This document shows, in pieces, positions 1 to 64,000 of a stretch of 64,000 nt of DNA. The position numbers and the translations under genes are program-made. The DNA comes from Rhodocaloribacter litoris (GTDB lineage Bacteria; Bacteroidota; Rhodothermia; Rhodothermales; ISCAR-4553), in the NCBI RefSeq assembly GCF_011682235.2, contig NZ_CP076718.1, forward strand, positions 1-64,000. The letters run 5' to 3'. The notes under the pieces were generated by a model. That model worked only from the letters and a program-made list of their open reading frames with translations, ran no database searches and was not told the DNA's origin. How positions within the stretch are numbered: position 1 is the stretch's first letter; each line of letters begins with the position of its first letter.

Positions 1-25
1 ACCTACCGCTTACCCCTCGACGATC

Positions 26-886
26 ATGGTTTCGACTGCTGCCTCCCTGCCCGTCTCCACACACGACGACGCCGCGCTCGAACTGCCCGACGGCAGCCAC
101 CGCGAACGCGTCCCCGTGCTCATCTTCGAACACCCCGCCCAGATGGCCCGCCAGGTGGCCCGCCGCATCGCCAACCTGATCGAGGAGCGGCAGGCCGTCG
201 GCAAAAACGTCGTGCTCGGCCTGCCCACCGGCTCCACCCCCATCGGCGTCTACGAAGAACTCGTCCGCATGCACCGCGAGCAGGGCCTCGACTTCTCGAA
301 CGTCATCACGTTCAACCTCGACGAGTACTACCCCATGCAACCGGACAGCCTTCAGAGCTACCACCGGTTCATGCACGAGCACTTCTTCGACCACGTCAAC
401 ATCCCGAAGGAAAACATCCACATCCCCCGGGGCGACCTGCCCCGCGAGGAGGTCGAGGCCTACTGCCTGCAGTACGAGCACGCCATCACCAAGGCCGGCG
501 GGCTGGACCTGGTGCTGCTGGGCATCGGCCGCAACGGTCACATCGGCTTCAACGAGCCCGGCTCCGGGCCGGAGACGCGCACCCGCCTGGTCGTGCTCGA
601 CGAGATCACGCGCAAGGACGCCGCCAGCGACTTCTTCGGGGAGGAGAACGTGCCGCGGGAGGCCATCACGATGGGCGTTGGAACCATTCTGGACGCCCGG
701 GAGATCATCCTGATGGCCACCGGGGAGCACAAAGCCTCCATCGTGCGCCGGGCCGTGGAGGAGGAGCCCAACCGCCGCGTGACGGCCTCCTTCCTGCAAC
801 GCCATCGCAACGCCACCTTCTACGTGGACCGGGCTGCCGCGGGCGAGCTGACCCGCATCAAGCCCCCCGGCTCGCCTGCGAGGTGA
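26..886 (+). CDS. nagB: Glucosamine-6-phosphate deaminase, single-domain
   Basis: This cytoplasmic enzyme converts glucosamine 6-phosphate to fructose 6-phosphate and ammonia, feeding amino sugars into glycolysis. The 286-residue protein shows the phosphate-binding motif LGLPTGSTP (about residues 64-72), the FNLDEYY motif with D99, and GIGRNGHIGFNEPGS with H172. In E. coli NagB the residue two before this His is Asp141; here it is Asn170, as is typical of a Bacteroidota-type subfamily with a variable residue there. Members of that subfamily often carry a C-terminal PIG-L-like deacetylase domain, which is absent here. The first ATG lies only 25 bases from the window edge, so an upstream operon partner cannot be excluded. 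Function is well supported by the family signature. Confidence 0.93.
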   Translation: MVSTAASLPVSTHDDAALELPDGSHRERVPVLIFEHPAQMARQVARRIANLIEERQAVGKNVVLGLPTGSTPIGVYEELVRMHREQGLDFSNVITFNLDEYYPMQPDSLQSYHRFMHEHFFDHVNIPKENIHIPRGDLPREEVEAYCLQYEHAITKAGGLDLVLLGIGRNGHIGFNEPGSGPETRTRLVVLDEITRKDAASDFFGEENVPREAITMGVGTILDAREIILMATGEHKASIVRRAVEEEPNRRVTASFLQRHRNATFYVDRAAAGELTRIKPPGSPAR

Positions 887-905
887 CGTGGACGCCCGAA
901 CCGAC

Positions 906-1112
906 ATGCGGGTCTGGTTCTGCATCCTGTGCCTGCTGAGCGGCGGGTGCCGCCCGGGCGGCGCCCCCTCCGACGCCGCCAACGACACACCCGCACCGGA
1001 CAACACCGTGGCCCTCTGCCATGGGGAGGGCTGCCTCTACCGGACCACCGCCCACGGCCGCACCTATCACGACTATTCGACCGGGTTCCGCTGCTGCGCC
1101 GACGCCCGATGA
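906..1112 (+). CDS. Tiny putative lipoprotein ending in a formylglycine-enzyme-like tail
   Basis: This 68-residue ORF lies 19 bases after nagB; an in-frame GTG at 888 is an alternative start. The N-terminus MRVWFCILCLLSGGC looks like a lipoprotein signal with lipobox LSGGC (Cys15). The C-terminus ends YHDYSTGFRCCADAR, which resembles the extreme end of SUMF1/formylglycine-generating-enzyme family domains (…TGFRCC…). Everything between those two ends of such a protein, hundreds of residues, is missing. It may be a remnant of a deleted lipoprotein-type SUMF1 gene, or a real short cysteine-rich lipoprotein. I do not recognise a function for a protein of this size. Confidence 0.4.
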   Translation: MRVWFCILCLLSGGCRPGGAPSDAANDTPAPDNTVALCHGEGCLYRTTAHGRTYHDYSTGFRCCADAR

Positions 1113-1118
1113 ACCCGG
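1081..1118. terminator. Hairpin between convergent genes
   Basis: CCGGGTTC at 1081-1088 pairs perfectly with GAACCCGG at 1111-1118, leaving a 22-base loop. It overlaps the stop codon of the small lipoprotein ORF and lies before the end of the convergent SorC-family gene. There is no T-run, so it may act as a bidirectional or processing hairpin rather than a classic intrinsic terminator. Confidence 0.35.
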
Positions 1119-1142
1119 CGCTCCCCCATCCGGAAAGGCGTG

Positions 1143-2093
1143 TCAGGCCGCCTGCAGGCGGACGGCCGTATCGTAGTCCGTGATCAGGACGTTGATGAGC
1201 CGCCCCCGCAGCGCGCCCAGAATCGCCTCCACCTTTTCGGCCCCTCCGGCCACGCCCACCACGCGCGGCACCGCTTTCAGCTCCTCCAGCGTGATCCCGA
1301 TGGTGCGCTCGTCGAGTTCCGTCTTCACGGGCTTCCCGCCTGCATCGAAGAAGCGCATGGCGATGTCGCCGACCGCACCGGCGGCCGCCAGGGCCTCGTA
1401 GGCCGCATCCGGCAGGATCCCGCCCTGCCGTTCGAAGACGGGGTTAGTGGACAGGGCGCCGATGCCCGCAAACGCCATCGTGAGCCGCGGGAACCACCCC
1501 ATGGCCTCCCGGACATAGCGGTCCGAGCGCAGGATGGCGCTGCTCTCGGCCCGGTCCACGATGCCGGGTGCCGGTAGCAGGGTGACCGTACCGCCGAGGA
1601 GCTGGGCCAGGCGGCGTGACAGGTTGGCGGCATGGATCTCCGCCTCGGGCGGTCCCAGCCCTCCCATGGTCTGCACCACCCGCACGGGATGGACGGGCCG
1701 GGGCTGCAGGGCGTTGACCATGGCCTGGAGCGTCCGCCCCCAGGTGACGCCGATGACGTCGCCGTCCTGGATGGTGCGCTGGAGGTAGTCCGCCGCGGCG
1801 ACTCCCAGTTGCTGCCCAAACACCCGCTCCCCCGCTTCGGTCTCCACGATGAGCACCTCCTTCAACCCGAACCGCCGCTCCAGTTCCGTTTCCAAGTCGA
1901 GGAAGGCCATGCTGGAGACGACGTTGATCTGCACGACCCCCTCCTCACGGGCCTGCCGGAGCAGGCGCGACACCCGGGGCCGGGACAGCTGGAGACGATC
2001 CGCGATCTCCTGCTGCGTCAGGTCCTGCAGGTAATACAGCACACTCACCTTGAACAGCAGGCGGTGATCGACGGGCTCTTTGCGACGGGCCAT
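1143..2093 (-). CDS. SorC-family sugar-responsive transcriptional regulator
   Basis: This 316-residue regulator has an N-terminal helix-turn-helix (LTQQEIADRLQLSRPRVSRL, about residues 25-44) followed by a sugar-phosphate-binding domain of the SorC/DeoR type, where an effector such as a phosphorylated sugar would bind. I chose the ATG at 2093, which begins MARRKEP; a TTG ten codons upstream is possible but the extra residues look unconserved. It is divergent from the 21-kb rhamnoside operon, and two related palindromes lie in the 207-base gap, so it is the likely regulator of that operon and of itself. SorC proteins usually act as tetramers on paired sites. The rhamnose-pathway effector is inferred from position. 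Confidence 0.88.
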   Translation of the reverse strand: MARRKEPVDHRLLFKVSVLYYLQDLTQQEIADRLQLSRPRVSRLLRQAREEGVVQINVVSSMAFLDLETELERRFGLKEVLIVETEAGERVFGQQLGVAAADYLQRTIQDGDVIGVTWGRTLQAMVNALQPRPVHPVRVVQTMGGLGPPEAEIHAANLSRRLAQLLGGTVTLLPAPGIVDRAESSAILRSDRYVREAMGWFPRLTMAFAGIGALSTNPVFERQGGILPDAAYEALAAAGAVGDIAMRFFDAGGKPVKTELDERTIGITLEELKAVPRVVGVAGGAEKVEAILGALRGRLINVLITDYDTAVRLQAA

Positions 2094-2127
2094 GGTGGTC
2101 TCTTTCGGAAGGAAAACAGGCAATAAC

Positions 2128-2141
2128 TGAACATACGTTCA
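2128..2141. promoter_or_regulatory. Candidate SorC-family operator 1
   Basis: TGAACATACGTTCA is an imperfect palindrome (TGAACA-TA-CGTTCA) 35 bases upstream of the SorC-family start. It matches the palindrome at 2241-2254 at most positions. The half-site TGAACA resembles the half-site I recall for DeoR of Bacillus subtilis, a SorC-family protein. Assignment to this regulator is inferred from motif and position. Confidence 0.5.
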
Positions 2142-2231
2142 TTTTTCAAATTTTTCTCATCTTCACAATCACTTCATGGAAAGGAGTTTCGTCCTCCGGG
2201 ATCGGTAAATATTTTGTTAACCAGATCAAAA

Positions 2232-2262
2232 GTTCTTTACTGAACAAGTGTTCATAAAGAAC
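2232..2262. promoter_or_regulatory. Candidate SorC-family operator 2 with extended dyad
   Basis: The core TGAACAAGTGTTCA at 2241-2254 is a perfect palindrome with 6-base arms. It is embedded in a larger dyad: GTTCTTTA at 2232-2239 and TAAAGAAC at 2255-2262 are perfect complements, offset by one base from the core axis. The stretch therefore reads as alternating GTTC/GAAC half-sites. It lies 47 bases upstream of the TonB-receptor start, where it could overlap the promoter or block elongation. Together with the site at 2128 it suits a tetrameric regulator bridging two operators about 113 bases apart. Confidence 0.55.
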
Positions 2263-2300
2263 CGCTTTCCGTCCCACCTTCTTACCCGCCCCGGTAGGTC

Positions 2301-5126
2301 ATGAAAACGCTCTACACCTCCTGCAGCCTCCTCACGCTCCTGATCGCACTTGCGGTACCGGTCGCCTCCGCCCAATCCACCGGCACCATCACGGGCACCG
2401 TCACCGATGCCCGGGGCAACGCGCTTCCCGGAGCCCAGGTCATTGTGGCCGGCACATCGCTCGGCACCGTCACCGGCATTGACGGGCGCTATGCCCTCGA
2501 CGGCGTGCCGGCCGGCGAGCATACCGTCGAGGTCCGTTTCGTCGGCTATCAGACGGGCGAGGCCACCGTCTCGGTCGAGGCCGGCGGGCGCATCCGCCTC
2601 GACTTCGCGCTCGAGGAAGAAGTGCTTCGCTTCGACGAGTTGATCGTGACGGGGACGTTCGACCGGCGCAGCGCCCAGGAAGCCTCCGTGGCCATCACGA
2701 CGCTGACCCCGCAGGTCCTGGAGCAGACGGTCCCGGTCAGCTCGGCCGATGTGCTGAAGAACGTGCCCGGCGTGTTCGTCAACTCGGCCCTGGGCGAGAT
2801 CCGTAACATCGTCTACTCCCGCGGCGTCTCGGCCAACACCGTCGACGCCGACCGGGGCTACTACTACGTCTCCATGCAGGAGGACGGGCTCCCCGTGACG
2901 ACCCTCACTGGGGGCAACTACGGCCCGGACTACTACCTCCGGCACGACCTGACCGTCACCCGGGTCGAGGCCGTACGGGGCGGCTCGGCGTCCATCACCT
3001 CGGCCAACGCGCCCGGCGGTGTGTTCAACTATCTCTCGCGGACGGGTGCCGGAACGTTCGGCGGCGCCGTCTCGACGCGCAACGGGCTCCAGGGCGGCGA
3101 CAACCCGTTCGTTCGCTTCGACGCCACCCTCGGCGGGCCGCTCTCCGAGAAGGTCACCTTCAACGTTGGCGGCTTCTACCGCTACGACGAGGGCGCCCGG
3201 GATGCCGGCTACCCGATGAACCAGGGCGGCCAGCTCAAGGGCAACCTGACGTACGGGCTCGAGAACGGCTTCCTCCGCTTCTACGCCAAATACCTCCACG
3301 ACACGAACGGATGGTTTGAGTTCATCCCGGCGGTCAACTTCAGCGACCCGACCTTCGCGCAGGGCTTCGACGCCGCCTCGTCGGTCCTCTTTGAGCCGAT
3401 GGCGGTGCCGGTCTACTCGACGCGCCGGAACGAGACGCTGACACTCGACCCGAGCAAACTCGTCAACTCGCGCGAGCAGATGATCCAGTTCCAGCTCGTC
3501 CAGTTCCTCGACGGCTGGGAGATCGACAACAACGCCCGTTTCTCCCACAAGGGCCGCACCTGGCAGTCGAGCGGGGTGATCTTCATGTCCCACCCGGCTG
3601 ACCCGCTGGTCTATCTCATCGGCGGCATGGCCGTGGATTTCGGCACGTATCGCTTCACGGACCCCGACACCGGGACCCTCATGGCCGAAGTGGTGCGGGC
3701 CCCCGGCAGTCCGTTCGATCCGAGCACCTACACCGTCACAACGAACAACCTGCCCAACGGGGGGCGTTTCCTGAACGGTCTCGCGCTCGACTTCCGGGCC
3801 TCGGTCAACGAGGTGATGGACCAGTTCCAGGTGGCCCGTGAGGTCGGCCCCATGCGCTTCGTGGCCGGCGGCTTCTTCGCCTACGCCGACCTGGTGCAGA
3901 CGAACAGCTTCGGCAGCCTGGTGACGAACACGTTCGTGCCCCGGCCGCAGGCGCTGACCGTCACGTACACGGCCCTCGATGGGACGACCTATCAGGTGAC
4001 CGAGCCGCATGGCTTCTGGAACACGACCCTGAGCGAAACGCGCAACGACGCCTCGCAGCTGACCCTGGCCGGCTTCTTCAACCACAGCTGGGAGCTCTCC
4101 GACCGGTTCAACCTCGACTACGGCTTCCGCCTCGAGCGGGTGCGCAACGAGGGTACCAACTCCATCGCGTCCCTGGTGCGCCCGCCCGTGGGCACCGCGG
4201 GCGGACGTGACGGCAGCCCGCTCACCCTCTACGACAACGCCACCGTCACGTTCGAGGACTTTTCCTACGACGCCACCGTCACCACCTTCTCCTTCTCGGG
4301 CGGGCTCAACTACGAACTCACGAACCGCCTGGCCATCTACGGGCGCTTCTCGCGGGGCAACAAGGCGCCCGACCTGATCCTCTACAACGACATCGACACC
4401 CAGTTCGAGGCCGAAACGCTGGAGCCTATCACACAGAAGATTACCCAGGTCGAGGGGGGGCTGAAGTATCGCTCGCCCCGGATGACACTCATCGCAACGC
4501 CCTTCTACAGCTTCCTCGACGACTTCGCCATCAGCACACCCTTTCAGAACGAAGACGGAACGTTCTACACACCGCCGACCCTGTTCAACGCCATCGAGAC
4601 CTATGGCGTCGAGGTCGAGTTCGACGCGGACCTGTCCCACGGCTTCGGTCTCCGCGCGGTGACGACGCTCCAGAACTCGACGGCCACGCGGTGGAAGCTG
4701 AACGTCGCCAACAACCCCGGGCCGGCAGACGACCAGGTACTGGACTTCTCCGGCGGCAAGGCTGAGAACGCCGCCGACGTCATGTTCACGCTGACGCCGC
4801 GGTTCCAGCGAGGCCGGTTCTCTTCCTTCGCCACGATCCGGTACATGGGAGCGCGCCCGGCCAACGTGCCCCGCGCCTTCGACCTGCCCGCCTTCACGAC
4901 GGTGGACCTGGGCGTCGACGTCGACGTGACACCGCGCGTGCATCTGGGGGCGTCGGTGAGCAACCTTTTCGATACGGCCGGCATCATGAGCTGGACGCCG
5001 CCGGGGCTGCTCATCGGCCGCCAGACGTTCACGCCGGAACAGGTGGCCGCCAACCCGGACGCCACCTTCGGCGTGGTACCCGTGCAACCGCGGTCGTTCT
5101 TCGTCTCGCTCCGGTACGACTTCTGA
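2301..5126 (+). CDS. TonB-dependent outer-membrane receptor of the rhamnoside operon
   Basis: A 941-residue outer-membrane receptor and the first gene of the operon. It has a signal peptide (MKTLYTSCSLLTLLIALAVP, cleavage after about ASAQ), a carboxypeptidase-regulatory-like domain (about residues 30-115, GTITGTVTDARGNALPGAQV and VEVRFVGYQ), a plug domain (about 120-240) and a beta-barrel ending in Phe (VSLRYDF). There is no SusD-like lipoprotein next to it, so it is not a canonical SusCD pair. Its place upstream of two rhamnosidase families suggests uptake of a rhamnosylated oligosaccharide or phenolic glycoside. Substrate is inferred. Confidence 0.9.
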   Translation: MKTLYTSCSLLTLLIALAVPVASAQSTGTITGTVTDARGNALPGAQVIVAGTSLGTVTGIDGRYALDGVPAGEHTVEVRFVGYQTGEATVSVEAGGRIRLDFALEEEVLRFDELIVTGTFDRRSAQEASVAITTLTPQVLEQTVPVSSADVLKNVPGVFVNSALGEIRNIVYSRGVSANTVDADRGYYYVSMQEDGLPVTTLTGGNYGPDYYLRHDLTVTRVEAVRGGSASITSANAPGGVFNYLSRTGAGTFGGAVSTRNGLQGGDNPFVRFDATLGGPLSEKVTFNVGGFYRYDEGARDAGYPMNQGGQLKGNLTYGLENGFLRFYAKYLHDTNGWFEFIPAVNFSDPTFAQGFDAASSVLFEPMAVPVYSTRRNETLTLDPSKLVNSREQMIQFQLVQFLDGWEIDNNARFSHKGRTWQSSGVIFMSHPADPLVYLIGGMAVDFGTYRFTDPDTGTLMAEVVRAPGSPFDPSTYTVTTNNLPNGGRFLNGLALDFRASVNEVMDQFQVAREVGPMRFVAGGFFAYADLVQTNSFGSLVTNTFVPRPQALTVTYTALDGTTYQVTEPHGFWNTTLSETRNDASQLTLAGFFNHSWELSDRFNLDYGFRLERVRNEGTNSIASLVRPPVGTAGGRDGSPLTLYDNATVTFEDFSYDATVTTFSFSGGLNYELTNRLAIYGRFSRGNKAPDLILYNDIDTQFEAETLEPITQKITQVEGGLKYRSPRMTLIATPFYSFLDDFAISTPFQNEDGTFYTPPTLFNAIETYGVEVEFDADLSHGFGLRAVTTLQNSTATRWKLNVANNPGPADDQVLDFSGGKAENAADVMFTLTPRFQRGRFSSFATIRYMGARPANVPRAFDLPAFTTVDLGVDVDVTPRVHLGASVSNLFDTAGIMSWTPPGLLIGRQTFTPEQVAANPDATFGVVPVQPRSFFVSLRYDF

Positions 5127-5197
5127 CGGAGATCCCCGCCCGTGTATCGCGCCCGCGCCTCGGAGGCGTTTTCTCCCCACACAACCCCCATCGCGCC

Positions 5198-8100
5198 ATG
5201 CTCCGTCGCCTGCTTCCCTTCCTGCTCCTGATCGGCTCCGTACCCGCGCTCGCCCAGACGCCGGCCGGCAACCTCGAACAGGGCTTCCGGAACCCGCCCG
5301 AGGCCGCCAGACCCCGCGTCTGGTGGCACTGGATGAACGGCAACGTCACCCGTGAGGGCATCACAGCCGACCTCGAATGGATGAAACGGGCCGGCATCGG
5401 CGGCTTCCAGCAGTTCGACGTCGACCTGGGCAACTTCCTGGCAGGCGAGTTCTCCCTGCCGACGTACGTCGAGGAGCGGGTCGTGTACCGCACGCCGGCC
5501 TGGCAGGAGCTCCTCCGCCATGCGGCGGCCGAGGCGAAGCGGCTGGGGCTGGAGATGACGATGCACAGCTCGGCCGGCTGGAGCGAGACGGGCGGCCCCT
5601 GGGTGCGGCCCGAGCAGGCCATGAAAAAGGTGGTGTGGAGCGACACGATCCTGACGGGGGGACGGCACTTCACGGGGCGGCTTCCCCACCCGCCCACCGT
5701 GACGGGCCCCTTCCACGACCTGCCCCGCCTCTCGCCCCTCAGTGCCATCACGGGGGCGGAAGCGCTGCCCACGTACTATGAGGACGTGGCCGTCCTCGCC
5801 TACCGGAACCCCGTGCCCGGCACGGCCCCGCGCCCGCGCCTCGAAGCCGCCACGCCGGACCTGGACCTCTCGCGCCTTGCGGACGGCAACCTGCTGGACC
5901 CGGTGGCGCTCCCGTTCGAGGAGGGGGGCCATGCCTGGATCCGGCTCACCTACGACCAGCCGGTGACGGTCTATGCCCTCACGCTCGTCATGCCGGAGGG
6001 CTTTCCGCCCGGCCTGATCCAGGCCAGCCAGGACGGGATCACCTTCACGACGATCGCCGCCTTCCCGGGGCAGACCGGCTACGTACTGAGCCACCTGCCG
6101 GTGCAGACCTTCGCCTTTGCGCCCACCACCGCACGCACCTTCCGCGTCGTCTTCACGGGCCTGCCGCCGACGAGCCCCTTCGCCCAGTTCCTGGGAGCCG
6201 GCCCCCGCACGGCCCATGCCGTCGCCGAGCTGACGCTGCACACGACCCCCCGGGCGCACCGCTGGGAGGCCAAAGCCGGCTATGACATCCTGTTCGACTA
6301 CGAGCCTCTGGCGACGCCGCCCGTGCCGGCCGGCGTCACCATCGATCCGGCGGGGATCGTGGACCTGACGACGCGGATGCGGCCGGACGGCACGCTCGAC
6401 TGGGAGGTGCCCGAGGGCGAATGGGTCGTCCTGCGCCTGGGCGCCTCGCTGACCGGCGCCACGAACAACCCGGCACCGCCCGAGGGCCGAGGGCTGGAGG
6501 TGGACAAGCTCAGCGCCGAGGCCGTCCGCGCCTACATCCGCGACTACATGGCCCCGGTCGAAGATGCACTCGGCGACCTGGTGGGCGAGGCGTTGCAATA
6601 CCTTCTGATCGACAGCTGGGAGGCCGGCCTGCAGAACTGGACCCCGGCCCTCCTCGCCGCGTTCGAGGCGCGGCGAGGGTATGACCCGAGGCCCTACCTG
6701 CCGGCCCTCACCGGCCGCATCGTGGGCAGCGCCGAGATCACCGACCGCTTCCTCTACGACTACCGCCTCACCATCGCCGACCTGCTCGCAGAGAACCACT
6801 ACGGCGTCATCGACGCCTACCTGGCCGAGCGGGGCATGAGCACGTACGGCGAGGCCGCTGGCGCCAACAACGCCATGTTCCAGGACGCCCTGCGCAACAA
6901 GGGGATCATCGACATCCCCATGGGCGAGTTCTGGACGCTCCCGGCCGGCGAGACGCGCTACCGGCCCGAGCACATCACCGACATCCGGGAGGCGGCCTCG
7001 GCCGCCCACATCCACGGTGTGCCCATCGTCGCCGCCGAATCCTTCACGACGATGGCGCCGGGATGGAGCGAGCCGCCCTCCGCCCTCAAGCCGCTCGGCG
7101 ACCATTACCTGGCCCGTGGCGTCACCCGGTTTGTCCTCCACACCTCGGTGCACCAGCCGCTGCCCACGCCGCCCGGCTTCACGCTGTTCGTCTTCGGCCA
7201 GCACATCAACCGGCACACCACCTGGGCCGAGATGGCCGGCGGCTGGCTGACCTACCTGGCCCGGGCCTCCTACCTGCTCCAGCAGGGCCGCCACGTGGCC
7301 GACCTGGCCTACTTCATCGGCGAGGGCATCCCCGCCACGGTGTTCTACGGCGAGGATACCACGCCCGACCCCGAGCCGCCCGAGGGCTACGCCTACGACT
7401 ACCTCAACGCAGACGTGCTCCTGCGCAGCCGCGTCGAGGATGGGATGCTGGTGCTGCCGAGCGGGATGCGCTACCGGGTGCTGGTCCTTCCGCACCGCGT
7501 CGACGGTGTTTCGCCGGCCGTGATGCGGCACCTGCGCGACCTCGTCGCCGCCGGGGCCACGGTCGTCGGCGCACCGCCCCGGGGGACCCTCGGCCTGACG
7601 GGCTACCCCGCCGCCGATGCCGAGGTCCGCGCCCTCACCGCCGAGGTCTGGGGCGATACCGACGGGCGCGTCATCACCGAGCACGCCTACGGGCAGGGCC
7701 GCGTCTACTGGGGCACTCCGCTGGAGGAGGTGCTGGCCGCGATGGACATCGCCCCGGACGTCGAGACGACGCGTCCCCACTTCGACACTCGCATCGACTG
7801 GATCCACCGGCAGACCGACGACGGGACCGACCTCTACTTTGTCTCGAACCAGACAGGCCGCGCCCTGCAGCTGGAGGCCCGCTTCCGCGTCGCCGGCCGC
7901 GAGGCCGAGGTCTGGGACCCCGTTACGGCGACCATCACCCCGGCCTCGTACATCATCGAGGACGGCCGCACAACGGTTCCGCTTGACCTGGAGCCCTACG
8001 AGTCCGTTTTTGTCGTATTCCGACGGCCCACCGACCGGCCGTCCCGTTCCGTCCCTGCCCTCGTCCGGGAGACGCTGATGACGCTCGAAGGCCCGTGGAC

Positions 8101-8599
8101 CGTCTCGTTCCAGGAGAACCGCGGGGCGCCCGATGCGATCCGCATGGACCGGCTCGCCTCCTGGACCGAACACGACGACCCGGGGGTGAAGTACTTCTCC
8201 GGCGTCGGCACCTACACGAAAACCATCGAGGTGCCGGCGGCCTGGCTCGCCGGCGGCGCACGCCTCGAGCTCGACCTGGGCGACGTCCGCGAGGTGGCCC
8301 GGGTGCGCGTCAACGGCGACACGCTGGGCGTGGCCTGGACACCTCCCTTCCGCGTGGACGTCACCGGGGCCCTGCGCCCCGGGCGGAACGAGATCACGAT
8401 CGAGGTGGCCAACCTGTGGACGAACCGGCTCGTCGGCGAGGCGCTGGGCCGGGTCGAACCCATCACCTTCACCACGTACCCCGGTTATGTGGCGGGATCC
8501 CCGTTGCTGGGTCCGGCCGGGCTGGAGGGCCAGCTCCGCCCGGCCGGCCTGCTCGGGCCGGTGACCCTGCACCGCATCGCGCCCCGACCGGCCAACTGA
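5198..8599 (+). CDS. GH106 alpha-L-rhamnosidase, exported
   Basis: A 1133-residue glycoside hydrolase of family GH106, which removes terminal alpha-L-rhamnose from plant glycosides, pectin side chains or algal polysaccharides. The N-terminus has a signal peptide (MLRRLLPFLLLIGSVPALAQ). The family hallmark PRVWWHWMNGNVTREGI follows at about residues 42-58, then a large catalytic region and C-terminal beta-sandwich domains (EVPAAWLAGGARLELDLGDV, then VTGALRPGRNEITIEVANLW). Length is typical for the family. It is probably periplasmic or surface-associated. It lies 71 bases after the receptor and 7 bases before the next gene. Confidence 0.92.
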   Translation: MLRRLLPFLLLIGSVPALAQTPAGNLEQGFRNPPEAARPRVWWHWMNGNVTREGITADLEWMKRAGIGGFQQFDVDLGNFLAGEFSLPTYVEERVVYRTPAWQELLRHAAAEAKRLGLEMTMHSSAGWSETGGPWVRPEQAMKKVVWSDTILTGGRHFTGRLPHPPTVTGPFHDLPRLSPLSAITGAEALPTYYEDVAVLAYRNPVPGTAPRPRLEAATPDLDLSRLADGNLLDPVALPFEEGGHAWIRLTYDQPVTVYALTLVMPEGFPPGLIQASQDGITFTTIAAFPGQTGYVLSHLPVQTFAFAPTTARTFRVVFTGLPPTSPFAQFLGAGPRTAHAVAELTLHTTPRAHRWEAKAGYDILFDYEPLATPPVPAGVTIDPAGIVDLTTRMRPDGTLDWEVPEGEWVVLRLGASLTGATNNPAPPEGRGLEVDKLSAEAVRAYIRDYMAPVEDALGDLVGEALQYLLIDSWEAGLQNWTPALLAAFEARRGYDPRPYLPALTGRIVGSAEITDRFLYDYRLTIADLLAENHYGVIDAYLAERGMSTYGEAAGANNAMFQDALRNKGIIDIPMGEFWTLPAGETRYRPEHITDIREAASAAHIHGVPIVAAESFTTMAPGWSEPPSALKPLGDHYLARGVTRFVLHTSVHQPLPTPPGFTLFVFGQHINRHTTWAEMAGGWLTYLARASYLLQQGRHVADLAYFIGEGIPATVFYGEDTTPDPEPPEGYAYDYLNADVLLRSRVEDGMLVLPSGMRYRVLVLPHRVDGVSPAVMRHLRDLVAAGATVVGAPPRGTLGLTGYPAADAEVRALTAEVWGDTDGRVITEHAYGQGRVYWGTPLEEVLAAMDIAPDVETTRPHFDTRIDWIHRQTDDGTDLYFVSNQTGRALQLEARFRVAGREAEVWDPVTATITPASYIIEDGRTTVPLDLEPYESVFVVFRRPTDRPSRSVPALVRETLMTLEGPWTVSFQENRGAPDAIRMDRLASWTEHDDPGVKYFSGVGTYTKTIEVPAAWLAGGARLELDLGDVREVARVRVNGDTLGVAWTPPFRVDVTGALRPGRNEITIEVANLWTNRLVGEALGRVEPITFTTYPGYVAGSPLLGPAGLEGQLRPAGLLGPVTLHRIAPRPAN

Positions 8600-8606
8600 T
8601 CCGACC

Positions 8607-9563
8607 ATGTCCCCGTTCTCCCGATCCCTTCCCTCCGCGACCGGCGACGGCCGCGACGACACCCCGCGGCCGCCCGGCCGCCGTTCGTTCCTGAAGACCC
8701 TGGCCCTGACCGGTGGGGCGCTGCTCCTGGGCGGACACCGGCTGATGGACCGCCCCGAACGCCTCATCGGCGTGCAGCTCTACACCCTGCGCGAGCGGAT
8801 GCAGCAGGACTTCGCGGGCACCCTCGAGCAGGTCGCCGCCATCGGCTACCGGGAGGTCGAGTTCGCCGGCTACTTCGACCGCCGGCCCGAGCAGGTGCGT
8901 GCCCTGCTGGAGCGCCTGAACCTGACCGCCCCCAGCACCCACATCGGCCTGGACGCGCTCCGCAACGACCTCGACGGCCAGCTCGAAACGGCCCGCACCA
9001 TCGGGCACCGGTACGTCACGGTGCCGGCCATCATGGAAGCGTTCACCGGCACGATGACCCCGGACGCCTGGTCCCGCTACGCCGCGGAGTTCAACCGGAT
9101 CGGTGCGGCCTGCCGGGACAAAGGGCTGACGCTGGCCTATCACAACCACCACTTCGAGTTCGTCCCCGCCGGGGAAGGACGGACCGGCTTCGACGTCCTG
9201 CTTGCCGAGACGGACCCGGACCTGGTTGTCTTTGAACTGGACCTGATGTGGGCGACCCTGGCCGGGCACGACCCCGTCACGTTGTTCGAGCGGTACCCCG
9301 GACGCTTCGTGATGTGGCACGTGAAGGACCTGAAGTCGATCGAAACAGCACGGGCGGCCGCTGGCCGGGGCATGGAGGGCTTCCGCACCATCCTCGGGCT
9401 GATGGCCGACGTCGGGGCAGGTGAGATCGACTTCGCCCGCATCTTCGCCCGCGCAGAGCAGGCCGGCGTCCGGCACCTCTTCGTCGAGCACGACGCCCCG
9501 CAGGACGCCCTGGCCAGCATCACGAACAGCTTCCGTCACGTGCAAGCCCTGCTCGCCCCATGA
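8607..9563 (+). CDS. Tat-exported TIM-barrel sugar isomerase/epimerase-like protein
   Basis: A 318-residue protein of the xylose isomerase-like TIM-barrel superfamily, annotated generally as sugar phosphate isomerase/epimerase. A twin-arginine signal (RRSFLKTLALTGGALLLGG, residues 25-43) predicts folded export through Tat, which fits a metal-dependent enzyme. Likely metal ligands are E184 (HHFEF), D212 (FELDLMW), H238 (MWHVKD) and E294 (LFVEHD). Exported relatives in Bacteroides are reported as 3-keto-glycoside lyases, so an extracytoplasmic role on oxidised sugars is possible. It overlaps the GH3 gene by 4 bases. The exact reaction is unknown. Confidence 0.8.
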   Translation: MSPFSRSLPSATGDGRDDTPRPPGRRSFLKTLALTGGALLLGGHRLMDRPERLIGVQLYTLRERMQQDFAGTLEQVAAIGYREVEFAGYFDRRPEQVRALLERLNLTAPSTHIGLDALRNDLDGQLETARTIGHRYVTVPAIMEAFTGTMTPDAWSRYAAEFNRIGAACRDKGLTLAYHNHHFEFVPAGEGRTGFDVLLAETDPDLVVFELDLMWATLAGHDPVTLFERYPGRFVMWHVKDLKSIETARAAAGRGMEGFRTILGLMADVGAGEIDFARIFARAEQAGVRHLFVEHDAPQDALASITNSFRHVQALLAP

Positions 9564-11506
9564 ATCGACCGCCCCGGAACATGGATTCCGGCGCGCGGCA
9601 GCGCGGGCTGTGCGGCGCCCTGCTGCTGGCCGCCTGCCTGGCCGGCTGCGGGCCGGACTCCCCGGAACCGGCCGCCCCGCGCCTGACCGTGGACGGCTAC
9701 ACCTTCCGCGACCTGAACAAGAACGGGCGGCTGGACCCGTACGAGGATGCCCGCCGGCCCGTCGAGGAACGCGTGGAGGATCTGCTCGGGCAGATGACCC
9801 TGGCCGAGAAAGCCGGCCTGATGTTCATCAACGGCGTCGTCGTCAGCGAAGACGGGTCGCTGGAAGGGCCGCCCCCGCCGGGCTCGTTCGGGGCTTCGGC
9901 GCCGGAACTGATCCGGGAGAAGCGGATGAACAGCTTCAACATCTGGGCGGCCCCGTCGCCGGTCGCGCTGGCGACGTGGTACAACAACGTGCAGCGGCTG
10001 GCCGAGGGCACCCGGCTGGGTATCCCCGTCACCATCGCCTCCGACCCCCGGCATGCGTTCGAGCACAACGTGCTCACCAGCGCTGCCGGGCAGGGCTTCT
10101 CCCGATGGCCGGAACCGCTCGGCCTGGCCGCCCTGGGCGACACCGCCCTCGTCCGGCGCTTCGCCGACATCGCCCGGCAGGAATACCTGGCCGTGGGCAT
10201 CCGCCTGGCCCTCCATCCCATGGCCGACCTTGCCACGGAGCCGCGCTGGCCCCGTATCAACGGGACGTTCGGCGAAGACGCCCACCTGGCCGCCCGGATG
10301 GTGGCCGCCTACGTGAAAGGGTTCCAGGATGAACGGCTCGGCCCTCACAGCGTGGCCACCATGACGAAGCACTTCCCGGGGGGCGGCCCGCAGCGGGAAG
10401 GCCTCGACCCGCACTGGGAGTTCCAGAAAGGGCAGGTCTACCCCGGCGGCCGGTTCGACTACCACCTGATCCCGTTCGAGGCGGCGCTGGCGGCGGGCAC
10501 GGCGCAGATCATGCCCTACTACGGCGTGCCGGTCGGGCAGACCAGCGAGGACGTCGCCTTCGCCTTCAATCGCGAGATCATCACCGGCCTGCTCCGTGAG
10601 CGCTACGGGTTCGACGGCGTGGTGACGACGGACTGGGGCGTGCTCACCGACGTCCAGCTCGGGCCCTTCGTCTGGAAGGCGCGGGCCTGGGGCGTGGAGC
10701 ACCTGACCCCGGCGCAGCGCATGCGGAAGGCCCTCGAAGCCGGCGTCGACCAGTTCGGCGGCGAGTCAATCCCGGACACGCTCGTGGCCCTCGTGGAGGC
10801 CGGGCTCGTGTCCGAGGACCGGATCGACGTGTCGGCCCGCCGGATCCTGCGCGACAAGTTCCGCCTCGGCCTCTTCGACAACCCGTACGTGGACGTGTCG
10901 CGCGTGCCGGAGGTCGTCGGGGCACCGGCGTTCGTTGCGGCCGGCGAGGCGGCGCAGCGACGGTCCATCGTCCTGCTCAAGAATGGCCCGGCCGGCGGCC
11001 TCCCGCGGCTGCCCCTGCCACGGGGGCGGCTGAAGCTCTACGTGCGTAACCTGGACCCGGCCGTGGCAGCCCGCTACGGCGAGGTCGTCGACACGCCGGA
11101 GGCGGCGGACGTCGCCATCCTGCGCCTGCAGACGCCCTGGCAGGCGATGGAGGGCCCCGCCTTCGCCAGCACGATGCACCACGGCGACCTGGACTTCAAG
11201 GAGCCGGAAAAGACGGAGATCCTGACGCTGCTGCGGGCGGTCCCCACCGTCGTCGACATCTACCTGGACCGGCCGGCGGTCATCCCCGAGATCGCGGCCG
11301 AAAGCGCGGCCCTGGTGGCGAACTTCGGCGCGAGCGACGCGGCCGTGCTGGACGTCCTCTTCGGCGAGGTCGCGCCCGAGGGCCGGCTCCCGTTCGAGCT
11401 CCCCTCGTCCATGGAGGCCGTCCGCCGCCAGAAGGAGGACGTGCCCTACGATTCCGAGAACCCCCTTTTCCCGTTCGGCTTCGGCCTGCGCTACGAACAG
11501 CCATGA
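9560..11506 (+). CDS. GH3 beta-glycosidase, lipoprotein
   Basis: A 648-residue GH3-family glycoside hydrolase, usually beta-glucosidase or a related exo-beta-glycosidase. The N-terminus is a lipoprotein signal ending in the lipobox LAGC (Cys30), so it is probably membrane-anchored. The N-terminal catalytic barrel includes TKHFPGGGPQREG and the nucleophile region GFDGVVTTDWGV with its Asp. The C-terminal domain ends LFPFGFGLRYEQP, the usual GH3 finish. It would remove glucose exposed after rhamnose is taken off rutinosides or neohesperidosides; that substrate is inferred. It overlaps both neighbours by 4 bases (ATGA), indicating translational coupling. Confidence 0.9.
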   Translation: MNRPPRNMDSGARQRGLCGALLLAACLAGCGPDSPEPAAPRLTVDGYTFRDLNKNGRLDPYEDARRPVEERVEDLLGQMTLAEKAGLMFINGVVVSEDGSLEGPPPPGSFGASAPELIREKRMNSFNIWAAPSPVALATWYNNVQRLAEGTRLGIPVTIASDPRHAFEHNVLTSAAGQGFSRWPEPLGLAALGDTALVRRFADIARQEYLAVGIRLALHPMADLATEPRWPRINGTFGEDAHLAARMVAAYVKGFQDERLGPHSVATMTKHFPGGGPQREGLDPHWEFQKGQVYPGGRFDYHLIPFEAALAAGTAQIMPYYGVPVGQTSEDVAFAFNREIITGLLRERYGFDGVVTTDWGVLTDVQLGPFVWKARAWGVEHLTPAQRMRKALEAGVDQFGGESIPDTLVALVEAGLVSEDRIDVSARRILRDKFRLGLFDNPYVDVSRVPEVVGAPAFVAAGEAAQRRSIVLLKNGPAGGLPRLPLPRGRLKLYVRNLDPAVAARYGEVVDTPEAADVAILRLQTPWQAMEGPAFASTMHHGDLDFKEPEKTEILTLLRAVPTVVDIYLDRPAVIPEIAAESAALVANFGASDAAVLDVLFGEVAPEGRLPFELPSSMEAVRRQKEDVPYDSENPLFPFGFGLRYEQP

Positions 11507-14500
11507 CCCATCCCCTGTCTTTTCCCGTGACCTTGCTCCCGAAGACGGCCCTTCTCCTGCTCCCGCCGCTGTTCCTGATCGCGGCGGCCCTCGGCCAGAC
11601 GGGCACGTTGACGCCCACCGGCCTGCGCGTCGAGTACGCCGAGAACCCCATCGGCATCGACGCGCGCGTGCCCCGGCTGAGCTGGCGCAGCACGTCGACG
11701 GAGCGAAATGCACGGCAGACGGCCTATCAGATCCAGGCCGCCGCCTCCGAAGCCGACCTCGCGGCCGGCCGCCTGCTGTGGGACTCCGGGCGTGTCGCCT
11801 CCGACCAGTCCCTCTTCGTCCCCTACGGCGGACCGCCACCGGTCTCGGGCCAGCGGGTCGTCTGGCGCGTGCGCGTCTGGGACGGGGCCGGCCGGCCCTC
11901 GGCCTGGAGCGCGCCCGCCCTCTGGGAGATGGGGCTGCTCGACCCCGCCGACTGGCAGGCCCGCTGGATCAAACCCGCCGGCCCGCCGGACACCGCCATG
12001 GCCCGCCCCGTGGCCATGCTGCGCGGCCGCTTCCGCCTCGACGGCGAGGTCGCCCGCGCCCGGGTCTATGCCACCGCCCGCGGCCTCTACGCGCTCGAAC
12101 TCAACGGCCGGCCCGTCGGGGACCAGGTGCTCGCGCCGGGCTGGACGAGCTACCACCACCGCATCCAGTATCAGACCTACGACATCACCGACCTGCTGCA
12201 ACGGGGCGAGAACGTCCTCGGCGCCTGGCTGGCCGACGGCTGGTACCGCGGCTGGCTCACCTGGAACGGAACCCGCAACCACTACGGGGACCAGACTGCC
12301 CTCCGGGTGCAGGTGCACGTCACGTACGCCGATGGCCGCGAGGCGGTCTTCGGCACGGATGAAACCTGGCGGGCGACGAAGGACGGCCCCTACCGCATGG
12401 CCGACCTCTACGACGGCGAGATCTACGACGCCCGGCGCGAGATGCCCGGCTGGAGCACCCCCGGCTTCGACGACGCCGCCTGGGCGCCGGTGGCCCTGTT
12501 CGAGGGCGAGCCCGTCGCGCTCGTCGCGCCGCAGGGACCGCCGATGCGCCGGATCGAGGAGATCCGCCCGGTCTCGATCACCCGGGCCCCTAACGGCGAG
12601 ACAGTGGTCGACATGGGGCAGAACATGGTGGGGTGGGTGCGCCTGCGCGTGCGCGGCCCGGCCGGCACCGAGGTGGTGCTCCGCCACGCCGAGGTGCTCG
12701 ACCCCGAGGGCAACCTCTACACGGACAACCTCCGTTCCGCCGACCAGACCGACCGCTACATCCTGCGCGGCGAGGGCGAGGAGGTCTACGAGCCGCGCTT
12801 CACCTTCCACGGCTTCCGCTACGTCGGTGTCCGCGGCTACCCCGGCATGCTCACGGCGGACGACCTCACGGGCGTCGTCGTCCACTCGGACCTGCCACGC
12901 ACGGGCTGGTGGACCAGCTCGGACAGCCTGCTGAACCAGCTCTACCACAACATCATCTGGGGCCAGAAGGGCAACTTCGTCGACGTCCCCACGGACTGCC
13001 CGCAGCGCGACGAACGCCTCGGCTGGACCGGCGACGCCCAGGTCTTCGCCCCCACGGCCGCCCTCAACATGGACGTCGCCGGCTTCTTTGCCAAGTGGCT
13101 GCGCGATGTGGCCCTGGATCAGCGCCCGGACGGGGCCGTCCCGCACGTCGTGCCGAACGTGCTCGGCCCCCAGGCCGCCGGCACCGCCGGCTGGGCGGAC
13201 GCCGCCACCGTCATTCCCTGGGAAATGTACGTGGCCTACGGCGACGCGGGCCTCCTGGAAGCCCAGTTCCCCAGCATGAAGGCCTGGGTCGACTACATCG
13301 GCACGCAAGCCGGGGAAGACGGCATCTGGCGTCCCGGCTTCCAGTTCGGGGACTGGCTGGCCCCGCTCTTCGACAACACCTTTGCCCCCTACCGCGCCAC
13401 CACCGGCGTCGACCTCATCGCCACGGCCTACTATGCCCACTCGGCCGACCTCGTGGCGCGTACGGCCGGGGTGCTGGGCCGGGACGAGGAGGCCCGCACC
13501 TACCGTGCCCTTTTCGAGCGAATCCGCGAGGCTTTCCGGCACGAGTTCATGACCGGCGCCGGGCGCCTCTCCTACGAGACCCAGACGGCCTACGCGCTCG
13601 CGCTGGCCTTCGACCTGTTCCCCGAAGCGGAACGGGCCGAGGCCGCCGCCCGCCTGGCCGCCGACGTGCGGGCGCGGGGCAACCACCTCACGACCGGCTT
13701 CCTCGGCACCCCCGTGCTCACCCGCGTCCTGAGCGACCACGGCCAGCTCGAGACGGCCTATGCCCTGCTCACCCAGACCACCTACCCCTCCTGGCTCTAC
13801 CCGGTCACCTTCGGCGCCACGACGATCTGGGAGCGCTGGGACGCCATCCGCCCCGACGGCACGTTCCAGAGCCCGGAGATGACCTCCTTCAACCACTACG
13901 CCTACGGGGCCATCGGGGAGTGGATGTACAACGTGGTGGCAGGGCTGGAGGCCGACCCCGCCCGGCCGGGCTACCGGCACCTCCGGGTGCACCCCCGGCC
14001 GGGCGGGAAGCTCACCCACGCTAGCGCCCGGCTCATGACACCGTACGGCGAGGCCGCCTCAGCCTGGTCGTTCCACGGCCCGCGCTTCAGGCTGGAGGTG
14101 ACCGTCCCGCCCAACACGACGGCGCGTGTCGTCCTGCCGATGGCCGCCGGCGCGACCGTGACCGAGGGCGACACGCCGCTGCGCCAGGCCGCCGGCGTCC
14201 ACACCGTGACGACGGAGGGGAGCGACCTGCACGTCGAGGTCGGCAGCGGAACGTACCGGTTCGTCTACGAGGCGCCCGAGCTGGCGCTCTTTGCCGCCGG
14301 CTACCGCGAGCTCGGCCCGGACGCGACGCTCTCCGACGTCATCGCCGCGGCCGAGTCCGTCCTGGCCGAAGTGGCGCCCGCCCTGTTGAACCCCCAGGTA
14401 CGCCAGTTCGGCGGGTCGATGCCGCTCCGGCAGGCCCGGGGTACCCTGCTCACACCCGAAACCTACGAGGCGCTGCTCGAAGCGCTCGCGCGGGTCAACG

Positions 14501-14535
14501 CCGAACGCCGCGCCGCCATCCTCCACACCCCCTGA
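11503..14535 (+). CDS. GH78 alpha-L-rhamnosidase with C-terminal extension
   Basis: A 1010-residue alpha-L-rhamnosidase of family GH78. A hydrophobic signal peptide precedes mature sequence from about residue 30. Beta-sandwich domains come first (LRVEYAENPIGIDARVPRLS), then the (alpha/alpha)6 catalytic barrel with the hallmark DCPQRDERLGWTGDAQ (about residues 499-514), carrying the acidic catalytic residues, and a C-terminal sandwich (VTVPPNTTARVVLP). About 87 further residues follow, from ELALFAAGYRELG on, forming a predicted helical tail beyond the usual family end. Two rhamnosidase families in one operon suggest different linkages or aglycones. Confidence 0.92.
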   Translation: MTHPLSFPVTLLPKTALLLLPPLFLIAAALGQTGTLTPTGLRVEYAENPIGIDARVPRLSWRSTSTERNARQTAYQIQAAASEADLAAGRLLWDSGRVASDQSLFVPYGGPPPVSGQRVVWRVRVWDGAGRPSAWSAPALWEMGLLDPADWQARWIKPAGPPDTAMARPVAMLRGRFRLDGEVARARVYATARGLYALELNGRPVGDQVLAPGWTSYHHRIQYQTYDITDLLQRGENVLGAWLADGWYRGWLTWNGTRNHYGDQTALRVQVHVTYADGREAVFGTDETWRATKDGPYRMADLYDGEIYDARREMPGWSTPGFDDAAWAPVALFEGEPVALVAPQGPPMRRIEEIRPVSITRAPNGETVVDMGQNMVGWVRLRVRGPAGTEVVLRHAEVLDPEGNLYTDNLRSADQTDRYILRGEGEEVYEPRFTFHGFRYVGVRGYPGMLTADDLTGVVVHSDLPRTGWWTSSDSLLNQLYHNIIWGQKGNFVDVPTDCPQRDERLGWTGDAQVFAPTAALNMDVAGFFAKWLRDVALDQRPDGAVPHVVPNVLGPQAAGTAGWADAATVIPWEMYVAYGDAGLLEAQFPSMKAWVDYIGTQAGEDGIWRPGFQFGDWLAPLFDNTFAPYRATTGVDLIATAYYAHSADLVARTAGVLGRDEEARTYRALFERIREAFRHEFMTGAGRLSYETQTAYALALAFDLFPEAERAEAAARLAADVRARGNHLTTGFLGTPVLTRVLSDHGQLETAYALLTQTTYPSWLYPVTFGATTIWERWDAIRPDGTFQSPEMTSFNHYAYGAIGEWMYNVVAGLEADPARPGYRHLRVHPRPGGKLTHASARLMTPYGEAASAWSFHGPRFRLEVTVPPNTTARVVLPMAAGATVTEGDTPLRQAAGVHTVTTEGSDLHVEVGSGTYRFVYEAPELALFAAGYRELGPDATLSDVIAAAESVLAEVAPALLNPQVRQFGGSMPLRQARGTLLTPETYEALLEALARVNAERRAAILHTP

Positions 14536-14545
14536 CCACACGCCT

Positions 14546-15988
14546 ATGCCCTCGTTCCGTACCCTGGCCGAACGACTCGACGCCATCAACGAGTTCGACC
14601 GCGAGCCCGTCTCCGAAGACCGCCTGCAAGGACCCGGCAGCTTCATCGGGCTCTACGCCGGCGAGCACGTCGCCGGCACCGAATTCGTGATCGGCCCCCT
14701 CTTCGTCGCCCACGGCGTGGCGGCGGCCGACCTGTTCCTCGGCCTGCTCGTCGGCAACCTGCTGGCGGTGCTCTCCTGGGCGTTCATCTGCGCTCCCATC
14801 GCCACACGCACGCGCCTGAACCTCTACTGGAAACTGCGCAAGATCGCCGGGCCGAACCTCCTCTTCCTCTACAACATCGTCAACGCCCTCATGTTTTGCT
14901 TCCTGGCGGGGGCGATGATCTCGGTGGCGGCCACGGCCGTCGGCATCCCGTTCGACATGGCGATGCCGCAACTGAGCGACCTCTACCCCAACAGCGCCGG
15001 CTGGGTCGTAACCGTCCTGCTGGTGGGCGCCGTCGTCACGGTGCTGGCCATCCTCGGGTTCGAAAAGATCGCACACTTCTCGAAAGTGGCCTCCCCGTGG
15101 ATGTTCCTCGTCTTCGTCGCCTGTGGGGTGGCCGTGCTGCCACAGCTGGGCGTGCACACGATCGGCGACTTCTGGCAGGTAGCCAGCGAAAAGATCTGGA
15201 CGGGCGTGCCGATGGAGGGCCGCGTGAAGTTCACCTTCTGGCACGTGACGTTCTTCGCCTGGTTCTGCAACATGGCCATGCACATCGGCATGGCGGACAT
15301 GACGATCCTCCGCTATGCCCGGAAGTGGACCTATGGCTTTGCCAGCGCGTTCGGCATGTACCTGGGGCACTACATCGCCTGGATCGCCTCCGGCATCCTG
15401 GTGGCGCTGGCGCTCCAGATCGGGCACGAGGTGGCGCCCGGCCCCATCGCCTACCTGGGAGCGGGGCTGGCCGGCCTCGTGGCCGTCCTCATCGCGGGCT
15501 GGACGACCGCCAACCCGACCATTTACCGGGCCGGCCTGGCCATGCAGACCATCACGCCGAACTGGAAGCGGTGGAAGGTCACGCTCGCCGTGGGGGTCAT
15601 CACGACGGTCGCCGCGCTGTTCCCGGCGCTCATGATGCGGCTGCTCGACTTCGTCGCCCTCTACGGGCTGCTGCTCATGCCGATGGGTGCCGTCATCTTC
15701 GCCGACTTCTGGCTGCTGCCAAAGCTGGGCCTGCGGCAGGACTACGCCGAATGGAAGCAGCTCCTCTTCAGCTGGCCGGCGGCGCTGGCCTGGTTCGTGA
15801 CGCTGGGCGCCTGCCTGCTGCTCAACCTGGCCGGGGGCGTGGAGATCTTCTTCCTGGGCCTGCCCGGCTGGTTCATCGCCGTCGCCCTCTACGTGGGCCT
15901 GAGCCTGCTCCAGCAGCGGCGTGCCGCCGCGACGGCCGCCGTGACGACCGCGCCCTCCCCCGAACCCGCCCTCGGAGAACGCCCATGA
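14546..15988 (+). CDS. NCS1-type permease, candidate rhamnose or rhamnoside importer
   Basis: A 480-residue membrane protein with about twelve predicted transmembrane helices, of the NCS1 (purine/cytosine permease) type: note GPGSFIGLYAGEHVAGTEF at the start and IAGWTTANPTIYRAGLAMQ near helix 8. Characterised NCS1 proteins carry nucleobases, hydantoins or vitamins with Na+ or H+. Here it lies between rhamnosidases and rhamnose isomerase, with no RhaT-type transporter in the operon, so sugar transport is the simplest contextual reading. It overlaps the following small membrane protein by 4 bases. Family is fairly sure; substrate is inferred. Confidence 0.78.
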   Translation: MPSFRTLAERLDAINEFDREPVSEDRLQGPGSFIGLYAGEHVAGTEFVIGPLFVAHGVAAADLFLGLLVGNLLAVLSWAFICAPIATRTRLNLYWKLRKIAGPNLLFLYNIVNALMFCFLAGAMISVAATAVGIPFDMAMPQLSDLYPNSAGWVVTVLLVGAVVTVLAILGFEKIAHFSKVASPWMFLVFVACGVAVLPQLGVHTIGDFWQVASEKIWTGVPMEGRVKFTFWHVTFFAWFCNMAMHIGMADMTILRYARKWTYGFASAFGMYLGHYIAWIASGILVALALQIGHEVAPGPIAYLGAGLAGLVAVLIAGWTTANPTIYRAGLAMQTITPNWKRWKVTLAVGVITTVAALFPALMMRLLDFVALYGLLLMPMGAVIFADFWLLPKLGLRQDYAEWKQLLFSWPAALAWFVTLGACLLLNLAGGVEIFFLGLPGWFIAVALYVGLSLLQQRRAAATAAVTTAPSPEPALGERP

Positions 15989-16182
15989 AAGCCTTGCTGT
16001 ACGTGATCTCGTTCCTGGGTCTGGCCCTTACGGTCGTGCCAGCCTTCCTCGTCTTCGCCGGGGCGATCCCGTGGGAGACCCATGCCACGCTCATGTTCGC
16101 CGGCACGGTGGCGTGGTTCGTGACCGCCCCGTTCTGGATGCACACCGGGAGCCCGGATGCCCCGGCAAACCCCGCGCCGTAG
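15985..16182 (+). CDS. Small two-helix membrane protein coupled to the permease
   Basis: A 65-residue ORF starting with an ATGA overlap at the permease stop and preceded by GGAG. It has two hydrophobic segments, LLYVISFLGLALTVVPAFLV and TLMFAGTVAWFVTAPFWM, with a short polar tail rich in Pro and Ala. Its size and coupling suggest an accessory subunit or stabiliser of the permease. I recognise no family. Translational overlap and hydrophobic periodicity argue that it is real. Confidence 0.7.
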   Translation: MKALLYVISFLGLALTVVPAFLVFAGAIPWETHATLMFAGTVAWFVTAPFWMHTGSPDAPANPAP

Positions 16183-16224
16183 CCCCCGCCCCGCCGCACC
16201 CCGCTCCCCCGAACGACATCCCCC

Positions 16225-17508
<1,284 letters not shown>

Positions 17509-17517
17509 AGGTGCCCC

Positions 17518-18921
17518 ATGAAGCCGACGCACTACCTGGCCGTAGACCTGGGCGCCTCCAGCGGGCGCGTCTTCCTGGGCACACTCGAGGGCGACGTGAT
17601 GCACATGGAAGCCCTCCACCGGTTCGAGACGCCGCTGCTCGAACGGGACGGGCACCTGTACTGGGACGCGGAGGCCCTCGTGCGGGAGGTGGAGCAGGGC
17701 CTGCGCCGGGGCCTGGACGCCGCCCCGGACCTGCGCTCCGTCGCGGTGGATTCGTGGGCGGTCGACTACGTGCCGCTGGACCGGGACGGCCAACCCCTCC
17801 GCCGTCCCTACGCCTACCGCGACCGGCGCACCGACGGCCTGATGCAGGACGCCTTCCGGACGATGCCGGCGGCGGAGCTCTTCGCCCACACCGGCATCCA
17901 GTTCCTCCCCTTCAACACGCTCTACCAGGTGCTGGCCGACCGGCGCGACACCCCGGACCTGCACCGGCGCACCGCCTGCCACCTGACCATCGCCGACTAC
18001 CTGAACCACCGCCTGGGTGGCCGGCCCGTCATCGAGGTCTCCATGGCGAGCACCACCCAGCTGATGGACGTTCACACCCGGACGTGGTCGGAGGCGGTGT
18101 TCCGGGCCTTCGGCCTCGACCCGGGGGCCTGGCCGTCGATCGTCCCCTCGGGCACGCCGACGGGCCATGTGACCGCCGCGCCCCACGTGGCCGTACTGGC
18201 CGCATGCAGCCACGATACCGCCTGCGCCGTGGCCGCCGTCCCCGCCGGCGAGGGCCCCGGCTGGGCCTACATCAGCTGCGGCACGTGGTCCCTCCTGGGC
18301 GTCGAGCGGCAGGTTCCCCTGCTGGGCGAGGCGGCCCGCACGGCCGGCTTCACGAACGAGGCGGGGCTCGACGGCACCATCCGCTTCCTGAAAAACCTGA
18401 CCGGGCTGTGGGCTCTGCAGGAATGCGCCCGCGAATGGGGCACGGTCGACTGGGAGGCCCTGGAGCGCGAGGCCCGCGCCGCGGCCCCGCCCGCCTTCCT
18501 GATCGACCTCGAAGACCCCCGGTTCCTCCCGCGTGGCGGCATGGAAGCCCGCCTGGCCGGCTACCTCCGCGAGCACGGGCAGCCCGTCCCCGGGACGCGC
18601 GCCGGCTGGACGCGCCTCATCCTCGAGAGCATCGCCGCGGGGTACCGGCGCACGCTCGACGACCTGGAGCGCCTCACCGGCCAGCCCATCGACACCATCC
18701 ACCTGGTCGGCGGCGGCGCCCGGAACCACCTGCTCTGCGCGCTGACGGCGCACGCCTGCGGCCGGACCGTCGTCGCCGGGCGGGAGGAGGCCACCGCCCT
18801 GGGCAACCTGCTCATCCAGGCCCGCACGCTCGGCGACCTGCCCCCCGGCCTCACCCTCCGGGACGTCGCCCGGCGCTCATCCGACCTTCACGTATTCCAT
18901 CCGACCGAACAAACCGTCTGA
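17518..18921 (+). CDS. rhaB: Rhamnulokinase
   Basis: A 467-residue FGGY-family kinase that phosphorylates L-rhamnulose to L-rhamnulose 1-phosphate. It has the ATP-binding start AVDLGASSGRVFLG (residues 8-21), the substrate motif AVDSWAVDYVPLD (about 77-89) with its Asp, and the C-terminal nucleotide motif VGGGARNHLLC. AGAGGTG lies just before the ATG. It is placed between the isomerase and the aldolase fusion, giving the standard catabolic order. Confidence 0.94.
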   Translation: MKPTHYLAVDLGASSGRVFLGTLEGDVMHMEALHRFETPLLERDGHLYWDAEALVREVEQGLRRGLDAAPDLRSVAVDSWAVDYVPLDRDGQPLRRPYAYRDRRTDGLMQDAFRTMPAAELFAHTGIQFLPFNTLYQVLADRRDTPDLHRRTACHLTIADYLNHRLGGRPVIEVSMASTTQLMDVHTRTWSEAVFRAFGLDPGAWPSIVPSGTPTGHVTAAPHVAVLAACSHDTACAVAAVPAGEGPGWAYISCGTWSLLGVERQVPLLGEAARTAGFTNEAGLDGTIRFLKNLTGLWALQECAREWGTVDWEALEREARAAAPPAFLIDLEDPRFLPRGGMEARLAGYLREHGQPVPGTRAGWTRLILESIAAGYRRTLDDLERLTGQPIDTIHLVGGGARNHLLCALTAHACGRTVVAGREEATALGNLLIQARTLGDLPPGLTLRDVARRSSDLHVFHPTEQTV

Positions 18922-18929
18922 TCCACGAT

Positions 18930-21128
18930 ATGCCCGATATGACCACCCTCGAATCGCTTTATCTCGTCGAAGACCGCTGGGACGACGCCGTGGCCGACCG
19001 CCTCGACCCCGTCGAGCGGCTCGTGTACCGCTCCAACCTGCTCGGCAGCGACTGGCGCATCACCAACACCGGCGGGGGCAACACCTCGTCGAAGCTCGTC
19101 GAGCGCGACCCCATCACGGGCGAGCCCGTCGACGTGCTCTGGGTCAAGGGCTCCGGGGGGGACCTGCGCACGGCCCGGCGCGAGCACTTCGCCTCGCTCT
19201 ACCTAGCGCAACTGCTCGCCTTGCAGGAGCGATACCAGGCCTTCGACGAGCGCGGCCCCAAGACGCCGGCCGAGGACGCCATGGTCGCCCTCTACCCGCA
19301 CACCACGTTCAACCTGAACCGCCGCGCCCCCAGCATCGACACCCCGCTGCACGCCTTCATCCCGTACCGCCACGTCGACCACATGCACCCGGTCGCCGTC
19401 ATCGCCATCGCCACGGCCGCCGACGGCCCGGCGCTGACGAAGCAGATCTACGGCGATGAGGTCGTCTGGCTGGACTGGCAGCGGCCCGGCTTCGAACTGG
19501 GGCTGGCCCTGCAGCGCGTCTGCGAGGCGCATCCCGAGGCGAAGGGCGTCATCCTCGGCGGCCACGGCCTCATCAACTGGGCGGACGACGACCGCGACTG
19601 CTACCGGCTCACGCTCCGCCTCATCAACCAGGCCGCCCGCTTCCTCGCCGAGCACGACCGCGGCCAGGAGACCTTCGGCGGGGCCAAGTACCCGGCCCTG
19701 CCCGAAGCGGAACGGCGCGAGGTGCTCGTGCGCCTCCTCCCCTGGCTCCGGGGACGCCTCAGCCGCAAGAAACGGGTGCTGGCGACGGTCGAGTCCTCCC
19801 CGGCCGTCCTCGACTTCGTCAACGCCGTCCGGGCGCCCGAACTGGCCGAGCTGGGCACCTCCTGCCCCGACCACTTCCTCCGCACCAAGATCAAGCCGCT
19901 CTATGTGGACTGGGACCCCGGGCGGGAGGACATCGAACGGCTCAAGGATCGGCTGGAGGAAGGGCTGGCGCAGTATGCGAAGGACTATGCCGCCTACTAC
20001 GAGGCCTGCAAGCGCCCGGACTCCCCGCCCATGCGTGGGGATGAGCCGACCGTCATCCTGATCCCCGGGGTGGGTATGATCGGCTGGGGCAAGTCGAAGA
20101 GCGAGAGCCGGGTGACGGCCGAATTCTACCGCTGCGCCATCGAGGTGATGCGCGGGGCAGAGGCCGTCAGCCGCTACACGGCGCTGCCGCGGCAGGAGGC
20201 CTTCGACATCGAGTACTGGGCGCTGGAGGAGGCGAAGCTGCGGCGGATGCCGCCCGAGAAAGAGCTGGCGCGGCAGGTGGCCCTGGTCGTCGGGGCGGGC
20301 AGCGGCATTGGCGTGGCCGTGGCCAACCGCCTCGTCGACGAAGGCGCCGTCGTCTCGGCCGCCGACCTGGATGCCGGCGCCGCCGAAACGACGGTGGCGG
20401 CCATCGAGCAGCGCCTCGGCCGGGGCATCGGCGTGGCCGGTACCGGCATCGCGGCCGCCGGCGACGCCATCGCCCTGCCGGTGGACATGACGGACCGCGC
20501 CTCGGTCCGCCGGGCCCTCGAGGACACCATCCTGGCCTACGGCGGCATCGACCACGTCGTCATCTCGGCCGGCCTCTACGTCAGCCCCGACGTCGACGGC
20601 GAGATCCCCGACGCCCGGTGGGACGACACCTTCCGTGTCAACGTGAAAGGCCCGTACCTGGTCGCCAGTGAGATGAAGCGCATCTGGCAGGAGCAGGACC
20701 TGCCGGGCAGCCTGGTCGTGCTGACGAGTGTCAACGCCGTCGTGGCGAAGGAAGGCAGCATGGCCTACGACACGAGCAAGGCGGCGGCCAACCACCTGGT
20801 GCGCGAACTGGCGGTGGCCCTGGCCCCGCGCGTGCGCGTCAACGCCCTGGCACCGGCCACGGTCGTCGAAGGCAGCAAGATGTTCCCGCGTGAGCGGGTC
20901 ATCGCCTCGCTGACGAAGTACGGCCTGCCGTACGACGAGGCCGAGGACACCGAGACGCTGCGCGCCCGCCTCTCCGCCTTCTACGCCGAGCGCACCCTCA
21001 CCAAGCAGACCATCACGCCGGACGACCAGGCCGAGGCCGTGTTCCTGCTCGTGAGCCGCCGCCTGGCCAAGACCACCGGCCAGATCCTGCACGTCGACGG
21101 CGGCATCCGGGATGCCTTCCTCCGATGA
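18930..21128 (+). CDS. rhaD: Bifunctional rhamnulose-1-phosphate aldolase / lactaldehyde dehydrogenase
   Basis: A 732-residue fusion. The N-terminal class II aldolase domain (about residues 1-440) has the zinc His cluster HAFIPYRHVDHMHP and GGHGLINW, and splits L-rhamnulose 1-phosphate into DHAP and L-lactaldehyde. The C-terminal short-chain dehydrogenase domain (about 448-732) has the NAD motif VVGAGSGIGVAV and the active-site YDTSK (about residue 612), and oxidises L-lactaldehyde to L-lactate. I placed the start at 18930, eight bases after rhaB; nine bases on, 18939 is an alternative. The open frame continues upstream through rhaB but has no homology there. It overlaps lutA by 4 bases. Confidence 0.94.
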   Translation: MPDMTTLESLYLVEDRWDDAVADRLDPVERLVYRSNLLGSDWRITNTGGGNTSSKLVERDPITGEPVDVLWVKGSGGDLRTARREHFASLYLAQLLALQERYQAFDERGPKTPAEDAMVALYPHTTFNLNRRAPSIDTPLHAFIPYRHVDHMHPVAVIAIATAADGPALTKQIYGDEVVWLDWQRPGFELGLALQRVCEAHPEAKGVILGGHGLINWADDDRDCYRLTLRLINQAARFLAEHDRGQETFGGAKYPALPEAERREVLVRLLPWLRGRLSRKKRVLATVESSPAVLDFVNAVRAPELAELGTSCPDHFLRTKIKPLYVDWDPGREDIERLKDRLEEGLAQYAKDYAAYYEACKRPDSPPMRGDEPTVILIPGVGMIGWGKSKSESRVTAEFYRCAIEVMRGAEAVSRYTALPRQEAFDIEYWALEEAKLRRMPPEKELARQVALVVGAGSGIGVAVANRLVDEGAVVSAADLDAGAAETTVAAIEQRLGRGIGVAGTGIAAAGDAIALPVDMTDRASVRRALEDTILAYGGIDHVVISAGLYVSPDVDGEIPDARWDDTFRVNVKGPYLVASEMKRIWQEQDLPGSLVVLTSVNAVVAKEGSMAYDTSKAAANHLVRELAVALAPRVRVNALAPATVVEGSKMFPRERVIASLTKYGLPYDEAEDTETLRARLSAFYAERTLTKQTITPDDQAEAVFLLVSRRLAKTTGQILHVDGGIRDAFLR

Positions 21129-21916
21129 GGGTCGGCCTCTTCATACCGTGCTATCTCGACCAGCTGTACCCGGAGGTGGCCGTGGCCACGCTGGCCGTGC
21201 TGGAGGGCCAGGGCCTGGCGGTGGACTACCCGCTCGACCAGACGTGCTGCGGCCAGCCGATGGCCAACGCAGGCTGTGCGGACGCCGCCGAAGGCGTGCA
21301 CCGGCACTTCCGCCGGACCTTCGACGGCTTCGACACCGTGGTGGCGCCCTCGGGAAGCTGTGTGCTCCACGTGCGCCGGCACGTGCTGGGGACCGCCGCC
21401 ACGCCCCGGGTCTTTGAACTGTGCGAGTTCCTCGTCGACGTGCTGAAGACGCCCTCCCTGAACGTGCGCTTTCCGTACCGCGTCGGCGTCCATGCGGCCT
21501 GCCACGGCCTGCGCGGCCTGCGTCTGGGAGCCGGCACCGAGCGCCGCGTGCCGCCCTTCGACAAGGTGGCCGCCCTCCTCGACCGGATCGACGGCCTCGA
21601 ACGCGTCTCCCTGGACCGCCCGGACGAATGCTGCGGGTTCGGGGGGACGTTCGCCGTCGGGGAGGAAGCCGTCTCGGTGCGTATGGGCCGCGACCGGCTG
21701 CAGGACCATCTGGACCACGGGGTCGAGGTCATCACGAGCACCGACATGTCCTGCCTGATGCACCTCGACGGGCTCATCCGGCGCGAGCGGCGGCTGGGCC
21801 GCCTCACACGACCCCTGCAGGTGATGCACGTGGCCGAGATCCTGGCCGGCGTCTCGCCCGCGGAGGCCGCCCGCCGCCGGGGCGCCCGCCTGAACGGAGG
21901 GGAGGTGACGGCATGA
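21125..21916 (+). CDS. lutA: L-lactate dehydrogenase complex subunit LutA
   Basis: A 263-residue iron-sulfur protein with two cysteine-rich (CCG) domains: the first around DQTCCGQPMAN, the second around HAACHGLRG and DECCGFGG. It is one subunit of LutABC, which oxidises L-lactate to pyruvate through flavin/Fe-S chemistry at the membrane. Its ATG overlaps the stop of the aldolase/dehydrogenase gene, and its own stop overlaps lutB, so lactate made from rhamnose would be used immediately. Confidence 0.93.
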   Translation: MRVGLFIPCYLDQLYPEVAVATLAVLEGQGLAVDYPLDQTCCGQPMANAGCADAAEGVHRHFRRTFDGFDTVVAPSGSCVLHVRRHVLGTAATPRVFELCEFLVDVLKTPSLNVRFPYRVGVHAACHGLRGLRLGAGTERRVPPFDKVAALLDRIDGLERVSLDRPDECCGFGGTFAVGEEAVSVRMGRDRLQDHLDHGVEVITSTDMSCLMHLDGLIRRERRLGRLTRPLQVMHVAEILAGVSPAEAARRRGARLNGGEVTA

Positions 21917-23331
21917 ACCGGCTGCTGCACACCCTGCCCGTGATCGACCACCCCGCCGCCGCGGCCCGTTTCCTCCACGACGCCGACCGCGCCACCTGGC
22001 ACGACGCCTCCCTCTGGCAGGTCCGCCGGAAACGCGACCGGGCGGCGGCCATGGTCGAAGAATGGGAGGAGCTGCGCGCGCTCGCCTCGGCCATCAAGGA
22101 GCACACCCTCTCCCACCTCGACACGTACCTGGAGGCCTTCGAGCGGCACGCGACGGCCAACGGCATCCAGGTCCACTGGGCCGCCGATGCCGCCGAGCAC
22201 AACCGCATCGTGCTCGACCTGCTGCGCCGACACGGGGCGCGGCGGGTCGTCAAGAGCAAGTCCATGCTGACGGAAGAATGCGGCCTCAACCCGTTCCTGG
22301 AGGCCCACGGCATCGAGGTGGTGGACACCGACCTGGGCGAGCGCATCGTGCAGCTGGCGAACGACGCCCCGAGCCACATCGTCATGCCCGCCATCCACTA
22401 CCGGCAGGAGGAGATCGGCGCCCTCTTTCACGCGAAGATGGGCACGGAGGCCGGGGCGGACGAGCCGGCCTACCTGGCCGCGGCCGCCCGGCGGGACCTG
22501 CGCCGGCGCTTCCTGGAAGCCGACGCGGCGATCACCGGCGTCAACTTCGCCGTCGCAGAGACGGGCGGGTTCGTCGTCTGCACGAACGAGGGCAACGCCG
22601 ACCTGGGGGCCCACCTGGCGCCGCTCCACATTGCCTGCATGGGCCTCGAGAAGGTCATCCCGCGCCTGGACGACCTGGGCGTGTTCCTGCGCCTGCTGGC
22701 CCGGAGTGCGACGGGACAGCCGATCACGGTCTACACCTCCCACTTCCACCGGCCGCCGCCCGGGCGCGCGCTGCACGTGGTGCTGGTGGACAACGGCCGC
22801 TCGGCCCAGCTTGCCCGCCCGGCCTACCGGGCCTCGCTCAAGTGCATCCGTTGCGGCGCCTGCATGAACACCTGCCCGGTCTACCGGCGCAGCGGCGGGC
22901 ACAGCTACGGCGCCCCGGTGCCCGGTCCCATCGGCTCCATCCTGATGCCCGGCGCCGATCCCGTGCGCTACGCGTCGCTGCCCTTTGCCTCCACACTGTG
23001 CGGCTCCTGCAGCGACGTCTGCCCGGTGCAGATCGACATCCACGACCAGCTCTACGCCTGGCGCCAGGACGTCACCCGGGCCGGGGGCGTCTCCCGGGCG
23101 AAGCGGTGGTTCATGCAGATGGCCGGCTGGCTCCTCGCTCACCCGCGCCGTTACAGGGTCGCGGGGGCCGCCCTGCGCCGGCTCCTGCGCCACCTGCCCC
23201 GCCGCCTCCTCTATGCCCGGCCGAACACCTGGGGACGGGCCCGGGAGCTCCCCCCGGTGCCGCCGCAGACATTCCGCGACTGGTACCGGACCCACCGCCC
23301 TGCCCCGGAACACCCCGCTGACATGCCATGA
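21913..23331 (+). CDS. lutB: L-lactate dehydrogenase complex subunit LutB
   Basis: A 472-residue protein with an N-terminal LUD domain (KSKSMLTEECGLNPFLEAHG; HIVMPAIHYRQEEIG) and ferredoxin-type clusters CIRCGACMNTCPVY (about residues 311-324) and CGSCSDVCPVQIDI (about 363-376). It passes electrons from lactate oxidation. The start at 21913 follows GGAGGTGACGGC, one of the better Shine-Dalgarno sequences in the window, and overlaps lutA by 4 bases. The upstream open frame within lutA is not coding. Confidence 0.93.
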   Translation: MNRLLHTLPVIDHPAAAARFLHDADRATWHDASLWQVRRKRDRAAAMVEEWEELRALASAIKEHTLSHLDTYLEAFERHATANGIQVHWAADAAEHNRIVLDLLRRHGARRVVKSKSMLTEECGLNPFLEAHGIEVVDTDLGERIVQLANDAPSHIVMPAIHYRQEEIGALFHAKMGTEAGADEPAYLAAAARRDLRRRFLEADAAITGVNFAVAETGGFVVCTNEGNADLGAHLAPLHIACMGLEKVIPRLDDLGVFLRLLARSATGQPITVYTSHFHRPPPGRALHVVLVDNGRSAQLARPAYRASLKCIRCGACMNTCPVYRRSGGHSYGAPVPGPIGSILMPGADPVRYASLPFASTLCGSCSDVCPVQIDIHDQLYAWRQDVTRAGGVSRAKRWFMQMAGWLLAHPRRYRVAGAALRRLLRHLPRRLLYARPNTWGRARELPPVPPQTFRDWYRTHRPAPEHPADMP

Positions 23332-23927
23332 ACAGCCGCACGAAGATCCTGGAGGCCGTGGCCCGCCATCGCCCGCCGCCCCGCCCCCATCCCGGCCTGC
23401 CGTCCTTTCCCGCCCCCGGGAATGACCTGGCGGCGCGCTTCCGGGAGGCGGCGGCCGGCGTGAACGCAACCTGCCTCACGGGCTCCCTCGACACCCTGGG
23501 CGACGTCGTCCGGGCACGGTATCCCGGCGCCCGGGTGATCGCCGCCCTCGAGCCGGACCTGCTGCCCGGGACGCAGGTGATCGACGCCACGACCGCCCCG
23601 GCGGAGCTGGCTACGATCGACCTGCTCGTGTGCCGCGGCACGCTCGGCGTGGCCGAAAGCGGCGCCGTGTGGGTGCGGGCCGCGCCCGCCGGGCATCGTG
23701 CCGCACTGTTCCTGGCCGAACACCTGCTGCTCCTGCTCCCTGCCGACCGCCTCGTCTGGAACCTGCACCAGGCCTACGACCGCCTCGACGTGGCGGCGGA
23801 GGACTTCGGCGTCTTCGTGGCCGGCCCCTCGAAAACCGCCGACATCGCCCAGGCCCTCGTCATCGGCGCCCACGGCCCCCGCAGCGTGACGGTCTACCTG
23901 ATCCCGGATACGAAAATCTCTTTTTGA
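23328..23927 (+). CDS. lutC: L-lactate dehydrogenase complex subunit LutC
   Basis: A 199-residue LUD-domain protein, the third Lut subunit. It has the typical TLGVAESGAVWV core (about residues 105-116) and LNLHQ-like WNLHQAYD. It overlaps lutB by 4 bases and ends the 13-gene rhamnoside operon. No clear terminator hairpin follows; the downstream sequence changes abruptly to AT-rich. Confidence 0.92.
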   Translation: MNSRTKILEAVARHRPPPRPHPGLPSFPAPGNDLAARFREAAAGVNATCLTGSLDTLGDVVRARYPGARVIAALEPDLLPGTQVIDATTAPAELATIDLLVCRGTLGVAESGAVWVRAAPAGHRAALFLAEHLLLLLPADRLVWNLHQAYDRLDVAAEDFGVFVAGPSKTADIAQALVIGAHGPRSVTVYLIPDTKISF

Positions 23928-24255
23928 ATAGTGCATTCCTCCCAGAAACGATGCCGTCTGGCCGACCAGATGAGGCTCCAAAAGGTTCATTACCAGCCAT
24001 ATCCTTCATCCAAATACCCATCAAAGACATGGCCAAAGCCAGTATATCCATACCGGAGAGATGATTGATAATGCATATTAATTGCGGTTTCCTGATAAAG
24101 ACGCACGGCATCGTTTTTCTATCTTCTTCACCGAAACATCAAGCGACCGTCACCGCAGAAGGTTCGCCGAGCCTGAAAGGGCTTTTTCCCGAAGCCCACC
24201 GGAGAACAACGACCGCACGCGCTGGCCCCTATGTGCCCATGCCTTTCCGATTGCC
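23928..24255 (+). other. AT-rich gap between rhamnose and aromatic operons
   Basis: This 328-base gap is far more AT-rich than its surroundings; 24061-24120 has about 22 G/C in 60. No ORF here has recognisable homology: forward readings are short, and the reverse reading runs antisense into lutC. It probably holds the promoter of the aromatic operon, but I could not fix clear -35/-10 boxes. It may mark an edge of horizontally acquired DNA. Confidence 0.6.
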
Positions 24256-25413
24256 ATGACCAGGAACCCCGAACAGGCTGGCCCCACCAAAATGTGGCAG
24301 TATTTCCCGGGGCACTACATGTTCTCCTATCAGCTGGTGCGGATCCTGGCCCAAGCCCACTACGGCGGCGGCGAGTTCAACGAATGCCTGGAAGCCGCCG
24401 CCCGGATCGAACCGGGCAACCGGGAGTCGTTCCATGAAGCCTGGACCTGGCAGGGCAGGCAAGTCCTGGCTCGTGCCGAAAAAGCCCTGGCCGAAGGACG
24501 CCGAACCACCGCCAGGGCACACTTCCTCCGGGCATCGAACTACCTGCGCACCGCCGAATTCTTCCTCCAGCCCGGCGATGACCGCAAGCTGCCGACCTAC
24601 CTTCAGGCCGTCGAAGCCTTCCACAGAAGTCTCCCCTACTGGCGCATCCCTCCGGACGTGGTGAAGGTGCCCTACGAGGGGTCTCACATGCCCGGCTATT
24701 TTTTCAAAGCGAAGGCCACGTTGACCGAACCTGGCCCGCTCGTCATCATGTTCGGCGGCCTGGACAGTTGTGCCGAAGAACTCTGGTTCGGCCCGGCCCT
24801 GCTGCTGAACGAGCGAGGCGTCTCCGTGCTGGTGCTCGACGGCCCCGGACAGGGCGGTGCGCTCCGCCTGAACGGCCTTCACACCCGGCACGACTACGAG
24901 GTCCCCGCCACGACCGCCTTCGACTGGGCCATTGCGAATCTGCCCGTCGACCCCGGTCGTATCGGAATCATGGCCGTCTCGATGGGTGGCTACATGGCGG
25001 CACGGGCCGCTGCGTTCGAGTCGCGCTTCCGGGCCTGTGCCATCTGGGGCGCCGTCTGGAACTACTCCGACACATGGGACAATCGCTCCGACGACCACCC
25101 GCTGGCACCGATCCTGATGCACATCCTCGGCGTCGATGACATGAAGTCCGCCCGCGAAAAACTCCAGCTCTTCACCCTCGACGGGGTCGCCGAGCAAATC
25201 AGGATACCGACCTTCATCTCGCACGGTGAGGACGACCGCCAGAACGTCGTCGCGCATGCTTACCGGCTCTACGAAGCCCTCACCTGTGAAAAACATCTTC
25301 ACATCGTACCGAAAGAGGAAACCGGCTCGGCGCATTGCCACGTCGATAACTTCACGAAGGCCTACCCGATGCTCGACTGGCTGGCCCGCGAGCTCGGAAG
25401 TGAGGAGGTCTGA
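24256..25413 (+). CDS. Alpha/beta hydrolase of the pseudooxynicotine-hydrolase-like family
   Basis: A 385-residue alpha/beta hydrolase with a helical N-terminal region of about 135 residues before the core. The nucleophile elbow is AVSMGGY with S242; GGLDSCAEE (about 168-176) is the oxyanion region, ISHGEDDRQN carries the candidate acid and SAHCHVDN the candidate His. The layout is that of FrsA-like and 2,6-dihydroxypseudooxynicotine hydrolase proteins, some of which cut C-C bonds next to aryl ketones. As first gene of an aromatic operon it may cleave an aryl-ketone intermediate, but ester hydrolysis is also possible. I chose the ATG at 24256 because the upstream open frame has no family-like sequence. 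Confidence 0.75.
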   Translation: MTRNPEQAGPTKMWQYFPGHYMFSYQLVRILAQAHYGGGEFNECLEAAARIEPGNRESFHEAWTWQGRQVLARAEKALAEGRRTTARAHFLRASNYLRTAEFFLQPGDDRKLPTYLQAVEAFHRSLPYWRIPPDVVKVPYEGSHMPGYFFKAKATLTEPGPLVIMFGGLDSCAEELWFGPALLLNERGVSVLVLDGPGQGGALRLNGLHTRHDYEVPATTAFDWAIANLPVDPGRIGIMAVSMGGYMAARAAAFESRFRACAIWGAVWNYSDTWDNRSDDHPLAPILMHILGVDDMKSAREKLQLFTLDGVAEQIRIPTFISHGEDDRQNVVAHAYRLYEALTCEKHLHIVPKEETGSAHCHVDNFTKAYPMLDWLARELGSEEV

Positions 25414-25443
25414 CCCCGATCCGCTCACCCATCCGCATCCACC

Positions 25444-26592
25444 ATGGCAGCGACAGCACACATACTCATCGTCGGCGGCGGTATTGGCGGGCTCTCGCTA
25501 GGCACGGCGCTTCGCCAGGCGGGCTTCGATGCGGAGATCGTCGAGATCCACGACGAGTTCGACGTCTACGGGGTCGGCATTATCCAGATGGTCAACGCGC
25601 TCCGTGCCCTCGACGCCATCGGCCTGGCCGACGAGACCATGCGCCGCGGCTTTCCCTACGGGAAAGTCAAGCTGTGCCTGGCCGATGGCACCCCGATCGG
25701 CGAGACGGGCACCCCACCGATCGGCCGCTTTCCCAGCCACAACGGCATCTCGCGACGGATCCTGCACGACGTCCTGCACGAGAAGGCGGTTGCCTCCGCT
25801 GTCCGGATCCGGATGGGCCTGAGCGTGGCGGCCCTCGAGCAGGATGCAACCGGCGTCGACGTCACCTTTACGGACGGCAGCACAGGGCGCTACGCCCTCG
25901 TCGTCGGTGCCGACGGGATGAACTCCCATGTGCGCGAACTGGTCTTCGGAGACTTCCCCCCCCGGCCGGTCGGCTCGGCGGTCTGGCGCTATCCTTTCGA
26001 GCGCCTGCCCGATCTCGACACCGGCTACATGTTCTTCGGGCGGAACGCCAAGATAGGCCTCATCCCGATGACACGAGACACGATGTACATGTTCGTCGTG
26101 ACCCCCGACGCCGGACACCGACTGGCCCGGGAAGAGCTCGTGCCCCGGCTTCGTGCCTACATGCAAGCGTTTCCCAACCCGTTCATACAGCGCCTCATCG
26201 ACCGGGTCGACGATCCGGACGAGGTGATCTACCGGCCGTTGTGGACCCTGCTCGTTCCACCGCCCTGGTACCGCGGGCGCGTCGTGCTCATTGGCGACGC
26301 GGCCCACACGACGGTGCCACAACTGGGCAATGGCGCCGCGCTGGCCATCGAAGATGCCGTCGTCCTGGCCGAAGAGCTGCACGCCTCCGGCCTGGACGAC
26401 CCGGAGGTCCTCACGCGGGCCCTGGATCGCTTCATGGCACGCCGGTTCGACCGGTGCCGGATGGTCATAGAGGAGGGGGCGACGATTGCCCGGTGGGAGC
26501 AGCTCGAGTGGGAAGGGAAGCCCCTGCCCGAAGGGGCCGACATGGGCCGGAAGCTGGGCATGGTCTTCACCCGGCTCACCGAACCGATCTAG
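25444..26592 (+). CDS. FAD-dependent aromatic hydroxylase
   Basis: A 382-residue class A flavoprotein monooxygenase that would hydroxylate a phenolic ring with NAD(P)H and O2. It has the dinucleotide motif IVGGGIGGLSLG (9-20), the VVGADGMNSHVR motif (DG, about 154-165) and the FAD-ribityl motif LIGDAAHTTVPQLGNGA (about 282). It resembles salicylate, 3-hydroxybenzoate and flavonoid hydroxylases (FdeE type) more than PobA. Followed by a FAH-family hydrolase, it suits the ring-activating step before extradiol cleavage. The exact substrate is unknown. Confidence 0.83.
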   Translation: MAATAHILIVGGGIGGLSLGTALRQAGFDAEIVEIHDEFDVYGVGIIQMVNALRALDAIGLADETMRRGFPYGKVKLCLADGTPIGETGTPPIGRFPSHNGISRRILHDVLHEKAVASAVRIRMGLSVAALEQDATGVDVTFTDGSTGRYALVVGADGMNSHVRELVFGDFPPRPVGSAVWRYPFERLPDLDTGYMFFGRNAKIGLIPMTRDTMYMFVVTPDAGHRLAREELVPRLRAYMQAFPNPFIQRLIDRVDDPDEVIYRPLWTLLVPPPWYRGRVVLIGDAAHTTVPQLGNGAALAIEDAVVLAEELHASGLDDPEVLTRALDRFMARRFDRCRMVIEEGATIARWEQLEWEGKPLPEGADMGRKLGMVFTRLTEPI

Positions 26593-26633
26593 CCGCACGG
26601 CACCGCCTGACCCGGTACCGCCACGAGCACGCC

Positions 26634-28737
<2,104 letters not shown>

Positions 28738-28744
28738 GGCATCC

Positions 28745-29548
28745 ATGTCCGACCGTCGCGCCCTGTCCGTGAACGACCTTACCGTCAACGTCCTCCTTGA
28801 AGGCGAGGGCAGCGGTGTGCCGCTGGTGCTGGTGCATGCCCTGGGCACAGACCTGCGCCTCTGGGATGCCGTCGTTGCCCGGCTGCGGACCTGGGACCCG
28901 CACCGGCCCCTGCTGCGCTACGATCTACGGGGGCATGGACTCTCCGACGCCCCCGCACCGCCCTACACCCTGGCCATGCTTACGGACGACCTGATCGGTC
29001 TGGTCCAGACCCTGGGCCTCGCATGCATCGACCTGACCGGCATCTCGGTGGGGGGTCTCATCGCCATGAACCTGGCGGCGAAGTATCCCGGCCGGGTGCG
29101 GCGCCTCGTGCTGTGCGACACCCTGCCGCGTATTGGCACCGCGGCCGCCTGGGAAACCCGTACCGAAGCCCTTCGCGACCGCGGTATGGCCGCCCTGGCC
29201 CAAACCATCCTCGACCGTTGGTTTGCCCCGTCCTTCCCGCACCGGGAGCCGGCTACTTACCGGCTCTACGTGAACATGTTGCATCGCACCCCGCTCGACG
29301 GCTACCTGGGCACCTGCGCCGCCCTGCGTGACGGAGACGTCTCGGACCGGCTCGACCGGATCACGGCCCCCGCCCTCGTACTCTGTGGCACGGAAGACCT
29401 CGCCACCCCCCTGCAAGATTGCCGCACCCTGGCTGAAGCGTTGCCCGAAGCCCGTTTCGAAGCGGTGCCCGGCGCCGCGCACCTCCCGCCGGTCGAACAA
29501 CCGGACGCCCTCTCCGATGCCCTCATCCGTTTTTTGTCCAACGCATAA
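28745..29548 (+). CDS. pcaD: 3-oxoadipate enol-lactonase
   Basis: A 267-residue alpha/beta hydrolase converting 3-oxoadipate enol-lactone to 3-oxoadipate. The nucleophile is S101 in GISVGGL, the acid lies in GTEDLATPL and the His in GAAHLPPVEQ. It is in the pca operon between pobA and the Hyi-like gene, and carries the usual short length of a stand-alone PcaD rather than a PcaCD fusion. Confidence 0.92.
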   Translation: MSDRRALSVNDLTVNVLLEGEGSGVPLVLVHALGTDLRLWDAVVARLRTWDPHRPLLRYDLRGHGLSDAPAPPYTLAMLTDDLIGLVQTLGLACIDLTGISVGGLIAMNLAAKYPGRVRRLVLCDTLPRIGTAAAWETRTEALRDRGMAALAQTILDRWFAPSFPHREPATYRLYVNMLHRTPLDGYLGTCAALRDGDVSDRLDRITAPALVLCGTEDLATPLQDCRTLAEALPEARFEAVPGAAHLPPVEQPDALSDALIRFLSNA

Positions 29549-29553
29549 CGCCC

Positions 29554-30348
29554 ATGGAACTGTCTGCCAACATCGAGCTCCTGTTCACGGAAGCCGGCAA
29601 CGATTTCGGAGACCGCGTGCGCGCCGCCACCGACGCGGGCATCACCACGGTCGAAATATGGTTCCACAGCAACAAGGACCTGGAAGCCCTTGGCCGGGCA
29701 CTCCGGGCCTGCGGAGCTCGCGTCTGGACCCTGCTGGTCGAAGGACGTGTCCCCCTGGCCGACCGGGAAAGCCATCCGTTCTTCCTCGAACATGTGACAC
29801 AGGCCTGCCAGGCCGCCCGGACGCTGAACTGCCCGCACATCGTCACCGGCTCGGGCGTCGGGTTTCCGTACATGCGCCGGGCGCAACAGCACGACATCGT
29901 CGTCGACGCGCTCCGGGCCGGCGCCGACATAGCTGCCGAACACGGCGTCGTCCTCCTGCTGGAAAACCTCAACACCCGCGTCGACCACCCCGGAACGCTC
30001 TTCGACACCACCACCGAATGCCTGGCGGCCATCCGGAAGGTCGATCATCCGGGCCTGGCGCTGTTGTTCGACCTCTATCATGCCCTGCAGATGGGAGACG
30101 CTCCGGGCGACGTACTCCGTGACCACCTCGACCGGGTAGCCCATGTCCAGATCGCCGATGTGCCCGACCGCACGGAGCCGGGGAGCGGGCGAATCGACTG
30201 GATGACCCAGCTCCGCACCTTGCGTGACCTGGGCTACGACGGGCCGGTGGGGCTCGAATACACACCGACCACGGAAACGAGGCGCTCCCTGGCCCACATT
30301 CAGGCCGTCCTGCAAGCCCTCGATGCAATGCCTCGCGATCTCTCCTGA
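29554..30348 (+). CDS. Hydroxypyruvate isomerase-like TIM-barrel protein
   Basis: A 264-residue xylose isomerase-like barrel whose motifs fit the hydroxypyruvate isomerase group: LLLENLNTRVDHPG, LFDLYHALQMGD, HVQIADVPDRTEPGSG and GLEYTP, with E, D, H and E metal ligands. Such enzymes interconvert hydroxypyruvate and tartronate semialdehyde or related small oxo-acids. It is not a step of the beta-ketoadipate pathway, yet sits between pcaD (5 bases away) and pcaC (18 bases). It may handle a small sugar-derived or ring-derived oxo compound. The specific role is unknown. Confidence 0.8.
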   Translation: MELSANIELLFTEAGNDFGDRVRAATDAGITTVEIWFHSNKDLEALGRALRACGARVWTLLVEGRVPLADRESHPFFLEHVTQACQAARTLNCPHIVTGSGVGFPYMRRAQQHDIVVDALRAGADIAAEHGVVLLLENLNTRVDHPGTLFDTTTECLAAIRKVDHPGLALLFDLYHALQMGDAPGDVLRDHLDRVAHVQIADVPDRTEPGSGRIDWMTQLRTLRDLGYDGPVGLEYTPTTETRRSLAHIQAVLQALDAMPRDLS

Positions 30349-30366
30349 ACCCTGCCGCCTTCCCCG

Positions 30367-30777
30367 ATGAGCCACGACGACCGGTACGAACAAGGCATGG
30401 CCGTACGGCGGGCCGTGCTGGGCGAAGCCTACGTCGACAGGGCCGAAGCCGCCAAGACACCCTTCGACGCCGCCTTCCAGCGCTTCATCACCGAATTCGC
30501 ATGGGGAACGGTCTGGTCCGGTGAAGGGCTCGACCACCGGACCCGTCACCTCATCACGATCGCTATCCTGGCGGCGCTCGGCAGGGAGCGGGAACTTGCC
30601 CTGCATCTCAGGGCCACGCCGCGCACCGGGGTCACTCCGGCCGAGGTACGCGAGGCCCTGCACCACGTCGCCGTCTATGCCGGCATCCCGGCCGCCCACG
30701 CCGCTTTCGGCATCGCCCGGGACGTGCTCGCAACACCGGGCACCCGTACCGACGACTTCGAACAGAAACAGCCATGA
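30367..30777 (+). CDS. pcaC: 4-carboxymuconolactone decarboxylase
   Basis: A 136-residue member of the carboxymuconolactone decarboxylase family that makes 3-oxoadipate enol-lactone. It has ITEFAWGTVWSGEGLDHRTR and the ALHLRATPRTGVTPAEVREA and HHVAVYAGIPAA segments typical of PcaC. It overlaps pcaH by 4 bases. Confidence 0.94.
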   Translation: MSHDDRYEQGMAVRRAVLGEAYVDRAEAAKTPFDAAFQRFITEFAWGTVWSGEGLDHRTRHLITIAILAALGRERELALHLRATPRTGVTPAEVREALHHVAVYAGIPAAHAAFGIARDVLATPGTRTDDFEQKQP

Positions 30778-31493
30778 ACGATTTTACCGAACCCCGCCGC
30801 GGCGGCACGCTGGACGGGTCGGTGCAGCCGCCCTATCTGTACGCCCCGTACCGGGCCACCGTCAAGCGCGCCCCGCACCGGCCGTTGATGCCGCTGCCTC
30901 ACACCCTCTCGGAGCGCACCGGGCCGGTTTTCGGGCACGAAGCCCTCCACCCCCTTGATCACGACCTGACGCGCAATGCCATCGTCAACGGAGAGCCTAT
31001 CGGCGAGCGCATCATCGTCACCGGGCGCGTCCTGGACCGTTCCGGGCATCCCGTACGCCATGCCCTGATCGAGGTCTGGCAGGCCAACGCCGCCGGACGC
31101 TACATCCACAAACTCGACCAGCACGACGCTCCCCTCGACCCCAACTTCGCTGGCACCGGACGCGTCCTGACCGATCAGGATGGGACGTACCGCTTCATCA
31201 CCATCCGGCCGGGTGCCTATCCCTGGAAAAACCATGACAACGCCTGGCGCCCCTCCCACATTCACTTCTCAATCTTCGGCACCGATTTCACGCAGCGCCT
31301 CGTCACCCAGATGTATTTCCCCGGCGACCCGCTGCTGGCCCTTGACCCGATTTTCAACAGCATTCCGGATGAGAAAGGACGCCAGCGCCTCATTGCGGCC
31401 TATGCCCATGACGTAACCGAACCCCTGCATGCGCTGGGGTACCGGTTCGACATCGTACTGGGTGGGCGCTCTCAGACGCCGTTTGAAGAATGA
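30774..31493 (+). CDS. pcaH: Protocatechuate 3,4-dioxygenase beta subunit
   Basis: A 239-residue catalytic subunit that opens protocatechuate by ortho (intradiol) cleavage to 3-carboxy-cis,cis-muconate. The non-haem Fe(III) ligands are all present: Y110 (GRYIHK), Y149 (GAYPW), H162 and H164 (RPSHIHFS). It works as an alpha/beta oligomer with PcaG, whose start overlaps this stop. Confidence 0.96.
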   Translation: MNDFTEPRRGGTLDGSVQPPYLYAPYRATVKRAPHRPLMPLPHTLSERTGPVFGHEALHPLDHDLTRNAIVNGEPIGERIIVTGRVLDRSGHPVRHALIEVWQANAAGRYIHKLDQHDAPLDPNFAGTGRVLTDQDGTYRFITIRPGAYPWKNHDNAWRPSHIHFSIFGTDFTQRLVTQMYFPGDPLLALDPIFNSIPDEKGRQRLIAAYAHDVTEPLHALGYRFDIVLGGRSQTPFEE

Positions 31494-32092
31494 AACGAGC
31501 AGCCGTGACGTCCGAAAACGCCATGCAACCGACGAGCAGCCAGACGGTCGGCCCCTTCTTCCACGATGCCCTCATCACCGGCGAGGCGCAGCGCATCCTG
31601 GCCGCACCCGGAGCCCGAGGGGAACGCATCTACATCGAAGGCACCGTCTATGACGGCGACGGCCTTCCCGTACCCGACGCCCTCGTCGAAATCTGGCAGG
31701 CCGACGCCGCCGGACGCTTCCCCCACCCCGCTGACCCCGAGTACCGGCTGGCCGACCCGGCCTTCCGCGGCTTCGGCCGTTCTGACACCGCGAACGACGG
31801 CCGCTTCCACTTCGAGACGATCCGTCCAGGCCGTAGAACCGGGCCGGACGGCGACGGACACGCCCCTCACGTCAACGTTCGTGTCTTCGGCCGGGGGCTG
31901 CTTGTTCACCTCGTCACCCGCCTCTATTTCGAAGATGAGCCGACCAACGCCACCGACCCCGTGCTCGCGCAGATAGCTCTGGACCGGCGATCGAGCCTCC
32001 TGGCACGGCGCGTGGCCGACGGACCACCCCCATGCTATCAGTTCGACATCCGGCTTCAGGGAACCGGTGAAACCGTCTTCTTCGACCTTTGA
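31490..32092 (+). CDS. pcaG: Protocatechuate 3,4-dioxygenase alpha subunit
   Basis: A 200-residue subunit homologous to PcaH (VEIWQADAAGRFPHPADP; ETIRPGR; HVNVRVFGRGL) but without the full Fe ligand set, as is normal for the alpha subunit, which shapes the active site. It overlaps pcaH by 4 bases. An internal ATG at codon 12 (MQPTSSQTVGPFF) is an alternative start closer to that of other PcaG proteins. Confidence 0.94.
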   Translation: MKRAAVTSENAMQPTSSQTVGPFFHDALITGEAQRILAAPGARGERIYIEGTVYDGDGLPVPDALVEIWQADAAGRFPHPADPEYRLADPAFRGFGRSDTANDGRFHFETIRPGRRTGPDGDGHAPHVNVRVFGRGLLVHLVTRLYFEDEPTNATDPVLAQIALDRRSSLLARRVADGPPPCYQFDIRLQGTGETVFFDL

Positions 32093-32114
32093 ATCGCGTA
32101 ATCACCCGGTCCGT

Positions 32115-33473
32115 ATGGCGCTCTCTCCCACCGACTCCCACCTCTTCGGTGCCCTGTTCTCCGACGCGGAGATGGCGGAGCTCTTCTCCGACGCAGCCTG
32201 CATCCGGAGCTGGCTCGACGTTGAAGCATCGCTCGCACGGGTGCAGGGGCGTCTGGGTGTGATCCCGGCCGAAGTGGCCCAGCACATCGATGCCGTGCTG
32301 GCCAATCTGCCCATCGACCCGGACGGGGTACGGGCAGGCATCGCACGGGATGGCGTGCCGATCGCGGCGCTGGTGGCCCAGGTGCGGCAGGCCGTCGACC
32401 CGGAGGCGGCCCCGTACGTCCACTGGGGCGCCACGACACAGGATGTCATGGATACCGGGCTGGTGCTCCGGCTCCGCGCGGCGCTCCGTGTGCTCGAAAA
32501 CCTGCTCGGCGACGTGATGAGCCGGCTCGCGGAGATGACCCGCGTTCACCGTACCACGCTCATGCCGGGACGAACCCACGCGCAGCACGCCGTCCCCATC
32601 ACCTTCGGGCTGAAGGTAGCCGGCTGGCTCGCGCCGCTGATTCGTCACCGCCGGCGGCTGGCAGAACTGCGCCCCCGGCTGCTCGTCGTCCAGCTCGGTG
32701 GGGCCGCCGGGACGCTGGCAGCCCTCGACCAGCGGGGACCGGATGTGCTGCACGCCCTGGCGGACGAACTGGGGCTGGGTGTCCCCCTCCTCCCCTGGCA
32801 CACCCAGCGCGACAGCCTGGCCGAGCTGGCAGGCTGGCTCTCTCTGGTCTCCGGCTCGCTCGGTAAAATGGCCCAAGATCTCATCCTGCTCGCACAGAGC
32901 GAAGTGGATGAAGTCCACGAGTCCTCCGAGGTCGGGCGAGGGAGCTCCAGCACGATGCCCCAGAAGCACAACCCCGTTGCCAGTGAAGTCATCCTCGCAG
33001 CAGCCCGGACGAACGCCACCCTGTTGGGTGCCCTGCACCACGCCCTCGTCCAGGAACATGAACGGGGCACACATGGCTGGCAGATGGAATGGATGGTGCT
33101 CCCACAGATGCTGGCCCTGACGGCAGCGGCCCTCCGGCAGGCCGCCTTCCTGGGACGGCACCTGGCCGTCGACGTGGAGCGAATGCGCCGGAACGTGGCG
33201 GACTCGCAGGGCATGCTGCTGGCCGAAGCGCTCCGTCTCGCCCTGGCCCCCCACCTCGGTGCCGACGCGGCTCGACAACTCATCGCCGAGGCTGGCCGCA
33301 TCGCCCGTCGTGAGGGATTTCACCTCGTCGAGCTGGTTCGTTCCCGGACCGACGCCCCGGTCGACTGGGCGATCCTTCGCGACGAATCGACCTACCTGGG
33401 CGCTGCCGATGCCTTCATCGAACGCGTGCTGGCGGAGGCCGCGGACCTTCTCGACACCCCACCCCCTTCCTGA
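32115..33473 (+). CDS. pcaB: 3-carboxy-cis,cis-muconate cycloisomerase
   Basis: A 452-residue member of the fumarase/aspartase superfamily that closes 3-carboxy-muconate to 4-carboxymuconolactone. The superfamily signature [11 protein letters not shown] is at about residues 277-287, and [16 protein letters not shown] carries the conserved His. I chose ATG 32115 ([12 protein letters not shown]); a start 16 codons earlier adds residues with no family match. Confidence 0.94.
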
Positions 33474-33496
33474 CCCCGGATCCCTTCCTTTGCCCC

Positions 33497-34765
33497 ATGC
33501 AAGACGTCGTCATCGTCAGTGCTCTCCGTACTCCCATCGGCCGGCTCGGCGGTGCACTGGCCGCGGTCCGCCCGGACGATCTCGCGGCACTCGTGATCCG
33601 TGCCGCGCTCGACCGGGTCGGGCTCGAGGGAGACGAGGTGGACGAAGTGGTCCTCGGCTGTGCCAATCAGGCCGGTGAAGACAATCGGAACGTGGCCCGG
33701 ATGGCGCTACTCCTGGCTGGCCTGCCGGACCACGTGCCGGGGGTCACCGTCAACCGGCTGTGTGCGAGCGGGCTGACCGCCGTCAACGTGGCCGCCCGGG
33801 CGATCCGCGCCGGCGAGGGCGACGTGTTCGTGGCCGGCGGGGTCGAGAGCATGACCCGTGCGCCGTACTCGATCCCGAAGAACCCGCAGGCGTTCGGGCC
33901 GCCCGGCAACCAGACGGCCTGGGACACAAGCCTGGGCTGGCGCTACCCCAACCCGAGGCTCGCCGCACGCTTTCCGCTCGAAGCCATGGGCGAGACGGCC
34001 GAAAACATCTATGCGCTCAGTTGCACCGGGGCGCTTGCCGGAGGCGAGATCACCCGCGAGGAACAGGACCGGTTTGCCCTCCAGAGCCATGCCCGGGCCG
34101 TCGCCGCCCTGAACGCGGGACGCTTCGTCGACGAGATGGTCCCCGTCGAGATCCCCCGGCGGAAGGGTGATCCCGTCCTCGTGGACACCGACGAACATCC
34201 CCGTTGCACCCGGACGGAGCACGGGTTCGAGCTGGCAACGAGCCTGGAGCATCTGGCGGCCCTGCGACCGGCTTTCCGCGAGGGGGGCACCGTCACGGCC
34301 GGCAATGCCAGCGGTCTCAACGATGGGGCCTGTGCTCTCGTGCTCATGTCGGCCCGGAAAGCCAGCGCACTGGGCCTGCGGCCCCTGGCACGATGGGTAG
34401 CCTCAGCCGCGGTGGGCGTGGATCCCCGTGTGATGGGGCTAGGCCCCGTGACCGCCACACACAGGGCCCTCGCCCGGGCCGGAATCACCCTGGACGACAT
34501 CGACCTGGCCGAGGTCAACGAGGCCTTTGCGGTCCAGGCGCTGGCCGTGCTCCACGAACTCGGCCTGAGCGAGGCCATCACGAACGTCAACGGCGGTGCG
34601 ATCGCACTCGGTCACCCGCTCGGCTGCTCCGGGGCCCGCATCCTCACCACGCTCCTGCACGAGATGCAACGCAGGGCACGTGCCGGCGCGCGGATGCGCT
34701 ACGGGCTGGCGACGCTCTGCGTCGGCGTCGGGCAGGGAGAGACCACTATCATCGAACGTTGCTGA
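33497..34765 (+). CDS. pcaF: 3-oxoadipyl-CoA thiolase (acetyl-CoA acyltransferase family)
   Basis: A 422-residue thiolase with the nucleophile C89 ([12 protein letters not shown]), [22 protein letters not shown] with the catalytic His, and C-terminal LCVGVGQGE with the second Cys. In this operon it would cleave 3-oxoadipyl-CoA to succinyl-CoA and acetyl-CoA. Thiolases are hard to assign by sequence alone; context makes PcaF the best reading. Confidence 0.9.
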
Positions 34766-34767
34766 CC

Positions 34768-36123
34768 ATGCGTACCGTCCCTGTGATCACGGCCGAGGAG
34801 GCCGCCCGGCTGGTTCCGCCCGGAGCAACCCTGATGGCCGGCGGCTTCGGCATGACGGGCAACCCCGTCCACCTGCTCCATGCTCTGGCCGAGCGGGGCA
34901 CGGGCGGACTGACCTATATCGGTAATAACGTCGGCGAAGCCGGCCTGGGCGGGGGACGGCTGCTCCGTAACGGCCAGATCCGCAAGGCCATCGGGTCCTA
35001 TTTCACCAGCAATCCCGAAGCGGTTGCCGCCGCACAATCAGGTGCGATCGAGGTACAGCTCCTGCCGCAAGGATCGCTGGCCGAGGCCATCCGGGCCGGC
35101 GGCGCCGGCCTGGGCGGATTCTACACCCCGACGGCGGCCGGCACCCTCCTGGCCGAAAGCGCCGAGACCCGTGAGATCAACGGGATACCGCACGTGTTCG
35201 TGCCGGCTCTTCGCGCCGACGTGGCCTTCATCCGCGCCTGGCGAGCCGACACGGCCGGCAACCTCGTCTACCGGATGACCGAACAGAACTTCAACCGGGC
35301 CATGGCCATGGCGGCCGACCTCGTCATTGCCGAAGTGGAGGAGATCGTGCCTGTCGGCATGCTCGACCCGAACGAGATCCACACCCCCTGCCTCTTCGTG
35401 GACTACCTCGTACAGGCCCCTCTGACGCTCGACGACCTCGGCTCCTCGGCCTCGGTGACCACCAGTGCCCGGCGAGCGGACGATGCCCGCATGCTTATGG
35501 CACGACGCGCCTTCGCCGAACTGAAGCGCGGCGACGTGGTCAACCTAGGCATCGGAATCCCAACCCTCGTGGCCGACCTCATCGGCCCGGAAGACGGAAT
35601 CATCCTCCACACCGAAAACGGAATGCTCGGCGTGGGCCCGGCCCCGAAGGAAGGCGGTGCTCTCGACTATCCCGTCAACGCCGGCAAAATTCCCGTGACG
35701 GCGCTGCCCGGTAGCAGCTATTTCGACAGCGCAGACTCCTTTGCCATGATCCGCGGCGGGCACATCGATGTAGCTATCATGGGCGGCCTCCAGGTGGATG
35801 CACATGGCAACCTCGCCAACTGGGCCGTACCCGGCCGACCGCTGCTCGGCGTGGGCGGCGCCATGGACCTCGCCGCCGGGGCCCGGCGACTCATTGTGAC
35901 CATGTTCCACACCGACCGCGACGGGACGCCGAAGGTCGTGCCCACATGCACGCTCCCGCTCACGGCGGTCGGCGCCGTCGATCTACTCATCACGGACCTG
36001 GCCGTGTTTGCCTTCGAAAACGGCGCAATGGTGCTCCGCGAAGTCATGCCCGGCGTCACGCCCGACGAAGTCCGCGCCCGCACCCCGGCCCCGTTCCAAG
36101 ACGGGACCAGCCGCCCTGCATGA
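34768..36123 (+). CDS. Fused 3-oxoadipate CoA-transferase (PcaI-PcaJ)
   Basis: A 451-residue protein joining CoA-transferase subunit A (residues 1 to about 225, [19 protein letters not shown]) and subunit B (from about 240, [16 protein letters not shown]). The catalytic Glu is in [12 protein letters not shown]. It transfers CoA from succinyl-CoA to 3-oxoadipate before thiolysis. In most bacteria the subunits are separate genes. It starts 2 bases after pcaF and ends the pca operon; the 3-oxoadipate substrate is inferred from context. Confidence 0.9.
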
Positions 36124-36203
36124 CCTCCTTCGCCCGCCACGACGCCTCCGGCAACTTCGAAAAAGGTTGTGAAGATTCCGAGATGGACTTCCTCGATGAA
36201 TGA
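36120..36203 (+). CDS. Possible 27-residue coupled peptide
   Basis: An ATG overlapping the CoA-transferase stop by ATGA opens a 27-codon frame ([20 protein letters not shown], then EMDFLDE) ending at 36203, where the AT-rich leader begins. The acidic end and coupling are suggestive, but the length is within chance expectation and I know no family. Confidence 0.2.
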
Positions 36204-36402
36204 TATTGATGCTCCAAATGATCTTTTTTAACCATAAAAGGCTTTTGAAAAGTTTAAAAGGATTGATTTTGAAAACAACTCCCCCGATTTCGATAGGACA
36301 TCTCCAGCCGCCTTTGCTTAAAATTCTCGTAAAGAAGGCACCGATACCGGTAGCGCTTCGGTGCCACTTCTCCACTGCCAGCTCAAGTCCTCCCTCACCG
36401 CC
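36204..36402 (+). promoter_or_regulatory. AT-rich leader before the second TonB receptor
   Basis: This gap begins with very AT-rich DNA (36199-36258 has about 15 G/C in 60), with A- and T-tracts such as CTTTTGAAAAGTTTAAAA. TTGAAA near 36269 followed 17 bases later by GATAGG is a weak sigma-70-like candidate. The segment probably contains the promoter of the C-glycoside half of the locus and ends in a hairpin (36337-36365). No coding potential is convincing. Confidence 0.5.
36337..36365 (+). promoter_or_regulatory. Leader stem-loop or operator before TonB receptor
   Basis: GGCACCGA (36337-36344) pairs perfectly with TCGGTGCC (36358-36365); the 13-base loop holds a second palindrome, TACCGGTA (36345-36352). 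It ends 37 bases before the chosen ATG at 36403. It could be a regulator-binding dyad for the AraC or another factor, or an RNA leader hairpin. Confidence 0.4.
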
Positions 36403-38883
36403 ATGTGCTACCCTGCTCTTTCCCTGCCTTCATACGGCCCCGTCGCGCGTCGCGCCTGGCCGGGCTGCACGTTCTTGCTGTTCCTGGGCTTGTTCATGAC
36501 CGACCCGGGAAGTGCTTTGGCGCAAACCGTCTCCGGCACTGTGCGTGATGCCCAGGGTCAACCCCTGGCCGGTGCCACCGTCGTCATCGAGGGCACCTCC
36601 GTCGGCACCGCAACGGACGTCGACGGAAGATATACGATCCGGCTCCCGGGCCCAGGCGCTCACACCCTGGTCGTCTCTTTCGTCGGTTACGTGACGGCAC
36701 GTCGGGAGATCAACGGCGAAGGCCAGCAGATCGACTTCCGGCTGGAAGAGGCTCCGCTGATGTTGAAAGACGTGGTCGTCACGGCGGAGAACCGCACCGC
36801 ACTGGCCCAGGACGTCCCCATCGCCATGGCCCTGCTGAGCGGCGAAGAGCTCGAAACAACGGGCACGACGGACCTCTTGCAACTGCAATTCGAGGCCCCC
36901 GGGCTGCATCTCGTTCAGAACACCATTTTCAACCAGATCGGCATCCGGGGCGTCTCCTCGCAGGCCGGCGGGGAGTCCGAGCTTTCGGACCAGGCCGTCA
37001 CACTCAATATCGACGGGGAATACATCAATCGCCCGACCTCGCTCAACGCCGCCCTCTACGACCTGGAGCGGGTGGAGGTGCTCAAGGGGCCTCAGGGCAC
37101 CCTCTACGGGCGTAACGCCACGGCCGGAGCCATCAACATCATCACCAATAAGCCGGTGCTGAGACGTACCGAGGCCAGCGTCTCCGGCCAGTACGGAAAC
37201 TACAACCTCGTCAAACTCACCGGTGCGCTCAACCTGCCCCTGGGGGACGTGGCCGCGATCCGCCTGGCCGGCCTGCTAGACCGGCACGACGGCTACCGCG
37301 ACGGCGGGCCGGCCGGACGCATCGACGACGGCAACGTCATGGGGCTTCGCCTCGGCCTTCGCCTCGACCCGGCAGCGACGTTTTCCCTCTACGTCGCCGG
37401 CGAGTACAACCGCACCGATCAGCAGGCCCCCTCCCAGTACGGCGTCAACGTGGCCCAGGCTGCGCCCTCCCTCATCGGGCAACCGCCGGCCACGTTCTCC
37501 ACCGAACTCCCGAAGGACTTCGATGTGGCCACAGGCGGCTTCCTGAAGATCGACCAGTATGCCCTCCGGGGCCGCCTGCGTTACAGCTTCGGGCCGGCCT
37601 GGCTCACCTATACGGGCGGCTATCGCTACGCCGAACTGGCAGGATACCAGCCCCTGAACGGGTTTTTGCCGGAAACCTTCAGCTTCGACAACAACTTCGG
37701 CATCAATACCCACAGCCATGAACTCCGGCTCAACGGGGAAACCCCGCGGTTCATCTGGCAGACGGGTATGTTCTACGGCTACGAAAACCAGGACGTACGA
37801 CGCGGCCTGTTTCTCCCCGCCGCAGCCGGTGCCTTCGGCGGCCGCATCCCCTTCCTCAACTACTCGATCTTCGACGTGACTTCCTCAACCTTCGGTGTGT
37901 TCGGGCAGGCCACCTACAACGTCACCGAACAACTCGGGCTCACCGGAGGACTCCGGTACACCCACGACGAGAAGAAGCGCACGGGCCAGCAACTGGGAGT
38001 CCCCCCCTTCGTCCCCGGCGCACCGGCGTACTTCTATCCGGATGCCCGCCCGCAACTGAACGACCCGGGCATGGTGGACCGATTCGGCGAAGGCAACTGG
38101 AGCCAGGTAACCTGGATGGTAAACGCCGACTATGACTTCACCGAGGACAACATGGCCTATGCCAAGGTGAGCACGGGGTACAAGGCTGGCGGGTTCGACG
38201 AGCTGGGACCCTACGATCCGGAGTATCTGACCGCGTTCGAGGTCGGCTCCAAGAACCGATTCCTGGATGCCCGGCTGCGCCTCAACGGCTCGACCTTCTT
38301 CTACGCCTACCGGGATCAGCAAGTCACCGTCTTCTTCAACACCGAAATCGGAGGCACCACCCAGAACGCCGGAAGTACGAACATCTTCGGGATCGAACTG
38401 GACGGAGAGTTCCTGGCCACCGCTCGCGACCGGTTCCGCTTTTCCATCAACTTCCTGGAGGCCAAGTATCACAAATTTCCCACCCTCGTCAACGTAGTCA
38501 GCGGCGACCAGGTGAGCGTGGACCTGTCCGGCAATCGGCCCGTGCATTCGCCCCGCTGGATCCTGATCGGCGGCTATGACCGGGACGTTCCACTGGGACC
38601 AGGCATCCTCAACATCGGTGTCAAGACGCAGTACAAGTCGGCATACTACCTGACCCCCTTCAACTTCGCCATGGAGCGGCAGGATGCCTATACGAAGACA
38701 GACGTGGACGTCGCCTACCGCCATCCGGACGGACGGTGGGAGATCGGAGCCTTCGTGCACAACCTAGAGGACAACCGGATCATCACGTATGCGGCCTTCA
38801 CCGGCGGCGGCATCGACCTCTACAACTGGATCTTCGGAGCGCCTCGCACCTACGGCGTGCGGTTGAGTTACCTGTTCCGCTGA
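36403..38883 (+). CDS. TonB-dependent receptor of the C-glycoside locus
   Basis: An 826-residue outer-membrane receptor. After a signal peptide ending about SALAQ comes a carboxypeptidase-regulatory-like domain (SGTVRDAQGQPLAGATVVIE, about 42-120), then plug and barrel; the plug contains LKGPQGTLYGRNATAGAINI, a segment common in proteobacterial, especially sphingomonad, receptors. No SusD partner is present. Its position ahead of a MFS permease and deglycosidase-like genes suggests it imports the aromatic glycoside. I chose ATG 36403; a GTG at 36361 would place the leader hairpin partly in the coding sequence. Confidence 0.88.
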   Translation: MCYPALSLPSYGPVARRAWPGCTFLLFLGLFMTDPGSALAQTVSGTVRDAQGQPLAGATVVIEGTSVGTATDVDGRYTIRLPGPGAHTLVVSFVGYVTARREINGEGQQIDFRLEEAPLMLKDVVVTAENRTALAQDVPIAMALLSGEELETTGTTDLLQLQFEAPGLHLVQNTIFNQIGIRGVSSQAGGESELSDQAVTLNIDGEYINRPTSLNAALYDLERVEVLKGPQGTLYGRNATAGAINIITNKPVLRRTEASVSGQYGNYNLVKLTGALNLPLGDVAAIRLAGLLDRHDGYRDGGPAGRIDDGNVMGLRLGLRLDPAATFSLYVAGEYNRTDQQAPSQYGVNVAQAAPSLIGQPPATFSTELPKDFDVATGGFLKIDQYALRGRLRYSFGPAWLTYTGGYRYAELAGYQPLNGFLPETFSFDNNFGINTHSHELRLNGETPRFIWQTGMFYGYENQDVRRGLFLPAAAGAFGGRIPFLNYSIFDVTSSTFGVFGQATYNVTEQLGLTGGLRYTHDEKKRTGQQLGVPPFVPGAPAYFYPDARPQLNDPGMVDRFGEGNWSQVTWMVNADYDFTEDNMAYAKVSTGYKAGGFDELGPYDPEYLTAFEVGSKNRFLDARLRLNGSTFFYAYRDQQVTVFFNTEIGGTTQNAGSTNIFGIELDGEFLATARDRFRFSINFLEAKYHKFPTLVNVVSGDQVSVDLSGNRPVHSPRWILIGGYDRDVPLGPGILNIGVKTQYKSAYYLTPFNFAMERQDAYTKTDVDVAYRHPDGRWEIGAFVHNLEDNRIITYAAFTGGGIDLYNWIFGAPRTYGVRLSYLFR

Positions 38884-38890
38884 ACAGCCA

Positions 38891-38927
38891 CGTGGCGGTC
38901 GCCGCGGGCACGGCGGCGACCGCCACG
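38891..38927 (+). terminator. Strong hairpin after the TonB receptor
   Basis: CGTGGCGGTCGCCG (38891-38904) pairs perfectly over 14 bases with CGGCGACCGCCACG (38914-38927) around a 9-base loop, eight bases after the stop codon. There is no U-tract. It may terminate most transcripts, or act as a 3' stabiliser that lets the receptor be made in excess of the downstream enzymes. Confidence 0.55.
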
Positions 38928-38958
38928 TTCCCCGTATCCTTCCCGCTCTATCGAACCC

Positions 38959-40167
38959 ATGCGCTCCGACACGCCGCCCCCCCGTGCGGGCTTTGCCCAG
39001 GGTGCCATCATCATCGGCATCAACCTGCTGCCGATGATGGCCATCGTGGCCCTGATGCCGGTGGTCCCGGCCATTCGCAACAACTTCGCCGAGCTGCCGG
39101 GCATCGAAACCCTGGCCCCGCTCGTGCTCTCGGCGCCGGGCCTGTGCGTGGCCCTCTTTTCGCCGCTGGCGGGCTTTCTTACCGACCGGCTGGGGCGACG
39201 CAAGCTACTGATGCTCTTCACCTTCCTGTACGGCGCCGGGGGCATCCTTCCCTTCTTCGTCGAGAGCTTCCCGGCCGTGCTCGGCGGGCGGTTCCTGCTC
39301 GGCATTGGCGAGGCCTTCGTCCTCACGATCGGCAATGCGCTGCTGGGTGACTATTTCGACGAAGCCGACCGGGCCAAGTGGCTCATGTGGCAGGGCATCC
39401 TCGGGTCGGCCTGCGGTACGCTGCTGCTGTCCCTGAGCGGCTACCTGTCCACCCTCGGCTGGAACTATCCTTTCCTGGTCTACGCCTTTGCCTTTGCCAT
39501 CACAGGAGGCGCCTTTCTGTTCATCTACGAGCCCCGCATCACCCGAAGCAGGACCGAAACACCGACCGGGCCGCCCCCCCCTTTTCCCCTGCGCCTGGTG
39601 CTCCGCATCGGGCTGTTCACCCTGATGGCGTCCGCGCTGTACTTCGTCTATACGTTCCACTTTGCCCTGGCCCTCGATGCCATGGGCATCACGGACAGGC
39701 AGCAAATCGGCAACTACAGCGCGGTGGCCAGTATCGCCGTGCCGATCGGGGCCATCCTGTTCAAGCTCATCTCGGGCAAAAGCAGCCGATTCCAGTTCGC
39801 CTGCCTGTTTTGCCTGGTGGGACTTGGGCTGATCGGGATCGGGCTGGCCGTCAGCGTGCCGGCCGTCGTGGCGGCCGCTTGGATCCAACAGCTCGGTGCC
39901 GGCATGGCCATCCCGGTGCTGATCGCCTGGGGCCTGCGCGAGGTGCCCCCGGCCTTCCGCGGCCGGGGCATGGGCTTCTGGGCCAGCGGGTTTTTCCTGG
40001 GCCAGTTTCTCTCACCCTTGGCCGTCTCCGCCGTGCGGGATGTGACGGGCAACCTGCTGGTGACCTTCGTGGTCTTCGGCACCGTCTGCCTGGCCGTTGC
40101 TGCGGCCAACCTGTTCCTGTCCCGGCGCGAGGTCGTCCCGGCCGGCATCCCCAGCGGCTTGCCATGA
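38959..40167 (+). CDS. MFS transporter, candidate C-glycoside or aromatic importer
   Basis: A 402-residue inner-membrane protein with about twelve predicted helices and the MFS loop signature DRLGRRKLLML (about 76-86). It lacks obvious drug-efflux features and resembles small-molecule uptake permeases. Located directly before the deglycosidase-like genes, it probably brings the glycoside from periplasm to cytoplasm. The substrate is inferred. Confidence 0.82.
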   Translation: MRSDTPPPRAGFAQGAIIIGINLLPMMAIVALMPVVPAIRNNFAELPGIETLAPLVLSAPGLCVALFSPLAGFLTDRLGRRKLLMLFTFLYGAGGILPFFVESFPAVLGGRFLLGIGEAFVLTIGNALLGDYFDEADRAKWLMWQGILGSACGTLLLSLSGYLSTLGWNYPFLVYAFAFAITGGAFLFIYEPRITRSRTETPTGPPPPFPLRLVLRIGLFTLMASALYFVYTFHFALALDAMGITDRQQIGNYSAVASIAVPIGAILFKLISGKSSRFQFACLFCLVGLGLIGIGLAVSVPAVVAAAWIQQLGAGMAIPVLIAWGLREVPPAFRGRGMGFWASGFFLGQFLSPLAVSAVRDVTGNLLVTFVVFGTVCLAVAAANLFLSRREVVPAGIPSGLP

Positions 40168-40189
40168 ACCCGACAACCTGTGACCAACC

Positions 40190-41182
40190 ATGAGACCTGC
40201 CATCAAGCGAGGCGTAAGCCTCTACAGTTATCAGGAGGAATATTTTCTGAGGAAGATGACGCTCGAGGACTGCATTGCGGCTGCGGCAGCGGCCGGAGCT
40301 ACCGGCATCGAGGTCGTCGGAGAGCAGATGTTTCCCGGCTTTCCCCGACTGAGCGAGGCCTTCCTCGAACAATGGTTCGGCTGGATGGAGCAGTACGGCG
40401 TCGAGCCGGTAGCGCACGACATGATGCTGGACCTGGAACCCTACAAGGGCCGGTACCTGACGCTGGACGAGCAGCTAGCGTCAGTCCTTCGCGACCTGCA
40501 CTTCGCCCGGCAGCTTGGCTGCAAAGTGGTGCGGGTCATCGTCAATGCGTCGCCGGAGCTCATGGAGCGGGCCATTCCCTATGCCGAGGAGATGGACATC
40601 AAGCTGGGCATCGAGGTGCATTCCCCCTGGCACCTTCACTCGGCCTGGATGACCCGGCATCTGGAAGTGATGGAGAAGACGGGCACGAAGCACTTCGGCT
40701 TCATCCCGGACGGCGGCGCCTTCACCCGGCGCCTGCCGCGTGTGGCCGTCGAACGCATGATCCGTGAGGGGGCTGATGAGAAGATCGCCGCTTTCGTCTG
40801 CGAGCAGCACGAAAAAGGCGTGCTGGCCGAATACATCATCGCCGAGGTAGAGCAGATGTCGAATCGCCCGATCGACCGGGCTCTGGCCATGATGACGCGG
40901 CACAACGTCTTCAGCAATCCCCGGAGCATCGAACAGTTCGAGGGACGCATCGTGCATGTGCACGGGAAGTGTTACGAGATGCTGGAAGACAGCCTCGATG
41001 GCCGACCCTACGAATACAGCATCCCCTACGATGAGATCGTGGCCGCCCTCAAGAACATCGGCTTCGACGGCTATATCTGCACCGAATACGAGGGCAACCG
41101 TCACATCCAGGACATCATGGAGGTGAACAGTGTGGAGCAGGTACGCCGCCATCAGAGGATGCTCGAACAGCTCATCGGCTAG
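40190..41182 (+). CDS. C-glycoside deglycosidase alpha-subunit-like TIM-barrel protein (copy 1)
   Basis: A 330-residue xylose isomerase-like barrel. Candidate divalent-metal ligands are E142 (GIEVH), D174 (GFIPDGG), H259 (HVHGKCY) and E299 (CTEYEG); H144 is a likely catalytic base. Large subunits of known C-glycoside deglycosidases (DgpC, CarB and relatives) are barrels of this type that, with a small beta subunit, eliminate the aglycone from a 3-oxo-C-glycoside. The adjacent gene resembles that beta subunit, and a pyranose-oxidase-like protein is two genes beyond, which strengthens this reading. A plain sugar isomerase is the alternative. Confidence 0.78.
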   Translation: MRPAIKRGVSLYSYQEEYFLRKMTLEDCIAAAAAAGATGIEVVGEQMFPGFPRLSEAFLEQWFGWMEQYGVEPVAHDMMLDLEPYKGRYLTLDEQLASVLRDLHFARQLGCKVVRVIVNASPELMERAIPYAEEMDIKLGIEVHSPWHLHSAWMTRHLEVMEKTGTKHFGFIPDGGAFTRRLPRVAVERMIREGADEKIAAFVCEQHEKGVLAEYIIAEVEQMSNRPIDRALAMMTRHNVFSNPRSIEQFEGRIVHVHGKCYEMLEDSLDGRPYEYSIPYDEIVAALKNIGFDGYICTEYEGNRHIQDIMEVNSVEQVRRHQRMLEQLIG

Positions 41183-41224
41183 CGCTTGCCGCCTTCTTTC
41201 ACCTGTAGACCCGATCCGATTCCC

Positions 41225-41614
41225 ATGTTCGAAAAGTATATGATCGTGCCCGAGGAGGCACGCAACGTCACCGAAAACGGTCGTGTCACGGGGTTCCAGT
41301 TCGGGGCACGGTTGCCCTACTACCGGGGCGTCGGGCTTTCGCTCGTCGAGGACATCCAGGTGAAGATCGACGGGGAGCCGGTCGCCCCGGAAAACCTCAC
41401 CGTTACCGTCCACGGCAACACCTACACCCTCGAGGAGATGGCACGCACCTTCGAGGACCGCTGGGAGATGGGCGAGGTGGCCCTGATCACCATCCGGCGC
41501 GAGGGAGGCCTCCCGCCGGGCGAACACACGATCGACCTGCTCCTCAACCTGCGCATCTCGTACCTGCCGTTTCCGGCGATCCGGAAAGCTACGAAGACCA
41601 TCAAGATTCCCTGA
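41225..41614 (+). CDS. C-glycoside deglycosidase beta-subunit-like protein (DUF6379 type)
   Basis: A 129-residue protein, mostly predicted beta strands, matching what I recall of the DUF6379 / C-glycoside deglycosidase beta-subunit family: start MFEKYMIVPEEARNVTENG, the segment FQFGARLPYYRGVGLSLVED, and DRWEMGEVALITI. In known CGD complexes (DgpB/CarC type) this subunit packs on the barrel and helps form the active site. The start at 41225 matches the family; an upstream GTG/ATG would add an unrelated stretch. It lies 42 bases after copy-1 alpha and 3 bases before a second small subunit. Confidence 0.8.
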   Translation: MFEKYMIVPEEARNVTENGRVTGFQFGARLPYYRGVGLSLVEDIQVKIDGEPVAPENLTVTVHGNTYTLEEMARTFEDRWEMGEVALITIRREGGLPPGEHTIDLLLNLRISYLPFPAIRKATKTIKIP

Positions 41615-41617
41615 TCC

Positions 41618-42019
41618 ATGGGCCCACTAGACCAGTTCATCCTCGCCGATGACGCCCTGACGGCCACTCCTACCGGCGGTGCCGTGGCCTTTCGCTCCCA
41701 CTGGTACCGGTCGCTGCCGCTCTCGTGCATGGAGGTTCAGTTGAGCCTCGACGGTCGGCCAATCCCCCCGGAGGCCATGACGATCGTCGTGAACGGACAC
41801 ACGTATCCGGTCGAAGCCATGCCCGGGCTCATCGACGAATGGCTCTTCATCACCGACGCCGCCACGCTCCGCTTCGCCTGTACTCCTCCACTGGAGCGGG
41901 GCCGGGCCTACGCGGTGACCCTCCGCCTCGACCTCTACCCGCCCTACATCCTCGTCGGCCCCGACCAGGAGCCGTTGCTGGCTTCCAGCACCGTTACACG
42001 AATCCTCACGGCTGCATGA
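41618..42019 (+). CDS. Second, divergent C-glycoside deglycosidase beta-like subunit
   Basis: A 133-residue beta-rich protein with the same layout as its upstream neighbour: RSHWYRSLPLSCMEVQLSLD aligns with the ARLPYYRGVGLSLVEDIQVK segment, followed by a DGRPIPPEA turn and a DEWLFITDAATLRF strand pair. It is clearly a diverged paralogue. Its stop overlaps the next alpha-like gene by 4 bases, so it most likely pairs with copy-2 alpha. Confidence 0.7.
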   Translation: MGPLDQFILADDALTATPTGGAVAFRSHWYRSLPLSCMEVQLSLDGRPIPPEAMTIVVNGHTYPVEAMPGLIDEWLFITDAATLRFACTPPLERGRAYAVTLRLDLYPPYILVGPDQEPLLASSTVTRILTAA

Positions 42020-43041
42020 CCTTCCTCAACGCCCCACCTGCCATGTCCGAAATCAAGCTGGCCACGTCGCTCTTCTCGTATGCCATCGAGTGGCAATCGC
42101 GGACCTGGACGCTGGAGGACCTGCTGGCCCGGACGCGGGAGATCGCCCTCGGTCCCGGCCTGGAGATCATCGGCTTCCAGACTCTGCGCGGCTTTCCCCG
42201 TATCACGGATGCACAGGTGGCCGAGGTGCGGGGCCTCATGGAAAAGTATGCGTTCGAGCCGGTGTGCCTGGGCGCCAACGTGGATGTCCGTCTCCGGCGG
42301 GATCGGCTCATGACGGCCGATGAGACGGTGGCCTATCTGATCCCCCAGGTCGAGGTGGCGGCCCGGCTCGGGTTTCCCGTGCTCCGGGTCCAGATGACCG
42401 CCGGGCCGGAAGTGTACCGGAAGCTGGTTCCAACGGCCGAGCGGCTCGGTGTCAGATTGGGGATCGAACTACACACGCCTTACGGGGTCGATCATCCCCG
42501 TGTGCTCGCCATGCGTGCGCTTGTCGAGGAACTGGACACACCCTATCTGGGCTTCATACCCGACTTCGGCACGTCCATGCGGTCCCTCCCCACCGCCCTG
42601 CTCGACAGCTTCCGCGCCGTCGGGGTGAGCGAGGAAGTGCTCGCCATCACCCGGGAAGTCTGGGCCCTGGACGCACCGGCACCGGAACGGTTCGCCCGGC
42701 TCCGGGAACGCGCCTCGGCCGTCGGCGCCACTCCCCAGCAGTTGGGTCGCCTCAACATGGCGCTGAGCATGTGCGGGCGACAGCCCCCCGAGCAGTGGGC
42801 CGAGATCGTGCCCCGGACGGTGCACCTTCACGGCAAGTTTTACGGCTTCGATGCGGACGGGCGTGAACCTTCGTTCGACCACGAAACCATCCTCCGGGTG
42901 TTCCTGGACGGAGGCTACCGGGGCTACATCTCTAGTGAATACGAGGGAACGGCCTTCACCGATGCCTACTCCGGCTTCGAAATGGTGCGCCGTCATCATG
43001 AACTCCTTCATTCCATTTTACAGACCCTAGAGCAGCGATGA
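42016..43041 (+). CDS. C-glycoside deglycosidase alpha-subunit-like TIM-barrel protein (copy 2)
   Basis: A 341-residue barrel related to the copy at 40190 but strongly diverged. The same ligand set is kept: E151 and H153 (GIELHTPYG), D183 (GFIPDFG), H272 (VHLHGKFYG) and E308 (SSEYEG). The ATG at 42016 overlaps the preceding stop; an ATG nine codons later (MSEIKLATSL) is equally plausible. Two alpha/beta pairs in one operon suggest different aglycones or different attachment positions, such as 6-C and 8-C glycosides. Confidence 0.75.
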   Translation: MTFLNAPPAMSEIKLATSLFSYAIEWQSRTWTLEDLLARTREIALGPGLEIIGFQTLRGFPRITDAQVAEVRGLMEKYAFEPVCLGANVDVRLRRDRLMTADETVAYLIPQVEVAARLGFPVLRVQMTAGPEVYRKLVPTAERLGVRLGIELHTPYGVDHPRVLAMRALVEELDTPYLGFIPDFGTSMRSLPTALLDSFRAVGVSEEVLAITREVWALDAPAPERFARLRERASAVGATPQQLGRLNMALSMCGRQPPEQWAEIVPRTVHLHGKFYGFDADGREPSFDHETILRVFLDGGYRGYISSEYEGTAFTDAYSGFEMVRRHHELLHSILQTLEQR

Positions 43042-44576
43042 AGGTCGATGTTCTGATCGTGGGCACCGGGCCGGTAGGGGCCACGTTTGCCCGGTTGCTC
43101 TCCGAGCGCCGGCCCCGGGCCCGCATCCTCCTGCTCGATCTCGGCCCGCGCCTGACGGCGACGGCCGGGCTGCATGTCAAAAACATCGCGGATGCGACGG
43201 CGCGTGAACAGGCCCAGGTTCGCTCCCAGGGTCCCTACCGGCATCCCTACCCCGCCGTGAGTGTCCCCGAACGGGCGGAGGCCGTCCGGGCCGGTCTCCG
43301 CCATCCCGACTTTCTGGCGCGTCCGGGCACGCACCTCGTGGCGGAGACGGAAGAGGACCTCGCCGCGACCGAGATGCCGGCGGCGGCGCTCTCGAGCAAC
43401 GTAGGCGGCATGGCGGCCCACTGGACCTGTGCCTGCCCCCGACCCGGCAACGGCGAACGCATCCCGTTCCTGGCACCGGAAGACTACGAGCGCACCCTCA
43501 CCATGGCCGAGCGCCTTCTCCACGTGCGGCAGGATGCTTTCCCCGAAACGCCGGAAGGCGCCGCCATCCTGCGCGTGCTGGGCCAGGCCCTCAATGACCT
43601 CCTTCCCCCGCACCGCAGGGTGCAGCGGATGCCCCTGGCCTGCCGTCTCGATGCACAGGGACGTCGCCACTGGACCGGCGTCGATACGATCCTGGGCGAG
43701 GCGGCCCGGCCCGGCTATGAGGGTCCCATCACGATCCGGTCCGAAACACTCTGCCGCATGCTGCTGGTAGACCGGGACCGCGTGCGGGGAGCCGTCGTGG
43801 AGGATCTCCGAACCGGAGTGCAAGAAACCATCGAAGCCCGCGTCGTCTTCGTGGCCGCCGACTCGTTCCGAACGCCGCAACTCCTGTGGGCTTCTGGCAT
43901 CCGCCCGCCCGCTCTCGGGCGCTATCTCAATGAACACCCGTTCATCTTTACGTTCGTAGAACTGCGGCCCGATCTGGTCAACCCCGAGGATGCTCCGGCC
44001 TATGACCCGGCGGCCCGTGATGATCCCACGATCGGCGTCTTCTGGGTTCCCTTCGAGGCCCCTTCCCATCCGTTCCACGGCCAGATCATGCACATGGACG
44101 TCTCCCCGCTCCAGACCCGCTCCGAGCGCGATCCCCGGCACATCGTCGGGCTCGGATGGGGACCGCTCAAGGAGATGCGGGCCGAAGACCGGATCGTGTT
44201 CTCCGACGAACGCACCGATCACCTGGGCATGCCCGCCATGACGGTTTCCTACAGCCTTACCGAGTACGACCTCGAAGCCATCGAGGCGGCCCGTGAAGAG
44301 CAGGCCCGCGTGGTGGCGGCTTTCGGGCGTATTCTCGAGGAGGGACGGCAGACGCTGATGCCGCCGGGCAGCTCGCTGCACTATTGCGGCACGGTCCGGA
44401 TGGGCGAAGTCGATGACGGTACGTCCGTCTGCGATCCGTCCTCCCGGGTGTGGGGACTCCAGAACCTGTTCGTGGGCGGCAACGGGGTGATCCCGCTGCC
44501 CACAGCCTCCAACCCCACCCTCCACAGCGTAGCGCTGGCCGTGCTGGCCTGCGACCATGCCGCCGAACTTCTTTGA
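43038..44576 (+). CDS. Pyranose-oxidase-like GMC flavoprotein, candidate C-glycoside 3-oxidase
   Basis: A 512-residue GMC oxidoreductase. The FAD motif is VLIVGTGPVGATFARLL (5-21). GMAAHWTCACPRP (124-136) matches the pyranose 2-oxidase segment in which His binds FAD covalently; here that residue is H128. Probable catalytic residues are H448 (LHYCGTVRMG) and N492 (TASNPTLHS). CarA-type relatives oxidise the sugar C3 hydroxyl of C-glycosides, making the adjacent C-C bond breakable. It overlaps the copy-2 alpha gene by 4 bases. No signal peptide is seen, so it is cytoplasmic. The 3-oxidase activity is inferred from family and neighbours. Confidence 0.8.
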   Translation: MKVDVLIVGTGPVGATFARLLSERRPRARILLLDLGPRLTATAGLHVKNIADATAREQAQVRSQGPYRHPYPAVSVPERAEAVRAGLRHPDFLARPGTHLVAETEEDLAATEMPAAALSSNVGGMAAHWTCACPRPGNGERIPFLAPEDYERTLTMAERLLHVRQDAFPETPEGAAILRVLGQALNDLLPPHRRVQRMPLACRLDAQGRRHWTGVDTILGEAARPGYEGPITIRSETLCRMLLVDRDRVRGAVVEDLRTGVQETIEARVVFVAADSFRTPQLLWASGIRPPALGRYLNEHPFIFTFVELRPDLVNPEDAPAYDPAARDDPTIGVFWVPFEAPSHPFHGQIMHMDVSPLQTRSERDPRHIVGLGWGPLKEMRAEDRIVFSDERTDHLGMPAMTVSYSLTEYDLEAIEAAREEQARVVAAFGRILEEGRQTLMPPGSSLHYCGTVRMGEVDDGTSVCDPSSRVWGLQNLFVGGNGVIPLPTASNPTLHSVALAVLACDHAAELL

Positions 44577-44589
44577 ACGAGCGAGCCCC

Positions 44590-45507
44590 ATGCCATCGAC
44601 CCGTCCCCCCACCGGCCCCGACGTGCCCACCCTGACGATGCAGACCCTCGACCGCTTCCACCACCTCCCGGAAGGCGGTCCCCTGGGCGCTTCCAGGGTA
44701 TGGGGCGGTTTCCACATCAACCGGATCGAAGACTATCTCGCCCACCTGCCGTTTCCGCTGCCGCCGCACCGCAAGGCCTTCACCGACATGATCTTCCTCA
44801 CCGGAGGCACTTCGGTCCGCTTCAAAGGGCTGACGAAATACACGTTCGGACCCGGCCAGCTCTTCGTACTTCCCGCCTACCAGATCACCGCCCACGAACA
44901 TATGAGCCCGGACGCGCGGGGCTTCTATCTGCACTTCAACCCGGAGATGCTACGCGAGCGGGGCGTGGACGACCAGCGCTTTGCTATTCTAAACTTCACC
45001 ATTCATCCGGTCGTGACGTTCCCCCCTGCCACCCGTCAGGCCGTGCTGCACCTCTTCGAGCGACTCGAAACGATCTACCAGACCCTCGATCCTCCCGACC
45101 TCGACCTGGTGACGGCCTACCTCGTCGCCCTCCTCTTCGAGGCCGATCGCTGCATGGATACGTGCACGACCCGGTACCGGAACGCCGCAGCCTACCTCAC
45201 CCAGCGTTTCAAAGATGCGCTCTCCCGCCACATCTACGAACTCCATACGGTACAGGCCTATGCCGACCTGCTGGGCGTAACCCCGAACCACCTCAACAAA
45301 TGCGTCCGCGCCACGCTAGGCCGCCCGGCCAAGAGCCTGATCCGGGAAATGATGGTGATGGAGGCCAAACACTTCCTCCGCCATTCGTCACTCCAGATCG
45401 CCGAGATCGCCTTCCGGCTCGGCGAACAATCGCCGAGCAATTTCGCCCGCTTCTTCAAGTCGGAGACCGGGCTGACCCCGCGCGAATACCGAGAATCGCT
45501 CACGTGA
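44590..45507 (+). CDS. AraC-family transcriptional regulator
   Basis: A 305-residue protein with an N-terminal cupin-like sensing domain (KYTFGPGQLFVLPAYQITAH) and a C-terminal double helix-turn-helix, first helix pair near VQAYADLLGVTPNHLNKCV and second near IAEIAFRLGEQSPSNFARFF. It lies within the C-glycoside operon and is the only regulator in the 24-kb aromatic block, so it probably senses the glycoside or a phenolic intermediate. I chose ATG 44590 over an upstream GTG-type start that overlaps the oxidase end. Confidence 0.88.
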   Translation: MPSTRPPTGPDVPTLTMQTLDRFHHLPEGGPLGASRVWGGFHINRIEDYLAHLPFPLPPHRKAFTDMIFLTGGTSVRFKGLTKYTFGPGQLFVLPAYQITAHEHMSPDARGFYLHFNPEMLRERGVDDQRFAILNFTIHPVVTFPPATRQAVLHLFERLETIYQTLDPPDLDLVTAYLVALLFEADRCMDTCTTRYRNAAAYLTQRFKDALSRHIYELHTVQAYADLLGVTPNHLNKCVRATLGRPAKSLIREMMVMEAKHFLRHSSLQIAEIAFRLGEQSPSNFARFFKSETGLTPREYRESLT

Positions 45508-45512
45508 GTCCC

Positions 45513-46343
45513 ATGTCCACCCTGCTTCGCTGCCCGATCCGGCTGGTTGATCTGTCGCTCCCCATCTCCGAGCGCATCCGGGAGCCGCTCCCTACCCGGA
45601 TCGAGCGGGAGGATCATCGCACGGGCGCCCTCAACATGGCTCGGACCCTGCTGGGCGATGTCACGCCCGAAGCCTTCCCGGACGGCCTGGCCCTGGCCGG
45701 CGAGGTCCTGATGCTGACAGCCCATGCCGGCACCCACGTCGACGCGCCCTGGCACTACCATCCAACGGCCGGCGGCCGCCCCGCCCGCACCATCGACCAG
45801 CTTCCCCTTGACTGGTTCTTCCACGATGGGGTCGTGCTCGATTTCTCCGACCGGCCCGAGGGAACCTGTCTGGAACCAGAAGACCTCGAACACAAGCTGG
45901 ATGCGATCGGCTATACGCTCAAACCCTTCGACATCGTGCTGCTCCGCTGCGATGCCGACAAACGGGCCTATGACCCCGACTACGTCCGCATTCACGTCGG
46001 CGTCTCCGCGGAGGCTACGCGCTGGCTCATCGACCGGGGCATCCGTGTGATGGGGACGGACGGCTGGGGATGGGACGTCCCGCTGCACCTGCAGGTCGAA
46101 GCCTACCGGCGTCGGCCGCGCCCGGGCGTGATCTGGGCCGCCCACTTCGTCGGGATCGAGGCCGAGTATTGCCAGATCGAGAAGCTGGCCAACCTCGACC
46201 ATCTCCCTCCCTACGGGTTCATGGTGGCCTGCTTTCCGGTCAAGATCGAACGGGGAAGTGCCGGGTGGGCCCGGGTCGTCGCCCTCGTGCCCGAACAAGC
46301 AACGGATCTCCCTGCAACCCTATCGCCGCCCCCGGCGGGCTGA
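45513..46343 (+). CDS. Cyclase-family metal-dependent hydrolase
   Basis: A 276-residue member of the cyclase / kynurenine formamidase-like family. The metal motif HAGTHVDAPWHYHP (about residues 71-84) is intact, and GTDGWGWDVP and IWAAHFVG follow as in relatives. Members hydrolyse or isomerise lactones, amides and ring-cleavage products. Five bases after the AraC gene and 36 before the extradiol dioxygenase, it is likely to process a ring-opened intermediate. Exact reaction unknown. Confidence 0.85.
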   Translation: MSTLLRCPIRLVDLSLPISERIREPLPTRIEREDHRTGALNMARTLLGDVTPEAFPDGLALAGEVLMLTAHAGTHVDAPWHYHPTAGGRPARTIDQLPLDWFFHDGVVLDFSDRPEGTCLEPEDLEHKLDAIGYTLKPFDIVLLRCDADKRAYDPDYVRIHVGVSAEATRWLIDRGIRVMGTDGWGWDVPLHLQVEAYRRRPRPGVIWAAHFVGIEAEYCQIEKLANLDHLPPYGFMVACFPVKIERGSAGWARVVALVPEQATDLPATLSPPPAG

Positions 46344-46379
46344 TTATCGACCTTTCCACAACCCAACTACGTTCCGATC

Positions 46380-47348
46380 ATGGCTCGCAACCCGCATTTT
46401 TTCTCCCAGCTGGCCCACGTCGAGGTACTGACCACCGACCTGAAAGCCTCCGTCGCGTTCTTCGAGGAGATCGTCGGCCTGGACGTCACCGGACATGGAG
46501 ACGGTTCAGTCTACCTCCGTGCATGGGGCGACTATTTCCATCATTCTCTCAAACTGACCCAGGCTGACGCCCCCGGCCTGGGCCATCTCGGCTGGCGTGC
46601 CGACAGCCCGGAGGCCCTCGACGAGGTGGTAGCCCATATCGAAGCCCTGGGCCTGGGCGAGGGCTGGCATGAAGGAGAGCAGGGCCATGGACGAGCCTAT
46701 CGGTTTCGCACGCCCAACGGACACGCCTGCGAGGTGTTCTGGGAGGTCACCTGGTTGCGTGAAACCGGTACGCGCGGGAGCGTCTTTGCCGACCGCTATG
46801 CGAGCAACCGGCGTCGTGGCGTGTGCCCCCGGCGCTTCGATCATGTAACGCTCAACACGGGCAACTATCCCGCCGACAAGACCTTCTGGAAAGGACTCGG
46901 CCTCAAAAACCCCGACGAGATCCGCATCAACGACGACCTGCCGCCGGTGGGAGGGCTCTTTACCGTGGGCAACCTTTCACACGATATCGCCATCTTCACG
47001 GATCCGGCCCTGCAACCTGGCGAGGGCGCTCTCAACCACGTCTGCTTCAACCTGGACAGCCGGGAGGAAGTGCTCCTGGCCTGCGACTGGTTCATCGAAT
47101 GCGGCTACCGCCTCGCCATGGGCCCCGGGCGCCATCAGGCCGACGAGGGATTCTTCATCTACGTCGACGAGCCGGGCGGCAACCGGTTCGAGTTCTATGC
47201 CGGCGCACGGCTGGTTTTTGCACCCGACCACGGCCCCGACATCCACTACCTCAAGGACAACCCGAACGATGCCTGGGGCAACTACAACCCCTGGTCCGGC
47301 GATGGAACCTTCAAACCTGAGCACGGTAGCTTCCGGCGCCAGGAGTGA
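46380..47348 (+). CDS. Extradiol ring-cleavage dioxygenase (VOC family, catechol 2,3-dioxygenase-like)
   Basis: A 322-residue two-domain vicinal-oxygen-chelate dioxygenase. The Fe(II) 2-His-1-carboxylate triad is present in the second domain: H155 (RFDHVTLNT), H220 (ALNHVCFN) and E271 (NRFEFYAG). It would open a catecholic ring next to the two hydroxyls (meta cleavage), in contrast to the intradiol PcaHG in the same locus. The partner hydroxylase at 25444 could supply its catechol-like substrate. Confidence 0.9.
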   Translation: MARNPHFFSQLAHVEVLTTDLKASVAFFEEIVGLDVTGHGDGSVYLRAWGDYFHHSLKLTQADAPGLGHLGWRADSPEALDEVVAHIEALGLGEGWHEGEQGHGRAYRFRTPNGHACEVFWEVTWLRETGTRGSVFADRYASNRRRGVCPRRFDHVTLNTGNYPADKTFWKGLGLKNPDEIRINDDLPPVGGLFTVGNLSHDIAIFTDPALQPGEGALNHVCFNLDSREEVLLACDWFIECGYRLAMGPGRHQADEGFFIYVDEPGGNRFEFYAGARLVFAPDHGPDIHYLKDNPNDAWGNYNPWSGDGTFKPEHGSFRRQE

Positions 47349-47354
47349 AACGTC

Positions 47355-48890
47355 ATGCCCGCTCCCCTCTCGCCCCAGGACCGTGCCCTGACCCTGCTTG
47401 CGGTGTTGCTCGCCCTGTTCCTCGGGGCGCTCGACCAGACCATCGTGGCGACGGCCCTGCCGCGCATCGTCGAGGACCTCCAGGGCATGACGCGCTATGC
47501 CTGGGTGGCCACCACCTACCTGCTCGCCTCGACGGCCATGGTCCCGGTCTACGGCAAGCTGGCCGACATCATGAGCCGGCGGACGATCGAGCTCTGGACG
47601 ATCGGCCTGTTCCTCGCCGGGTCGGCCCTGTGCGGCCTCGCCGGGGAGTTCGGAACACTCCCGGTGCTGGGCGACGGAATGAACCAGCTCATCGTCTTCC
47701 GGGCGGTGCAGGGCCTCGGAGCGGCCGGCCTCTTCGCCATGGCGTTCATCGTCATCGCCGACCTGTTCCCACCGGCCGAGCGGGGGCGCTACCAGGGGTT
47801 CGTGGGCGCCACGTTCGGCATCGCCAGCGTGCTCGGCCCGCTCCTGGGCGGGCTCTTCGCCGACCATGGCGACGCCCTGTTGCCCGGCGTAGCCGGCTGG
47901 CGATGGGTGTTCTACGTGAACCTCCCCTTCGGCCTCCTGGCCCTCTGGTTCGTCCTCCGGCATATGCCGCGACTGGAACCCGCCCACCGCGGGCGGCTCG
48001 ACGTGGCCGGTGCCCTCCTCCTCGTGGGCGGGCTGGTCCCGTTCGTGCTGGCCCTCCAGATCGACAAGACGGCCCATCCCTGGACGAGCCCCTTCACGCT
48101 GGCCCTGCTGGGCGCGGCCGGCGTCCTGCTGCTCCTGTTCGTCTTGCGGACACGCCGCGCCGAGCACCCGCTGATCACCCTCGACCTGTTCCGCTGGCGC
48201 ATCTTCGCCGCGTCTGTCGGCGCCGTCTTCTTCCACGGCGCCGGCTTCCTCGGCCTGACCATTTTTCTGCCCCTCTACGTGACGGGCGTGCTGGGCACGA
48301 GCGCCACGGCGGCCGGCACGACGCTCATCCCGCTCTCCCTGAGCATCGTCTTCGGCTCGACGGTGAGCGGCCAGATCGTCTCCCGTGTAGGGCGTTACAA
48401 GGCCTTCATGGTCGGCGGCGGCCTCGTCGTCATCGCCGGGATCGCCGGGCTGACGCAGCTCTCGACCACAACGCCCTTCTGGGCCGTCGTCGCCCTGATG
48501 ATCATCTGCGGGCTGGGCCTGGGCCCCACGTTGCCGCTCTTTCCGCTGGCGGTGCAGAACGCCGTCGATGCGCGCCGACTGGGCCAGGCCACGAGCGCCA
48601 TCCAGTTCTTCCGCCAGATCGGCGGGGTCGTCGGAACGGCCGCGCTGGGGACCGTCCTGGCCCTCACCCTCGTGAAAGCCCTCGGCCCGGACGTCTCCGT
48701 CCGCGTGGGCGAGGGGCTGGCCGGGACGCCGGCGGGACCACCGCCGGACGCGATCCGGGAGGTCTACGCCCTCGCCATCCGCCGCGTCTTCACGCTGGCG
48801 CTCCTGCTCGTCGCGACCGGCTGGGTGTTCACGCTGTTCGTGCCGGACCTGCCGCTCCGGAAGACGTTTTCCGAGCCCGCGGCGGCCTGA
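47355..48890 (+). CDS. DHA2-family MFS transporter (14 transmembrane helices)
   Basis: A 511-residue EmrB/QacA-type permease: GALDQTIVATALPRI (about 23-37) is the motif typical of the DHA2 family, and about fourteen hydrophobic segments follow. It starts 6 bases after the dioxygenase stop, so it is likely co-transcribed with the C-glycoside locus. It may export toxic phenolic intermediates or import substrate. Transport direction is not visible from sequence. Confidence 0.88.
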   Translation: MPAPLSPQDRALTLLAVLLALFLGALDQTIVATALPRIVEDLQGMTRYAWVATTYLLASTAMVPVYGKLADIMSRRTIELWTIGLFLAGSALCGLAGEFGTLPVLGDGMNQLIVFRAVQGLGAAGLFAMAFIVIADLFPPAERGRYQGFVGATFGIASVLGPLLGGLFADHGDALLPGVAGWRWVFYVNLPFGLLALWFVLRHMPRLEPAHRGRLDVAGALLLVGGLVPFVLALQIDKTAHPWTSPFTLALLGAAGVLLLLFVLRTRRAEHPLITLDLFRWRIFAASVGAVFFHGAGFLGLTIFLPLYVTGVLGTSATAAGTTLIPLSLSIVFGSTVSGQIVSRVGRYKAFMVGGGLVVIAGIAGLTQLSTTTPFWAVVALMIICGLGLGPTLPLFPLAVQNAVDARRLGQATSAIQFFRQIGGVVGTAALGTVLALTLVKALGPDVSVRVGEGLAGTPAGPPPDAIREVYALAIRRVFTLALLLVATGWVFTLFVPDLPLRKTFSEPAAA

Positions 48891-48991
48891 GTCGCCCGGG
48901 ACCGTCACGCCTCACCGTGGAGCTCCTGCTCCGGACCGGACGGGGTGTGCGCACACCGGGCCGTTTTCCCGAAGTCACGCGGGACAAGGTG

Positions 48992-49018
48992 TTGCTTTCT
49001 GTCCGGAAATGCTATCTT
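48992..49018 (+). promoter_or_regulatory. Weak candidate promoter for the SSS symporter
   Basis: TTGCTT (48992-48997) and TATCTT (49013-49018) are separated by 15 bases and lie 42 bases before the symporter start. Spacing is short for sigma-70, so this is tentative. It fits the 170-base gap after the DHA2 gene, where a new transcription unit would start. Confidence 0.25.
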
Positions 49019-49060
49019 GCCCCGGTTTGTCTCCCCCCGACCCAACCGGAGAGCGCATCG

Positions 49061-50815
49061 ATGAGCGTGCTTGCAACCATCGACTGGATCGTGATCGCCG
49101 GATACTTCCTGGTCATCCTGGGCCTGGCCTGGTGGGTCATCCGGCAGAAGACGGACACGACGACCGACTATTTCCTCGCCGGCCGCCACCTGGGATGGCT
49201 TATCGTGGGGGCTTCCATCTTCGCCTCCAACATCGGCTCCGAGCATCTCGTGGGCCTGGCCGGCTCCGGCGCAACCGACGGTGTGGCGCTGGCCCACTAC
49301 GAACTACACGCCTGGTGCCTGCTGGTGCTGGGCTGGGTCATGGTGCCCTTCTACATGCGCTCGAAGGTCTTCACCATGCCCGAATTCCTGGAGCGTCGCT
49401 TCTCGCCGCCGGCCCGGACCCTGCTGTCGCTCATTTCGCTCGTGGCCTACGTGCTGACCAAGATCGCCGTGGGCATCTTCGCCGGCGGGGTCGTCTTCAG
49501 CGTGCTGATGCCCGAGCTGCACTTCCTGGGCATGAACAGCTTCTGGCTGGGCTCGGTCCTGGTGATCGTCTTCACCGGGGTCTACACGGTGCTGGGGGGC
49601 CTGCGGGCGGTCGCCTACACCGAGGCCCTGCAGACACTCATCCTGGTGGGCGGCTCGTTCCTGGTGCTGGTCTACGGCCTGAAGGCCGTCGGCGGGTGGG
49701 AGCGGCTCTACGAGATCGCCGGCTCCGAGATGTTCGACCTCTGGAAGCCGCTCGTGCCGGCAGGCTTCACCCCCACCTGGGCCCCCGTCCTCGGCCCGGG
49801 CGAGATGGCCTGGTATTTCAACGACCAATATCCCTGGGTGGGCATGCTCTTCTGCGCCCCGATCATCGGCCTCTGGTACTGGACGACGGACCAGTACATC
49901 GTGCAGCGGGCGCTGGGAGCCCCCAACGAAACGGAGGCGCGGCGGGGAGCCATCGCGGCGGCTTTCCTGAAACTGCTGCCGGTCTTCATCTTCATCATCC
50001 CGGGCATCATCACGTTCGCGCTGGCCAAATCGGGTCAGGTACCGGCTTTTCAGGAGGCCCTCTTCAATGAACAGGGAGAGCTGGTGCGGGAGAACGCCCA
50101 GGCCGCCTTTCCCCTGCTGGTGGCCCACGTCCTGCCGGTCGGGGTGCGCGGGATCGTGGTCGCCGGCCTGCTGGCGGCGCTGATGAGCTCGCTCGCCGGG
50201 GTGTTCAACGCCTCCTCGACCCTTTTCACGATGGACTTCTACAGCCGTCTCCACCCGGGAGCCTCGGAACGACACCTGGTCTGGATGGGGCGGGTGGCCA
50301 CGGTCGTGATGGTGCTGATCGGGCTGGCGTGGATCCCGGTCATTCAGGGAGGGCGCGGGCTCTACGACTACCTGCAGGGCGTGCAGGCGTACCTGGCCCC
50401 GCCCATCTTCGTGGTCTTCTTCCTCGGGGTGTTCAACAAACGCCTGAACCGGCACGGTTGCCTGGCCGCCCTGATCGTCGGGTTCGCGCTGGGCCTGTTC
50501 CGCCTGGCCGTCGACACTCCCGTCGCCCTGATCGACGGGTTCTCCTACCCGGAAGGCTCCTTCCTCTGGATCGTCAACAACATCTTCTTCCAGTATTACA
50601 GCCTGGGCATCTTCCTGATCTGCGTGCTCGTGATGGTCGCGGTCAGCTACCTGACGGCCCCGCCCGACTATGCGCAGATCGCGGGGCTGACCTACGGTAC
50701 CCTCTCCGCCGAGGACCGGGCCAGCAGCCGGGCCAGCTGGAGCTGGGTCGACGTGGCGGCCTCCGCGCTCGTGCTGGCGATGATCCTGGCGGCCTACCTG
50801 TACTTTACCGGCTAG
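49061..50815 (+). CDS. Sodium:solute symporter (SSS family, SGLT-like)
   Basis: A 584-residue inner-membrane symporter with about fourteen predicted helices. Family features include YFLAGRHLGWLIVGASIFAS (about 37-56) and VAGLLAALMSSLAGVFNASS (about 367-386). SSS members with this second motif often import sugars such as glucose or galactose with Na+. GGAGAG lies 12 bases before the ATG. Its nearest gene partners (DUF389, then a convergent uxuA) do not fix the substrate. Confidence 0.9.
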   Translation: MSVLATIDWIVIAGYFLVILGLAWWVIRQKTDTTTDYFLAGRHLGWLIVGASIFASNIGSEHLVGLAGSGATDGVALAHYELHAWCLLVLGWVMVPFYMRSKVFTMPEFLERRFSPPARTLLSLISLVAYVLTKIAVGIFAGGVVFSVLMPELHFLGMNSFWLGSVLVIVFTGVYTVLGGLRAVAYTEALQTLILVGGSFLVLVYGLKAVGGWERLYEIAGSEMFDLWKPLVPAGFTPTWAPVLGPGEMAWYFNDQYPWVGMLFCAPIIGLWYWTTDQYIVQRALGAPNETEARRGAIAAAFLKLLPVFIFIIPGIITFALAKSGQVPAFQEALFNEQGELVRENAQAAFPLLVAHVLPVGVRGIVVAGLLAALMSSLAGVFNASSTLFTMDFYSRLHPGASERHLVWMGRVATVVMVLIGLAWIPVIQGGRGLYDYLQGVQAYLAPPIFVVFFLGVFNKRLNRHGCLAALIVGFALGLFRLAVDTPVALIDGFSYPEGSFLWIVNNIFFQYYSLGIFLICVLVMVAVSYLTAPPDYAQIAGLTYGTLSAEDRASSRASWSWVDVAASALVLAMILAAYLYFTG

Positions 50816-50835
50816 TCTCCGTCCCGGCTGCACCC

Positions 50836-51843
50836 ATGGCCCTTCGCCTCGTCGAGTTCACGGCACCGGCTGGCTTCACCCTGCCGGCCGACGTCACCGA
50901 CACCCACGGGATCGCCCACCAGAACCGGCTGCCCCTGGCTACCGGTGACGTCCTCGTCCGCATCCTCCTCGACGCCGACCGTGCCGAGGGCTTCACCGAA
51001 TGGCTGCACGAAGAGGCCGGGCTGCGGCCGGACCACCGGATCGTGCTGCTGCCGGTCGAGGCAACGGTGCCACGCCTCGAGACGCCCGGCGAGCACGAGG
51101 CGCCACCGTCGAGCAGTCCCGGCCGCATCAGCCGGGACGAGCTCTACGAGGACGTCAACGATGCCGTCAGCGTGACCGGTGCCCACTACGCGCTGGTGGT
51201 GCTCTCGACCATCGTAGCCGCCGGGGGCATGCTGCGCGACAGCGTGGCCATCGTCATCGGTGCCATGGTCATCGCCCCGCTCATCGGTCCCAACATTGCG
51301 CTGGCGCTGGGTACCACCCTGGGCGATCGGGACCTGCTCGGCCGGGCGTTCCGGATCAACGTCCTCGGGTTGCTGCTGGGGCTGGCCCTGTCCGTCGGGG
51401 CCGGCCTGGTGTTCGAGGTGGACCTGCAGGCGGCCGAGATCGCCTCCCGCACGCAGGTACAACTGGGCGATCTGCTGCTGGCGCTGGCGGCGGGCGTAGC
51501 CGGGGCGCTGTCCATGACGCGCGGCTATCCCTCGGCCCTGATCGGGGTCATGGTGGCCGTGGCGCTGCTGCCGCCGCTGGTGGCCCTCGGCATGTTGCTC
51601 GGCGCGGGCCGGTGGGACGCCGCCTACGGGGCGGCCCTGCTGCTGCTGACCAACGTCGTCTCCATCAACCTGGCGGCCGTGGCGACCTTCCTCGTACAGG
51701 GCATCCGGCCGATGCGCTGGTTCGAGGCGGAACAGGCCAGGAAGGCGACCCGCCTCGCCATCGGGCTGTGGGTGCTCGCGCTGGCCCTGCTGGTGGCCGC
51801 CATCCTCCTGTCGCCGGACGTGAAGCTTCCGGCCGGGCGCTGA
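50836..51843 (+). CDS. DUF389 / TIGR00341-family membrane protein
   Basis: A 335-residue protein with a soluble N-terminal domain of about 115 residues and six to seven predicted helices; the family signature is VAIVIGAMVIAPLIGPNIAL (about 138-157). The function of the family is unknown. I chose ATG 50836, 20 bases after the symporter stop. It converges on uxuA with a 10-base gap. Confidence 0.85.
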   Translation: MALRLVEFTAPAGFTLPADVTDTHGIAHQNRLPLATGDVLVRILLDADRAEGFTEWLHEEAGLRPDHRIVLLPVEATVPRLETPGEHEAPPSSSPGRISRDELYEDVNDAVSVTGAHYALVVLSTIVAAGGMLRDSVAIVIGAMVIAPLIGPNIALALGTTLGDRDLLGRAFRINVLGLLLGLALSVGAGLVFEVDLQAAEIASRTQVQLGDLLLALAAGVAGALSMTRGYPSALIGVMVAVALLPPLVALGMLLGAGRWDAAYGAALLLLTNVVSINLAAVATFLVQGIRPMRWFEAEQARKATRLAIGLWVLALALLVAAILLSPDVKLPAGR

Positions 51844-51853
51844 AGCCTCCCCG

Positions 51854-53056
51854 TCACGCCGTCGGCTCTCGGGCGCCTCCGCCGATTCCGTGCTCCAGGC
51901 CACGCAGCTCGGCCAGGCCGCGCAGCCGCCCGATGGCCGGATAGCCGGGGCTGGCGGGCTTGCGCAGGTCGTCGAGCAGGCGGTGGCCGTGGTCCGGCCG
52001 CATCGGCAGCGGGACGCCCGGCGTGCCGTCACGCACGCGCCGCCGCTCCTCCTCGACGAGGGCCCGCACGACGGCGTACATGTCCACCGCCCCCGCCAGG
52101 TGCTCGCTTTCGTGGAAGCTGCCGCCGGGCTCCCGCCGTATGTTGCGCAGGTGGACGAAGTGGATGCGGCGGCCGAAGCGGTGCACCATGCCGGGCAGGT
52201 CGTTCTCCGGGCGCACGCCGAGCGAGCCGGTGCAGAAGGTCAGCCCGTTGGCCGTCGTGTCGGCCGCCTGCAGCACGGCCGCAAGGTCGGCTTCGGTGCT
52301 GACGACGCGCGGCAGGCCCAGCAGCGGATACGGCGGGTCGTCCGGGTGGATCGCCAGGTGCACCCCCACCTCCTCCGCCACGTCCGCGACGGCCCGGAGG
52401 AAGTAGGCCAGGTTCGCCCGCAGTTCCCGCTCCCCGACCTCCCGGTACGCCGCGAGCGCGGCCCGGAAGGCCTCGAGGTCATAGGCGGCGTGCCCGCCCG
52501 GCAACCCGGCCAGGATCGTTCGCGCCAGGCGTTCGCGGCCGGCTCCGGTCAGGGCTTCGAAGTGGTCCCGCGCCGCCTGCCGCAGCGGTTCGTCGTAGTC
52601 GCGGGCGGCGCCGGGCCGGCGGAGGATGAACAGGTCGAAGGCGGCCAGCGCGACCCGGTCGAAGCGCAGCGCCAGCGCCCCGGTCGGCAACGGGAACGCC
52701 AGGTCGGTCCGCGTCCAGTCGAGCACCGGCATGAAGTTGTAGCAGACGATGCGTGGGCCGCAGGCGGCCAGGTTACGGAGCGTCTGCCGGTAGTTGTCGA
52801 TGTACCGGTCGCGGTCCGGCCCGCCCGTCTTGATGGCCTCGTGCACGGGCACGCTCTCGACGACGACCCAGCGCAGCGGCGCATCGCCGGGCCCCTCCTC
52901 GATCTGCCGGCGGCGGGCCCGGATGGCCTCCACGGGCCACACCGCACCCGCGGGGATCTCGTGCAGGGCCGAGACGATCCCCACCGCCCCGGCCTGGCGG
53001 GCATCCGCCAGCGTCACCGGGTCGTCCGGACCGAACCATCGCCAGGAAGGTAACAT
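51854..53056 (-). CDS. uxuA: Mannonate dehydratase
   Basis: A 400-residue metal-dependent dehydratase that turns D-mannonate into 2-dehydro-3-deoxy-D-gluconate in hexuronate catabolism. It begins LPSWRWFGPDDPVTLADAR and contains LAIHPDDPPYPLLGLPR, FCTGSLGVRPENDLP and HFVHLRNI with the metal-site Asp, Cys and His, and ends with MRPDHGHRLL. No uxaC or other uronate genes are near. Its start is 33 bases from the PPK2 stop on the same strand. Confidence 0.94.
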   Translation of the reverse strand: MLPSWRWFGPDDPVTLADARQAGAVGIVSALHEIPAGAVWPVEAIRARRRQIEEGPGDAPLRWVVVESVPVHEAIKTGGPDRDRYIDNYRQTLRNLAACGPRIVCYNFMPVLDWTRTDLAFPLPTGALALRFDRVALAAFDLFILRRPGAARDYDEPLRQAARDHFEALTGAGRERLARTILAGLPGGHAAYDLEAFRAALAAYREVGERELRANLAYFLRAVADVAEEVGVHLAIHPDDPPYPLLGLPRVVSTEADLAAVLQAADTTANGLTFCTGSLGVRPENDLPGMVHRFGRRIHFVHLRNIRREPGGSFHESEHLAGAVDMYAVVRALVEEERRRVRDGTPGVPLPMRPDHGHRLLDDLRKPASPGYPAIGRLRGLAELRGLEHGIGGGAREPTA

Positions 53057-53076
53057 GCCGTTGCGTGCTGGTGCGG

Positions 53077-53102
53077 GTCGCTACGGGCCTCACCGTAGCG
53101 AC
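53077..53102 (-). terminator. Hairpin with the PPK2 stop codon in its loop
   Basis: GTCGCTACGG (53077-53086) pairs perfectly with CCGTAGCGAC (53093-53102) around a 6-base loop. The TGA of the PPK2 gene on the minus strand occupies 53090-53092, inside that loop. A terminating ribosome would cover the stem, so this may couple translation and termination. Confidence 0.5.
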
Positions 53103-53926
53103 GCGGGTGGATAGTCCGCCGGGTCGAAGGACGGGGGCGGGTACTGCGGGCTCATGGCCTCGAGCGTGTCGACGAGCAGTCGCGCTACGACCAGGTTGCG
53201 GAACCAGCGTTTTTCGGCCGGCACGACGTACCACGGAGCTTCCGGCGTCGAGCACCGGTTCAGGGCCAGCTCATAGGCCCGCATGTAGTCGTCCCAGCGC
53301 TTGCGCTCCTCCAGGTCCTGCGGGTTGAACTTCCACCACTTATCCGGCCGTTCCAGCCGCCGGCGCAGGCGTTCGAGCTGGTAGTCCTTCGAGATGTGCA
53401 GGTACACCTTGACGACGCGCGTACCGTGGTCGTGCAGGAGACGTTCAAAAGCGTTGATGTGGTCGTACCGCTTCTCGATGAGCTCCGGCGGGACCAGGCC
53501 GTGCACGCGCACCACGAGCACATCTTCGTAGTGGGAGCGGTTGAAGATCCCGATGTGGCCCTTTGGCGGCACGCGCTGGTGCACCCGCCAGAGGAAGTCG
53601 CGGGCGAGTTCCTGCGGCGTCGGCTTCTTGAAGCCGTAGATGCGGCAGCCCTGGGGGTTGACCCCTTTCATGACGCTGCGGATCGTGCTGTCTTTGCCGC
53701 CCGTGTCCATGGCCTGCAGGACCAGCAGCAACGCCTGCCGGTCCTCGGCGTAGAGCCGTTCCTGGAGCGACGAGAGCCGTTCGCGCAGCGCCGAGAGCGT
53801 CGCCCGGGCCGCGTCCTTGTCGTCCATGCCCTGGGTGTCGTCGGAAGCGATCGAGGACAGCCGGAAGCCGCCACCGGGCGGCACACGGTAACGGTCGTAG
53901 TCGATGTCGAGAGGGTGTTCGTTCAC
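53090..53926 (-). CDS. Polyphosphate kinase 2 family protein
   Basis: A 278-residue PPK2-type polyphosphate:nucleotide phosphotransferase. The Walker A-like loop is AMDTGGKDSTIRSVMKG (about 69-85) and the Walker B/lid region RSHYEDVLVVRVHG (about 126-139), followed by DYQLERLRRRLERPDKWWKF. Such enzymes make NDPs or NTPs from polyphosphate. I used the GTG at 53926 because the longer frame to ATG 54058 adds 44 low-complexity residues without family match; no Shine-Dalgarno sequence decides it. Confidence 0.88.
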   Translation of the reverse strand: MNEHPLDIDYDRYRVPPGGGFRLSSIASDDTQGMDDKDAARATLSALRERLSSLQERLYAEDRQALLLVLQAMDTGGKDSTIRSVMKGVNPQGCRIYGFKKPTPQELARDFLWRVHQRVPPKGHIGIFNRSHYEDVLVVRVHGLVPPELIEKRYDHINAFERLLHDHGTRVVKVYLHISKDYQLERLRRRLERPDKWWKFNPQDLEERKRWDDYMRAYELALNRCSTPEAPWYVVPAEKRWFRNLVVARLLVDTLEAMSPQYPPPSFDPADYPPASLR

Positions 53927-54051
53927 GGCGGCGGCGCGGGTTCGTCGTGCGGGCGGGTCCGGCGGGAAGATAACCAAAAAGCCCGGCAGCGTCGAGCCGC
54001 CCACGCCGGGGGCCGACGCCCCCGTGACGACGGCAGGCGGCCGGCATTCGT

Positions 54052-54086
54052 GACGCATCCGTGCAGCTCACGACGCACGCGTGCAG
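54052..54086. repeat. Paired direct repeat in the divergent gap
   Basis: GACGCATCCGTGCAG (54052-54066) and GACGCACGCGTGCAG (54072-54086) differ at two positions and start 20 bases apart, two helical turns. They sit in the gap between the divergent PPK2 and TonB-receptor genes and could be tandem operator half-sites. Confidence 0.3.
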
Positions 54087-54212
54087 TTGGGCCCATGCGC
54101 TGCATCCGAAACCCCGGTGCTCCGTTTACCCGGTAGCATGTGCCCCGCCGGAAACCATGAGCGGCGAATACGCCACAACCCCTTCCTTTGCAAGACCATA
54201 ACGACCAAACAT

Positions 54213-56804
54213 ATGAAAGCGCGATACCTCTTCCTCGCCCTCACGAGCGCGTTCCTGATCCTGCCCGGCCTTTCACACGGCCAGGGCCGGCCGCAGGACG
54301 GCGCCGCTCGCGGCAGCATCGGCGGCACCGTCCTGGACGCCGAGACCGCCGAACCGATCGCTTCGGCGACCGTCGGCCTCTGGCGTGCGGCAGACTCCTC
54401 CCTCGTCACGGGGACGATCACCGAACAGGACGGGCGCTTCCGCCTCGAGGGCATCCGGAGCGGCCGGTACTATGTCACGGTCAGCTTCGTCGGGTACGCG
54501 ACCGAAACGATCCCGGACGTCGCGGTCGAACCCGGCAACCTGCAGATCGACCTGGGTACGATCCGCCTGGTGACCGACACGCAGGTGCTGGACGAGGTGG
54601 AGGTCGCCGCCGAGCGGACCCCCATGCAGATCCAGATCGACCGGACCGTCTACAACGTGGCGGATGCACCCGTTGCGATCGGGGGGACGGCCACCAACGT
54701 GCTGGAGACGATCCCGTCGATCGACGTGGATGTGGACGGCAACATCAGCCTGCGCGGCAGCGGCAACGTGGCCGTGCTGATCAACGGCCGCCCGGCGCCG
54801 GTCAGTTCCGAATTCATCGCCGCCTACCTGCGCCAGCTCCCGGCCGGGTCGATTGACCGCGTCGAGGTGATCCCCAACCCCTCGGCCCGCTACGAGCCCG
54901 AGGGCATGGCCGGCATCATCAACATCGTGCTCAAACAGGAGGCCGAGCTCGGCCTGGGCGGCACCGTGGTCGCCGGCGGGGATTCCCGGGGAGGGTACAA
55001 CGCAAGCGGGACGTTCACCTACGGCCGGGGCCCGCTGAACCTGGCGCTCACCTACGGCTTCCGCCAGGAAAAGGGCGGCGGGGGCGGCAGCAGCTTCCGC
55101 ATCAACCGCTACACCGATCCGCTCACCTACTTCGACCAGGACGAGGACGAGAACGAGGACGAGACGTCTCACCTGGTCAGCCTCTCGGGCGATTACCAGC
55201 TCTCCGCCCGCACCACGCTCAACGCCTCGGCCCAGGCCGGCTTCCGGAACGAAACGCAGCAGGAGTTCACCAACTTCCTCGTGCTTGACGACGCGCAGAG
55301 CCCGTTCCAGCACAACCGCCGCCTGACGGTCGAAGGCCGGGAGGGCTGGAACGCGGACTTCCGCCTCGGCCTGACACACAGCTTCTCCGGCGTCTCCACG
55401 CGCCGGGCCGGCGGCGGCGGAGGAGGCGGCTTCCGGGGAGGCCGGTGGGGCGGCTTCGGCGGCCGGGGACCGGCCCCGTCGCCGGGCAATAACGGCTCCA
55501 GCCACACCCTCTCCATCGAAGCCCGCTTCGACGCCTCGGCCAACAACAACGAAGACCTGTTCACCGAACGCCTGGGCGACAGCGGCGACCTGCTCGAACG
55601 GCAAAACGCCTACACCGACCGCGAGGACCAGGAATTCTCCCTCCAGATCGACTACGTGCGCCCCCTGGGCCCCTTCCGCCTGGAGGCCGGCTACAAGGGC
55701 GACCTCGAGTCCCTGTACTCGGACCTGTACGCCGAAAGTGCCGAAGGCGAGGAGCCACTCACGCCGGACGAAGGCCTGATCAACACGTTCGACTACGACC
55801 AGCAGATCCACGCGGCCTACCTGCAACTCGCCCGCCAGTGGGGCGCCCTCGGCGTACAGGCCGGCCTCCGCGCCGAACTGGCCAACACCACCTTCACCCT
55901 GCAAAACACGAACGAGTCGTTCGACAACGACTACCAGAGCCTCTTCCCGAGCGCTTTCCTGACGTACAAAATCTCCGAAACCACCACGCTGAGGGCGAGC
56001 TACAGCCGCCGCATCAACCGGCCGCGCACCTGGTCCCTGAACCCGTTCCCCAGCTTCGACGACCCGCTCAACATCCGCGTGGGCAACCCGTCGCTGCAGC
56101 CCGAGTACATCGACGCCTTCGAGCTGGGCTACGTGCAGTTCACCCCCTGGGGCTCGTTCACCCTGACGCCCTACTACCGCCGGACGACCAACGTAATCCG
56201 CTTCTACCAGCAGGTACGTGACGACGGCGTGACGGTGCGCACGTTCGGCAACTTCGCCACGTCGAGCTCCTCCGGCGTCGAGCTGATCACCTCCCTGGAC
56301 GCCCGGGCGCTGCTCGACGGGCTGAGCGGCTACGTCAGCTTCGAGGGCTTCCGCATGGTCACCGACGGCTCCAACGTCGATGCCACGTTCCAGAACAACG
56401 CCTTCGGCTGGGGCGGCCGCCTCAACCTGAGCTACGGCCTCGGCGACGTCTTCGGCCTCGGCGGCGACCTGGACCTGCAGGCGACGGTGCGCTACCGGGC
56501 CCCGATGGACACCGAGCAGGGGCGTATGGGCTCGTTCTCGTGGACCGACGTGGCCCTGCGACAGGAACTGCTCCGGGGCCGGGCCAGCCTCACCCTCCGC
56601 GCCCGCGACGTGCTCGGCACGGCCGGCTTCCGCGGCATCATCGACCAGCCGGACCTGTACAACGAGTTCACCCGTGAGTTCGGCGCACAATCCGTCGGGC
56701 TGACGTTCACCTACTCGTTCGGCCAGGCGGACCGGCAGAACCGTCGCCCCATGCAACGCCCGGAAGAGGGCGGGGGCGACTTCCAGCCCGTCGAGATGGA
56801 TTGA
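54213..56804 (+). CDS. TonB-dependent outer-membrane beta-barrel protein with Gly-rich insert
   Basis: An 863-residue outer-membrane protein. A signal peptide ends near SHGQG; a carboxypeptidase-regulatory-like domain (SIGGTVLDAETAEPIASATV, about 35-115), a plug (VLETIPSIDVDVDGNISLRG) and a beta-barrel of the OMP_b-brl_3 type follow. Two unusual insertions are visible: an acidic stretch DQDEDENEDETSH (about 307-319) that may bind Ca2+, and a Gly/Arg-rich run of about 30 residues near 397-428. Substrate unknown; it stands alone without SusD. Confidence 0.86.
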   Translation: MKARYLFLALTSAFLILPGLSHGQGRPQDGAARGSIGGTVLDAETAEPIASATVGLWRAADSSLVTGTITEQDGRFRLEGIRSGRYYVTVSFVGYATETIPDVAVEPGNLQIDLGTIRLVTDTQVLDEVEVAAERTPMQIQIDRTVYNVADAPVAIGGTATNVLETIPSIDVDVDGNISLRGSGNVAVLINGRPAPVSSEFIAAYLRQLPAGSIDRVEVIPNPSARYEPEGMAGIINIVLKQEAELGLGGTVVAGGDSRGGYNASGTFTYGRGPLNLALTYGFRQEKGGGGGSSFRINRYTDPLTYFDQDEDENEDETSHLVSLSGDYQLSARTTLNASAQAGFRNETQQEFTNFLVLDDAQSPFQHNRRLTVEGREGWNADFRLGLTHSFSGVSTRRAGGGGGGGFRGGRWGGFGGRGPAPSPGNNGSSHTLSIEARFDASANNNEDLFTERLGDSGDLLERQNAYTDREDQEFSLQIDYVRPLGPFRLEAGYKGDLESLYSDLYAESAEGEEPLTPDEGLINTFDYDQQIHAAYLQLARQWGALGVQAGLRAELANTTFTLQNTNESFDNDYQSLFPSAFLTYKISETTTLRASYSRRINRPRTWSLNPFPSFDDPLNIRVGNPSLQPEYIDAFELGYVQFTPWGSFTLTPYYRRTTNVIRFYQQVRDDGVTVRTFGNFATSSSSGVELITSLDARALLDGLSGYVSFEGFRMVTDGSNVDATFQNNAFGWGGRLNLSYGLGDVFGLGGDLDLQATVRYRAPMDTEQGRMGSFSWTDVALRQELLRGRASLTLRARDVLGTAGFRGIIDQPDLYNEFTREFGAQSVGLTFTYSFGQADRQNRRPMQRPEEGGGDFQPVEMD

Positions 56805-56809
56805 GTTCC

Positions 56810-56864
56810 CCCGATGCATCGGGCGTGGTGCGTAGCCCGCGGCTGCTACGGGCTACGCACCACG
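56810..56864. terminator. Bidirectional hairpin between convergent genes, with adjacent palindrome
   Basis: CGTGGTGCGTAGCCCG (56824-56839) pairs perfectly over 16 bases with CGGGCTACGCACCACG (56849-56864) around a 9-base loop. The minus-strand pabC stop (56846-56848) lies in the loop, so one arm encodes the last pabC codons. A separate 14-base perfect palindrome, CCCGATGCATCGGG (56810-56823), sits directly next to it. The structure serves both convergent genes. Confidence 0.65.
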
Positions 56865-57478
56865 ACGGCCTCGACCAGCCCCCGGACGGCATTGCACACG
56901 TACACCCGCTCGGCCCGGCGCAGGTCCTCCGGACGCAACTCCCGCTCGACGATGCCGGGACGGGTATCCAGCAGGTAGGCGCGGTAGACGCCGGGCAACA
57001 GCCCCGCACGAAGGGGGGGCGTGCACAGGTGTCCGTCGTGCTCGACGAAGAGGTTGGTCCGCGTCCCCTCGGTGACGGCGCCGGCGGTGTTGATCAGGAG
57101 CACCTCGTCCAGCCCGGCCGCCAGCCCGGCCCGGTAGGCCCGCTCGTAGCGGTCCCGGCGTGTCGTCTTGTGGTAGAGGAGCGGGTCGGCGGGGTCGACG
57201 CGTTCGGTGGCGAAGCCCAGGCGCATCACCGCCGGCGCGTCGCCCAGGGGAGTCACCCCGGTGGTGAAGCGGCCCCGGCGATCCAGGGTGAGGCGCACCC
57301 GGTGCGGTGCGTCGAGGCCGGCCGTCGCCGCGTCGAGGGTGGCCTGGAACCGCTGCCGGTCGAACGGGAAGCCGAAGCGCTTCGCCGAGGCGGCCAGGCG
57401 CGCCGCGTGGTACGGGAGCAGGCGGATGCCCCCCTCCCACCGCATCGTTTCGATCAGGGCGAAGTCATCCGTCATCAT
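56846..57478 (-). CDS. pabC: Aminodeoxychorismate lyase (class IV aminotransferase fold)
   Basis: A 210-residue PLP enzyme making 4-aminobenzoate for folate. Class IV features include LYHKTTRRDRY with the PLP Lys, and INTAGAVTEGTRTNLFV with the usual EGTRTN motif. It overlaps pabB by 14 bases. A branched-chain aminotransferase-like role is the alternative, but pairing with pabB decides it. Confidence 0.88.
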   Translation of the reverse strand: MMTDDFALIETMRWEGGIRLLPYHAARLAASAKRFGFPFDRQRFQATLDAATAGLDAPHRVRLTLDRRGRFTTGVTPLGDAPAVMRLGFATERVDPADPLLYHKTTRRDRYERAYRAGLAAGLDEVLLINTAGAVTEGTRTNLFVEHDGHLCTPPLRAGLLPGVYRAYLLDTRPGIVERELRPEDLRRAERVYVCNAVRGLVEAVVVRSP

Positions 57479-58676
57479 CGAAGAGAAAGCGTGTCTTCAG
57501 CAGGCACTCGGCGTACTCGTCCTCCGCGTTCGAGTCCCAGACGATGCCGCTGCCCGTCCCCATGACGCCCGCGTCGCCCCGCAGCGTGATCGTGCGGATG
57601 GCCACGTTGAAGACCGCCTCGTCGCCGGGGGCGGCGTAGCCGATGGCCCCGCAGTAGACGCCGCGCGGACCGGGCTCCAGCGTGCGGATGTGCTGCATGG
57701 CCCGGAGCTTGGGTGCCCCCGTCACCGAGCCGCAGGGAAAGAGTGCCCGGAAGAGGCCGGCGTAGCCGGTGCCGGGCCGCAGCGTCCCCTCGACGGTCGA
57801 GGTCATCTGGATGAGCGTGGGATACGTCTCGATGGTGAAGAGCGCCGGCACGCGGACGCTCCCGGGGAGGCAGCACCGGGAGAGATCGTTCCGCAGCAGG
57901 TCCACGATCATCAGGTTCTCGGCCCGGCTCTTCTCGTCGTGCCGGAGCCGCTGCCGCAGGGCCTCATCCTCGTCCGCCGTGCGGCCCCGGCGGATGGTGC
58001 CCTTCATCGGGCGGGTGCGCACGAGGTCGCCGCGCCGCTCGAAGAAGAGCTCGGGGGAGCACGAGAGCACCAGGGCCTCCGCCAGGCGGATCCAGGCGCC
58101 GTAGCGGACGGGCTGCCGCCGGCGGCAGGCCGCGTAAAAGGCGCGGGCCGACCCCTCGAACCGGAAGCGGTACGGCCCGGTGAGGTTGATCTGGTAGACG
58201 TCCCCTTCCCGGATCAGCGCCCGGACGGCCGCGACCCGGCGAGCGTAGGCGCCGGGCGCGTAGGCGAAGCGGCCGTCGGAGACGCGGTACGGCGCCCGGT
58301 CGTCGAGCAGCGCCGCCACGGCACCGGCTCCGAGCACCGCGGGGGCACGATAGACGCCGAACCAGGCCAGCGGCAACGCGGCCGGCGGTTGCGGCGGGGC
58401 GGCCGCGCGCTCGAGCGCATACCCGGCCTCGTAACTCAGAAAGCCGGCCACGTACAGCCCCCGGGCCACCGCCGCGTCGATCCCGGCCAGCACCCGGTGC
58501 ACCCCGGCCGGTGTCCGGGCCGAAAGCACCCGCACCGGATCGACGAACAGCAGTCCCCGGGCCGGCCCGTCCTCCGGCGCCGGCGCATCCAGCAGCACCG
58601 TGCCGGGCCGCAGCAACACCGCCCCGGGTTCGGCCGGAACCCCGGGCGCCTCCGCTATGAGCATGTCCCGTGCCAT
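57465..58676 (-). CDS. pabB: Aminodeoxychorismate synthase component I
   Basis: A 403-residue chorismate-utilising enzyme that aminates chorismate to 4-amino-4-deoxychorismate. Features include REGDVYQINLTGPYRF, RPMKGTIRRGRTADEDEA, ENLMIVDLLRNDL and CGSVTGAPKLRAM. The glutaminase partner PabA is not in the window. I chose ATG 58676 (MARDMLIAE); a longer frame to 58769 adds 31 residues without match. It is divergent from the ATP-grasp cluster. Confidence 0.92.
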   Translation of the reverse strand: MARDMLIAEAPGVPAEPGAVLLRPGTVLLDAPAPEDGPARGLLFVDPVRVLSARTPAGVHRVLAGIDAAVARGLYVAGFLSYEAGYALERAAAPPQPPAALPLAWFGVYRAPAVLGAGAVAALLDDRAPYRVSDGRFAYAPGAYARRVAAVRALIREGDVYQINLTGPYRFRFEGSARAFYAACRRRQPVRYGAWIRLAEALVLSCSPELFFERRGDLVRTRPMKGTIRRGRTADEDEALRQRLRHDEKSRAENLMIVDLLRNDLSRCCLPGSVRVPALFTIETYPTLIQMTSTVEGTLRPGTGYAGLFRALFPCGSVTGAPKLRAMQHIRTLEPGPRGVYCGAIGYAAPGDEAVFNVAIRTITLRGDAGVMGTGSGIVWDSNAEDEYAECLLKTRFLFDDDG

Positions 58677-58815
58677 CGGCGCGGGCAACGAGCCGCCCGC
58701 CGATTTGATCCGCCGCCGGCAGGTCCCCGTCAAAAATCCTGCATTTCCTCGCCCCCGTTCGCCCGGCAATGCTTAACTTTATCCCCGCTATCCGTCGCCT
58801 TATCCGTGAATCCCC
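58677..58815. promoter_or_regulatory. Divergent promoter region of pabB and the ATP-grasp cluster
   Basis: A 139-base gap, less GC-rich than its surroundings, with TCAAAAATCCTGCATTTCC and CAATGCTTAACTTTATCC. It must hold promoters for both directions, but no pair of boxes is clear. Confidence 0.4.
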
Positions 58816-59778
58816 ATGCCCGAACCCGCGAACCGCCCCCGCAAGATCGGCGTGCTCCGGGGGATGGAAACGACCTTCCCCGACGCCCTCATCCCCTACA
58901 TCAACAGCGAATACGCCGGCCGGAACGTCGTGGCCGAGTTCGTCCTGATCGACACGGTCAAGATGGACGACGAGCCGGGTTACGACGTCATCCTGGACCG
59001 CATCTCGCACGAGGTGCCCTTCTACCGCTCCTACCTCAAATGGGCCGCGCTCAAGGGCACGTACATCGTCAACAACCCGTTCTGGTGGAGCGCCGACGAC
59101 AAGTTCATCGACAACGTCATCGCCCGGCAGGCCGGGGTGGCCGTGCCCAAGAGCGTCATCCTGCCGCACCGGCAACACCCGCCCAACACGCAGGCCACCT
59201 CCTTCCGCAACCTGAAATACCCGGTGGACTGGGACGCCGTCTTCGACTACGTCGGCTTCCCCGCCTTCCTCAAACCCCACGACGGCGGCGGCTGGCGCGG
59301 CGTCACGAAGGTGAACAACCCGGACGAGTTCTTCACCGCCTACAACGCGTCGGGGGACGACTGCATGATGCTGCAGGAAGGCATCGCCTTCGAGCACTAC
59401 TTCCGCTGCTATGGCGTCGGACGGCAGAAGGTGCACATCATGCCCTACAACCCGCTGGCCGAGCCGCACCGGCGCTATTACGACGTGCCCGAGGGACCCT
59501 ACGACGAGCAGCTCCTTCAGAAGATCGAGCGCGACGTGCTGGCCCTCTGCAACGCGCTCGGCTATGACCTCAACACCGTCGAGTTCGCCGTACGGGACGG
59601 CATCCCCTACGCCATCGACTTCATGAACCCGGCACCGGATGCGGACTACCACTCCGTCGGCCACGACAACTTCGAGTGGATCGTCCGGGCGATGGCCGAA
59701 TTCCTCGTCGAGAAAGCCACCGAGGAACGACGGCCCCGGCAATTCACCGCCAACGGGTTCCTCGAACCGGCGGTCTGA
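58816..59778 (+). CDS. ATP-grasp ligase (RimK-like fold), unknown substrate
   Basis: A 320-residue ATP-grasp protein. The nucleotide-binding Lys is K153 in FLKPHDGGGWRG (151-162), and metal-binding acids fit E256 (NTVEFAVRDG) and D268 with N271 (AIDFMNP). Such proteins join a carboxylate to an amine, thiol or amino acid through an acyl-phosphate. It is the first gene of a three-gene set with a circularly permuted ATP-grasp and a glutamine amidotransferase, suggesting a small peptide-like or amidated product. Confidence 0.82.
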   Translation: MPEPANRPRKIGVLRGMETTFPDALIPYINSEYAGRNVVAEFVLIDTVKMDDEPGYDVILDRISHEVPFYRSYLKWAALKGTYIVNNPFWWSADDKFIDNVIARQAGVAVPKSVILPHRQHPPNTQATSFRNLKYPVDWDAVFDYVGFPAFLKPHDGGGWRGVTKVNNPDEFFTAYNASGDDCMMLQEGIAFEHYFRCYGVGRQKVHIMPYNPLAEPHRRYYDVPEGPYDEQLLQKIERDVLALCNALGYDLNTVEFAVRDGIPYAIDFMNPAPDADYHSVGHDNFEWIVRAMAEFLVEKATEERRPRQFTANGFLEPAV

Positions 59779-59840
59779 CCGAAGCCCCGGCGGCGAGAGG
59801 CCGGCCGCCCCACCGGTCCCGGAACACGTCCCCCCCTGCC

Positions 59841-61199
59841 ATGCATACCCGCCTGCAACCCGCCATCGACTACTACCACAGCCTGATCGCCCGCGACCTG
59901 CGCGCCGCAGAAGAGCAGCTCGACCTCCTCCGCACGCAACAGGCGGAACGGCGCGTGCTCTTCGGGGATCGACCGCTGGCCGGCTGCCTCCGCCCCACCT
60001 TCCTCACCGAAACGACCTACACCGAGGTGCAGGACACGGTCTACCTCATCCGGCAGGCCGTGTTGCGCATCGCAGCCGCCTTCTTCAACGACTACGACCG
60101 GCTGCGCAACGAACTCGGCATGCAGGAATGGGAAGTCGAGCTGGCTTCCATCCCCACGAACGTCATCCGCCTGGCGGCCACGGCCCGGATGGACTCGTTC
60201 ATGACGACCGACTCGTTCAAGTTCGTCGAGATCAACGCCGAGGTCCCTGCCGGCATCGCCTACATCCATGAGCTGGCCCGGATCTTCCGCGACCTGCCCG
60301 TCTTCCGGGCCTTCGAGCAAAAATATCCCGTGCGCTTCGTCTCGCCGCTCGAACACACGTTTGCGGCCCTGATCCAGATCTACCACGAGCAGTTCGACGG
60401 CCGGGAAGAAAAGCCCACCTTCGCCATCGTGGACCACCTCGACGTGCCCACCGTCCACGAGTTCCGTCTCATCCAGGCCTACCTGCAGCGGCTCGGCTAT
60501 GCCTGCGAGATCGCCGACCCGCGCACGCTCGCCTGCCGCGACGGCTGGATCTACGCCAACGGCCGGAAGATCGACATCCTCTACCGGCGGCTCCTGCTCA
60601 ACGAGTTCTACGCCATGAAGGACGATTGCAAGGCGTTCCTGGAAGGCTACATGGCGCAGAAAACCTGCTACCTGAACTCGTTCCGCACGAAGATGGTGCA
60701 CAAGAAGGCCATCTTCTCCTTCCTGACCGACGAGCGCTACACGCACGTGCTCACCGAGGAACAGCGCCGTGCCATCGACCGGCACATCCCGTGGACACGG
60801 CTGCTGCGCCCCATGAAAACGACGTTCCGGGGGCTCAAGATCGACCTCCTGGAGTTTGCCCGGAACAACCGGCAGTACTTCATCCTCAAGCCCAACGACG
60901 AGTACGGGGGCAAAGGCGTCACGCTCGGCTTCGCCGTCAGCCAGCCGGAATGGGACGCAGCCCTCGACGAAGCCCTCGACAACGATTATGTCGTGCAGGA
61001 ATGCGTCGATATTCACCGGGAACCCTTTCTGATGAAAACCGAGAACGGCTGGGCGCCGGTGCCGGTGGTCATCGACCTGGATCCGTATGTCAACGGCCCC
61101 TCCGTCGGGGGATGCCTCACCCGGATCTCGACCTCGAACCTGGCCAACGTGACCGCCGGCGGGGGCACCCTTCCCCTGTTCATCCTCCGCTATGCCTGA
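59841..61199 (+). CDS. Circularly permuted ATP-grasp ligase
   Basis: A 452-residue protein in which the usual C-terminal metal motif (KFVEINAEVP, E130 and N132) comes before the ATP-grasp glycine loop (ILKPNDEYGGKGVTLGF, K350), the order expected from circular permutation as in amidoligase-type ATP-grasp proteins. YVVQECVDI and DLDPYVNGPSVGG follow. It probably adds an amino acid or amine to a carboxylate; the substrate is not identifiable from sequence. Confidence 0.8.
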   Translation: MHTRLQPAIDYYHSLIARDLRAAEEQLDLLRTQQAERRVLFGDRPLAGCLRPTFLTETTYTEVQDTVYLIRQAVLRIAAAFFNDYDRLRNELGMQEWEVELASIPTNVIRLAATARMDSFMTTDSFKFVEINAEVPAGIAYIHELARIFRDLPVFRAFEQKYPVRFVSPLEHTFAALIQIYHEQFDGREEKPTFAIVDHLDVPTVHEFRLIQAYLQRLGYACEIADPRTLACRDGWIYANGRKIDILYRRLLLNEFYAMKDDCKAFLEGYMAQKTCYLNSFRTKMVHKKAIFSFLTDERYTHVLTEEQRRAIDRHIPWTRLLRPMKTTFRGLKIDLLEFARNNRQYFILKPNDEYGGKGVTLGFAVSQPEWDAALDEALDNDYVVQECVDIHREPFLMKTENGWAPVPVVIDLDPYVNGPSVGGCLTRISTSNLANVTAGGGTLPLFILRYA

Positions 61200-61268
61200 A
61201 CGTTTGCCGGCGTGCGGCGTAGTCTGAACGCACCACACCCCACGAACCCTGGACCAACCCGAATCCCG

Positions 61269-62126
61269 ATGTCGACGCCGCAGACCCCCGTTCGCGTGGC
61301 CGTGCTCGACCTGTACGACAACGAGCCGAACGAAGGCATGCGGGCCATCCGCGAGATCCTGGCGGCCAGCGACCGGCGATACCACGGCGTGCCGGTGACG
61401 TTCGACGTCTTCGAGGCCCGCTACCGCGCCGAGGTGCCGGGGCTCGACTACGACGTGTACGTGTCCTCCGGCGGCCCCGGCAGCCCCTTCGACGGCGAGG
61501 GCAAACCGTGGGAAACCGCCTACTTCAACTGGCTGGAGCGCGTCTGGGCACACAACAGCGGCACGAAGGACTCGAAGAAGTACGTCTTCTTCATCTGCCA
61601 CTCGTTCCAGATGATGTGCCGTTTCTTCGAGCTGGGGGAGGTCACGCAACGCCGCTCCCCCTCGTTCGGCATCCTGCCGGTCCACCTGACCGAGCAAGGG
61701 CGCAAGGACTGGCTCTTCGAAGGCCTGCCGGACCCCTTCTACGCCGCCGACTTCCGATCCTGGCAGGTGGTGCAGCCCCACCGGGAACGGCTTCGCCGGC
61801 TCGGGGCCCGTATCCTCGCCCTCGAAAAGATTCGCCCGCACGTGGACCTCGAGCGGGCCGTCATGGCGATCCGCGTTTCCGGGGAAATCGTGGGAACCCA
61901 GTTTCACCCGGAGGCCGACCCGCCCGGCATGACGAAGCACTTCCTCAAGCCGGAACGCCGGGCCTACGTGATCGAGCACCACGGCGAGGAGAAATACCGG
62001 CGTATCCTGCGGCGGCTGCAGGAGCCGAACGCGCTCACCCGCACCCACAACGCCGTCCTGCCCAACTTCATCCGGCATGCCGTCACGAACCTGCGCCCCG
62101 AGCAGGCCCTGCGCCGGGTGGCATGA
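61269..62126 (+). CDS. Class I glutamine amidotransferase-like protein
   Basis: A 285-residue GATase1 domain protein. The triad is C110 (FFICHSFQMM), H213 and E215 (GTQFHPEAD), with an oxyanion loop SSGGPGSP (66-73). The nucleophile elbow reads ICHSFQ rather than the common GxCxGxQ. It would release ammonia from glutamine, or act as a hydrolase or transferase on a gamma-glutamyl group, for the ATP-grasp partners upstream. It lacks a synthetase domain and is not PabA by its neighbours. Confidence 0.8.
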   Translation: MSTPQTPVRVAVLDLYDNEPNEGMRAIREILAASDRRYHGVPVTFDVFEARYRAEVPGLDYDVYVSSGGPGSPFDGEGKPWETAYFNWLERVWAHNSGTKDSKKYVFFICHSFQMMCRFFELGEVTQRRSPSFGILPVHLTEQGRKDWLFEGLPDPFYAADFRSWQVVQPHRERLRRLGARILALEKIRPHVDLERAVMAIRVSGEIVGTQFHPEADPPGMTKHFLKPERRAYVIEHHGEEKYRRILRRLQEPNALTRTHNAVLPNFIRHAVTNLRPEQALRRVA

Positions 62127-62156
62127 GGAGGGGTTGAAAACGGGCAGGCCGGAGGC

Positions 62157-64000
62157 ATGCGAACGTCATTGCCGGCCCACCCTGCCATCCGCCGCCGGGT
62201 CGCGCCGCAGAACCCCGCGCGCATGAAAGACCGCTTTTCCGCTTTCCCGGCACGCATCCGGCGCCGCGCGTTGCGGTGGCTGCTCGGCGGGCTGGTGCTG
62301 TGCCTGGGGGGATCGCTGCTGTGGCCGCCGCCGGTAACGCACCCGCGGGCGGTGCCGTCGGCCAGCCTGCAGGTGACGGACCGGACGGGAGGGCTGCTGC
62401 GCGAGCTGCGCCCGTGGGGCCGGAGCCGGCCCGTCGCGCTCGACGACGTCAGCCCGCATGTGGTGCCGGCGCTCCTCGCCGCCGAGGACCGGCGCTTCTA
62501 CCGGCACGTCGGCATCGACCCCGCCGCCGTCCTGCGGGCCGCGTGGGCCAACCTCCGCGCGGGGCGCATCGTCAGCGGCGCCTCGACGCTCACGATGCAG
62601 GTGGCCCGCCTCCTGCGCACACGGCACGGGCGCTCCTGGACCGGCAAGCTCGCCGAAGCCCACCTGGCCCTCCGGCTGGAACTATACCTGACGAAAGACG
62701 AGATCCTCACACTCTGGCTCAACCGGGCTCCGTTCGGCAACGGCGCCACCGGCATCGAGGCGGCCGCGCAGACCTATTTCGCCAAACCGGCGCGGGACCT
62801 GACACCGGCCGAGGCGGCCTACCTCGTGGGCCTGCCGCAACGCCCGTCCGAGCTCGACCCCTTCCGCCACCCCGACCGGGCCCGCGCCCGGCAACGGTAC
62901 GTCCTTCAGGCCATGGAACGCGAAGGCTTGCTGACGGCCGAGGAGCGAAGGCGCCTGTCCGCCCTGCCGGTAGGGCTGGTCACCCCGCAGGAGCGGTTCC
63001 GCGCCCCGCACCTGGTCGAGCACCTGGCCCACACCGCCACCGGCGACGTGGTCGAGATCCGCACCACCATCGACCCGCAGCTCCAGGCGACGGTCGAAGC
63101 GCTGGCGCGGGGGCACCTCGGGCGCCTCGGCACCCTCGGCGTCGGCAACGCGGCGGCCGTGGTGCTCGACAACCGGACGGGCGACGTGCTGGCCTACCTG
63201 GGCAGCGTCGACTTCTGGGACGAGCGGGCCGGCGGCCAGAACGACGGCGTGCGGATGCTTCGCCAGCCCGGCAGCGCCCTCAAGCCGTTCACCTATGCCC
63301 TGGCGCTCGCCTCCGGCCGCTACACCCCCGCCTCCATCCTGCCCGACATCGAGACGCCGATCCTGGAGGCCGGCGGGGCCTTCACGCCGGAGAATTACGA
63401 CGAGCGGTACCACGGCCCGGTACCGCTGCGGCAGGCGCTCGCGTGCAGCTACAACGTCCCGGCCGTCCGGCTGGCCCGCGAGCTCGGCCCGCCGGCCCTG
63501 CTCGACCTTCTGCATGCCGCCGGCTTCACCTCGCTCGACCGCCCGCCGGAGCACTACGGCGTCGGGCTGACGCTCGGCAACGGCGAGGTACGCCTCATCG
63601 AGCTGGCCCGGGCCTATGCCGGGCTGGCCCGCGGCGGCAGCCTGCCCCCCCTCCGCTACGAGCACTGGCGCCGCACCGCCGCCGGCGACACGTTGCGCCC
63701 GGCCACGCCGCCCCCCGTGCCGGTAGGACTCGCCCCCCGGATCGTCTTCCTGATCACCGACATCCTGGCCGATCCCGAGGCACGGGCGCCCGCCTTCGGA
63801 CGGGGCGGGCCGCTCGAACTGCCTTTCCCCTGCGCCGTCAAGACCGGCACCTCGAAAGACTACCGGGACAACTGGGCCGTCGGCTACACCCCTCGCCACA
63901 CGGTGGCCGTCTGGGCCGGCAACTTCGACGGCCGCCCGATGCGGTGGGTCAGCGGCGTCACCGGAGCCGGCGCCCTGCTGAAGGCCATCTTCCTGGCCCT
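62157..64000 (+). CDS. pbpC: Penicillin-binding protein 1C (partial, runs off the window)
   Basis: A bifunctional peptidoglycan transglycosylase/transpeptidase of the 1C class, of which about 614 residues are present. After an N-terminal membrane anchor (LRWLLGGLVLCLGGSLLWPP), the transglycosylase domain shows the catalytic Glu in AAEDRRFYRHVG and GASTLTMQVARLL; the transpeptidase domain shows the nucleophile Ser in RQPGSALKPF, SYN in ACSYNVPAV and the KTG motif in KTGTSKDYRDNW. The C-terminal part lies beyond 64000. An in-frame ATG at 62223 is an alternative start. Confidence 0.93.
   Translation, partial: MRTSLPAHPAIRRRVAPQNPARMKDRFSAFPARIRRRALRWLLGGLVLCLGGSLLWPPPVTHPRAVPSASLQVTDRTGGLLRELRPWGRSRPVALDDVSPHVVPALLAAEDRRFYRHVGIDPAAVLRAAWANLRAGRIVSGASTLTMQVARLLRTRHGRSWTGKLAEAHLALRLELYLTKDEILTLWLNRAPFGNGATGIEAAAQTYFAKPARDLTPAEAAYLVGLPQRPSELDPFRHPDRARARQRYVLQAMEREGLLTAEERRRLSALPVGLVTPQERFRAPHLVEHLAHTATGDVVEIRTTIDPQLQATVEALARGHLGRLGTLGVGNAAAVVLDNRTGDVLAYLGSVDFWDERAGGQNDGVRMLRQPGSALKPFTYALALASGRYTPASILPDIETPILEAGGAFTPENYDERYHGPVPLRQALACSYNVPAVRLARELGPPALLDLLHAAGFTSLDRPPEHYGVGLTLGNGEVRLIELARAYAGLARGGSLPPLRYEHWRRTAAGDTLRPATPPPVPVGLAPRIVFLITDILADPEARAPAFGRGGPLELPFPCAVKTGTSKDYRDNWAVGYTPRHTVAVWAGNFDGRPMRWVSGVTGAGALLKAIFLA

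Follow-up and report, generated by a model that had tools for sequence, protein, structure and literature searches.

A predicted C-glycoside deglycosylation module with two deglycosidase pairs, probably carried on a horizontally acquired flavonoid-catabolic island of Rhodocaloribacter litoris

Enzymes that cleave the carbon-carbon bond of C-glycosides, a particularly resistant linkage, are already known from other bacteria. The PurABC system of Paenarthrobacter and the CarABC system of Microbacterium use the same two-step logic as the locus described here (an FAD-oxidase followed by an alpha/beta lyase), although each has been described with one alpha/beta pair and comes from another phylum. 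Homologues of PurABC have also been reported in Bacteroidota (PMC12724307). In the C-glycoside deglycosidase (CGD) AgCGD2, the metal ligands are E147, D179, H269, K271 and E305, while H149 and E307 are catalytic (PMC8563793). The fate of plant C-glycosides after C-C deglycosylation in aerobic environmental bacteria is not established in the literature surveyed. For the flavonoid route encoded by fde, the product is reported to end in protocatechuate and the pca pathway (PMC11303751).

We analysed the first 64,000 nucleotides of contig NZ_CP076718.1 of Rhodocaloribacter litoris (hereafter the window). Five plus-strand genes fill positions 40190-44576 in the order alpha1-beta1-beta2-alpha2-G3Ox (Table 1). 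The initial annotation had listed two TIM barrels, two small proteins and a GMC flavoprotein here, and all of them are present. It had also described them as an overlapping gene run, which holds for beta2/alpha2 and alpha2/G3Ox (4 bp each) but not for alpha1/beta1 and beta1/beta2, which are spaced by 42 bp and 3 bp. The alpha and beta genes are adjacent in two pairs, and this adjacency is kept in relatives. The start of alpha2 is likely the ATG at 42043 rather than 42016, since residues 1-9 of the model have a pLDDT below 50.

Table 1. Genes of the module and its surroundings, with the matches on which each assignment is based
Feature	Position	Strand	Basis
CGD alpha1, TIM-barrel subunit of C-glycoside deglycosidase	40190..41182	+	PF01261; 8qvc_A match; 7/7 residues
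CGD beta1, DUF6379/CGDB beta subunit	41225..41614	+	PF19906; 8qvc_B match
CGD beta2, divergent second beta subunit	41618..42019	+	PF19906; predicted fold
CGD alpha2, second TIM-barrel subunit with helical lid	42016..43041	+	7dnm_A match; 7/7 residues; predicted fold
G3Ox/CGOx (putative glycoside 3-oxidase), GMC flavoprotein	43038..44576	+	8qve_A and 7qf8_A matches; catalytic residues
TonB-dependent receptor, putative glycoside importer	36361..38883	+	PF00593/PF07715
MFS transporter, directly upstream of alpha1	38959..40167	+	PF07690
AraC-family regulator, putative for module	44590..45507	+	PF12833
Cyclase-family (isatin-hydrolase-like) metal hydrolase, putative A-ring cassette	45513..46343	+	PF04199; isatin hydrolase 5nnb 3e-11
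Extradiol (VOC) dioxygenase, putative A-ring cassette	46380..47348	+	TIGR03211 2.5e-69, below curated cut-off
Alpha/beta hydrolase, 2,6-dihydroxypseudooxynicotine (C-C) hydrolase-like (DHPON-like)	24292..25413	+	nearest solved structure 2jbw 6e-24
FAD monooxygenase (FMO), putative aglycone A-ring hydroxylase	25444..26592	+	PF01494; NF005313 above cut-off
Fumarylacetoacetate-hydrolase (FAH) family protein, putative cassette	26634..27536	+	PF01557 8.5e-55
PobA, 4-hydroxybenzoate 3-monooxygenase	27547..28737	+	TIGR02360 616 bits, cut-off 538.7
PcaD, 3-oxoadipate enol-lactonase	28745..29548	+	TIGR02427 above cut-off
Hyi-like TIM barrel, candidate keto-glucal hydratase/isomerase	29554..30348	+	TIGR03234 165 bits, below cut-off
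pcaC, pcaH, pcaG, pcaB (protocatechuate 3,4-dioxygenase branch)	30367..33473	+	TIGR02425, TIGR02422, TIGR02423, TIGR02426, all above cut-off
pcaF-like thiolase and pcaI/pcaJ-like CoA-transferase	33497..36123	+	NF006551/TIGR02430; TIGR02429, TIGR02428 above cut-off

The small proteins were compared with the CGD beta family, as the initial annotation had proposed, and both matched PF19906 (CGDB) above its cut-off of 27.6 bits: beta1 at 138.5 bits (9.8e-41) and the divergent beta2 at 39.2 bits. Beta1 also matched 8qvc_B (2.3e-27). A weak CGDB match elsewhere (31.5 bits within a 524-aa frame of genome G325) was not taken for a real CGD. The barrels, which both match PF01261, were likewise compared with characterised alpha subunits. 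Among solved structures, alpha1 is nearest to the Deinococcus aerius CGD alpha 8qvc_A (386.8 bits), and alpha2 matches the AgCGD2 alpha 7dnm_A (227.8 bits). All seven metal-binding and catalytic positions of AgCGD2 (E147, H149, D179, H269, K271, E305 and E307) are conserved in alpha1 as well as in alpha2.

The second pair was modelled as single chains. The alpha2 model (pLDDT 92.2) matched 7dnm_A with a TM of 0.91, and the first 16 matches of its fold search were all CGD chains. For beta2 (pLDDT 92.7) the top match was the AgCGD2 beta chain 7dnm_B (TM 0.88), and each of the 17 matches with E<=0.001 was a CGD chain. The two models thereby show the folds typical of CGDs, a TIM barrel with lid for alpha2 and a beta sandwich for beta2. 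In the tree, alpha1 falls in a clade with other Bacteroidota alpha1 proteins (support 100/98), while alpha2 groups with AgCGD2 (fork support 93/90). The alpha1-beta1 pair is of the D. aerius type, and alpha2-beta2 is of the AgCGD2 type by the sequence of alpha2 and the predicted fold of both subunits. An architecture of two pairs is not new, as Pseudarthrobacter siccitolerans also has a G3Ox together with two alpha/beta pairs.

The flavoprotein matched the GMC_oxred N and C domains and TIGR02462 in the profile search. Its TIGR02462 score (215 bits) is far below the curated 544.9, and a pyranose 2-oxidase identity was rejected. It scored 531 bits against 8qve_A and 404 bits against PsG3Ox (7qf8_A), and the catalytic pair is kept as His448/Asn492 (H440/N484 in PsG3Ox). 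By homology, the protein is a putative glycoside 3-oxidase. In the searches of solved structures, the leading matches were CGD chains for alpha1 and alpha2, and G3Ox/POx structures for this flavoprotein. The initial annotation had seen a pyranose-oxidase-type flavinylation motif in it, and this did not hold up. The site reads AAHWT (with His128), and as PsG3Ox with the same AAHW binds FAD non-covalently (PMC10646112), it is no sign of the covalent flavin that goes with the fungal STHW. The wider proposal, C3 oxidation of the sugar followed by CGD alpha/beta cleavage, is supported by the beta-family profiles, the barrel active sites and the kinship of the oxidase. We conclude that the five-gene set is almost certainly one for predicted sugar oxidation and then cleavage of the C-C glycosidic bond on plant flavonoid glycosides.

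The flanking genes recur with the module. In each of the eight Bacteroidota CGD loci, alpha1 is preceded by a homologue of the MFS transporter (46-58%), mostly as its direct neighbour, and in five of them (L006, L007, L008, L010 and L011) a homologue of the TonB receptor (51-56%) also lies upstream. The AraC regulator has homologues adjoining G3Ox in the Bacteroidota relatives L005, L006, L009 and L026. Homologues of the FAD monooxygenase (38-61%) were found in CGD clusters of four phyla, those of the cyclase-family hydrolase (42-67%) within CGD or flavonoid clusters, and, in many relatives, those of the DHPON-like hydrolase as neighbours of CGD or of the dioxygenase; the FAH protein is 42% identical to that of the Deinococcus aetherius CGD operon. 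These five proteins (FMO, dioxygenase, FAH, DHPON-like and cyclase hydrolases) appear, by family likeness and context, to resemble the fde/ifc route of flavonoid A-ring cleavage. In the window this cassette is in two parts, with the pca and CGD genes between them. The Hyi-like barrel has relatives (42-44%) in alphaproteobacterial and Arthrobacter CGD loci; an AtOGE-like identity was rejected for it, as AtOGE (8BVK) was absent among its solved relatives at 1e-5. Genes for O-glycosides, namely GH106, GH78 and GH3 genes and those for rhamnose, are also present in the window.

Together, these genes suggest a pathway. A flavonoid C-glucoside would be taken up by the TonB receptor and the MFS carrier, and G3Ox, whose catalytic residues are present, would oxidise the C3-OH of the sugar with O2. 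The metal-dependent pairs alpha1-beta1 and alpha2-beta2, as their family membership and active sites suggest, would then release the aglycone and an anhydro-hexenulose by beta-elimination of the C-C bond. The two pairs probably differ in the preferred position of glycosylation; alpha2-beta2 might perhaps be the C8 enzyme, since AgCGD2 is C8-selective, and alpha1-beta1 a C6 or broader one. By analogy with fde/ifc, the FAD monooxygenase may hydroxylate the A-ring of the aglycone, at the carbon to which a sugar on C8 would bar access, after which the extradiol dioxygenase would cleave the ring and the FAH, DHPON-like and cyclase hydrolases would process the product. The B-ring acids could be taken on by PobA and the beta-ketoadipate (pca) pathway, for which the gene set is present.

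The segment from 24.1 to 47.3 kb has a GC3 of 0.82 against 0.87 for the genome background (p 5e-7), its barrels fall in Bacteroidota clades of the tree, and alpha1 was not found in 39 sampled relatives. These observations point to horizontal acquisition, and we consider it likely that the deglycosylation module is genuine and belongs to an island for flavonoid catabolism, some 23 kb long, that was gained by horizontal transfer.

We also examined other genomes. At least eight Bacteroidota genomes carry a module closely related to this one. The idea that this locus extends the known range of the chemistry is therefore only partly right, given these near relatives and the Bacteroidota homologues of PurABC already on record. 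A Cytophagales locus (L006) keeps the order TBDT-MFS-alpha1-beta1-beta2-alpha2-G3Ox-AraC-dioxygenase-hydrolase-FMO, with variants in other Bacteroidota. An orthologue of the dioxygenase (63-75%) was found in all eight Bacteroidota CGD genomes and in only 4 of the 394 genomes of the phylum sample (Fisher p 8e-5; 0.008 without the window's own genome); in three of the eight it is far off or on a different contig. Beyond this phylum, Deinococcus aetherius and Bacillus sp. ISL-18 have homologues of all five cassette genes beside CGD, and the alphaproteobacterial Niveispirillum/Azospirillum have four of five, one of them with a very weak match to the dioxygenase in addition. The cassette is not restricted to C-glycosides, since a Hymenobacter plasmid and the genomes G387 and G371 combine it with pca and glycosidase genes in the absence of CGD. 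We give about even chances to a broader reading, in which CGDs of at least four phyla would recurrently come packaged with this A-ring meta-cleavage cassette (FMO, extradiol dioxygenase, FAH, DHPON-like C-C hydrolase and cyclase-family hydrolase) and the two together would make up a mobile pathway dedicated to mineralising flavonoid C-glycosides completely. C-C deglycosylation would unblock the target carbon of the monooxygenase, and the window would hold the most complete form (two CGD pairs with pobA/pca). One island that joins an oxidase and two deglycosidases to a putative ring-cleavage cassette and a full pca route makes an end-to-end pathway testable, and the island shows the pathway spread among distant bacteria. 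Two pairs from distinct clades in one organism are also useful for finding the determinants of C6 versus C8 selectivity.

Could the module serve mainly O-glycosides (rutin- or phlorizin-like), with G3Ox yielding a 3-oxo-O-glycoside that is eliminated spontaneously or by alpha/beta, and C-glycosides a side activity? The GH106, GH78, GH3 and rhamnose genes lie in the same window, PurA shows strong activity towards O-glycosides, which once oxidised decay without enzyme (PMC12724307), and 3-keto-phlorizin is cleaved by PuCGE (PMC10628242). Spontaneous elimination, however, would make two alpha/beta pairs with intact active sites superfluous. Relatives exist that have O-glycoside hydrolases and the aromatic cassette without CGD, and the dedicated O-glycoside eliminase AtOGE is absent among the solved relatives of alpha1 and alpha2. 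We regard this explanation as improbable.

A slightly better, though still small, chance can be given to non-flavonoid C-glycosides as substrates (mangiferin, carminic acid, aloesin or nothofagin-type chalcones), the nearby aromatic genes then being for other compounds. Carminic acid is preferred by MiCGD (PMC8563793), and the D. aerius cluster deglycosylates C-glucosyl flavonoids and xanthonoids, according to the title of a reference cited in PMC11673046. Yet in phyla far apart CGD is repeatedly accompanied by the FMO, dioxygenase, FAH, DHPON-like hydrolase and cyclase, and flavanones and isoflavones are the substrates of the fde/ifc routes, whose enzymes are comparable (PMC11069340). It is similarly unlikely that alpha2-beta2, instead of being a second CGD, works on the keto-sugar or some other 3-keto-glycoside as a related lyase, isomerase or hydratase. 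The divergence of beta2, the changes Y17F and N248S relative to AgCGD2 at aglycone-contacting positions of alpha2, and several TIM-barrel isomerase homologues beside CGD loci would fit such a role, but no metal-binding or catalytic residue is lost, the pair retains both the helical lid and the CGD folds, and alpha2 groups in the tree with AgCGD2, whose C8-glycoside deglycosidase activity is proven. A flavonoid C-glycoside module with two deglycosidase pairs is the reading that we prefer.

Among known systems, AgCGD2 of Arthrobacter globiformis (7dnm/7dnn; PMC8563793) is the best fold match of alpha2 and beta2; its metal and catalytic residues are identical, while its alpha subunit is 37% identical to alpha2, which has F for Y17 and S for N248. 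The PsG3Ox cluster of P. siccitolerans, like the window, combines G3Ox with nearby CGD genes, two of the alpha type and two of the beta type; its host belongs to the Actinomycetota, and the available portion of PMC10646112 does not describe an aromatic-ring cassette for it. The A-ring clusters fde (Herbaspirillum) and ifc (Variovorax) are described without CGD in the accounts cited (PMC11069340, PMC8552027), and contain an FAD monooxygenase, a VOC dioxygenase and a DHPON-hydrolase-like protein, as does the window (24292-26592 and 46380-47348); relatives also have this trio together. The ifc cluster further includes the IfcD cupins, and fde the Rieske protein FdeD. For the D. aerius C-glucosyl deglycosidase/oxidase cluster (8qvc, 8umc, 8qve; Furlanetto et al. 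2024, cited in PMC11673046), alpha1 of the window is 53% and G3Ox 57% identical. The Deinococcus cluster has one alpha/beta pair rather than two, and an ABC importer instead of the TonB receptor and MFS carrier; the 31 kb examined there contain no pca genes. The cluster of D. aetherius is close to that of D. aerius (alpha 98%, oxidase 91%) and, like the window's, runs on into VOC-cyclase-FAH-hydrolase-FMO genes.

We observed that the two alpha and two beta subunit genes of a C-glycoside deglycosidase (CGD) and a glycoside 3-oxidase gene (G3Ox) are closely spaced on one strand, in the order alpha1-beta1-beta2-alpha2-G3Ox, so that the five-gene run of two barrels, two small proteins and a GMC flavoprotein described in the initial annotation lies where it had been placed. 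Its reading of the two small proteins as CGD beta subunits also held up, since both score above the Pfam cut-off of 27.6 bits for PF19906 ('C-glycoside deglycosidase beta subunit'), and they are the only two matches genome-wide.

Features of the window, with start positions or ranges
Feature	Position	Strand	Remarks
TonB receptor, GH106, AP-endonuclease-2-family barrel, GH3, GH78, permease, L-rhamnose isomerase, rhamnulokinase, bifunctional RhaD-SDR, LutABC	2301-23924		rhamnose and lactate catabolism
DHPON-hydrolase-like alpha/beta hydrolase	24292		structure match 2jbw
FAD monooxygenase	25444
FAH-family hydrolase	26634
PobA	27547
PcaD	28745
Hyi-like TIM barrel	29554-30348		hydroxypyruvate-isomerase-like, inside pca cluster
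PcaC, PcaH, PcaG, PcaB, PcaF, PcaI/J	within 24.1-47.3 kb		after Hyi-like barrel
TonB receptor, MFS, then CGD module, AraC	within 24.1-47.3 kb
alpha1	40190-41182	+	PF01261 barrel
beta1	41225-41614	+	PF19906, 138.5 bits
beta2	41618-42019	+	PF19906, 39.2 bits
alpha2	42016-43041	+	PF01261 barrel
G3Ox	43038-44576	+	GMC_oxred N and C
Cyclase-family hydrolase	45513
Extradiol dioxygenase	46380

Comparison with solved structures matched both barrels to characterised CGD alpha subunits, alpha1 to 8qvc_A (386.8 bits; by title the Deinococcus aerius TR0125 C-glucosyl deglycosidase) and alpha2 to 7dnm_A (227.8 bits; the alpha subunit of AgCGD2 from Arthrobacter globiformis). Beta1 matched 8qvc_B (98.8 bits), while beta2 matched CGD beta chains at 1e-6, behind two better-ranked matches to repeats in designed proteins. 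G3Ox matched 8qve_A (531 bits) and the Pseudarthrobacter siccitolerans oxidase PsG3Ox (7qf8_A, 404 bits). In an alignment of 43 alpha sequences, alpha1 and alpha2 conserve all the AgCGD2 metal ligands (E147, D179, H269, K271, E305) and the catalytic pair H149/E307 (PMC8563793); His448 and Asn492 of G3Ox align with the essential H440/N484 motifs of PsG3Ox (PMC10646112). The single-chain models of alpha2 (pLDDT 92.2, TM 0.91) and beta2 (pLDDT 92.7, TM 0.88) both had AgCGD2 chains as best fold match, with only CGD chains among the next matches, and the alpha2 model places helices past residue 190 where the CGD lid would sit.

The alpha tree has two clades (support 100/97 each), one with AgCGD2 and the other with D. 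aerius CGD and PuCGD. Alpha1 and alpha2 fall in separate clades, each among Bacteroidota proteins (100/98 and 100/99), and by this phylogeny the two pairs are separate lineages of long standing rather than products of a local duplication. AgCGD2 acts on a C8-glycoside, AgCGD1, MiCGD and MtCGD mainly on C6-glycosides, and the two types are reportedly told apart by a beta7-beta8 loop insertion (PMC8563793). Behind the conserved Tyr at about position 110, beta1-type sequences have three residues that are missing from beta2-type sequences, and on this account alpha2-beta2 might tentatively be a C8-type enzyme.

The window also carries a cassette of FAD monooxygenase, extradiol (VOC) dioxygenase, FAH-family hydrolase, DHPON-hydrolase-like protein and cyclase-family hydrolase. 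We observed the cassette beside CGD genes in other bacteria. Deinococcus aetherius pDAETH-1 carries alpha, beta (DUF6379), GMC oxidoreductase, VOC, cyclase, FAH, a prolyl-oligopeptidase-family hydrolase and two FAD oxidoreductases, each with a counterpart in the window. In this locus (L034, 18048-24466) the alpha is 98% identical to the characterised D. aerius CGD, and the cluster runs on into genes for VOC, cyclase, FAH, hydrolase and FAD oxidoreductase. In Bacillus sp. ISL-18, the series dioxygenase, hydrolase, FAH, cyclase, monooxygenase is followed by beta-alpha; in Niveispirillum (with an additional VOC match, 23%) and Azospirillum, alpha-beta is adjoined by cyclase, hydrolase, monooxygenase and FAH. 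A Cytophagales locus (L006) has the full matching order TBDT-MFS-alpha1-beta1-beta2-alpha2-G3Ox-AraC-dioxygenase-hydrolase-FMO. The dioxygenase (63-75% identity) was present in 8/8 of the Bacteroidota CGD genomes examined, within about 10 kb of the CGD genes in five of them, and in 4/394 genomes of the phylum sample, including both with strong CGD matches (Fisher p 8e-5; 0.008 with the own genome left out).

Some loci differ in detail. Three relatives (L007, L008, L011) have 2-3 kb of extra genes between beta1 and beta2, where the window is compact. A plasmid of Arthrobacter sp. StoSoilB13 (L036) has four alpha-like and four beta-like matches and a G3Ox homologue in about 13 kb, and its unannotated stretch includes an alpha 96% identical to AgCGD2. 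A 31.5-bit PF19906 match within a 524-aa frame in a same-order genome (L004, G325) could reflect chance or a distant relationship. In Alphaproteobacteria and Arthrobacter, relatives of the Hyi-like barrel (42-44%) are found close to CGD genes; by analogy, this barrel is a candidate for processing the keto-glucal product in an AtHYD-like role.

The cassette also occurs without CGD. The Hymenobacter monticola plasmid (L050) and genome G387 (L041/L042) combine it with pca genes (placed after it as pcaHGBDC-pobA-pcaIJ-pcaF), GH106 and TonB receptors, and Emticicia oligotrophica pEMTOL02 (L051) carries the same dioxygenase-hydrolase-FAH-cyclase-FMO set; histidinol-dehydrogenase-like and SDR genes are annotated in the L050 and L051 cassettes. 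In genome G371, dioxygenase and hydrolase adjoin GH106 and GH3. Because of these CGD-free cases (L050, G387, G371), the cassette is probably a general flavonoid module, to which CGD (for C-glycosides) or GH106/GH78/GH3 (for O-glycosides) would be added; the window holds both additions. Its 2301-23924 block appears to serve rhamnoside (rutin-type O-glycoside) utilisation, has high, genome-like GC3 and adjoins the lower-GC3 island at 24.1-47.3 kb.

Mean GC3 of the genes at 24.1-47.3 kb was 0.82, lower than the 0.87 of 88 coding-like ORFs drawn from eight 20-kb stretches elsewhere in the genome (Mann-Whitney p 5e-7, which is optimistic because the background ORFs were picked by a composition rule favouring high GC3); flanking window genes had 0.90-0.94, one mis-framed row left out. 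The genome's phylum is Bacteroidota in GTDB terms, as it includes Runella. Of the relatives sampled, 39 in all, one belongs to the family of this genome and the others to its order; none has alpha1. This absence, along with the grouping in the alpha tree, points to horizontal gain of the segment from, or sharing with, other Bacteroidota.

Three gene kinds of the cassette have matching kinds in the fde (Herbaspirillum) and ifc (Variovorax) flavonoid clusters. These encode an FAD monooxygenase that adds a hydroxyl group at C8, a VOC dioxygenase that cleaves the A-ring and, nearby, a DHPON-hydrolase-like protein (PMC11069340). IfcA showed no activity on isoflavone glycosides, for which its authors suggest that sugars at position 7 or 8 interfere (PMC11069340), and this gives a reason to couple C8 deglycosylation with the cassette: by stripping a C8 sugar, the CGD would free the carbon at which the monooxygenase has to act. 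The reaction steps here would be those of the families to which the proteins belong; what the analysis shows is which genes are present, how far their active sites are conserved, their folds and their synteny. A literature search, which did not cover the D. aerius CGD paper, found no publication on the CGD-cassette link, and its priority is therefore unproven.

The initial annotation had expected the module to extend the known range of this chemistry. In this the module itself is of an already known kind, since homologues of the Paenarthrobacter PurABC system have been described in members of the Actinomycetota, Pseudomonadota, Bacteroidota and Deinococcota (PMC12724307) and a G3Ox accompanied by two alpha and two beta genes is on record for P. 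siccitolerans (PMC10646112). Any novelty may lie in the link between CGD and a conserved ring-cleavage cassette.
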